Shown here piece by piece: positions 1 through 36,334 of a stretch of DNA of 36,334 bases. The first letter of the stretch is position 1. Each line of letters opens with the position of its first letter. The notes under the pieces are model-generated. The model saw only the letters and a list, made by a program, of their open reading frames with translations. It did not search any database and was not told the origin of the DNA. Source of the stretch: a virus; IMG/VR virus record IMGVR_UViG_3300046000_001764, positions 1 to 36,334 of that record; one strand, written 5' to 3'. The translations under genes and the position numbers were made by a program.

Positions 1-2
1 CA

Positions 3-686
3 ATGGCTTCTAAATGCATGCACTGCAAGGGGGACGCTACCCCTGTGTGGAACGCCCAGTCGAAGAAGTTCGACTACAACATCAAGACCTGCATGCCTTG
101 CAGTGAGAAAGAGACCCACTGGGACTATCCTTTTATCTACAAGGAAATCTTCACCCGCAAGGGACTGGAGTTTTGTACCAAGCATCCCGAATACCCTGTG
201 GGTTTCCATGGCACAGATAGGTCTAGGAGCCCCTTGTACGACAAAGCGGAGTCATGGGAGCCTAAGGACGACAAGTGCGGTCTAATCCTGCATGGAGAGA
301 CTGGTGGCGGTAAGAGCCGAGCCGCATGGCTGGTGTTCAATAAACTCTGGATGCGTCATTACCCTGACCGCAGTCTATTCCTCCAGATGCGTAAGTTTGA
401 AGGGCTCATCGAAAAGGGCTTTGATGACCGAGAGCATGGTAAGGTTCTTGACATTCTTATCTCCTGCCCAGTTCTGGTATTGGATGACTTTGGCAAGGAA
501 CGCCTGACCCAGCGACTGGAGTCTGATATTTTTGCAGTTCTCGATGAAAGAACCAGCAATCTCAGGACTACAATCATCACGACAAATTATACAGGCGATA
601 GGCTTGTTGACAGGTTCTCTAACAAGGAGACAGGCGTTGCCCTAGTGAGACGCTTGCGTGATTACTTCGTCCCGATGGCGGCTTGA
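3..686 (+). CDS. DnaC/IstB-like replicative helicase loader ATPase with N-terminal zinc finger
   Basis: 227 aa. Residues 1-35 hold two CxxC pairs (C5/C8 and C30/C33), which suggests a zinc-binding module. An AAA+ core follows: Walker A GETGGGKS at 98-105, Walker B VLVLDD at 157-162 and a sensor-1-like TTN at 193-195. This order is typical of DnaC/IstB-type ATPases. In phages they load the host replicative helicase on DNA, so with no phage helicase or polymerase in the window this protein probably recruits host DnaB and the host replisome. The ATG at position 3 starts a complete-looking protein. If the sequence is circular, a promoter at 36282-36311 lies just upstream, and a weak AAGG precedes the ATG by 6 nt. 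The ATPase class is clear from the motifs; the helicase-loading role is inferred from family and context. Confidence 0.88.
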   Translation: MASKCMHCKGDATPVWNAQSKKFDYNIKTCMPCSEKETHWDYPFIYKEIFTRKGLEFCTKHPEYPVGFHGTDRSRSPLYDKAESWEPKDDKCGLILHGETGGGKSRAAWLVFNKLWMRHYPDRSLFLQMRKFEGLIEKGFDDREHGKVLDILISCPVLVLDDFGKERLTQRLESDIFAVLDERTSNLRTTIITTNYTGDRLVDRFSNKETGVALVRRLRDYFVPMAA

Positions 687-768
687 TATTATAACTGTCA
701 TAACTAGACTTTCCCTGTTCGTGCTACGGCAGGGACTTGGTTCATCATGAAAAACCGAAAGGTTCTGG

Positions 769-802
769 TGCATAGGGGTGGTTCCCTATGCATTAGTTTT
801 TT
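769..802 (+). terminator. Rho-independent terminator after the helicase-loader gene
   Basis: A perfect 9-bp stem, TGCATAGGG (769-777) and CCCTATGCA (784-792), encloses a 6-nt loop and is followed by TTAGTTTTTT (793-802). It ends seven bases before the -35 of the ERF promoter, so it separates the first transcript from the second. Confidence 0.82.
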
Positions 803-808
803 AGGGAC

Positions 809-838
809 TTGCATCCCCCCTCCCTTGTCCGTTATAAG
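809..838 (+). promoter_or_regulatory. Early promoter P1, driving ERF
   Basis: The -35 is TTGCAT (809-814) and the -10 is TATAAG (833-838), with an 18-nt spacer beginning CCCCCCTCCC (815-824). The same element recurs with identical spacing at 2161-2190 and 36282-36311. A start site about 7 nt past the -10 would leave a leader of roughly 12 nt before the ATG at 858, too short for a normal Shine-Dalgarno arrangement. The spacing looks sigma-70-like, but the conserved C-rich spacer suggests an extra recognition factor. Confidence 0.8.
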
Positions 839-857
839 GAACACGAACCTGACCCAC

Positions 858-1628
858 ATGATTGATAACGATGAAAATGATAACGCCTTTCTCCAGAGGC
901 GTTCGGAACTGTATACGGCTATTGCCAAGTCTCTTTTTGAGACAAAGGACATAGCCCCAGACAGCACCAATCCGTTCCATAAGTGCAAGTACGCCAGCCT
1001 GTCGGCTCACCTGAATTATATCAAGCCTATCTTCGCTAAGAACGGCCTTGCTATCCTTCAGTTCCCGACAAGCGGTGCTGACCTTCACTGGAGCGGTAAG
1101 GAAGCAAAGACTGGCTCTATTGGCATCAAGACTATTATTCTTCACAAGAATGGTGATAGCATTGAAGAGTCCTGTGCTGTGCCGATTGATGCGGAAACTA
1201 CGGGCCAGCAAGCGGGTGCTTTGCTGACCTACCTGAGACGCTATGCTCTCGCCTCTGTGGCTGGCATTGCTACTGAAGATGACGATGCTGAGTTTGACCG
1301 ACAGGTTAAGACTGTTGCTCCCAAGCAATATGTTGCCCCTAAGCCTGTTGCCAACTACATCACTGGCCTGACCACACCTGAGCCGTCCTCTGGCGATATC
1401 GACCCCTCCATCCCTGTGCCTTTCGGCAACAACAAGGGAACTCCTATCGGTGAACTTCAGGGCAATGACCTTGCTTACTGGGCCACCAAGTGGGAGCCTC
1501 GTCCTTACGAGAAGACTGGTCGAGTCACCGCAAAGGATGCTAAGTTGAAGGCCACAGCCGTTGCCCTCTACAGCAACTCTCAGGCTCCCAAGCAAGAAGA
1601 CGAATCCTCTGACGAGGTTCCGTTCTAA
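858..1628 (+). CDS. erf: ERF-family single-strand annealing recombinase
   Basis: 256 aa from the ATG at 858, chosen because the longer open frame from 747 would include the terminator and promoter P1. The ERF signature lies at about residues 113-145: GQQAGALLTYLRRYALA followed by GIATEDDDAEF. Around residue 189, VPFGNNKGTPIGEL resembles the small domain starting FGK.KGK found at the C-terminus of exonuclease X-type proteins. The last residues, SSDEVPF, resemble the acidic tip of bacterial SSB (DDDIPF), which binds SSB partner proteins. ERF proteins anneal complementary single strands during phage recombination and genome circularisation. The RecE-like nuclease at 2209-3027 is the natural partner. 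Family assignment is firm; the role of the SSB-like tip is inferred. Confidence 0.9.
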   Translation: MIDNDENDNAFLQRRSELYTAIAKSLFETKDIAPDSTNPFHKCKYASLSAHLNYIKPIFAKNGLAILQFPTSGADLHWSGKEAKTGSIGIKTIILHKNGDSIEESCAVPIDAETTGQQAGALLTYLRRYALASVAGIATEDDDAEFDRQVKTVAPKQYVAPKPVANYITGLTTPEPSSGDIDPSIPVPFGNNKGTPIGELQGNDLAYWATKWEPRPYEKTGRVTAKDAKLKATAVALYSNSQAPKQEDESSDEVPF

Positions 1629-1636
1629 GTAATCTA

Positions 1637-1676
1637 GGGGGCAGGATTAAGTTCCTGCTCCCTACCCCCTTTTTTT
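1637..1676 (+). terminator. Terminator-like hairpin abutting the next start codon
   Basis: GGGGGCAGGA (1637-1646) can pair with TCCTG (1653-1657), extending either into CTCCC (1658-1662) or into CCCCC (1665-1669). In the second fold the stem is followed directly by seven Ts (1670-1676). The ATG of the lysozyme-like gene is the very next base, so terminator and start region coincide. It may end the ERF transcript, with the downstream gene depending on read-through. Confidence 0.6.
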
Positions 1677-2183
1677 ATGAAACGATTCCTTAGCCTATTC
1701 GCAACCTCCCTCTTCGGTATTTCCACTGAAGCCAAGACTATCGACATGACTGACTTCATGGATAGGCTTGCAATCATTGAGTCTAATGGCAACTACAAGG
1801 CCGTTGGAGACAATGGAAAAGCCATCGGCATGTACCAAATGCATGAAGAGGCATATAAAGACGCACTTGCATATGTTCGCATCAAAGGAGATGGCATCCA
1901 TGAACTTCTTCATGCCGCCAAGCGTGGCAAAGATTGGAAGAAAGACCTTGCTGACCCTGATTACGCTAGGTACTTTGCCGTAGCATATGTTCACATTATT
2001 GTTGATAGACTTATTAAAGACAAGCAAGAAGTCACTCCTCTCAAGATATACATGTGCTACAACATGGGATATCGTCAGGCTAAGTCCTACGGCTTTGACC
2101 CTAAGCACCAGTCGCTGACTTCTGCCAGAAGAGTAACGCTTAAGCGAGCCTCGATGGTACTTGCGTCCCCCCTCCCTCGATAA
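1677..2183 (+). CDS. Exported lysozyme/transglycosylase-like protein, probable endolysin
   Basis: 168 aa. Residues 1-20 (Lys-Arg, then a hydrophobic stretch, then Ser/Thr/Glu/Ala) look like a Sec signal peptide. The catalytic part resembles soluble lytic transglycosylase/lysozyme folds: IESNGNYKAVGDNG puts the putative catalytic Glu at 35, with GMYQM at 51-55 and a Tyr-rich helix with NMGYRQAKSYG near 122-132. Such enzymes cut peptidoglycan glycan strands. It may be the endolysin, exported without needing a large holin pore, or an enzyme used at entry. It is unusual in sitting in the early arm, away from the holin and spanin-like genes on the other strand. Its last codons (LASPLPR) also encode the -35 and C-rich spacer of promoter P2. 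The start at 1677 directly follows a T-run; an alternative ATG at 1746 would remove the signal peptide. Confidence 0.7.
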   Translation: MKRFLSLFATSLFGISTEAKTIDMTDFMDRLAIIESNGNYKAVGDNGKAIGMYQMHEEAYKDALAYVRIKGDGIHELLHAAKRGKDWKKDLADPDYARYFAVAYVHIIVDRLIKDKQEVTPLKIYMCYNMGYRQAKSYGFDPKHQSLTSARRVTLKRASMVLASPLPR

Positions 2184-2190
2184 GTATAAC
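2161..2190 (+). promoter_or_regulatory. Early promoter P2, driving the exonuclease operon
   Basis: TTGCGT (2161-2166), an 18-nt spacer starting CCCCCCTCCC (2167-2176), and TATAAC (2185-2190). The -35 and most of the spacer lie in the final codons of the lysozyme-like gene, and the -10 begins one base after its stop. The ATG of the exonuclease is 18 nt past the -10, giving a leader of about 11-12 nt. A perfect 10-bp palindrome CGCTTAAGCG (2137-2146) lies just upstream and could be an operator, though it is inside coding sequence. Confidence 0.8.
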
Positions 2191-2208
2191 CCTTTTAACC
2201 AAGAACCC

Positions 2209-3027
2209 ATGACCACCCAAAACCTACTATTTAAGAACGCTGTTGAAACGCTCAACATGGAAGACGGCCTCTATCGAAAGATTGACGCAATTAGCCAGTC
2301 AGCCATCAAGCAACTGGTAAAATCTCCTGCTCATTATCAGCATTACATCTCTGAGCCCAAGGAAGAAACTGATGCCATGCTTCTTGGTACGGCTACACAC
2401 CTTGCCGTCTTCCAGCCTACGCACTTTGCCAACGAGGTCATTATGATGCCCAAATTTGACAGACGCACTAAGGACGGAAAGATTGGCTACGAACAGTTCC
2501 TTGCTGACAATGGCAACAAGATTGCTTTGACTCAAGACCAGTACGCTCAGTGCATCGGCATGGCTGAGGCTGTCCGCACCAGTCCTACCTTCCTCAAGTA
2601 CACCGCCGTTGGCAACCCTGAGGTTACTGTCACTGCTGACACCATGCATAACAATGTTAAGGCCAAGGGTCGCCTCGACTGGGTTAATCATGAAGAGCGA
2701 GTCATTATAGACCTCAAGACCACAAGTGAGATTGCAAACATCTATGGCTGTAAGAGTGCTATCCGTAAGAGCGGCTATGACATTCAAGCCCTGTATTATA
2801 TTCATCTCATGAAGGCTCTTAAGCCTGACTTTGAATACCGCTTTATCTTCTGCTTCGTGGAGAAGGAAGCACCCTATGGCGTAAGGCTGGTGGAAATCAT
2901 TCCTAGCGACCTGCTGTTCAATACTCTGCCCAAGGTCAACACCGCTATCCAGTCCCTGTCTGAATGCTTGACTAACAATATCTGGCCTTCCTATGCCGAT
3001 GGTATCACCTACATTGACATTGTCTAA
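2209..3027 (+). CDS. RecE-like PD-(D/E)XK exonuclease (exonuclease VIII / DUF3799 type)
   Basis: 272 aa from the ATG at 2209. Earlier in-frame TTG codons fall inside promoter P2. The motif order matches the PDDEXK-like family near the RecE C-terminus: LLGTATHLAVF with H64, GRLDW with D157, VIIDLKTT with D168 and K170, and YDIQALYY with Q193. In related enzymes these residues bind metal and cut DNA 5'-3', leaving 3' single strands. Together with ERF it forms a recombination pair (exonuclease plus annealing protein), useful for concatemer formation or end repair when no phage polymerase is present. It starts its own transcript from P2. Its stop overlaps the next gene's start (TAATG at 3025-3029), suggesting coupled translation. 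Family assignment is well supported; directionality is from family knowledge. Confidence 0.88.
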   Translation: MTTQNLLFKNAVETLNMEDGLYRKIDAISQSAIKQLVKSPAHYQHYISEPKEETDAMLLGTATHLAVFQPTHFANEVIMMPKFDRRTKDGKIGYEQFLADNGNKIALTQDQYAQCIGMAEAVRTSPTFLKYTAVGNPEVTVTADTMHNNVKAKGRLDWVNHEERVIIDLKTTSEIANIYGCKSAIRKSGYDIQALYYIHLMKALKPDFEYRFIFCFVEKEAPYGVRLVEIIPSDLLFNTLPKVNTAIQSLSECLTNNIWPSYADGITYIDIV

Positions 3028-3335
3028 TGGCTACTATCGTAACCATGAAACTGATAGATGTATACAAATTGGCGTTAAGTAAAGGTCTTTCTGGCAAGGA
3101 AGCCGCATACGAATACAATGTTAAGTATCATTCGTTGTGGATGGCTGGACATAGGCACAAGATGCCACCCCTAGTAAGAGACAATAGACGCACTACTATG
3201 TACAGGAACATGACGAATGAGCAACTGCTTGTCGTTCATGCGTCCCTTACAGAAGAAATATCCACAGTCGAAAAGATTCAAAAGCAACGCTCAGACGCAA
3301 TGCAGGGGATTCTTCCCGCCAACTCTTGCCGATGA
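3027..3335 (+). CDS. Small early protein with helix-turn-helix-like N-terminus
   Basis: 102 aa, not assigned to a named family. Residues 14-50 (GLSGKEAAYEYNVKYHSLWM, then a basic stretch and MPPLV) read like a helix-turn-helix: a small helix, a turn at NVKYHS and a recognition-helix-like basic segment. The C-terminal half is helical and charged. The start overlaps the exonuclease stop by one base (TAATG), placing it in the P2 operon. It could regulate the C-rich-spacer promoters, but nothing in the sequence proves this. The last 98 nt overlap a second small open frame (3238-3381) in another frame. Confidence 0.6.
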   Translation: MATIVTMKLIDVYKLALSKGLSGKEAAYEYNVKYHSLWMAGHRHKMPPLVRDNRRTTMYRNMTNEQLLVVHASLTEEISTVEKIQKQRSDAMQGILPANSCR

Positions 3336-3381
3336 TGACGATGAAGACGAACTGTCTATCGAGGAAATGATGTGGCTATGA
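3238..3381 (+). CDS. 47-aa small protein, basic head and acidic tail
   Basis: A short frame from the ATG at 3238, out of frame with the 102-aa gene and overlapping its end by 98 nt. The first half is basic (MRPLQKKYPQSKRFKS). The end is strongly acidic (LADDDDEDELSIEEMMWL). Its stop overlaps the next gene's start as ATGA (3378-3381), the usual sign of a translated, coupled phage gene. The acidic tail resembles tails of DNA-mimic or ssDNA-binding proteins, but no function can be assigned. Alternatively, only the 3' part is translated. Confidence 0.5.
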   Translation: MRPLQKKYPQSKRFKSNAQTQCRGFFPPTLADDDDEDELSIEEMMWL

Positions 3382-3524
3382 ATACCAAACACCTATCTAG
3401 ATGGAGAGTAAGGCTTGCCTGTTGGCTCCTTGAAGTAAATGAAGACGCTTTACAGTGGGCCTTCCATATCCTAATCACCGCCCCTCAGTATAAAGATGCC
3501 TCTAAAGAAGACAAAAGGAATTGA
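3378..3524 (+). CDS. 48-aa small protein of unknown function
   Basis: A short frame starting in an ATGA overlap with the 47-aa gene and ending two bases before the ATG at 3526. The middle is hydrophobic and amphipathic (VRLACWLLEV, then LQWAFHILITAP) between charged ends, suggesting one or two amphipathic helices that could contact a membrane or another protein. No family is recognised. The exact stop/start joints on both sides support its being real. Confidence 0.55.
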   Translation: MNTKHLSRWRVRLACWLLEVNEDALQWAFHILITAPQYKDASKEDKRN

Positions 3525-3525
3525 A

Positions 3526-3687
3526 ATGTTCCGACTCATGGCTGGACAAGCCATAGGAAGAAACAAATTCGCCTCATTCGACCCCGAACAACTAACATCC
3601 ATCCTCCAAGAAATTGACCAACTGAGCCCTCGCTCACACCGAACCATACCTGTATATGTCAAAAAGAAAAAAGAGCCCCAAAAGTAA
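3526..3687 (+). CDS. 53-aa small basic protein of unknown function
   Basis: The ATG at 3526 follows the previous stop by one base. An in-frame ATG at 3496 would give ten more residues but overlap the upstream gene. The protein begins MFRLMAGQAIGRNKFASF, has a short helical segment with FDPEQLTSILQEIDQL, and ends in a Lys-rich tail. It overlaps the metallophosphoesterase start by 32 nt. No function can be assigned. Confidence 0.5.
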   Translation: MFRLMAGQAIGRNKFASFDPEQLTSILQEIDQLSPRSHRTIPVYVKKKKEPQK

Positions 3688-4426
3688 ATGGACGAAGTTC
3701 GTCTTCTTTACGGACAACCATGGCAACATGGAAGATACTACATGCACTGATGCACTGGTAGAGTTTATGGGCCGATTCCAGCCTGACATTAGAATCCATG
3801 GTGGCGATGGCTTTGATATTAAAGCCCTCCGAAAAGGAGCAGAAGGCAAAGATGTTAACGACTCCCTTGAAGAAGATATTCGCATGGGCATAGAGTTTAT
3901 CAAACGAACCAAACCCAATGTATATCTTTTTGGAAATCATGAAGACAGGCTCTTTAAAACTATGGAGTCTAGTGGTAGTGGCATCATCCGAGACTACTGT
4001 AAGGACATTATTGACTATATTGTATCGACTCTAAAGGAGAACGGATGCAAGACAATCAAGCCTTACCATGCGGAAGACGGCACATTCCGCATCGGACCTG
4101 TGGTATTCTGCCATGGCTACTCAGCCAACCAGAACAGCGTTAAGGAGCATGCTATCCACTACGCTCCTAGCGGTGGAGCCTGTGTCATCGGACACCTCCA
4201 TACCATCACTCAGGCCAATGCCAAGCGTCACAAGGGCGTGGTGGGCTTCTGTGCGGGATGGCTGGGCAAGCAACGCACCGCTGGCTATGCGAAGAATCAC
4301 CTAAATACCTCTACATGGGGCAACGGCTGGTGTTATGGCTGGGTTAAGGGCAAAGACTGGAAGATACTTCAGGCTCACAAAGTGGGAGGTCGATGGGTTA
4401 CCCCCATTGATTTCGACATTGACTGA
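3656..4426 (+). CDS. Calcineurin-like metallophosphoesterase
   Basis: 256 aa with the five expected metal-site motifs in order: D20-x-H22 (TDNHG), GD at 50-51, GNHED with N94 and H95, H153 in FCHG, and GHLH at 179-182. These bind the two metal ions of calcineurin-like phosphatases, nucleases and nucleotidases. The short Lys-rich N-terminus (SKRKKSPKSK) may contact nucleic acid. In the early arm, beside recombination genes, it could process DNA or RNA ends, degrade a host nucleotide signal or remove phosphates from a host target; the sequence does not decide which. Translation overlaps the preceding small gene by 32 nt. Confidence 0.85.
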   Translation: MSKRKKSPKSKWTKFVFFTDNHGNMEDTTCTDALVEFMGRFQPDIRIHGGDGFDIKALRKGAEGKDVNDSLEEDIRMGIEFIKRTKPNVYLFGNHEDRLFKTMESSGSGIIRDYCKDIIDYIVSTLKENGCKTIKPYHAEDGTFRIGPVVFCHGYSANQNSVKEHAIHYAPSGGACVIGHLHTITQANAKRHKGVVGFCAGWLGKQRTAGYAKNHLNTSTWGNGWCYGWVKGKDWKILQAHKVGGRWVTPIDFDID

Positions 4427-4700
4427 CAGGAACCTTCTTTACTGGACCAGACCAGAACTAAGAGAAGAAATCTACAGGCTCAGAAAACTTAATATCATGG
4501 ACACATCTAAAATCCTAACCGAAAAGAAACTTAATTCATCTGTCGTATCTGCTGGCCTGTGTATTGGAGTCCACCCTAGGGTGCTTGAATACTATCTGCC
4601 CATGTTACTTGACGCAACCAAAACCATAAATGAAGAAATCCAAACTCAAAGAAATAGAGAAAGCATTCTTAAGAGTGTCCTCCCTACAGAAAACGCCTGA
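4419..4700 (+). CDS. Small helical early protein of unknown function
   Basis: 93 aa if read from the TTG at 4419, which overlaps the metallophosphoesterase end by 8 nt. The first ATG in this frame that avoids a long overlap is at 4497 (67 aa). The TTG is preferred because the intervening residues (WTRPELREEIYRLRKLN) look like a real helix and because phage genes here leave few gaps. The C-terminal part (INEEIQTQRNRESILKSVLP) resembles the end of the 102-aa protein (LTEEISTVEKIQKQRSDAMQ), so the two may be distant relatives. Function unknown. Confidence 0.5.
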   Translation: MTDRNLLYWTRPELREEIYRLRKLNIMDTSKILTEKKLNSSVVSAGLCIGVHPRVLEYYLPMLLDATKTINEEIQTQRNRESILKSVLPTENA

Positions 4701-4893
4701 CGATGTTCCCGATTGTTGGTGGACTTCAGATGACTACATCAAGTTGCATGGCGTAAGCCAGTCAACAGCCAACAAACACATCAAACTTCTTTTACAGAAG
4801 GGGCAGGTTCGCTCTCAGAAGTTCCTGATTGTTTGTCAAGACAAGGCTCTCCATCAAGTACCGCACTATCACTTGACTGACAATAACGCCTAA
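4630..4893 (+). CDS. Small winged-helix-like DNA-binding protein
   Basis: 87 aa. Residues 31-60 fit a helix-turn-helix (WTSDDYIKLHGVSQSTANKH, then IKLLLQKGQV), with the following RSQKFLIV and VPHYHL as possible wing strands. It overlaps the preceding gene by 71 nt and is the last gene of the early arm. It could repress the early promoters or activate the late ones, an inference from fold and position only. Its last 113 nt overlap, tail to tail, the end of the spanin-like gene on the opposite strand. Confidence 0.6.
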   Translation: MKKSKLKEIEKAFLRVSSLQKTPDDVPDCWWTSDDYIKLHGVSQSTANKHIKLLLQKGQVRSQKFLIVCQDKALHQVPHYHLTDNNA

Positions 4894-5566
4894 CCTGCTT
4901 TTCAACATGGAACAACCTCCACAGTCCAAAGCCGATGGCTGTTACAAATGCGGTGGCTACACTGACCTTGAACCAAAGGGACTCTACGACATTCTGTATG
5001 ACGAGTGGTGCGGCAATAATTATAACTCCTGTGGCGAGAACAAAAGCACCTTCCTTTACGCCTCGCCCTATCCACATCCCTGCGACTGCGAGGGCAACGC
5101 CAGCAAGGGTCAGGATGGAGCCTAGCCAAATACAAGCGTCCCTGATATCCTCGTAAGCCTCTGCCTTGGACAGAGCCTCGACCTGAGCATCGGCTACCGC
5201 CACGGCGGTCCATGCTAGGTTTAGTTCGGTCTCAAGTTCCTTAGTCTTCTCTGCTTCCTTATCTAACTTCTTGACATCCTTGATACTCGCCGCCCATTTG
5301 CTTATTTGTTCTTGGGAGGGCTTTTTAATAGAGTTGAGACGCTCGATACTAATTCCAATAACCCTGTCACTAGGCTCACCAGTCTTTCCAGCAATGGCAC
5401 TGAGGGCCGCTGACGCTTCTGACGCTTCCGTTTCGATGTTGTTAATGTACGCTTCCTTTTTTTCATTTATAGGTGCAACAGGAGGAAGCGGTTTGTATTG
5501 AGGGGGTGGGGTTGGAGCAGTAGAACAGCCAACAAGAAGCAGTGCCAGCAGGATTACTTTTTCCAT
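4781..5566 (-). CDS. Multi-membrane-span lipoprotein, spanin-like lysis protein
   Basis: 261 aa. The N-terminus is a lipoprotein signal with a lipobox ending LLLVGC (C14). A proline-rich stretch (TPPPQYKPLPPVAP) follows, as in Rz1-type spanins. Residues 85-140 are helical and charged, possibly coiled coil. Three hydrophobic segments follow at about 145-166, 172-193 and 201-218, then a soluble tail with two Cys. A lipid-anchored N-terminus plus C-terminal membrane segments recalls unimolecular spanins, which join inner and outer membranes for the last step of lysis, but those normally have one membrane span. The gene directly follows the holin-like gene (13-nt overlap) and is the last late gene. 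A spanin role is inferred from layout and context; another membrane function is possible. Confidence 0.6.
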   Translation of the reverse strand: MEKVILLALLLVGCSTAPTPPPQYKPLPPVAPINEKKEAYINNIETEASEASAALSAIAGKTGEPSDRVIGISIERLNSIKKPSQEQISKWAASIKDVKKLDKEAEKTKELETELNLAWTAVAVADAQVEALSKAEAYEDIRDACIWLGSILTLAGVALAVAGMWIGRGVKEGAFVLATGVIIIAAPLVIQNVVESLWFKVSVATAFVTAIGFGLWRLFHVEKQVRRYCQSSDSAVLDGEPCLDKQSGTSESEPAPSVKEV

Positions 5567-5865
5567 AGTTTGTTAATGATTTTGTAGAATGTCTTTTCAA
5601 ATATGTCTGGTGCAATAGCACCGCTGACAGAGAAAAGGATGGACTTATACAATGGGTCTATCTTGCTTCCATGCAAGGCAAAGTACATCAATACGCCTAC
5701 GATTCCGCCAGCCACTATCTTCTTGACCCAAACAACGATAGGCTGACGCTCGTCAGTCAATATCATTCTGGCTATCATACCCAAGGCTCCAAGCAAAGCG
5801 ACTAGCCAGCCGCCAGACTTAAAGTCAGCGGCGGCTTTGCCAAGGTCTGGGTCGATAGGACTCAT
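5554..5865 (-). CDS. Holin-like small membrane protein
   Basis: 103 aa with hydrophobic segments at about 18-36 (GGWLVALLGALGMIARMIL), 46-66 (a Gly/Val-rich span) and a weaker one at 74-86, plus a basic C-terminus (IINKLWKK). Size, membrane spans and the charged tail fit a phage holin, which opens the inner membrane to time lysis. The start overlaps the stop of the giant gene as ATGA (5862-5865), and the spanin-like gene starts inside its 3' end. Holin assignment rests on topology and on being beside a lipoprotein gene at the end of the late operon. Confidence 0.65.
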   Translation of the reverse strand: MSPIDPDLGKAAADFKSGGWLVALLGALGMIARMILTDERQPIVVWVKKIVAGGIVGVLMYFALHGSKIDPLYKSILFSVSGAIAPDIFEKTFYKIINKLWKK

Positions 5866-6970
5866 CTTTTGAAGTGAGCCCTGAAGATATCATCGCAAGC
5901 CTGTTGTTCGTTGTCCGTCACAGAAACCAGTGCCTTGTTAGCACCATAGACTCTGAAGCGAGAAGGACCAGTCTGTTGGATTGTGTAGCCAAGAGCATTG
6001 ACGAGTGTAACGCCAACACCCTCACCGCCGTTAGGAAGTTTAATCTTCGACATGTACTGGTTGAATCTGATTAGCGTATTCATAACCATCAACTGGTCGG
6101 AAGACGGAGTCCACATCGACTTTGTCGCTGTTTGCACAGGAGCAGAAGGAATGGAGTTAGGATAGCCAAGACCCATAGCAGGAGGTCTAGGAACGACACC
6201 GCCAGAAGCGTTATTCAAGCCAGCATTGCTAGGCATGACAACAACCTGAGCAACACCAGAGGGGTTCGGAGCCCCAGAAGTGTTGTTGACTGTAGCCACA
6301 TGAATTTCATTGGCTGTGGCAATCTGAGCCGCCATCACCTGATTGGCATGGAGGCAGTGCTGGATAATGTCTTCAATCTTAGCATCTCTACCAAGGGCAG
6401 AGACAGCCGCAGTAACAAGTTCTTTAGCGTAAGGTCTAGGAATCCTAAGTTTGCTCAGGCCGACAACACAAGCATTGAAGTTGGGGTGGGCTTCGGCAGG
6501 TGTCTTCGGGGAGGTAACAGGAGGAGTAGGCTGTTGAGCCTCAGCCTGAGCAACCTGCTTGGCAACCTGCTGAATCTGAGCGGGAGCCATGACAGGAGCA
6601 GTAGCCTGAAGTGCGGCGGATGTATCAATACCCTGCATTTCTGCGAGTCTACGCTGAAGAGTATCAAACTCTCTGATGCACAACTGTGCATGCTCAAGCG
6701 TAGGTACGATAGCAATCCTTCTCTGGTCGATAATCTGACCATGGTACGGACTCTGGTGAGGTTGCATGACAACTTCATACTTGCCAGCCTTGCCAGTAAC
6801 CATGTATCTCTTGTCAGCAGTGGCAATCCTAGGATTACCAGCACCTCCGCTCATCTTGAGCGTAAGGTGGTCCTTGATAGACAAGATTGCAAGGGTGTGT
6901 TCTAGGTTTTCTCTAGAGACAGAGGCAATCGGGCCAGCCGCTTGAACGACAACCTGAGCCACGCCAACCT
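5862..6970 (-). repeat. C-terminal duplicated module of the giant protein, with RuvA-C-like insert
   Basis: GVAQVVV occurs at about residues 4021 and 4260. Each copy is followed by a short helix and a strand-rich piece ending in a helix: one with RYMVTGKAGKYEVVM and EHAQLCIREFDTL, the other with SRFRVYGANKALVSV and EQQACDDIFRAHF. Between them, at about 4183-4226, NACVVGLSKLRIPRPYAKEL and IEDIIQHCL resemble the three-helix C-terminal domain of RuvA. The duplication is visible by eye; the RuvA likeness is weaker. Confidence 0.45.
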
Positions 6971-9900
6971 GTTCGACTGGCTTGACTGTGCCGTTCTTGA
7001 TTGTGGCCTCAATAATTTTCTTGACCTTTTCGGCAGTCGCCTCAGTCTTTTTGACTTCAACCTTGGTCGGCTTGACAGGCTTGGCCTTCGTGGGAGTTCC
7101 GACAGGGGGCTTCTCTCTTCTAGGTCTGCCAGCAGGTCTGCGAGGGCCGATAGGCTTGTCATACTGATTTCCACCAACAGGGGTGTACCCAAGTTCGATA
7201 GGTCTCTGGGGGCCAATCGGTTTATCATAGGCAGGAGGAGGGTTGTACTCCAACTTAAGTGTGGGAGGCTTCTCAGGGCCAATAGGTCGGTCATACTGGT
7301 ATGCCTGAGCCCCCATCGGGTCAGCCACAGGGGCATCATACCTAGAAAGAATGCTGTCAGTCGTTGCCTTCAGTTCCTCGGTAGTCATGTCAGGTCTAAA
7401 GTCCTGAGTAGGACCAATAGGACTTTCATACTGAAAAGGATTAGAGGTGTCTTTCTGGGGAACCTGATACTTATCAAGCAAGTCCTCAACCGACAGTTCA
7501 CGGCGAGGCGTATCAATCGTCTGGGGCTTGCCTTCCGCTGGCCTCTGGGGGCCAATCGGTTCATGATACATATCTCCAGACACAGGCATCTGTGTGTGGT
7601 TGAACGCCAAATTACGCTTAAGTGCTTCCTTGCTGAAAGGAACGGAAGGCTTCTTTACAGTCATATCACCCTTAAACTCCTTAGGGTATCTAATCATGTA
7701 GGTGTTGGCAGGAGTGCTGGCCTCAACCCAAGGCTCAAAGCCAAAGGATTCGTACCACTTCATCAACTTGGCTTGGTCCATCCTGCGACCACCTTCGGAA
7801 TAGAAGGGGGAAACTTCAAGAGAAACATTGACCTCGTTTTTGTCAGCGACAGACAGGATATGCTCCATGACCATTCTGCCACCACCCTTACCTTCAAAGC
7901 CGTAGATAGCATCAATATACAGGGAAGCACCATCTCCCTCGCCCTGAAGACTGACTTGGAACGCACCAGCCTTACGCTCTCCGTTCTCAATAACAGTTCT
8001 AATTCTTTCGTCAGGTCTTTCGGGGTGAACTTCACCAAGTTCAGCCAGCATAGAGATAGACTCCGTGACTCTTTCGCCAGACATAGGCATGACCTTAGGC
8101 TGGGCAGGAGTTTCAACAGGAGGAGTGTACTTAGCCTTTTCAGGCTTATTCTTCTTAGGCTGGGTAATGCCAAGAGCCTCATGCATTTCTGCTTCAGTTG
8201 TGGCCTTGTCTATTGCACCAATAAGTTTGGCAATAGGAGACGAGGGGGCAGGAGCATCTTCATTGACAGCCGCTTCAACGGCGTTAGTGCGAGCCTTGTC
8301 CTTGTCGCTGTAACTAGCCCTACGAGTTTCCTGATTTCTTTCCGCTAGGGTCTTCCAGTCCTTAAGAACCATGCCTCTTTCTTCCTGCATCTGTTCCGAC
8401 TCGTCAAGGATGTACTTGTTCATTTCATCGTTCATGTACTCAATGAACTCGTATCTGATTTCTCCAGCAACAGCCTTAGCCTGTCTCTTTAGTTCAGCAT
8501 CATCTCTTGGGGCTTCTCTTTCAAGGATAGGACCAAAGAAAGGTGCTTCCTTCTGGAAGTCCTTCCATGCTTCACCAGAGGCAAGTTGAGAGGGCTTATA
8601 TCCTCTTTCAATTTCAACAAGATGCTTGCCAGTAACTGGGTCTTTTTCGACATAACGATTTCGGGCTTTAACTTCATCGTTCTTTTCTTTAAGTTTTTTG
8701 TAGTAGCGATACTCAACACTGTCAGCCTGACCATATACATGGTGTCTGCCTGTTCCTTGGTCAAAGAAGTTACCGACAAAAGAAAGTTCTCCAGTACCTG
8801 CCTTGAAGGCTAGTTCGCTTCTGATTTTAGCCTCTGTCTTTTCCTTAAACGCTTTTCTCTGTTCGTCAGAAGGCACTACGCCATTCTTTTTCTTGAAGTC
8901 TTTCTTGTAATCCTTCCATCTGCTATCAAGTTTTCTTGCTACAGCCGCTTCGTCTATCTTGCCAGAGGTATCCTCTGTAAGAAGGTCTTTGTTTTCAGGG
9001 AACTTTCTGAGATAATCACCAAGCCATCCCAAAATAATAGGATTCTCCTGCATGATGCCAACGGATTCCATGTTAGCGTCAATGGTAACGCCCTTCTCCT
9101 TGGCGAGAGCGACTTTATGTTCAAAATCTATAGTACCCTTTGAGTTCTTTTCAATATACTCAGCACCTTCTCTAAGCGAACTCAGGATTTCAATGGTAGA
9201 CATGAACAGGTCAGGCTGATTCTGAAGTGCCTTTGTAAAACTAGCACTTCTGTCAAATCCAGAAATTAGAACTCCAGACTGTCTAAGCGTTTCTTCATAA
9301 ACTTGCTTTCCAGAAAGACCTTCAAGGCCGCTGGTGGAAGCACCAGCCTTAAAATTAGGGTCAGTCAGGTGAGGGTTAATTTCCCAGCCCCAAAGCGAGT
9401 ACAGACCAAAGACAGCCTGAAGGTGTTCAAACGGAGTGTTGAGTCTAGCACCTTCTCTAAGCCTTTGGAGTTTCTCATCCATTATTTTTATGACTTCGTT
9501 ATACTCATCAGGGAATACGCTTACGGCATTCTTTCTAATTTCGTCCATTACCTCAGGAGGAATATCCTTAATCTTGACCTTTTTGTCTGGGACACCAGCG
9601 TATTTAAGGACAATTTCGTTTTCACCAGACTTCTTGCTGTCATGGATAGACGGAATCACACCCTCAATAATCATAGTATTACCATCAAGAGTCAGTTGTC
9701 TAAGGATAGAGTCACCCTTGTCGTTAAACCACTGCGAGTTTGCGTACTTATAATCTGCTAGATACTGGAGGGAGCCAGACTTAAGGTTTGTACCAAAGTT
9801 TTGGTTTCTAGCCTTGGTAGCATCATAAGTTCCAGCCGCAACTTCCTTTTGAATGGCAACAAGAGCATCGTTGATTCTGATACGCTTCTGAAGTTCAGAG

Positions 9901-12900
9901 TCAAACTCTTCCTTGTCCCAGATTCGCATACCTTCCTTGTCGTAAGACTCTTCGTTCTCAGCCTTCATCAGAGTTTCAATCTGCTCAGGGCTCATCGGTT
10001 CATACTTAACAACATCCTCAGCCTTGACATTTCCTTCTTCATCAGCAAAGCCAAACACTTCAGCAGAGTTTCTTCTATGCTTTGCGGCTCTTCTCTCTGC
10101 AAGAGCAATGGCATCTTCTTTTGTGATAGCCTCGATTTCATTTGGGTCGTAGTCTTCTTCTTTAAGACCAAAGGCTTCTTCGATGTTAGCCTCCTTGGCT
10201 TCATGTTCTTCATATCGTCTGATGGTTTCAAGATGAACTTCATCATCAAACTCAGGGTGCGGGTAGCCTTCATCTTCAGCCGTAAGACCTTCGGCTTCAG
10301 CCGCTTCATTCTCCCTGTGGTACTCAGCCATAACCTTGTCCTTAATTTTTTCCATCTTGCGGGTACGCTCGTCCTTCTCTTTTCTAGCGGCCTCAAGTTT
10401 AGCCATGGTCTTGTCGTAGTTCTTGTCGATTGCCTTGAAGATACTATTGACCTTTTCTCCCCCAACAGAGCGGAGATATTGAATCGCCTTATCCATGTAT
10501 CTCTTTCTGTAGATTCTCCTAGTTCTTTCCCTTACTGTTTCGTTAGCGTAAACAGATGCTTCTAGCATTTTGTCACCTTCTGCTTCAAACTTTGCCTGTT
10601 CATCGGCAATCTGTCTAGCAAGTTCAATCGCCTTCATCTCGGCTTCCTTGTGGTGTTCCTGAGACCACTTGTTGAACTCCTTTTTAAAGTTAGGGTCAAT
10701 TCTAATAAGGTGTTCTTTCAGGTCTGCAAGATGTTCCTTTGTGAATTCCTCAATAGAGATTCTCTTAAGCCCATTAGCGGTGTCCCAAATGCTAACCTTG
10801 TCCCAAGTCATTACTGAATTGCCAAAGACCTTGTCCTTGTTCTTGGAGAAGAAGGTAGCAAGCACAGCATTACGAGGACGAGGCTCTTGTCCCATCTTAA
10901 TACGCTCGTCAGTCTTTCTTACGAACTCAGCGTACTCAAAGATAGTGTCTTTAAACGCAAGTTCCTTGACTGTGTCGCCACGCAACTTGTTAAACTTGAA
11001 TGGGTCAGGGCCAGACAGGTCAGTTTCCTGCAACATGTGACCCCTGTTTCTTGCCTCAGAGGCTCTGTCCTGAGCGAGAACAACAGCATCGTCATAAGAT
11101 TCTACAACAGGAATCCTGTCCTTGTTTCTTTCGTAAGACTTAGCCTTGCCTTCACCAACATATGCCATGAAGACAACATCAGGTCGTCCAGCGTTAAACT
11201 TAGAATACTGGGCATAGTCCCAACCATCAGGTCTATAATCATCAACAAATCTAATTCTAGCAACAGCCTCAAAGCCGAACTTGTCATACATGCTAGGAAG
11301 AACAGTGTCAAAAGCGTTAAGCCATCTAACCTTGCCAGTAGAAAGTGCCGCCTTAACGACAGCCTCCACATCCTTGGCAGTGCCATTGATACCCTTGACC
11401 ACTCCACCTAGTTCGCCAGACGGAGAGATGGAAGCCATCGCTCTCTTATCTCCAGCCATGAGAAGTCTATATCCAGCATACGCAGGACCGCTCTTGATTT
11501 CAACAGATGTACCAAATTTAGATGCAGACCTAGCCTCAATGCCAGCCGCAGAAAACTCATCGGCTTCAGGGCTCCACACAGAATGGGCCATGTCATCTGG
11601 ACCCTGATAAAGACCAAATGTCTTTTCGGATACCACATGTGTGCCGTAAGCCTGTTTTTCAATAGGCGTAAGTTCTTCGTCAAGTTTGCTTGTCCACTCA
11701 GGCATGAGACCAATCTTCTGGTCAGCAAACCTAATCTGACCAATGCCCTTCTGGATTTCCAAAGCCTCAGGGACTCGGCCTTCCTTCATTAGTTGCCTAA
11801 CCATGGAACGCTTTCTGTTGATTTCAACATTGGGCTCATGGATAAAATTGACCCAAGAGTTCTGGCCTCTAGTGCCAGCCGTCATGGCTCTTCTGGCCTG
11901 AGGGCTATACATTCTGGCGTGAACATCCCAAGCATTCTCTTCGCCAAGGGGGCCAAAGCCGTTACCTCTTTCGCTGTGACCAAAGAAGTCGTGAACAAAC
12001 CTGAACACATCATTGATACGCATCGGCATACCATTAGCGTCCTTAAACTTTGACATACCAAGGAGCGGGTTCTCTGTAACATCTCTAGGAGTAACCTTCT
12101 TTGCACCAAAGTTCAGGTCAGTAGAAAGAACCTTAAGCCTTTTGTTGTTTCTAACATCGGCAATAGCCTCGGCACTGCTACCATAAGGCTCAGTGTCCTT
12201 AATGTGCATCTCAGGGACATATCCAGCGTCAACAATGTGTTGCATCTGGACAAGTGTTTCATCGGCAAAAGCCTTATAAGCCGCTCTGACCTTAGGATTG
12301 TAAGGGTCATGCTTCATGCGTTCATACTCCATACCAACCTTGAACGACTTAGCGGGGTTAATCTTAACGACAAACTTTCCATCGCCAGTCTTGCCCATCG
12401 AAGCATCAATGCTTCTACGGATTCTGACAGTGTCAGGATTGTTAGCACCAAAGGAGCCAGCGGGAAGCATGTCGTCAGGCGGTTGCTGTAGCCATCTGCC
12501 ACCTTCTTCTCCATTGATGCCTCTTCTCTTAGCCTTGCCAGTAAGACTGGTATCAAGAACCGCAATGTGAGTGGCCTCATTGCCCTTAAGGGTCACATAA
12601 ATGTTGTCAACTTCAATGCCTCCGTCAAATGTATTCAGCAGGATAACGCTGTCGTGACCATCCTTAGCGGCCTGTAAAAGAATTGTATCGTACTTAACCT
12701 CTCTGTATTCAGAGCCCTTAAAGTCATAGACAAGAGGGTTTTTGAATCCGATAGCAGAGCGAAGTTGCTGAATCTCAAAGTCATTAGACGCAAACTTTCT
12801 AACACCAGCCATAGCCTTGTTGAAGGCATGCTGTGCGTCAGCCTGAAGGGGCTTAAGCACTTTAGAAACACCATCCTTATAAGCCTGAATAGTGGCTACG

Positions 12901-15900
12901 CTTTCCTTTTCGTGCAACTTTCTTTCAATAAGAGACTGCATCTCATTTCTCATTTCCTTGGTGGGAAGCCTAGAAATAAGTTCAGGAATCGCAGAAGCAT
13001 CCTGACCATGGAGTCTTCTCATTGCGTTAGTAAGTTCTCCAGTTGCAGACGGAATGCTGTATTTATACGGAGCCCCAGTCGTAGACAAAGAGTCCATCAT
13101 TGTGTCCTTGGGATACTTTTCGTCAATCGACTTAGCAAGACTCTTCCAGATATTGTTAACAGCCTCTACTCTTCTTTGGCTGGCTCTAAGTTCTGGCTCA
13201 ACCTGTCTCAAAAGCCTTTCGGCTTCATTAAGAAAACCTCTGTAAATAGCCTTATCTTCTCTTGAGTATGTATCCTTTGTAAAAAGAATGCCTTCTTCAA
13301 AATTGTATCTAAGGTTCTTGATGTAACTTTCAAAGTCTCCAAACCTAGGGTCTGCAATAGTATCAACAAGGTTTCTGAATGAGTTGTTAAGGGTGTCGAT
13401 TACTTCATGAATCTTACCTTCAACCTTGCCGTATGTATGAGATGTAGACTGTCTACCAGAGTGGAAGTGGCCCCTTTCGGCAGACTTAGCACCAGTGTTT
13501 CCTCCAAGATGTTCTCCTCTGAATTCACCAGTCTTGATTAGTTCAATGCTCTGTGTGCCATGTGTTCCAATTATAACAACAGGCTTACCTGTTTTAAAGT
13601 TAGCGTTATAAGTTTCCATGTCCCCCTTGGACTTAAGCCACTCTTCAAGAGAATGCCTAATCAGGGTCACATCTTGATTGCCGTTTCTAAACTGCTCAAG
13701 GAATCTCTGAAGTGCTATAGACTGGAATACATCGCCCTTTTCTTCAGCGTACTTAAAGTTGCTCTTAAGGAAGGCCGCTTCACCTTCGGACTTAGCACCA
13801 AATGTGTCAGCCATCTGATACATGATAGGCTTTGCCTTCTTGAACATCTTAAGTTTGCCAAGTTCCTTTACCAGTTTGCTAGGGTCGTCAAGACGCTTTG
13901 AAAGACTATCTACATTGAAATTCTCTCCATTGGTAGCGGTACTAAAGTCTCTAAGGTTTTCCGTCTTAACAGGAATAGCACCATCGCCAATGCTTTCAGT
14001 CTGGTAGAAGGCAGAAGGAATGATAGGAGAACTGACACGAACACCATCATGGTCTTCGCTAAGTTCAATCTCATTGTCAAGTCTTCTAACGACTTCTGCC
14101 TGTGTGGCTACATCAATTTTCGTTTCCCAGTCTGGACCCATGATGTAAGAGTTGCCAGCACCAGCAACAGTATCACGCATCTTCATAGGCCAACCCTTGG
14201 AATTAATAATCTCTCCTTCAAAAGCCTTAAAGTCTAAGGCTCTAACTCGCTCAAGAAACTCAGAATATCCAACATTGCCCCATCCTCTATTACGCTTCCA
14301 AGCGGCTGTGCTTACGGCAACATCTGCAATTGCCTTGCCCTGTCCTCTGCTTTTTATTTCTGAAACGACATGTACGATTTCGTCCCCAAGTTTTCCGTTT
14401 TTGAGTTTTTCAATAATTGATAGCGAGGCAAACTTTGGTCCAACCTTAAATTCAACAACCTTGTCCTTAAGCGTCTCAATCTGACCAGCAGGAGTGTCTT
14501 TGCCGACCCATGTCTGATTCTCTTCGGCAAGTCTTCCAATGAAGCCAGACTTCCACTTCTCAGAGTTCATGTCATATCTGCGACCAAGAACTTGAGGGGT
14601 CATCTTAACTCCATTGACAATGTCGCCTTCCTGATACATGGCTGGCTTGCCAGTGCTATCACGCCACATCGGACCAGTGTCGCTAATAGGCGTAGGCTTC
14701 ATACTTCTGTAGTACTGAGTTTCGTTGACACGAATTCTCATACGCTCGCCGTCAACAGACTTAGCACCAGTAAGGCCATCAAGGCGTAGTCTATGCCAAG
14801 GGTGGTTCTGGGTCGCAGTCTTATCGTAATTCTGGTAGGAGTGCCATTCCGCTTCAGCAACGCTGAACATAGCCCTATGGGCAAGGTTAGGAGCCGCACC
14901 GATAGCCGCAGTAACATACTTACGCTTCAGTCTTGCGTTGGCATTGTCACCAAAGAACTCAGTGGCAGGAATCTCCTTGTAGGCACTGTACTCGTCAATG
15001 GTTCTGAACACATCCTCTTCAAACTGGTGAACATCTCCGTAGAGGGACTGGAGTTCAGGGTTCTCGTTCCAAAGTATATGGTTTCGTCTGTTGAGGGCAT
15101 CAACATCCATAACCCTAGCGTTGTAGGCAAAGTGAGGATTCTCGTAATTAACTGTAGGGTTCTTGATATTATCAAGAGTCCAAGAAAGTTCTAGGTCGTA
15201 AGGAACAAAGTTAACATTTCTGGCATTGAAACTGTCGCCAGACTTGCGGCTTTTCTTAACGCCGTTCTTGTCCACTTGGTCAAATCCATGGTAACTGCCA
15301 GAGACTACATTAGCCTTGGAGAAGCCACCATCAACAATAAGAGGAGCAAGCATTCTTACATTATCTGCAACACCCTTAGGGATATACTTTTCAATTATCT
15401 TAAAAAGAGCATCGCTCGGAATGCCACGCATTATAAGTTTCCTACCTGTCTTCATCGCTTCAACAAGGTCAATAGCCATCTTGCCTGTTAGGGCTGTTCT
15501 AGGTCTTCCTCTGGCTCCATAAGAGGAGGAGGTTCTGGGAGGATATACTCCGCTTGCATCAGCACCAGTCTTTTGGGCGGCATGAAGGTCATCAAGGCTG
15601 GGACCAACATCACCAAAGTCTGTGCTTTGGTAAAGCATTGCACCATCTCTGGAGCCTAGCGTATCAGATGTAGAGCCATTAGGGTCTCTGCTTGCGGCAT
15701 CAAGGGTTGCAAAGTTTGATTCAATTGTACCAAAATCGGCTTTTCCGTCTGTAACAACCTGAAGGTCTACGCCGTTAAGTAGTTCTGGGTTCTTAAGGAA
15801 GGCTTGTCCCAACTCCATACCCAAAGCCTTACCCTTATTGTGCTGTTCGGCATTGTACTGCTCATTGCTCTTAAGAGACGGAACTCCATCCTTGTCGTAC

Positions 15901-18900
15901 TTGAGCCTGTCTTCGTAGCCATATGTTTCGGCATGTTGCTTCAACTGTCCAGCAGTAAACTTATGAAGGTCAGTTCTACCTAGGCCAGCGTCCTTCATTT
16001 CGTGAGCGGTGTAAGACCTAGCAAGGTCTCTAAACGCATTCTCGATAATCGGGTCAAACTTGAAGTTCTTATCGTCCTTAGTCTTCTTGAACCAGTCAAG
16101 GAAAGCCTTGCTCGTTCTAACATCAGCACCAAGGTTAGTGGCTTCTCGGAGAACTCTGTTCTGGAAAACATCCTTAACGGACTCAACCATGTTTCTAGCA
16201 AAGCCTAGGTCTCCACCCTTAAGGATATAGTCAAATGGCTTACCGCTTTCCCAGCCGATAAACATAGCCTCGCCAAGTTCCTCGATAAAATCATGGAAAG
16301 CCTCTGCGACTTCAGGAGTTTCAATCTTACCTGTTCTTTCAAATTCGTCAATGGCCTTTCTCCAGTTGCCGTCATAGGCCGCATCTCTGCCTTCTCCACC
16401 AAGTTTTCTGTAGGCTTCATGCATGAACTTAACAGTTCCAGCCCTATCTTTGAACGCAATACCCTGCTTACCACCAGAACCGATAAGCCAATCCTTAACA
16501 GTATTAACAATGTCAGCACCATGGTTCACTCTTCTGTAGGCCGCATTCATGGCATGGTACAGTTCTCCAAGCGGAGCAGTCTGAGCCTGAACGAGTCTAG
16601 GTCTCTGTCTTTCAACGGCTGGCATCGGACCCTGAACTTCTGCCTGACTCCATCTGGTCTCCTTGACTGCTGGCATAGGGCCAACAAAGTCTTTCTTAGC
16701 AACCTTTACTACAGTTCTTTCCTTCTTGGACTTAAGAGGAATACCATACTCGTCAATGCCAGCAGGAAGTGTTTCAGTAACATCTACTCTCGGACCTTCA
16801 ACCTCAACAGTTTCAGGAGTTCTAACTGTGTCAGTCGGCCTCGGACCTTCTGCCTGATACTTGTCGTAAATTATATTGCCAAACTTGTCTCTAGCGGCAG
16901 TGACATTGTCGGTATTAATGATGATGTGCCATCTTCTGGTCTCGCCGTCCTGCCAGATAGCAATAGGCTTCTGATTGGGCTTACCATCTTCACCCTTGCC
17001 CATAAATATACCATTCCAAGACTGAGACGGAAGAATGCTCTTCTCTGCTGGCATCGGTCCGATGAATCCATCAGGCTTAATCTTTTCAACAGAGGATTCA
17101 AAAGAGCCGTATCTTTCCAAAGCACCATGAATAGTCTGACCAAGGTCAGAAAGAACTTTAGTGGGCTTGCCGTCAGGACCAATAACTTCCTTCCACATCT
17201 TAGCATCATTGGAAAGAGCCGCCGCAAAGTCTCCATAGCCCATGTAGGATACGGACACATTCTTGCTCTTCTCAAGCGTCATCACATGAGCGATGGCTCT
17301 TGTTGCTTCCTCAGAACCATGGTCCTGAGCGATTCTGGAAATGAACTGCTGGACTCTGTCGTGCTTAAGCAAGTGACCCTTTTCTCTCAACTGTCCAACA
17401 TGGTTGTCAAATTCTTTATACAGTGCTTCCTTGGCGAAGTTGCCACTGAGAGTACCATAGGCATATCCAACATTGTGACCCAAGGCTCCAAGAGCCATGC
17501 CAGTACCAATGCCACCAGCCGCACCTTCTTCGCCACCAGCAATACCACCGATGACACCGCCGTAGAAGCCGCCATGAATGGCAGTAGTTCCAAGGTCTTT
17601 CATGTAGATGGCAAGAGGAGAGGAGAACTTCATTGCCTTGGCAATGGCTGTGTCACTCTTCTCTAGACCCTTACGACCAATATCAAGGATAGTTTCACCA
17701 ATCAATCCTACGCCCTTTAGGCCAGCGTAGACAGATGTAATCGGAAGTGCATACGGAATATTAAAGACGGAGTACATACCCACAGCACCCATTGCAGAGT
17801 GAACAAGAGAGGTGGGAGCCTTAGTGCCAGCATGACCAGCGGCAACCCTAGACGCTCTGCCCTGTCCGTTAGGCGTAATATGAACCTTAGTGCCAAGAAC
17901 CTTAGAAGCATTGTCAGCAATGGTATCAAACATCGCATCAATAGGCTTAGTGGTAGACTCACTAAACTTAACAAGATTTTCACCAAGAGAGTTCATCCAA
18001 CTTGCCTTAAAGGCATTTCGTGCGGCTCTTGCAGAAACGGCATGACCAACAATATTGCCAGCCTCGCCAGACTTAATAGCGGCGGCGGCAACCTTTCCAG
18101 CAACACTCTTTGCCGCACCCGATGTACCCATCGAGAGATAAAGCGTGGGGTCTAGGAAGTAGGAAGCGGCTGTAGCGAGTTCCTTGTTAACACCAATAAA
18201 GTCATCAACCTGATTGCCGAATGTCTTACCAAATAGTTTTTCGTATGTTTCACGCTCAGGCATGAACACATTAGCCTTACCAGCAAGAATCTTTTCAGAC
18301 TGATTATTCCATTTAGCGAGGTCCAAGAAGTCTTCGTACTTCTTATCCATGTCATTCGTAGGATTTACGAACATGCGATAAATAGGACTTCCTGGATGGT
18401 TAGCCGCCATTACAGCAAGACCACCAAGGTCTCTTGTACCTCTAGCAAAGCCTTCAACGGCTGTAGCACCGAACGCTACACCAAAGCCAATAGCAGGTGT
18501 GGCAACAGCAGAAAGACCTGCGGCAAGACCAAGTTTCTTCCAGTCAGTAGCACCAGCAAGAACGCCTTTACCAAGGTCTTTGCCAGCCTGAAGGGCTCCC
18601 TCGCCAATAGCACCCCAGAAATTGAAATGCTGTTTCTCACGCCAAGGGTCATAAGCCTCAAACTCGGCTTTAGAAAAGTTCTCTGGAGTAAGTTCAATTC
18701 CCTGAGCCTGAAGGTCTGCCAGTTTCATGGCAACTTCTTCACCGCTGAGAGGAGCATTGATTGCTTCCATTAACTGTTCATCAGTCAAAGAGGTAATGCT
18801 CTTTGCCTTCATGGACACTGGACCCTTTACATCAGCAACATTAGCATACTGAGACCATGCACGATTGTCTCCTCCGCCATTAGCAATGTCAGCATAAGAC

Positions 18901-19031
18901 GAGTTCCCACCCTGATTAGGGGTAGGCTCAATACCTTGAGGCATCTGGGCAGGAGCCGCAGGATGTGCCTGTTTGTTAAGGAAGACCTTAGAAGACTGAA
19001 ATAGAGGGTCTGTGTTATTACTCGGAGGCAT
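5862..19031 (-). CDS. Giant polyvalent protein (4,389 aa), probable ejected virion protein
   Basis: The ATG at 19031 is preferred over the TTG at 19034. Regions in order: Asn/Pro/Gly-rich start; hydrophobic Gly/Ala segments at about 140-220 and 394-534, perhaps membrane-inserting; GPMPA repeats near 657, 780 and 797; an ADP-ribosyltransferase-like region at about 1819-2165 (GTHGTQS, GNTGAKSAERGHF, NPLVYDFKG, DGHDSVILLN); a domain at about 2224-2396 with HDFFGH (2347-2352) and RGQNSWVNF; a GNAT-like region at about 2477-2624 (LPSMYDKFGFEAV, PDVVFM); a highly charged helical stretch at about 2777-3077; a second GNAT-like region at about 3654-3784 (GKGGGRMVMEHIL, KWYESFGF); five PIGP repeats at about 3820-3965; a duplicated C-terminal module. 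Such large polyvalent proteins are known from phages and are thought to enter cells with the DNA. Placement after two ejection-type genes fits that. No RNA polymerase motif was recognised. Domain calls are by eye. Confidence 0.85.
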   Translation of the reverse strand: MPPSNNTDPLFQSSKVFLNKQAHPAAPAQMPQGIEPTPNQGGNSSYADIANGGGDNRAWSQYANVADVKGPVSMKAKSITSLTDEQLMEAINAPLSGEEVAMKLADLQAQGIELTPENFSKAEFEAYDPWREKQHFNFWGAIGEGALQAGKDLGKGVLAGATDWKKLGLAAGLSAVATPAIGFGVAFGATAVEGFARGTRDLGGLAVMAANHPGSPIYRMFVNPTNDMDKKYEDFLDLAKWNNQSEKILAGKANVFMPERETYEKLFGKTFGNQVDDFIGVNKELATAASYFLDPTLYLSMGTSGAAKSVAGKVAAAAIKSGEAGNIVGHAVSARAARNAFKASWMNSLGENLVKFSESTTKPIDAMFDTIADNASKVLGTKVHITPNGQGRASRVAAGHAGTKAPTSLVHSAMGAVGMYSVFNIPYALPITSVYAGLKGVGLIGETILDIGRKGLEKSDTAIAKAMKFSSPLAIYMKDLGTTAIHGGFYGGVIGGIAGGEEGAAGGIGTGMALGALGHNVGYAYGTLSGNFAKEALYKEFDNHVGQLREKGHLLKHDRVQQFISRIAQDHGSEEATRAIAHVMTLEKSKNVSVSYMGYGDFAAALSNDAKMWKEVIGPDGKPTKVLSDLGQTIHGALERYGSFESSVEKIKPDGFIGPMPAEKSILPSQSWNGIFMGKGEDGKPNQKPIAIWQDGETRRWHIIINTDNVTAARDKFGNIIYDKYQAEGPRPTDTVRTPETVEVEGPRVDVTETLPAGIDEYGIPLKSKKERTVVKVAKKDFVGPMPAVKETRWSQAEVQGPMPAVERQRPRLVQAQTAPLGELYHAMNAAYRRVNHGADIVNTVKDWLIGSGGKQGIAFKDRAGTVKFMHEAYRKLGGEGRDAAYDGNWRKAIDEFERTGKIETPEVAEAFHDFIEELGEAMFIGWESGKPFDYILKGGDLGFARNMVESVKDVFQNRVLREATNLGADVRTSKAFLDWFKKTKDDKNFKFDPIIENAFRDLARSYTAHEMKDAGLGRTDLHKFTAGQLKQHAETYGYEDRLKYDKDGVPSLKSNEQYNAEQHNKGKALGMELGQAFLKNPELLNGVDLQVVTDGKADFGTIESNFATLDAASRDPNGSTSDTLGSRDGAMLYQSTDFGDVGPSLDDLHAAQKTGADASGVYPPRTSSSYGARGRPRTALTGKMAIDLVEAMKTGRKLIMRGIPSDALFKIIEKYIPKGVADNVRMLAPLIVDGGFSKANVVSGSYHGFDQVDKNGVKKSRKSGDSFNARNVNFVPYDLELSWTLDNIKNPTVNYENPHFAYNARVMDVDALNRRNHILWNENPELQSLYGDVHQFEEDVFRTIDEYSAYKEIPATEFFGDNANARLKRKYVTAAIGAAPNLAHRAMFSVAEAEWHSYQNYDKTATQNHPWHRLRLDGLTGAKSVDGERMRIRVNETQYYRSMKPTPISDTGPMWRDSTGKPAMYQEGDIVNGVKMTPQVLGRRYDMNSEKWKSGFIGRLAEENQTWVGKDTPAGQIETLKDKVVEFKVGPKFASLSIIEKLKNGKLGDEIVHVVSEIKSRGQGKAIADVAVSTAAWKRNRGWGNVGYSEFLERVRALDFKAFEGEIINSKGWPMKMRDTVAGAGNSYIMGPDWETKIDVATQAEVVRRLDNEIELSEDHDGVRVSSPIIPSAFYQTESIGDGAIPVKTENLRDFSTATNGENFNVDSLSKRLDDPSKLVKELGKLKMFKKAKPIMYQMADTFGAKSEGEAAFLKSNFKYAEEKGDVFQSIALQRFLEQFRNGNQDVTLIRHSLEEWLKSKGDMETYNANFKTGKPVVIIGTHGTQSIELIKTGEFRGEHLGGNTGAKSAERGHFHSGRQSTSHTYGKVEGKIHEVIDTLNNSFRNLVDTIADPRFGDFESYIKNLRYNFEEGILFTKDTYSREDKAIYRGFLNEAERLLRQVEPELRASQRRVEAVNNIWKSLAKSIDEKYPKDTMMDSLSTTGAPYKYSIPSATGELTNAMRRLHGQDASAIPELISRLPTKEMRNEMQSLIERKLHEKESVATIQAYKDGVSKVLKPLQADAQHAFNKAMAGVRKFASNDFEIQQLRSAIGFKNPLVYDFKGSEYREVKYDTILLQAAKDGHDSVILLNTFDGGIEVDNIYVTLKGNEATHIAVLDTSLTGKAKRRGINGEEGGRWLQQPPDDMLPAGSFGANNPDTVRIRRSIDASMGKTGDGKFVVKINPAKSFKVGMEYERMKHDPYNPKVRAAYKAFADETLVQMQHIVDAGYVPEMHIKDTEPYGSSAEAIADVRNNKRLKVLSTDLNFGAKKVTPRDVTENPLLGMSKFKDANGMPMRINDVFRFVHDFFGHSERGNGFGPLGEENAWDVHARMYSPQARRAMTAGTRGQNSWVNFIHEPNVEINRKRSMVRQLMKEGRVPEALEIQKGIGQIRFADQKIGLMPEWTSKLDEELTPIEKQAYGTHVVSEKTFGLYQGPDDMAHSVWSPEADEFSAAGIEARSASKFGTSVEIKSGPAYAGYRLLMAGDKRAMASISPSGELGGVVKGINGTAKDVEAVVKAALSTGKVRWLNAFDTVLPSMYDKFGFEAVARIRFVDDYRPDGWDYAQYSKFNAGRPDVVFMAYVGEGKAKSYERNKDRIPVVESYDDAVVLAQDRASEARNRGHMLQETDLSGPDPFKFNKLRGDTVKELAFKDTIFEYAEFVRKTDERIKMGQEPRPRNAVLATFFSKNKDKVFGNSVMTWDKVSIWDTANGLKRISIEEFTKEHLADLKEHLIRIDPNFKKEFNKWSQEHHKEAEMKAIELARQIADEQAKFEAEGDKMLEASVYANETVRERTRRIYRKRYMDKAIQYLRSVGGEKVNSIFKAIDKNYDKTMAKLEAARKEKDERTRKMEKIKDKVMAEYHRENEAAEAEGLTAEDEGYPHPEFDDEVHLETIRRYEEHEAKEANIEEAFGLKEEDYDPNEIEAITKEDAIALAERRAAKHRRNSAEVFGFADEEGNVKAEDVVKYEPMSPEQIETLMKAENEESYDKEGMRIWDKEEFDSELQKRIRINDALVAIQKEVAAGTYDATKARNQNFGTNLKSGSLQYLADYKYANSQWFNDKGDSILRQLTLDGNTMIIEGVIPSIHDSKKSGENEIVLKYAGVPDKKVKIKDIPPEVMDEIRKNAVSVFPDEYNEVIKIMDEKLQRLREGARLNTPFEHLQAVFGLYSLWGWEINPHLTDPNFKAGASTSGLEGLSGKQVYEETLRQSGVLISGFDRSASFTKALQNQPDLFMSTIEILSSLREGAEYIEKNSKGTIDFEHKVALAKEKGVTIDANMESVGIMQENPIILGWLGDYLRKFPENKDLLTEDTSGKIDEAAVARKLDSRWKDYKKDFKKKNGVVPSDEQRKAFKEKTEAKIRSELAFKAGTGELSFVGNFFDQGTGRHHVYGQADSVEYRYYKKLKEKNDEVKARNRYVEKDPVTGKHLVEIERGYKPSQLASGEAWKDFQKEAPFFGPILEREAPRDDAELKRQAKAVAGEIRYEFIEYMNDEMNKYILDESEQMQEERGMVLKDWKTLAERNQETRRASYSDKDKARTNAVEAAVNEDAPAPSSPIAKLIGAIDKATTEAEMHEALGITQPKKNKPEKAKYTPPVETPAQPKVMPMSGERVTESISMLAELGEVHPERPDERIRTVIENGERKAGAFQVSLQGEGDGASLYIDAIYGFEGKGGGRMVMEHILSVADKNEVNVSLEVSPFYSEGGRRMDQAKLMKWYESFGFEPWVEASTPANTYMIRYPKEFKGDMTVKKPSVPFSKEALKRNLAFNHTQMPVSGDMYHEPIGPQRPAEGKPQTIDTPRRELSVEDLLDKYQVPQKDTSNPFQYESPIGPTQDFRPDMTTEELKATTDSILSRYDAPVADPMGAQAYQYDRPIGPEKPPTLKLEYNPPPAYDKPIGPQRPIELGYTPVGGNQYDKPIGPRRPAGRPRREKPPVGTPTKAKPVKPTKVEVKKTEATAEKVKKIIEATIKNGTVKPVEQVGVAQVVVQAAGPIASVSRENLEHTLAILSIKDHLTLKMSGGAGNPRIATADKRYMVTGKAGKYEVVMQPHQSPYHGQIIDQRRIAIVPTLEHAQLCIREFDTLQRRLAEMQGIDTSAALQATAPVMAPAQIQQVAKQVAQAEAQQPTPPVTSPKTPAEAHPNFNACVVGLSKLRIPRPYAKELVTAAVSALGRDAKIEDIIQHCLHANQVMAAQIATANEIHVATVNNTSGAPNPSGVAQVVVMPSNAGLNNASGGVVPRPPAMGLGYPNSIPSAPVQTATKSMWTPSSDQLMVMNTLIRFNQYMSKIKLPNGGEGVGVTLVNALGYTIQQTGPSRFRVYGANKALVSVTDNEQQACDDIFRAHFKR
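7135..7570 (-). repeat. Five-fold Y-x-x-P-I-G-P motif in the giant protein
   Basis: Copies in protein order: YHEPIGPQRP, YESPIGPTQD, YDRPIGPEKP, YDKPIGPQRP and YDKPIGPRRP, spaced about 20-50 residues apart in Pro-rich linker sequence. A sixth copy, YSQPIGPSMP, lies near residue 329 of the 359-aa protein (21370-21398). At DNA level the core reads GGGCCAAT(A/C)GG on the + strand in most copies. Confidence 0.8.
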
Positions 19032-21300
19032 CAAAGTTCAGGGATTGTTTTGCGTATTCAAGAGCCTGTGCGGGGTCGTTAAATCTAGCCATGCCAGCCG
19101 CATACTTGATGCGGAACTGACTTACTTGGCTAGACATACTGCCATTAGAGCCACTCTTTTCAAAAGCAAAACCATAAACCTGACCGCTGTCAACCATTGA
19201 TTGTTCAAGCCTCTTTCTGTATTCCTTAAGGGAAGCCACAGCCTGAGACGAGAAAATAGTATTGTGAGCCGAAGAAGGGTCACGGATAATCTTATCAAGA
19301 TTGACTTGGTCCTGATTAGACCATGCACCAGAGCCACCAACCTCGGTTCTGTTAGCGGCCTGAACAGTATTGTTGAGTGCCTGTGCAATACCAGAGACCT
19401 CAGTAGGGAGCAACTTGCTGAACATTGACTTGTTCTCGGCAATGTCAATCAGGGAGTCTAGGGCAGACAAGGCTCTGGTCGTCTTAAACACGCCGTCCTT
19501 AACCTTGTTGGCTTGGTCAATGTCACCGACACGAACCTCACCATTGAAGGTATATCCGTTAACTGTAAGGCCATTAAGGTTTCTAGCCTTAGAGAACTCT
19601 CCAGCCTTCCACATCTTTTCGCTGTCCGTAACGCTCAACTGGGAGGATTCCATGGACTTGTCTGCGAGGAAGTGAGTCTTGCCGTCAGGGCCAGTAGCCG
19701 CTACATAGCCAAAGCCAGCAGGAACAACCATAGGACGCTGGATACCCTTAGAGGCATAGAAAGCCTCTTTGGTAAATGTAGCAGGGACTCCACCAGTAGC
19801 CTGAAAGTAATTAGTCATGATAGCAAACTCATCATTAGTCTGCTCGTCAAGAGTACGCTGATACTTTTCCTGAACAACGCCCTCAACATCTTGCCAAGTA
19901 GCCCTTGATGCTTCAATGGAACCGCCACCATAAGGAGTATTAACCTTCTGAATACCCTTCATGAGACCAATGCGTGTCTTGGCTTCTACATCGTCAATCT
20001 TTTTGTTTAGCGTAGTTTTTTCTGCTTCAAGTTTTCTTATTTCAAGATTATCTCTAGCAATAGATGCCGCATTAGCCTTGGCATCTCCTCTTGGAATTTT
20101 AGGATTAAACCCTAAAGTAGAACCAGTACCACCATAAAACTGCTGAGGGCTTTCAGAGCCATTATTAATTGCAATCCTGTCTTTAAGGTTTTTTATCTTT
20201 AAATCAGCCGCATCAACTTGAAGTTGGATTTTCTGTGCCTCAGGATTGTTCCACTCAATTCTTGTGTCTGGAGCATTCGTTTTAGGGAAAACGCCAAGTG
20301 CGTCTCCAACTCTTCTGTTTCCTACAACCTTAAGACCTGTCTTTGCCTCAGCCTGAGCAACTTCAAGAGCAAGTTTAGCCTGTTCGTTTTCTTCAGTTCC
20401 TTTCTTTGCTTCAATATACTTCTTAAGTTCTGTATTAGAGAATGTCTTAAGTAGGTCAGCAGGAAGCGTAGGCGTAGGGGCCGCTTCTCCTGCCTTAAGT
20501 TCAGTAACGCCAGCGGCCTGTCTAGCAGACATGTATGGCTTAAACTTTTCGTTCTTTTTCTTAGTCCAAGAGCCGCCACCTTCTTCAATAAATTCATCGT
20601 CAACCTCTTCCTGACCAACGCTCGTTTTAGAGTGAAGAAGTCTTCCGATATTGTCTTCAGCGTCTGCAATCTTTGTCTTGTCACCGCTATCTTGAGCCTC
20701 TTTGAGAGCCTCAAGAAGAGGAGTCATTTCTTCTCCTGAGTAATTAACAGTTTCGCCAGCAACCTTAATTTGCTTGATTACCTTCTTAACATCCTTTGTG
20801 CCTTCCTTCTTGATTGCTTCAATCTTAGCCTTAAGTTCAGGATTGTTCTGGGCTTCACGGATTCTTTCCGCATCCTTCTGAGCCCTAAGGGCTGTCTGAA
20901 GTTGCAGTTCGGTAATGTCGTTGGCAAGTTGTGTGCTACGCAGTTTCTGCTTCTGTGCTTCAACGCCAAAGCCAGTTTCGTAAGCCTTAAGGCCAGCCGC
21001 CATCTGTGTTCTAGAAAGGTTAGCAACGCCACCTTCCTTGTTCACGGCATTAAACAAGTCATGAACATACTTAGGAGCAGAGGCATCGGGCTTGCCGTTC
21101 TCGTCAACCTTATAGTTAGAAAGGACAGAGCCGACTTGGCCCTGAAGCGTGGTCATCTCTTCCTTAGCACCATTGTATTTAGCAACGGCATCAAGCATCG
21201 ACTGGTGGGTCTTGTTCTGTTCGTTCAGAACATCCTTCATGTTAGCACCGACATTAAAGTCGCCGCCCATTCCACCTTGATATTGTCCAAAGATAGGCAT
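19018..21300 (-). CDS. Probable ejection (internal virion) protein, 760 aa
   Basis: The ATG at 21300 is preferred: it follows the previous stop by four bases (TAATTTTATG). An upstream TTG at 21327 would overlap the preceding gene. The protein is mostly helical and hydrophilic, with long Gln/Lys/Glu-rich stretches (residues about 110-180 and 300-460) that may form coiled coils, and a C-terminal helical region. There are no membrane spans or enzyme motifs. It lies between a Gly/Ala-rich protein and the giant protein, the place of the second of three ejection proteins in phages such as P22 and T7. These leave the capsid with the DNA and help form a channel across the envelope. Its end overlaps the giant gene's start by 14 nt. 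The role comes from context, not from a recognised family. Confidence 0.6.
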   Translation of the reverse strand: MPIFGQYQGGMGGDFNVGANMKDVLNEQNKTHQSMLDAVAKYNGAKEEMTTLQGQVGSVLSNYKVDENGKPDASAPKYVHDLFNAVNKEGGVANLSRTQMAAGLKAYETGFGVEAQKQKLRSTQLANDITELQLQTALRAQKDAERIREAQNNPELKAKIEAIKKEGTKDVKKVIKQIKVAGETVNYSGEEMTPLLEALKEAQDSGDKTKIADAEDNIGRLLHSKTSVGQEEVDDEFIEEGGGSWTKKKNEKFKPYMSARQAAGVTELKAGEAAPTPTLPADLLKTFSNTELKKYIEAKKGTEENEQAKLALEVAQAEAKTGLKVVGNRRVGDALGVFPKTNAPDTRIEWNNPEAQKIQLQVDAADLKIKNLKDRIAINNGSESPQQFYGGTGSTLGFNPKIPRGDAKANAASIARDNLEIRKLEAEKTTLNKKIDDVEAKTRIGLMKGIQKVNTPYGGGSIEASRATWQDVEGVVQEKYQRTLDEQTNDEFAIMTNYFQATGGVPATFTKEAFYASKGIQRPMVVPAGFGYVAATGPDGKTHFLADKSMESSQLSVTDSEKMWKAGEFSKARNLNGLTVNGYTFNGEVRVGDIDQANKVKDGVFKTTRALSALDSLIDIAENKSMFSKLLPTEVSGIAQALNNTVQAANRTEVGGSGAWSNQDQVNLDKIIRDPSSAHNTIFSSQAVASLKEYRKRLEQSMVDSGQVYGFAFEKSGSNGSMSSQVSQFRIKYAAGMARFNDPAQALEYAKQSLNFDASE

Positions 21301-21304
21301 AAAA

Positions 21305-22384
21305 TTATCTTCTGTATCCGTTGTCAATCATGCTAAACGAACCAGTATTAAAAGAATAAGGATTGGATGGCATGCTTGGGCCAATAGGTTGAGAATATTG
21401 ATTAGGATTAGCAACAATCGGAGGCGTTCCTCCGAACTTAAACATGTCAGGATTCTGTGCGGCAAAGGAGCCAAACGACCCCATGGAACTGAGCAACTGC
21501 TGTTGCTGTTGCATGCCAGCCTTAGCAATACCCATACCATGCTGGTACTGCATGCCCTGAGCCTGTGTACCCATCTGGGATTCAGGCTGGAATATCTGAG
21601 GCTGGTACTGACCAAGCATCGTATTAGCCTGACCCATGAACTGACCGCCAGCACCATACTGACCCATAGCACCGCCAGCCATCTGTAGGGCGGCAGACTG
21701 TAGGGCAGAGTCCTGACTCATCATCGTACTAGCAAACTGTCTTCGCTGGGCCTGTCTATTAAGACCCATACCATAGTTAGAAAGAACACCAGCGGCAACG
21801 CCCTGTCTTCCGCTCATGCCACGCATAGCCATAGCCTGATTGGCTGTCTGGAATGCTTGTCTCTGGTCTTGAGCGTTAAGGCTTGTTCCAAGACCAAGTT
21901 CACTCTGGGCTTCAGACATGAGGGTGTTGTGCATCTGGGCTTGACCCTGCGACTGCAAAAGACCTCTAGCCTGACCTGTAAGACCTCCAAGTGTGTTCAT
22001 GTAGCCAGCACCAGCCTGACCCTGAACGCCCTGAAGGGCTGTGTTGGCATTGTTAAGCATCCCTATGTATCCTTCATTACCTTCTCCGCCGTAAAGTTGA
22101 TTGTTAAGGGTGAGTTCCTGAAGACCCTGATACTTAGGTCTAAACTTGGTTTCAAGACCAAGAAGTTTATCCTGAATGCCAGCCTGAGCATCAAGGTTAG
22201 CATTCATCATCTGGCTGTAAGTCGGAGGCTTAGGAACCTTGGTCTTCTTAGAGCCAAACAAGCCTCCAATAACAGCACCGATGCCCATGCCTATGGGACC
22301 GAAAGCGGCCCCAGCCTGAGCCCCAGAAAGGGCTCCAGATGCGGCTCCAGAAGCCCCGCCACCTACAGAATCATAGTCAGACAT
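21305..22384 (-). CDS. Probable ejection protein, Gly/Ala/Gln-rich, 359 aa
   Basis: Residues 9-44 are Gly/Ala-rich with a glycine-zipper-like stretch (GAAFGPIGMGIGAVIGGLFG), a type of segment that can insert into membranes. The rest is Gln-, Ala-, Met- and Gly-rich and helical, with a five-Gln run near residue 295. Near residue 329 it carries YSQPIGP, the motif repeated five times in the giant protein, suggesting that both bind one partner or are processed by one protease. Position, composition and the membrane-like N-terminus resemble small ejection/DNA-transfer proteins of podoviruses. It is joined to both neighbours by the same TAATTTTATG junction. Confidence 0.6.
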   Translation of the reverse strand: MSDYDSVGGGASGAASGALSGAQAGAAFGPIGMGIGAVIGGLFGSKKTKVPKPPTYSQMMNANLDAQAGIQDKLLGLETKFRPKYQGLQELTLNNQLYGGEGNEGYIGMLNNANTALQGVQGQAGAGYMNTLGGLTGQARGLLQSQGQAQMHNTLMSEAQSELGLGTSLNAQDQRQAFQTANQAMAMRGMSGRQGVAAGVLSNYGMGLNRQAQRRQFASTMMSQDSALQSAALQMAGGAMGQYGAGGQFMGQANTMLGQYQPQIFQPESQMGTQAQGMQYQHGMGIAKAGMQQQQQLLSSMGSFGSFAAQNPDMFKFGGTPPIVANPNQYSQPIGPSMPSNPYSFNTGSFSMIDNGYRR

Positions 22385-22388
22385 AAAA

Positions 22389-23069
22389 TTAGGAAATACG
22401 CATTATGTAAGCAACGGCGTAGTAAGGCGGCGTTACAGAGACAGGGTCAGGGACGGCCTTGCCAAAAGGAGATGTGAGTCTCGTTGTGGTTACACCTGTG
22501 TCGCTCCAGTTATAGGAGGTAGCCCAGAATGATGTTTCAGAACTACCAAAAACTTCAATTCGGTCTTTGTATTCAACTCTAAACTGATGCTGGTGTTCGG
22601 GGATATTGTTAGCAACAAGCGAAAAACTAGTCGTTCCACCTGTTTCGTCAAGGTCATAGTCATCGCCAGCACCAACAACAAATCTGTTTCTCAGGTCTGG
22701 CGTGCCGTTAGTTCCATCGCACAACTTCCAATTACTTGGAATAAGAAGAGCGTCAGCAGGAGTCCCAGACCACATGATAATGCTACGAACAGGGACAAAG
22801 CCTGTGCAATTTGTAGCATTAAGGTTAGTCACATTAACTGTATTAGAGTTAATTGTGTGGGTAAGTTCAGCCTTTGTCTGCTTAAACAGGTCATCGCCCT
22901 TCTTTACTAGAAAAAGGTCTCCGTCCTGAGAAACGGCGTTAGCAATCTGTTCACCAATAGCACCGCCAATAAGTTTGGCATTGGTGACATGGGCGTTAAG
23001 ATTGCTGTGAGTAACAAATGACAAGTCGCCAGTTGCTGTATAGTTTGTGCCTTTTTGTAATTGAGCCAT
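22389..23069 (-). CDS. Tail protein with phage tail-collar domain
   Basis: 226 aa. Residues 98-160 match the phage tail-collar domain: IIMWSGTPADALLIPSNWKL, then CDGTNGTPDLRNRFVVGAG and a Gly-rich turn. After it come EHQHQF and an ending PPYYAVAYIMRIS, both typical of collar-domain fibres. The N-terminal 90 residues are a polar, strand-rich shaft. Such proteins sit at tail-fibre tips or baseplates and take part in host binding or fibre assembly. It follows the nozzle gene by a TAATCATG junction and precedes the ejection cassette. Domain call is firm; whether it is the main adhesin or an accessory fibre cannot be told. Confidence 0.82.
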   Translation of the reverse strand: MAQLQKGTNYTATGDLSFVTHSNLNAHVTNAKLIGGAIGEQIANAVSQDGDLFLVKKGDDLFKQTKAELTHTINSNTVNVTNLNATNCTGFVPVRSIIMWSGTPADALLIPSNWKLCDGTNGTPDLRNRFVVGAGDDYDLDETGGTTSFSLVANNIPEHQHQFRVEYKDRIEVFGSSETSFWATSYNWSDTGVTTTRLTSPFGKAVPDPVSVTPPYYAVAYIMRIS

Positions 23070-23071
23070 GA

Positions 23072-25420
23072 TTAGTCTTTGTTTTTTATATTTCTGCCAA
23101 CAGGGTTGGCCTCTACTAGTATAGACCTGATAATAGGTCTTCCAGTAATTGACTTGATTTCTACATCAAGTCCAACTGCTACCTTCCTAACTGGGAAAGT
23201 ATTTGTTTTATCTTCTGCATTGCTTGCGGAAGTTGTGTCAAGAATCTTATAAGAGTCTGGATTATAAGAGAAAGCCGCTGTTTGAACAGAGCCAACTTGC
23301 TCAAAGTCCATGTCAACAGTGATTGTAGAGAATCTTTTATCTTGGAGAGAGTTGAACTCGTATCTTCTTGTTTTTGCATAGCCTTTGATTTGTTGAGATT
23401 CATAGTCAGCAATCTTGAACTTAAAGTCAAACGGAATCCCTCTCGCATCGTAGTCTCCAAAAGAAAGACTGCTAATAGGTTGCCCATACTCGTCAAAGTC
23501 GTATTCCTCAAGCAAGAACAAGCCGTTAGAAGGGTCAATAGTGAAGAGCCTTCTTTCGTTGCCGTATATAGAGGTAAAAAGATTTTGGAAGTTTATCGAA
23601 GTAATTGCAGACCACTTAAGACTTCCAACGCCAACAATGTCTATATCGCTTGTAGGTGCTTCACTTAACTCGGTTCTTTCCCTGCCCTGTATGATAACCT
23701 CGGCATTTGGGACATTGTCTCCGTTTGTGATAATTTCGGCAATAGTAAACACGCCAGATTCAGGCGTTAACTGAAAGTTAACTGCATTCCAGAACTCTTC
23801 TGTCTGCCCAAGGTTTATAGAGTCTCCCTGCCTTAGCCCAGTCGTATACGGAAAATATCCACCATAAATGTCGCCTACCTTAATCTTTCCACCAGCAGTA
23901 AGAAGATTTGAAGATGGGGTTCGCCCAGAGTCGTTAGCGTCCCAGTCGTATGTTATGTAAAGAGAGGTCTTACTAGTGTTGTTCTCCCAGATTGCGTAGG
24001 GAGATTGAAAGTCAATGTTAGTAAAGGAAGCAATGTCATCTGGATATGTGTCAATAGACTCCCACTGCTTGTTGTTAATGTTGTATACAAACACATGGTT
24101 AATCTCAGACTTCTCATCCATAGGGACTCCAAGGTAATATCTGCCGCCAAAAACTATGCCAATGGATTTATGCACATAGTTCTGGTTAATCCTGTCTATG
24201 TATTTCTGAATGGCAAGAGACAGGGGCTGTGTGTTTGAAAGAAGATTGGTATCAAGTTGGGGCTCTAGTGCGTAGATGCCCTTGCTTGAAAGGAAGAATA
24301 CGACTCCACCAACATTTGCAATACTTCTTCCAGCCACGCAACCTAGGTCAAAAGAAAGACTTCGGACATAAGACTCAGCAAGGATAACATCTGGGCTAGA
24401 TGTATTATCGGCAAACTTAGCGGCATAAATGCTGTTGGTTTTAAAGACAAGGATTTCGTCTCTTGTCCAAGGATAGAACCCGACAATGTCTTGTTCGTCT
24501 CCCTGATTAATTGAGAGAGCCTGTATGGTTAGGTCAAACTTCCAATCTCCGTTAACATCGGGAAGGTAATCAGAAACCGCTATCTCGTCTTTGCTATACT
24601 TGCAATAGATTCTATTCTTATGATATACGGCTTTGCTCGTAGGCGGGAAGTCGCAAGAAGTAGGGGTTGTGCCACCTTGAATAGTGCCGTCAATCACACC
24701 TTGAGCGACAGGGAGGACGGACACTCCATCAAAGCAAAGGACTGGCTTTGCAACCTGAATGACATAGTCACCAGTATGGTTTGCGAATATAGTGTCAAGT
24801 GTGTATGTAAAGGATGTTAAGTTAATTACTGTCTTAACCATGAACGACCCACTTAACTGAGGGTGGTCGGTTTCAATTACGAACTCACTACCAACCGAAA
24901 ATCCATGAGGCAATACGCATGTAACTGTTACTTCTGTCGAATTGTTTGTTGAAACCACACGCTGACCAACAGCACCATTTCCATTTATGTATCCAGTAGC
25001 CTCGCCACGAAGGATGTAAGCCTTGCCAGCGGCCTGTATAACCTGTGTCTGGTCTTGGGTAATAGACCTGTAATACTTTGTATTACTTCCCCCAACTGTT
25101 ATGTATGGATACTCATACTTGCTTGATATAGCACCACTGCTTATGTTGTATTTATACAGTCCAGTCTCTCCAATAAGAATGATATTTTCAGTTCCGTCCT
25201 TTTCTACATAGACACCTGTTCCATAAATCTTGCCTACAGTTGCCATCGTTCCAGCCTCAAGGAGACGCTTGATGCCCTTACGAACCTGCAATGTCTGCAA
25301 GTCCATACGGACATTCTTGGCATCCTGAAGCATGCCAGCCTTAAGCGTGGCAGGGTTGGCTCTGGTATCTACGCCGTAGAAACCATTGTCTCCATCTAGG
25401 GCTCTGTTGGCGTTAGGCAT
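23072..25420 (-). CDS. Tail nozzle / tubular protein B-like protein
   Basis: 782 aa, largely beta-strand-rich with repeated short strands and no transmembrane segment. The N-terminal segment (LKAGMLQDAKNVRMDLQTLQ, then VRKGIKRLL) is typical of nozzle or tail-stabilisation proteins of podoviruses (T7 gp12 / P22 gp10 type), which form the tube below the adaptor. Length fits that class. Gene order (adaptor, fibre, nozzle) supports it. The start follows the fibre stop by TAATCATG. I am fairly sure of the class but cannot say which subfamily. Confidence 0.65.
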   Translation of the reverse strand: MPNANRALDGDNGFYGVDTRANPATLKAGMLQDAKNVRMDLQTLQVRKGIKRLLEAGTMATVGKIYGTGVYVEKDGTENIILIGETGLYKYNISSGAISSKYEYPYITVGGSNTKYYRSITQDQTQVIQAAGKAYILRGEATGYINGNGAVGQRVVSTNNSTEVTVTCVLPHGFSVGSEFVIETDHPQLSGSFMVKTVINLTSFTYTLDTIFANHTGDYVIQVAKPVLCFDGVSVLPVAQGVIDGTIQGGTTPTSCDFPPTSKAVYHKNRIYCKYSKDEIAVSDYLPDVNGDWKFDLTIQALSINQGDEQDIVGFYPWTRDEILVFKTNSIYAAKFADNTSSPDVILAESYVRSLSFDLGCVAGRSIANVGGVVFFLSSKGIYALEPQLDTNLLSNTQPLSLAIQKYIDRINQNYVHKSIGIVFGGRYYLGVPMDEKSEINHVFVYNINNKQWESIDTYPDDIASFTNIDFQSPYAIWENNTSKTSLYITYDWDANDSGRTPSSNLLTAGGKIKVGDIYGGYFPYTTGLRQGDSINLGQTEEFWNAVNFQLTPESGVFTIAEIITNGDNVPNAEVIIQGRERTELSEAPTSDIDIVGVGSLKWSAITSINFQNLFTSIYGNERRLFTIDPSNGLFLLEEYDFDEYGQPISSLSFGDYDARGIPFDFKFKIADYESQQIKGYAKTRRYEFNSLQDKRFSTITVDMDFEQVGSVQTAAFSYNPDSYKILDTTSASNAEDKTNTFPVRKVAVGLDVEIKSITGRPIIRSILVEANPVGRNIKNKD

Positions 25421-25422
25421 GA

Positions 25423-27060
25423 TTAGACCTGTCGGCAGGGAATGCGATAGTTAACTGAATTTATAGTAATCGCTATTTCTTCGTCATATGTGCCAGTAGC
25501 AACTACAGGAACCGAAATATTTTGAATTCTTGCCGTGTTTGCTCCAAATGCAATTCCGTCATAAAATCTTGCAACACCACCAGTAGTCGTAAGGGCATCT
25601 TTACTTGAATTTGTAATTTGAATGTAAAGACCATGCCCAGTTCCTCCAGTAAACATGTAACCAATCCACTGATTTTCTGCCCTTCCTTGAACCCAGAAAT
25701 CTGAATATGTATTTATTGGGCTTGCAGGATTTGAATTTATACTAACACGACCAGCAGAGTCAACAACTAAAGAAGATGTATCTGGTGTTGTAGAGTCTTC
25801 AATAGTAAGGGCATTTCCAGTTCCCAGTTGAGTCACCCTCAGAGCGGCATTAACAGTCCCAACAGTTGTCTGAATGATTTGCGGAGCGGTATAGGTGTTG
25901 GAAGTGTTGGTATTAGCAACAGCCTTTTGCGTCCCTGTGGCATCCTTGTAATTAATGTTCGTTGCAATCCAGAGGTCACCAGCAACAGAGGAGGTCGGGG
26001 TGGTCACAGTTACTCCTAGGCTTAATGGAGCCTTTTCCGCAGTAGGTGTAAAATTAACTTTTTTGTTAAAAACAAAATTTCCAGCATTTGGGCCAGATAT
26101 CGGTTGGCTTAATGTAGAAAAAGCATCCCAAGTAAGAACCCCATTTGTTATGGTAAAAGTTCTTCCCATATCAAACTCAAGCCACGACTGTGTAACCGCC
26201 ATCTTGGAGTTCAAGGCAGTCTGAAGGCCAGTCACATCAGCAATTACATGTGTATGCACCAAGTCAGCCTTAGTGTTAACCCAGCCAGCAACTGTTGTAA
26301 GATGAGCGTCAGACTGTGCCTTAGAGTAAGAAGCGGTAGACTGAATTGTAGCATCTGGGTAGACTAGACCGCCACCATTAGGGGCAAGAACAAACTTGCC
26401 GTCAAACGGAGTAAACTTGTGGTAGTAATGAGTGCCAGCACCAGTATCGTTATACGAATCAACAACCAAGTCTGTGTTAAGCAGATTGCCAATAGAAGGT
26501 GTTTCTATCTCTCCGCTAAATGTAGCACCCGATAGCAGAGCGTAACCTGTATGCGTGTGTGTCGTGCTTGCCTTGCCGTCAAGGGCTGTCTGCAATCCAG
26601 TAGTATCAGCAATTGCATGAGTGTGGGCAACAGGAGCGTATACGCCTGTATGGAGGTGTGTAGTGGCAGACTTGCTATCTAGGGCTGTCTGAAGGCCAGT
26701 CGTGTCAGCAATGGCATGTGTGTGAACAAGTGAAGCCTTGTCAGCAAGAGATGCAGGAAGTCCAGTAACATCACCTATTGTATGCGTATGCGAAATGCCA
26801 GCCTTAGAAGCCAATTCGTTTGAAAGACTTGTAACATCCGCAATTGCATGCGTATGAGCAATCCCAACTTTTCCGTCTAGTGCCGCCTGAAGGCCAGTAA
26901 CATTTGCAATGATATGCGTATGTCCAGCCGTAGAAAACGGATTGGTTGCAGATGGGTCTGTAGCCGCCGTTATTGCCGCTAACTGGTTGACGCTTATCTC
27001 ATTGCCAACCTCAACGACATTGGTGGGAATTATATTCCCAACATTTACATTGATGCTCAT
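25423..27060 (-). CDS. Tail fibre protein with HxH-type shaft repeats
   Basis: 545 aa. The N-terminal half holds six copies of a unit of the form HTHxIADVTGLQxALxxK plus two partial units, a common shaft repeat in phage fibres. The HTH triplets may bind metal inside a trimer. The C-terminal half contains TQLGTGNALTIEDSTTPDTS followed by VVDSAGRVSIN, a motif often seen in phage fibres, then a strand-rich tip ending NYRIPCRQV. It probably binds the host surface. It overlaps the 99-aa gene's stop by one base (TAATG) and is followed by the nozzle gene. Confidence in fibre class is high; receptor unknown. Confidence 0.82.
   Translation of the reverse strand: MSINVNVGNIIPTNVVEVGNEISVNQLAAITAATDPSATNPFSTAGHTHIIANVTGLQAALDGKVGIAHTHAIADVTSLSNELASKAGISHTHTIGDVTGLPASLADKASLVHTHAIADTTGLQTALDSKSATTHLHTGVYAPVAHTHAIADTTGLQTALDGKASTTHTHTGYALLSGATFSGEIETPSIGNLLNTDLVVDSYNDTGAGTHYYHKFTPFDGKFVLAPNGGGLVYPDATIQSTASYSKAQSDAHLTTVAGWVNTKADLVHTHVIADVTGLQTALNSKMAVTQSWLEFDMGRTFTITNGVLTWDAFSTLSQPISGPNAGNFVFNKKVNFTPTAEKAPLSLGVTVTTPTSSVAGDLWIATNINYKDATGTQKAVANTNTSNTYTAPQIIQTTVGTVNAALRVTQLGTGNALTIEDSTTPDTSSLVVDSAGRVSINSNPASPINTYSDFWVQGRAENQWIGYMFTGGTGHGLYIQITNSSKDALTTTGGVARFYDGIAFGANTARIQNISVPVVATGTYDEEIAITINSVNYRIPCRQV
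26205..26930 (-). repeat. Fibre shaft repeats (HTHxIADVTGLQ units)
   Basis: Units include HTHIIANVTGLQAALDGK, HTHAIADVTSLSNELASK, HTHTIGDVTGLPASLADK, two HTHAIADTTGLQTAL copies and HTHVIADVTGLQTALNSK, the last after an inserted segment. The unit length of about 27-30 residues and high identity suggest recent duplication, a usual way for fibres to change length. Confidence 0.8.
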
Positions 27061-27359
27061 TAGACAATAGCGTAGGCAACATGAACAGTAGTAGAGGCCG
27101 TGTCGCTAATACAGCGAACAGGACCATTGTAATTATCAAGAGAGAGGTTGCTATTGGCAGGAACAAGAATGCCGATATCGCCAGTAGCGTTTAGGATAAC
27201 CTGAATCTTGGCTGTGGCATGCTTATTTTGAATAACTGTAAGCACTCTACGCTGACCAGCCGTAACGGCTGTAAGGAGTGAGGAACTGGTAACGCCAACC
27301 GAAAAGTCAGCATGCGTAAGAGATGCAAGAAACGGAGAGGAGATGGATATGTTGGACAT
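27060..27359 (-). CDS. 99-aa strand-rich virion protein of unknown function
   Basis: The sequence is rich in Ser/Thr/Val with alternating hydrophobic residues, for example QRRVLTVIQNKHATAKIQVI and VHVAYAIV at the end, fitting a small beta-sandwich. It has no Cys and no signal peptide. It sits between the adaptor and the fibre gene and ends in a TAATG overlap with the fibre start. It might be a fibre-attachment or capsid-decoration protein; I do not recognise the family. Confidence 0.6.
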   Translation of the reverse strand: MSNISISSPFLASLTHADFSVGVTSSSLLTAVTAGQRRVLTVIQNKHATAKIQVILNATGDIGILVPANSNLSLDNYNGPVRCISDTASTTVHVAYAIV

Positions 27360-27361
27360 GA

Positions 27362-28123
27362 TTAGTATGTTTTAATGAAGTTAGTTTTTTGGATTTGCCC
27401 CTGCTGTCTAACGATTTTATCAATCTCAACCTCAAGGAAATAGTTGGCTTCGGCTTCAGCGACTCTGGCAGAATCAAACTGACCTTCAGACCTAAGGTAG
27501 TCCGCTAGACAGCCTCTAGCAATGTATTGACCAAAGATATAAGGAATCTCAACCTTAATCCAGTTAACATTATTAATAGCAGGGCTAGTATTTGTGTTCT
27601 GAACTAGGCACTTATAAAAATTGCCAGTAAACGGCTTTCCTTCTTCTTGGGCCAAACCACCTGTTCCAGAGCCACTGTCAAAGAATACTTGAACTGTCGG
27701 GAAGTATTCAATGCTAGGACTCCAAGGGTTGCCCTCAAGGGAGACAGGTTCAAGCCTGTACTCAATGTATAGGTCTTCCGTAAATGTACCTCTAATGACA
27801 AGTCTTTCCTGCGTAGGAGTATTGACTATAGAGAAGTCAATGCTTGTTGCCCTAGTAGTAGCATTAGGGTCTTTGAACCAAATTGCAAACACTTCACCAG
27901 CCCCACTAGGCTTGACCACATACTTAACATCTCCGTCAATCTGAGGGGTAGCGGCCTGTAGTCTAATTAGGTCAGGCCACTTGTCGTGTTCCCAAGCCAT
28001 TCTGGTTCTTGCGTGGGCAAGGTCACGAATCTGCGTGAATGTGTCTTTAGTTATGTCTGTCCTATCAAGGCCACACAGTTGGATAGCATCTATCAGGATT
28101 CTGCTGAAATCTATTGTTTTCAT
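27362..28123 (-). CDS. Head-to-tail adaptor / tail tubular protein A-like protein
   Basis: 253 aa. The helical start (FSRILIDAIQLCGLDRTDI) and the C-terminal helix bundle (YIARGCLADYLRSEGQFDSA, then RVAEAEANYFLEVEIDKIV) around a strand-rich middle resemble adaptors such as T7 gp11 or P22 gp4-like proteins, which dock the tail to the portal. Position between capsid and nozzle genes supports this. The start overlaps the previous stop as TAATG, and it joins the 99-aa gene by TAATCATG. Class is inferred from fold pattern and gene order. Confidence 0.6.
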   Translation of the reverse strand: MKTIDFSRILIDAIQLCGLDRTDITKDTFTQIRDLAHARTRMAWEHDKWPDLIRLQAATPQIDGDVKYVVKPSGAGEVFAIWFKDPNATTRATSIDFSIVNTPTQERLVIRGTFTEDLYIEYRLEPVSLEGNPWSPSIEYFPTVQVFFDSGSGTGGLAQEEGKPFTGNFYKCLVQNTNTSPAINNVNWIKVEIPYIFGQYIARGCLADYLRSEGQFDSARVAEAEANYFLEVEIDKIVRQQGQIQKTNFIKTY

Positions 28124-28488
28124 TATGCTTTATACCCGCTAGAGTCAAAAATTGTACCATTAACAATGGTCTTCTTGGTATAGTTCCTAACTGCGACTTC
28201 AGGATTGTCTCTCATGAATTCTCGCAAGAACTGCTTATCTTCCCAGCATTCAACGCCGAGGATATGCGACCAATAATAAAAAGAGTCGGGAGGGATTTTC
28301 GCAACCAGCCTCCCAACTCCGTCAATGTCCTTAGCCTCGTTGGAATGTCCAAAGGAGGCAATCTTTGTTGCTTCAGTCTTTGCCTTCACCTGATTCATAG
28401 CCCACCCACGAAGAAATTCCGTCTTCACCTCGTTTAAGAGGTGGTCAGGAATAACTTCATGAAGTGATTCTATGAGAGGGTCAGACAT
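28123..28488 (-). CDS. Conserved-looking 121-aa protein downstream of the capsid gene
   Basis: Soluble, helical N-terminal half (LIESLHEVIPDHLLNEVKTE) and a compact C-terminal half with DSFYYWSHILGVECWEDKQF and LREFMRDNPEVAV. Five bases separate its ATG from the capsid stop, and its own stop overlaps the adaptor start. Such genes recur between capsid and adaptor in uncultured podoviruses, in my recollection, without a proven role. A head-completion or adaptor-helper role is possible. Confidence 0.6.
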   Translation of the reverse strand: MSDPLIESLHEVIPDHLLNEVKTEFLRGWAMNQVKAKTEATKIASFGHSNEAKDIDGVGRLVAKIPPDSFYYWSHILGVECWEDKQFLREFMRDNPEVAVRNYTKKTIVNGTIFDSSGYKA

Positions 28489-28493
28489 TGCGA

Positions 28494-29567
28494 TTAAGCA
28501 ACATAGTCGAACTTACCAAACGCCAGCGGGTTCTTCACGCAGACGGACGCAATAGCGTTAATCATGCGAGCAGGGCCACCACCATTGTCCGTCAGTTCCT
28601 TCACGCCAGCGACAGAGCCGCCGTAGCGAACTTCGACATGTTCCATCGGGAGGATGTAACCGCAGAAGTTGTTCTTCAGGAAGAGGGAGGGGTGGAGGCG
28701 AATCTGACCGAAGTCGCCTTCAAACACATCAATCGAGGAGATGTAAGAAGATTCAGCCGCATTGCGGTTGAAGGTGCGAATCGTGGTCTGCGAGGCGGCA
28801 GTGGAGTTACGCTCCGTGTAGACGAGGTTCGTGAAGGCTCTCTTGAGGTTCGGACCAACAAGAGCGTCATACGAGCGGAACTGACCAGTCTGGCTGTAAA
28901 TCGAGGTCAGGATATCCTGAACGACAATTTCAGTGAGGGACGAGACAGTGGCTGTCGATTCCGAGTCAGCGTCAGCATTACCAGCAACCGAGGTGGCAGG
29001 AGTGCGGAAGGCAGTCGGGATTTCGAGGTAGTTGTCGTTAGCGAAGTCGCCACCAGTCGTCTTGACAGGGCGAATCCAAGAGTCGAGACCTCTGGAGGCG
29101 TAACCCTGATTCGTGCCGTTGTCGGACTTAGGAAGGTTATTGGAGCAGAAGGTCTTTTCCATGTCACGCTTGAGCATGGTGATGCCCTTAGCGACATTGT
29201 TAGCGAGTTCGTCCTTCACGCCAGCGATGACAGCGATATCAAGCGTCAGCGGGGAGACACGAACAGCCTTGCGGAATTCCTGAATGTGATTTTCCAGTTC
29301 GTAGCGGTACTGGTTTTCGCCATCCTTAACGAAGTTCTGGATAGTGCCACCATTCGGGTCAACATCCGTACCATCGACAACGCCAGCCTGAGAGGCAACG
29401 GCATTCGGGAGGGAGTCAACCTGCCAGCGGAACTTAGTATTTCCAGGTTTGGAGCCCTTGGGGGCCATGGAGGTGAAGGGCGTATCCTTAGCATCAACGA
29501 GTGCGATAAGGTCAGCGAGGTCTTCTCTCTTACCAGACGAGAAGGAGGGTTCTGTGAGTTTTGCCAT
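28494..29567 (-). CDS. Major capsid protein (SU10/DUF5309-like)
   Basis: 357 aa. A central helix region, ENQYRYELENHIQEFRKAVR followed by VSPLTLDIAVIAGVKDEL and ANNVAKGITMLKRDMEKTF, resembles the SU10-type major capsid family (DUF5309), an HK97-fold relative. Size and placement directly after the scaffold gene fit. Codons look more GC-rich than in neighbours, as expected of a highly expressed gene. The start at 29567 has no Shine-Dalgarno: the upstream 27 nt is A/C-rich (CTACAAACACATATACACAT). Self-assembling shell protein in the virion. Confidence 0.85.
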   Translation of the reverse strand: MAKLTEPSFSSGKREDLADLIALVDAKDTPFTSMAPKGSKPGNTKFRWQVDSLPNAVASQAGVVDGTDVDPNGGTIQNFVKDGENQYRYELENHIQEFRKAVRVSPLTLDIAVIAGVKDELANNVAKGITMLKRDMEKTFCSNNLPKSDNGTNQGYASRGLDSWIRPVKTTGGDFANDNYLEIPTAFRTPATSVAGNADADSESTATVSSLTEIVVQDILTSIYSQTGQFRSYDALVGPNLKRAFTNLVYTERNSTAASQTTIRTFNRNAAESSYISSIDVFEGDFGQIRLHPSLFLKNNFCGYILPMEHVEVRYGGSVAGVKELTDNGGGPARMINAIASVCVKNPLAFGKFDYVA

Positions 29568-29594
29568 ATGTGTATATGTGTTTGTAGGGTTAGT

Positions 29595-30602
29595 TTAGAT
29601 GAACTTGGACGCTATGATTGCCGCAAGGTCGTTCTGGGAATTAGATTTAACATATCTCTTTGTCGCATCGGGGTCGCTACTGTCCTTGTAACGGCTGGGC
29701 GATGCGTAATTTGATGTGGGCTGGTGAGGGGCTCGCTGGACATTTCTGCCCTTGCTTGCGTTCTCTCTTGCTTGCATACCACGAATATAGTCACCAACTA
29801 CAACATTGTAATCGGGGAATCTTGTAATCTGGGGAAAAGCCTTAATGAACGATTCTGCAATTTGTCGTTCCTTACTAGACTTATCCTTCAACCACGGATA
29901 TTCCTTGTATGCAATGGCATCGACCTTGCTCTTAGTCTGAATATAATTCAGGCGTTTGGGTAGGTGTTCCTCCATAGCGTCCATAGCATTAAGTTTAATA
30001 CGCTTTACATCATCGTAAGTGTATTCCGTCTCCGAACCATCAGCGTTCTGTACAACAATGCCGTTTGAGTTTTCCTCACACCATCTTCTAACCGACCTAG
30101 CCTGAGCGATTTCTTGCTCGATTTCTGCTATCGAATTAAGATTTGCGTAGGGAACTGCATCATCCGACTTGACTACAACTTCTGTGGACTTAGACGACTC
30201 GACTTGGGTTCTGAGGTCATCGACCTCCTTCTTAAGTTTATCGGCTTGTTCCTCCGCTTGCTTACGCAGTGCGGTCAACTTGTCGATTCGCTTTTGAACT
30301 CCCTTTGTCTGGAACTCGCTATTTTCACCATCATTAGCCTCTGCTTCCTGTGAATGAACTTCTTCGCCTTCATTCTGAGAGTCCGAATAATCCTGACTAA
30401 CATCCGTATCTCTGAACTGGTCTTCTGAGCCATTATTGTCAGCAGGTTCAGCCGCTGTATCGGAATCATCTAGATTTCCGAAATCCCTGCGTAGGATACT
30501 CGCAAGGTCTTGTTCATTAAACTGACTAGATTCAGTTCTATCTACAACACTTTCGCTGTTAGGCTGGGAGGCGTTGTTATCTCCGTTTTGGGGGGTATTC
30601 AT
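29595..30602 (-). CDS. Capsid scaffold protein
   Basis: 335 aa. The first 100 residues are very acidic and Asn/Ser/Glu/Asp-rich. Residues 100-138 (VQKRIDKLTALRKQAEEQAD, then KLKKEVDDLRTQV) form a clear coiled coil. The C-terminal part is basic and helical, suited to binding the inner shell. This is the usual pattern of a scaffold: disordered acidic head, coiled coil, basic capsid-binding tail. It lies between portal and major capsid genes. No protease gene was recognised nearby, so scaffold removal is probably by exit, not cleavage. Confidence 0.82.
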   Translation of the reverse strand: MNTPQNGDNNASQPNSESVVDRTESSQFNEQDLASILRRDFGNLDDSDTAAEPADNNGSEDQFRDTDVSQDYSDSQNEGEEVHSQEAEANDGENSEFQTKGVQKRIDKLTALRKQAEEQADKLKKEVDDLRTQVESSKSTEVVVKSDDAVPYANLNSIAEIEQEIAQARSVRRWCEENSNGIVVQNADGSETEYTYDDVKRIKLNAMDAMEEHLPKRLNYIQTKSKVDAIAYKEYPWLKDKSSKERQIAESFIKAFPQITRFPDYNVVVGDYIRGMQARENASKGRNVQRAPHQPTSNYASPSRYKDSSDPDATKRYVKSNSQNDLAAIIASKFI

Positions 30603-30662
30603 GCTAGTAAGAGCAAGGCTTTGTTTTTTTACAGCATTTAGAGTTTGCAGAAACTTAAGGGG

Positions 30663-30690
30663 ACTAAAATGATTCCTGTTAGAAAGTCAA
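30663..30690 (-). promoter_or_regulatory. Possible promoter for scaffold and capsid genes
   Basis: On the - strand, TTGACT (30690-30685) is followed 16 nt later by TTTAGT (30668-30663). The -35 is good and the -10 weak. It sits in the 88-nt gap between the 80-aa gene and the scaffold gene, the longest gap inside the late operon, where extra transcription for capsid and scaffold would make sense. The C-rich early-promoter block is absent. Confidence 0.3.
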
Positions 30691-30933
30691 CTAGATAATA
30701 TCTATTCTTTTATTATGAAGTGCTTCTTTCCTTTCGGATTCAAGAACTGACAGGATATCGGCAAGGGCGTTGGCTCTTCCACAGGCGTGGATTCTTGACT
30801 CTCCAGAGGTGTTAGGGCTAAGAGCGTCAGCAGTCTCTGTGTCAATGTTCTGCTTGAGAATGAAGACTATTGTGTCCCAAAGTTCGCTTTTTTCAAAGGC
30901 AAACACATTCTGGTCATATTGGAAGTCGCTCAT
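30691..30933 (-). CDS. 80-aa small protein between portal and scaffold
   Basis: Helical, soluble, with a C-terminal stretch HACGRANALADILSVLESER. The start overlaps the portal stop (TAATG), so it is translated with the portal. No enzyme motif. Unlike its neighbours it ends with TAG. It could be a portal-associated or head-assembly helper; no family is recognised. Confidence 0.6.
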   Translation of the reverse strand: MSDFQYDQNVFAFEKSELWDTIVFILKQNIDTETADALSPNTSGESRIHACGRANALADILSVLESERKEALHNKRIDII

Positions 30934-33089
30934 TATTCCTGCGGCTGTTGGGCCTCCTGTTGCATCTGGTCAGACACAGGCGTAACGCCAGTTCTGCCGA
31001 TTTCCTTATTCTGCTGTTGCATAATTGACATTTGGAGGTTCTTCTGGTAGTTCTGCATTAGGGCGGCAGTCATCTGGTCACCCTGAGCCATCTGCTGGAC
31101 CTTGGGAGACTTCTGGACTGTCTGCTGGAGATACTGCATCTTAGTGCCAGCCGAAGGGTCATTTTCAACATACTGAGGTTCGATGCCCATAAGCATCTTA
31201 ACAATGTCATTCTGAACATCGTTGTACATCTTCTGGGACGCACTCTGCTGGTCAAGGATGATTTCCTTGGCAACATCAGGGGAGATGGCTTCGACCAACT
31301 TAGCGACCAACTTATTGCGGTCAACGACACCGCCAACATCGAGCGGAAGGACAAATTGACTAATAGACTGCAACTTCTTCATCACATACTCGTTATCCAT
31401 GTCTCTAACATCAAACTTGACCTCAAAGTCGAACTGGTTGGCAATATCTGTAGCACCAAGGGCCACATTGACACCTGTGATACGCTGGAGTTCCTCAGGG
31501 GGCATGTATTGAAGCGAAAGTTGTAGCAGTTGCGAGTAAACCTCAGCCCAACTGTTCAGCCAGCCGTCAACAGACATTTGCTGGAGCATCTGGGTCTTCT
31601 GGGGGGCCACCGCTTCATGCGTAAGGCCAAAATAACTAGCCACATTCTTCTCAACCTGAGCAATAATTAGTTCCGCAAGGTTAGGAGAGCCTCTGGGCGG
31701 GTCCATGAATCTGTAATCATCAGGACTTGTGACAGGAAGTTGCAGAGCAGGTCCAATCTTATTGATTCCCTGAATACGCTTCTTGATAAGAATCGGAGGC
31801 ATGGTCTCAATAGCCGTTCTATCACGGACGGCATCATGCTGGGCCTTGAGTTCGGCCTGTTCTGTGACCAAAATTTCAGGAACGCCTCTGGATTCCATTA
31901 TTGACTTTCTAATATGCTCTCTTCTGAGTTCAACGAAGGGGTACTTGTTGTGGGCATAAGCCAACTTGTCGTGCTTAAAGTAGGCACTGCCCTTGGCATT
32001 AGGGCAGAAAATGGTATAGTACATGCACAGATTACCAGATTCGTCTATCTGTCTAGCATAAGCGTAGATGACTTCAATCAGGTTGCGGTTTCTGTACTGC
32101 TGGTTGCCCATCAGAGTCGCTACAGGCACTATGTTGGGGTCAGTATACCAACTGATGTTGCCAGAGGTGTTAATAGCCTCGTCAACGGCCTCCATGCTCC
32201 AGCCGTCAGACTTGACGAAGGAACGGAGTTCAACCTCTGTCATGTAGACTCTGCGGAAGATGGCTCTAGCCTTCTGGAGTTCAATTGTCTCAGGGGGGAA
32301 GCAAATCTCGTCATAGGGCTTAAGAGCCGTAAGGCGAGGAAGGTTTTTAGTAATAGACTCGACAAAGATGGTAGCCTCGCCCTTTTCACGAAGTTCCTGA
32401 ATCATCTTGGCAACTTGGTCTTCAGGGACATTCGGCATGACCGACTGGAACATGGAAATGACCATTCCGTCATCTTCACCACTTCTAATCGCCTCAGGAA
32501 TGCGTGTGGCAGGATTATCAGGTTCTTCTTGAGCAAGAGCCATAGCCATTTCGTCTATTTCCTGAATGCTAATCTTCTGAGCCTGAAGACCGATTTCCTG
32601 CTCCCAAGTAATGTGCATTGTTGACCAACCATACTGCTGGGCGTACTGAGCCCACAGTTCACCTTCTCTTCTGGACTCCATGCGGAGTCTGCAAGAGACA
32701 ATGTGAGTAAGTAGCGTTGTCATGGCCTCAGCGTTAGCACCATCATCAATGGTAAGACCAGAAACACGCAGTTTCGAGAGTTTCCAAGTATTAACCCAAA
32801 GGGCAACCATCTCGTTGATAACTCTGTCGATAAGTCTGATGCGAACATCGGAAGCACCCTCAAAAGGCAGAGCAGGGTCATTCTGGGCTCTATTTTCAGA
32901 ATGCTTCTTGCCATCAGTTGTCTGACCAGCCCACTTGCAGTAGCGAAGGTCATCATTGTCGGTCATCTCAACAGTGTTGCCACCATTGTACAAAGAGCGT
33001 CTCAGTTCACTAATCAGTTCCTGAACATCGGGAGCATCACTAGCCATTGCCAGTTTATCACGCTTTGTGTTGTAAGATTGCTTATCCAT
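30933..33089 (-). CDS. Portal protein
   Basis: 718 aa, in the range of podovirus portals. It lies directly after the large terminase and before the scaffold. The body is a mixed alpha/beta core with conserved-looking stretches such as PPILIKKRIQGINKIGPALQ and FMDPPRGSPNLAELI, followed by a helix-rich region (IAQVEKNVASYFGL). The last 60 residues are Gln-rich, possibly a barrel or tail inside the head. The portal forms the ring through which DNA is packaged and leaves. The start at 33089 has no Shine-Dalgarno. Assigned on size, order and general pattern. Confidence 0.85.
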   Translation of the reverse strand: MDKQSYNTKRDKLAMASDAPDVQELISELRRSLYNGGNTVEMTDNDDLRYCKWAGQTTDGKKHSENRAQNDPALPFEGASDVRIRLIDRVINEMVALWVNTWKLSKLRVSGLTIDDGANAEAMTTLLTHIVSCRLRMESRREGELWAQYAQQYGWSTMHITWEQEIGLQAQKISIQEIDEMAMALAQEEPDNPATRIPEAIRSGEDDGMVISMFQSVMPNVPEDQVAKMIQELREKGEATIFVESITKNLPRLTALKPYDEICFPPETIELQKARAIFRRVYMTEVELRSFVKSDGWSMEAVDEAINTSGNISWYTDPNIVPVATLMGNQQYRNRNLIEVIYAYARQIDESGNLCMYYTIFCPNAKGSAYFKHDKLAYAHNKYPFVELRREHIRKSIMESRGVPEILVTEQAELKAQHDAVRDRTAIETMPPILIKKRIQGINKIGPALQLPVTSPDDYRFMDPPRGSPNLAELIIAQVEKNVASYFGLTHEAVAPQKTQMLQQMSVDGWLNSWAEVYSQLLQLSLQYMPPEELQRITGVNVALGATDIANQFDFEVKFDVRDMDNEYVMKKLQSISQFVLPLDVGGVVDRNKLVAKLVEAISPDVAKEIILDQQSASQKMYNDVQNDIVKMLMGIEPQYVENDPSAGTKMQYLQQTVQKSPKVQQMAQGDQMTAALMQNYQKNLQMSIMQQQNKEIGRTGVTPVSDQMQQEAQQPQE

Positions 33090-33119
33090 GGTCGGTTATT
33101 AGTTTTTAAATTACAAAAG

Positions 33120-34739
33120 TCAATAAGAATGAGACTTGTTTCTAGCCTTGAACGCATTATCGCCCTCATAGGAGGGTTCCATAACTGCTAGGTATCGAAG
33201 ACAGTCAACAGGGTCTTTGCAAGCACCCTTTTCGCCATCTTGGTTCGTCCATTCACGCATTGCAAATATGAGATTCCTGCATTCCTCTGACACATACAGT
33301 TTTGGCTGATTGATAGGGCTAATGGGGTCGTTGGAATTATAAAACAGTAAGTCGTTTATAATGGCGACACCCTGCTCGATGTGTAGGCCAGCCGCAGGGG
33401 CAAAATACATAGGACGCTCACCAGCGTCAAGAAGTTCGATTAGACTTGTGCCTCCCTCGGCAGAAACCGCCTGAGTCGCACCAGCCCTAGGGTCAATGTA
33501 CCTCTCCGCTATCACTTCCCCATCCTCAAGGTCCAAAATCAATTCTTTATACTCGTCAAGACCCCTACCCGCACCATTTTTCTGCCCAGAACCCATCTTT
33601 CCATCAGGTTTTTCACTCGGTAGAGCCCATTCACCATTGGAAACATCAGGCCATTCACGATAAATATAAAAATTGCCATCTTTACCCACCCTTAGCCACA
33701 ACATGAACCAATTTCGAGCCCCAGCAGGGTCAACTACCATGAAATTAGTGCCTTCCTTGGGAATTTTGTCGTCTGTAACGATATTTTGGTCAGTAAACGA
33801 AGGAAATTGCGACCCAGCCGTGTTTTCAGCCCAGCCGTAGGCTCGAATTTTGATTTCATTACTCGTTTTCCCCTCCAGCGTAGCCGCAAGTTGGTCAAAA
33901 GGATTGTATGGATTCAGTTGCGAGTGAAACCATACAACACCGCAGTTGGAATTCATGGAGTCTGCCATGTACGGCATATGCCCTTTCGGGCAACCGCCGA
34001 CATGGATACGCTCTTTGTCGAGCAGGACTGCGGGGAGTGTCTTCTTGAAGCGACAACCTGCGACATAGTCCTTGACCACCTGCGAGTATCCCAGAACTGG
34101 TGTGAAAGTGGTAATCATTTTACCTCGCCTAGTGATGGCTCGGTAACGGAGTGTTTCAATCCAGTCGAGCGGAACAAGTTCATCGCACCAGATAAGGTCA
34201 ACTTCGCCACCTTCGATGACCTTCTTGTCCTGAGCGTAGTTCATGAAGAAGCACTGCGAGCGGTTCGGAAGAATAAAAGTGTTGTCAGAGAAGCCGTTCT
34301 TCTGAGAGTACGAGATGTTAGTGACTTTCGTCTTCCTAGCATTCTTTAGTTCGGGCGGCATGTACTTCCAGAGAACATTTTGTTGCATCTGGATAGAAGA
34401 AGAGTTTGTGGTATGCAGACACCAGACTCTGGCATCAGGCTTGTTGACTAGAGTTTGGATTACTCGCTTTGCGGCCCACTCTGTTTTACCCGCTCGGTTT
34501 CCGCCAAGCACAAGAACTTCGTTCTTCGTTTTAAGAATGGAGTCCACATCTTTCCAATGCTGAGGTTCATACCCATGCCTGTATGGGTCCATCTTCTCAG
34601 CAATAATCTTATCTTCTCTAAGTTGCAGAAGTTCAGCGACAATCTCTGGTCCGTTCTTGTCTACCAGAACACGAATCTCCTCCAGAGTCGGAGCGATGAT
34701 GACTGGATGCGGTGTCAGATTTTTGATATCAACGCTCAC
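33120..34739 (-). CDS. terL: Terminase large subunit (packaging ATPase/nuclease)
   Basis: 539 aa. The ATPase half has Walker A GGNRAGKT at 79-86 and Walker B DLIWCDE at 181-187, plus a TTFTP coupling motif near 210-214. The nuclease half has the acidic residues expected of an RNase H-like fold: D337 in VVDPAG, D416 in YIDPRAG, and D509/D512 in KDPVDCLRYL. It pumps DNA into the prohead and cuts the concatemer. The start is a GTG overlapping the previous stop as GTGA (34736-34739). An obvious small terminase is missing nearby. Assignment is firm. Confidence 0.93.
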   Translation of the reverse strand: MSVDIKNLTPHPVIIAPTLEEIRVLVDKNGPEIVAELLQLREDKIIAEKMDPYRHGYEPQHWKDVDSILKTKNEVLVLGGNRAGKTEWAAKRVIQTLVNKPDARVWCLHTTNSSSIQMQQNVLWKYMPPELKNARKTKVTNISYSQKNGFSDNTFILPNRSQCFFMNYAQDKKVIEGGEVDLIWCDELVPLDWIETLRYRAITRRGKMITTFTPVLGYSQVVKDYVAGCRFKKTLPAVLLDKERIHVGGCPKGHMPYMADSMNSNCGVVWFHSQLNPYNPFDQLAATLEGKTSNEIKIRAYGWAENTAGSQFPSFTDQNIVTDDKIPKEGTNFMVVDPAGARNWFMLWLRVGKDGNFYIYREWPDVSNGEWALPSEKPDGKMGSGQKNGAGRGLDEYKELILDLEDGEVIAERYIDPRAGATQAVSAEGGTSLIELLDAGERPMYFAPAAGLHIEQGVAIINDLLFYNSNDPISPINQPKLYVSEECRNLIFAMREWTNQDGEKGACKDPVDCLRYLAVMEPSYEGDNAFKARNKSHSY

Positions 34740-35629
34740 TGCCTAAGAAAATGAGCCGACATGAAACTGCCTTTATCTTGAACTGCGTTGAATGTAGGAA
34801 GTTTGGAAAGTCTTTCAGTTTCCTTAAAAGCCTTAGCCCTTCGTTCAAGGATTGCTTCATAGTCTCCAAGTGCCTGTTCTTCTGGCGTAAATCTTTGCTT
34901 CCCAGTCCAAAGTGGCTCTTGTGGGACTTCGTTATAATAACCCATTGCGTAAAGTTGAGGGTCCATGCCACCTCTGCGAAGTTCCAAAGCAAAATTGTCA
35001 AGCATTTTACTTTCTGCTTCTTTTTCTCTTTGTCTTTCCGACCACTCAAATCTCATTTGAGGAGTAATTTCAGAACCTTCACCAAGAGAAAGAACAGGCA
35101 TGACCATACTAAAAATGCCTCCTCTTGCGGCACTCTTCAAAAGACCACCTGCCACGCTACTAACAGTAGTCTGACCAATTCCTCCAGCAACACCTGCAAG
35201 TCTTGCGTTAGATAAAGGAGACCTAATAGCCCTATAGTCTTGATACAGACTCAATGGAGTTGTTGATGGCCTTGGGTCTGGAAACTTTCCATACATTGCG
35301 TTTCTTGCCATTCTTTCTGGGGCTCCAGCAACTGTGTCTATCATGTTTCCGCCAACCAAATTTCCAACTGTTTTGGCTTTTGCTGTTAATACATCTATAT
35401 TTATCATGCTTCTTCCTAGAGAAGCAAGATTCTCAGGCATTGATATGTTGGCAGACGCAAACATAGGATTACCAATCTTTGTCTGGAAATTAGACTGACC
35501 TATGTCTGTAATGCTGAGTGGCATCAGCATGTTCGGTCCGCCACCCATAAACATGCCTCCAGTAAGACGCTGACCCTTAATAAGAGGGTCGGTCAATGAT
35601 GCGGCAGGTGGTTTTTCGCTTTCAGCCAT
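34736..35629 (-). CDS. Gly/Ala-rich protein of unknown function upstream of TerL
   Basis: 297 aa. Residues 143-182 are hydrophobic and Gly/Ala-rich (LAGVAGGIGQTTVSSVAGGL, then a MVMPVLSLG stretch), like ejection-type membrane-active segments. The C-terminal part is helical and charged (FEWSERQREKEAESKML; EEQALGDYEAILERRAKAF). In many phages the small terminase occupies this place, but no helix-turn-helix or DNA-binding pattern is clear here. It could be a highly divergent small terminase or another virion protein. It overlaps the upstream gene by 8 nt and TerL by 4. Confidence 0.55.
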   Translation of the reverse strand: MAESEKPPAASLTDPLIKGQRLTGGMFMGGGPNMLMPLSITDIGQSNFQTKIGNPMFASANISMPENLASLGRSMINIDVLTAKAKTVGNLVGGNMIDTVAGAPERMARNAMYGKFPDPRPSTTPLSLYQDYRAIRSPLSNARLAGVAGGIGQTTVSSVAGGLLKSAARGGIFSMVMPVLSLGEGSEITPQMRFEWSERQREKEAESKMLDNFALELRRGGMDPQLYAMGYYNEVPQEPLWTGKQRFTPEEQALGDYEAILERRAKAFKETERLSKLPTFNAVQDKGSFMSAHFLRQ

Positions 35630-36092
35630 TGTAGAGGGAGTTCATATGCTTCTTGGTAATGGACAAAACGCAAGCACTCTCTCCAACGATTCTCACCTTG
35701 ACAATACATCTAGGCTTAATGACAGAACTGTCTCGGCAAACAGCCTTAATCTTTTTACCATTAAATTCAATCTCTATGAGTCGCTTGTTCGTAAACCCAC
35801 TTCTAAGAACTGTGCATTCATAAGTGTCTGTGTCAACCTTCGGGCTTTCAGTAACTGTAACAGGCTTATCAATAGTGCCAGTAAGATACTTGACTCCAAC
35901 CTCGCTCCAAAGATAGCCCCACAGACGCTCAGGTCTTTTAGACACATCTCTAATCCAAGAACCTTCAGGGGCAGACTCTCTCAAAGCCTTAATTTCGGCC
36001 TTACTCAGATTCAGTTCATTCATCACTTCAGATTCCTTCTTCATGCAGACACAATCTACACTTCCTTTAGAATAGCAATTCAAAACCCCCAT
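35622..36092 (-). CDS. First late gene, small beta-rich protein of unknown function
   Basis: 156 aa from the ATG at 36092. Other starts are a GTG at 36101, an ATG at 36044 (MKKESEV) and an ATG at 36023 (MNELNLS). The last has an AAGAAGG at a good distance and may be the true one, since the first 23 residues have an odd Cys-rich composition. The body is helix, then strand-rich (KYLTGTIDKPVTVTES; NKRLIEIEFNGKKIKAV; IVKVRIVGESACVLSI), which could be an OB- or SH3-like barrel. It is first in the late transcript, so a role in regulation, DNA binding or packaging start is possible but unproven. Confidence 0.6.
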   Translation of the reverse strand: MGVLNCYSKGSVDCVCMKKESEVMNELNLSKAEIKALRESAPEGSWIRDVSKRPERLWGYLWSEVGVKYLTGTIDKPVTVTESPKVDTDTYECTVLRSGFTNKRLIEIEFNGKKIKAVCRDSSVIKPRCIVKVRIVGESACVLSITKKHMNSLYNG

Positions 36093-36107
36093 TAGAATCA
36101 CTATATT

Positions 36108-36251
36108 GACTTATAAGTCTACCTAATACCATTACACCCCTACAATTATAGGCTTGTGATAACAAACAACAATCCCCCTAATAACCCCCTCGTTCTTAAG
36201 GGTGAGATTAGGTCTTATGGTCTTTAGGATAAAAAGTGTCCCTCTCCTAAT
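36108..36251. repeat. CCTAAT repeats and a 12-bp palindrome in the divergent intergenic region
   Basis: CCTAAT occurs at 36122-36127, 36177-36182 and 36246-36251, and inverted (ATTAGG) at 36207-36212. The 36177 and 36207 copies can form a hairpin helped by ACCC/GGGT. GACTTATAAGTC (36108-36119) is a perfect palindrome between the putative late promoter and the first late gene. Repeats clustered between divergent operons could be operator sites or part of a replication origin. The rest of the 233-nt gap (36102-36334) holds the two promoters and no gene. Confidence 0.4.
36145..36172 (-). promoter_or_regulatory. Putative late promoter
   Basis: On the - strand, TTGTTG (36172-36167), 16 nt, then a perfect TATAAT (36150-36145). 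It points into the late operon, with a predicted leader of about 45 nt to the ATG at 36092. It lacks the CCCCCCTCCC block of the early promoters, so early and late genes may be controlled differently. Confidence 0.5.
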
Positions 36252-36281
36252 GTAATCCTCAATGCCCGAAAAAAAACCCTC

Positions 36282-36311
36282 TTACACCCCCCCTCCCCTC
36301 TTTTATATAGG
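36282..36311 (+). promoter_or_regulatory. Early promoter P3, pointing across the window end into the first gene
   Basis: TTACAC (36282-36287), an 18-nt spacer starting CCCCCCTCCC (36288-36297), and TATAGG (36306-36311). It has the same architecture as P1 and P2. No gene follows it inside the window. If the ends join, the ATG at position 3 would be 25 nt past the -10, matching the 18-19 nt at P1 and P2. Confidence 0.75.
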
Positions 36312-36334
36312 GTGCAGGGGTCATGTAAGGCTAT

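Follow-up and report, generated by a model that had tools for sequence, protein, structure and literature searches.

A 4,389-residue phage protein, probably of the polyvalent ejection type, and the HDxxGH domain that it carries

The largest gene of the window (the whole stretch of viral DNA that was analysed, 36,334 nucleotides) probably belongs to a short-tailed, podovirus-like phage and encodes a polyvalent ejection protein. The claim of the initial annotation that one gene takes up 36% of 36 kb is borne out: the reading frame is intact, lies on the minus strand (not given in that annotation) and covers 13,170 of 36,334 nt, or 36.2%, a share that is exact for the window since the source record is classed as linear, and that falls to about 34% if the genome resembles its 39-kb relatives (related contigs measure 38.8-39.0 kb). 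In the proposed mechanism, the 359- and 769-aa proteins encoded upstream would build a DNA conduit across the outer membrane and the periplasm, and the giant chain, packed in the phage head, would thread through the conduit and be injected. Its ADP-ribosyltransferase (ART) and GNAT domains would modify host proteins in the first minutes of infection, during which an HDxxGH domain may modify a small-molecule or protein substrate. Based on the ART and GNAT profile matches together with the ejection-type layout, the protein is taken as a new member of the polyvalent class of phage proteins described in 2017 (Iyer et al., PMC5512222) and not as a new system. To call it the best candidate for a new system was therefore an overstatement, as giants in the same position are common. 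What is new is the HDxxGH domain, not the architecture.

The gene is conserved as a unit. In 60 trials with shuffled 13.2-kb sequence, the longest stop-free run was 198 codons, versus 4,389 aa for the actual frame. An independent IMG/VR viral contig, L004, carries the gene intact and at full length with 81% identity, and the IMG/VR relative L099 carries it at 60%. Two halves of the gene are found in L002 and L003 at about 90% identity, L006 holds part of it (64% across the 1,500 residues that align best, the contig stopping at residue 2,182), and the last 1,596 residues are identical in L005. The dN/dS of the whole gene against IMG/VR relatives is 0.12-0.21; the gene is under purifying selection, in line with the strong selection claimed initially. 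By parts, residues 1-600 have a dN/dS of about 0.06-0.15, the HDxxGH domain one of 0.05-0.11 and the C-terminal part one of 0.06-0.24. Of the ART domain, the second half gave 0.03-0.04 and the first half 0.18 against L099, several of these values being saturated.

Table 1. Features of the giant gene and its neighbours in the window
Feature	Positions	Strand	Details
Gene of the giant, putatively polyvalent and ejection-type, protein	5862..19031	-	4,389 aa; intact single ORF; ATG at 19031, stop ends at 5862
N-terminal conserved part	17232..19031	-	Residues 1-600; Gly/Ala-rich; one hydrophobic window, 167-193
IGPMP-type repeats, N-terminal set	16617..17063	-	Residues 657-805
Conserved region	14442..16544	-	Residues 830-1530; relatives found in the clade only
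Possible GNAT-like region	14052..14459	-	Residues 1525-1660; RNRGWG motif
Predicted ADP-ribosyltransferase domain, ART-PolyVal type	12537..13610	-	Residues 1808-2165; variable helical insert
HDxxGH domain, phrog_3170	11622..12464	-	Residues 2190-2470; HDxxGH at 2347-2352; Gly at 2386 in place of the conserved Glu
Likely GNAT-like domain 1 (GNAT1), phrog_2563	11052..11564	-	Residues 2490-2660
Charged, helix-prone region	8232..10931	-	Residues 2701-3600; 27-45% K/R/D/E per 150-residue block
Predicted GNAT domain 2 (GNAT2)	7662..8084	-	Residues 3650-3790
PIGPxRP-type repeats, C-terminal set	7134..7556	-	Residues 3826-3966
C-terminal conserved part	5865..6884	-	Residues 4050-4389
769-aa protein	19018..21327	-	Middle cassette gene; 14-nt overlap with the start of the giant gene; conserved in the clade
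359-aa Gly/Ala/Gln-rich protein	21305..22384	-	First cassette gene; 23-nt overlap with the 769-aa gene
Holin-like gene	5554..5865	-	Immediately downstream of the giant gene

Direct Pfam, NCBIfam and PHROG scans with the whole protein and with ten slices returned nothing confident beyond phrog_3170 and phrog_2563, and a tblastn search of 50,697 phage records with residues 1-1000 and 1000-2000 gave no match. Searches of Pfam and PHROGs found no RNA polymerase domain in the giant protein, nor was a processing peptidase or zincin peptidase domain found in it. The case for the membrane-like N-terminal segments of the initial annotation is weak, as there is a single hydrophobic window besides a Gly/Ala-rich sequence at residues 300-540; the long charged helical stretch is present as claimed. 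The giant protein contains 8 copies of the motif [IVEQ]GPx(1,2)P versus 0.4 expected, which is a descriptive figure because the pattern was composed after the sequence had been seen; its two groups flank the effector part. One more PIGPxRP-type repeat lies at residue 334 of the 359-aa protein, not far from its C-terminus. Some domain slots are exchanged between relatives of the giant protein.

Profile comparison supports the assignment of residues 1808-2165 to an ADP-ribosyltransferase domain. The clade alignment of this region reached 95% by hhalign to the ART-PolyVal domain (PF18760) of L206, in which that domain was identified at E 8e-12, and unrelated slices reached at most 0.5%; the match is indirect, the Pfam scan of the giant protein itself giving no direct curated polyvalent (LPD, ART-PolyVal) match. 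The helical insert occupies an equal position in the giant protein and in the L206 protein and diverges fast within the clade. An ART-PolyVal scan of 299 genomes from the phylum to which G010 (the L164 genome) belongs gave no match, with the controls also unmatched. A GNAT domain at residues 3650-3790 is likewise supported by a 93% match to the 124-aa GNAT of Pseudomonas phage HRDY3, a protein that itself scores 85% to GNATs, and by a weak direct Pfam match of the relative L003 (E 0.0077); in L099 an unrelated sequence fills this slot. A second GNAT region is likely: GNAT1 matched a protein of a Streptomyces phage, entered as an acetyltransferase, at 98.7%, but generic GNATs at only 15-21% (at most 1.3% for controls). 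In phage UtzChips a GNAT1 relative is fused to a VG15 minor capsid protein. Residues 1525-1660, at 24% by hhalign to GNATs (controls at most 1.3%), are a possible third. Searching the PDB by profile with alignments of GNAT1, GNAT0 and ART yielded no usable relative, one of the searches returning mainly TAL-effector repeat proteins. The ADP-ribosyltransferase-like region of the initial annotation is thus upheld, and its two acetyltransferase-like regions become one supported, one likely and one possible. It had also named slice-wise profile searches and structure prediction as checks: the former supported ART and one GNAT, the further GNAT-like regions being weaker, and the latter gave a confident model of the HDxxGH domain (pLDDT 91.6, pTM 0.89) and an AlphaFold2 model of residues 1512-2185 that was too poor to judge the fold (pLDDT 45).

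The HDxxGH domain is the unnamed conserved domain of the initial annotation, now confirmed and delimited; its slice matches phrog_3170 (E 1e-15). It has no matching Pfam model, LPDs included, and a literature search returned nothing on phrog_3170 or on the bacterial gene cluster described below. The 900 residues around it are matched by 226 phage records, and an IMG/VR scan confirmed the domain in at least 588 viral stretches; among the best 80 of these it lies mostly inside proteins of 1,400-4,100 aa, the others being shorter proteins or truncated where a contig stops. Several of 13 such giants that were checked also carry LPD38, LPD37, ART-PolyVal, InPase or SLT domains, which is the signature of polyvalent proteins. 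The predicted structure matched nothing in the PDB (Foldseek E 0.37 at best; all chains below Z 2), and in BFVD it matched phage proteins down to E 6e-23. Gp205 of Rhodococcus phage E3, deposited as a 'structural protein', contains the domain as well.

Residues invariant across the family are HDxxGH, GE, H, (T)E and Q. Within 'TETRGQ', the Glu is kept in 79 of the 80 phage copies taken from IMG/VR and is replaced by Gly in the clade of this phage and by Ser in L099, so that this copy, though conserved, may be altered or inactive. Aromatic amino acid hydroxylases (PF00351) bind iron through His, His and Glu. This identity was weighed because the HDxxGH motif recalls that iron site, most members of the HDxxGH family having a Glu 35-40 residues further on; it is not supported, as no such fold was matched in the PDB, hhalign reached only 37% (column-shuffled controls at most 2.8%) and the Glu is absent in the clade. 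COQ4, with its HDxxHx11E motif, was rejected, there being no PF05019 match and 2.9% by hhalign to one COQ4-family sequence.

The surroundings of the gene are those of a late region. Upstream and on the same strand are found the genes for the terminase large subunit, portal, a scaffold-like protein, the major capsid protein (phrog_1328, E 1e-39), and tail and fibre proteins; the opposite strand encodes a DnaC-like helicase loader, an Erf-like annealing protein and exonuclease VIII. Between the tail and lysis genes, the 359-, 769- and 4,389-aa frames follow in the order small, medium and giant, and the holin-like gene is followed by a spanin-like gene. By position, the 359-aa protein is a candidate pore-type ejection protein (T7 gp14, DEV gp73) and the 769-aa protein a candidate periplasmic-tunnel-type one (T7 gp15, DEV gp72). 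The former has a weak Gly-zipper match (E 0.0067), and neither has a significant Pfam or PHROG match or any match to known ejection proteins. Each of the 60 tested giants with an HDxxGH domain closely follows another ORF (median length 586 aa, mostly at most 25 nt away), which in most cases is itself preceded by an ORF of 170-410 aa. The neighbours of other giants show no detectable homology to the 359- and 769-aa proteins (hhalign at most 2%), hence the cassette argument is one of arrangement only. The three-part ejection-type cassette of the initial annotation accordingly stands in gene order, overlaps and position, and not in homology to known ejection proteins.

The known systems place the protein further. 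With the polyvalent proteins (PMC5512222) it has in common unrelated enzymatic domains in one chain, ART and GNAT among them, a gene among virion genes, and relatives with LPD, ART-PolyVal or InPase domains; it differs in its length, in a domain outside all Pfam models and in the zincin peptidase, which was not found. Among the marks of the class, at least two disparate domains in one polypeptide are seen in the predicted ART, GNAT2 and HDxxGH domains, and the position beside late virion genes is observed; the polyvalent character claimed at the outset is supported by profile comparison. The layout of DEV gp73-gp72-gp71 and T7 gp14-gp15-gp16 is comparable, the third member in DEV being a 3,398-aa polymerase (PMC10925440), and the giant third member of N4 is injected (PMC12633501). 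Like the virion RNA polymerases N4 gp50 and DEV gp71, the protein is the third and largest cassette member and a multi-domain giant chain; unlike them, it has no recognised RNA polymerase domain, and its partners are not homologous to theirs by the searches made. With the T7 gp14-15-16 and N4 gp52-51-50 ejectosomes the window's cassette agrees in operon order, but Pfam and PHROG searches showed no homology of its two smaller members to known ejection proteins. GenBank giants related by a single domain have 2,772-4,012 aa, one being labelled 'large polyvalent protein': Microcystis phage Mel-JY33 (4,012 aa), Podoviridae ctQRb9 (3,209 aa) and Planktothrix phage Pag-Yong1 (2,772 aa) share the HDxxGH domain, and Limnohabitans phage DC33 (3,125 aa) shares GNAT1. 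The giants of Mel-JY33, ctQRb9 and DC33 are also located after tail genes, and outside the single common domain none of the four has detectable similarity.

In favour of the polyvalent ejection reading count the cassette order and overlaps, the layout being that of T7 and DEV, the similar arrangement around the 60 tested giants, the ART and GNAT2 matches, the capsid fusion in UtzChips, the label of E3 gp205 and the domains of related giants. Against it count the partners' lack of homology, the processing peptidase that was not found, the lost Glu and the weakness of two of the three GNAT assignments. It is improbable that the protein is a large structural, core head or tape-measure-like protein with inactive remnants of enzymes, as its late-gene position, charged helical middle, long unassigned stretches and the missing Glu in this clade might suggest; constraint is among the strongest in the ART, HDxxGH and terminal parts (most comparisons giving a dN/dS of 0.03-0.15), relatives exchange domain slots in the manner of effector proteins, and a podovirus-like phage does not need a tape measure. 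That the giant is a late protein made and acting inside the infected cell, unpackaged, is very improbable: the holin-like and spanin-like genes directly downstream would fit, but it forms a run of overlapping frames with two genes in tail/ejection position, and in another phage a relative of one of its domains is joined to a capsid protein. That the ORF arose by chance or artefact, or is an assembly chimera, has practically no probability and is refuted by the independent intact copies and the purifying selection.

Under the ejection reading, the activity of the HDxxGH domain would be exerted at entry, and its bacterial relatives give a hint of it. Stand-alone chromosomal homologues of about 235-310 aa were found in genomes of Nocardia, Micromonospora, Streptomyces, Saccharothrix, Paraburkholderia, Chryseobacterium, Aquimarina, Enterovibrio and others, and by profile the bacterial set matched the phage set at 100%. 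About 30 of some 44 bacterial loci have a gene for S-adenosylhomocysteine hydrolase (SAHH) or an SAHH-like protein and/or homocysteine S-methyltransferase within 8 kb, which does not amount to 30 independent events since neighbourhoods are common to related genera; phage-type loci have neither gene within that distance. One recurrent layout is SAHH-like, HDxxGH and DUF3293, the last weakly matching the SAM lyase family. The other joins HDxxGH with a SufS-type cysteine desulfurase, a methyltransferase, a cystathionine gamma-synthase/lyase-type enzyme, a homocysteine methyltransferase and often SAHH. These neighbourhoods suggest a substrate from the SAM-SAH-homocysteine cycle. A wider conjecture, with the odds clearly against it, is that HDxxGH proteins are an uncharacterised enzyme family with a fold absent from the PDB, acting on S-adenosylmethionine, S-adenosylhomocysteine, homocysteine or a related compound. 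In bacteria they would act from operons that also encode SAHH(-like) proteins, homocysteine methyltransferase, cysteine desulfurase and DUF3293/SAM-lyase-like proteins. Hundreds of phages would carry the domain in giant injected proteins so as to disturb the methyl or sulfur metabolism of the host on entry, for instance to counter defences that depend on methylation.

In conclusion, the giant is a very large and well-conserved addition to a known class, and a small phage devotes a large coding share to a single protein that is probably injected. Among giant phage proteins the HDxxGH domain is a frequent marker, with an unnamed PHROG as its sole annotation and a predicted fold without a solved relative. 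Its free-standing bacterial copies, of a directly assayable size, offer a handle on function for hundreds of giant phage proteins.

By sequence comparison, putative effector slots are exchanged among giant proteins that are otherwise conserved, namely those of two IMG/VR relatives (L099 and L006) and of the GenBank phages ctQRb9 and DC33. The ctQRb9 and DC33 giants share 46-66% identity along long stretches, whereas their middle parts are unlike. The deposit of Limnohabitans phage DC33 (PQ492659.1) gives its taxonomy as Inoviridae, yet the record is 39 kb long with tailed-phage-type genes; this assignment is probably a labelling error. IGPxP-type repeats in the giant and 359-aa proteins greatly exceed the shuffled expectation in number, and a docking or processing motif is possible.

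Positions and loci of the features discussed
Feature	Carrier	Location
Swapped slot	L099 giant	residues ~3498-3877
Swapped slot	L006 giant	residues ~1983-2100
Swapped slot	ctQRb9 and DC33 giants	middle parts
IGPxP-type repeats, two groups	giant protein	window 7134-7556 and 16617-17063
IGPxP-type repeat, single copy	359-aa protein	window ~21360-21385
SAHH-like/HDxxGH/DUF3293 operon	L126, L129-L132, L134-L137, L145, L148, L156	
Sulfur/methyl cluster with HDxxGH protein	L159, L162, L164, L166, L170	

In Bacteroidetes, and in certain bacteria of other groups, the stand-alone HDxxGH gene shares a conserved operon with two others, an S-adenosylhomocysteine hydrolase (SAHH)-like gene and one of DUF3293 type; the HDxxGH gene lies at ~7,800-8,700 in most of these loci. 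In an uncharacterised sulfur/methyl cluster, the HDxxGH protein is accompanied by a SufS-type cysteine desulfurase, a UbiE/ArsM-like methyltransferase, a cystathionine-type PLP enzyme, a homocysteine methyltransferase, SAHH and an MFS transporter, a composite list over the five loci, which do not all carry every member. This cluster looks like an unnamed biosynthetic or recycling pathway.
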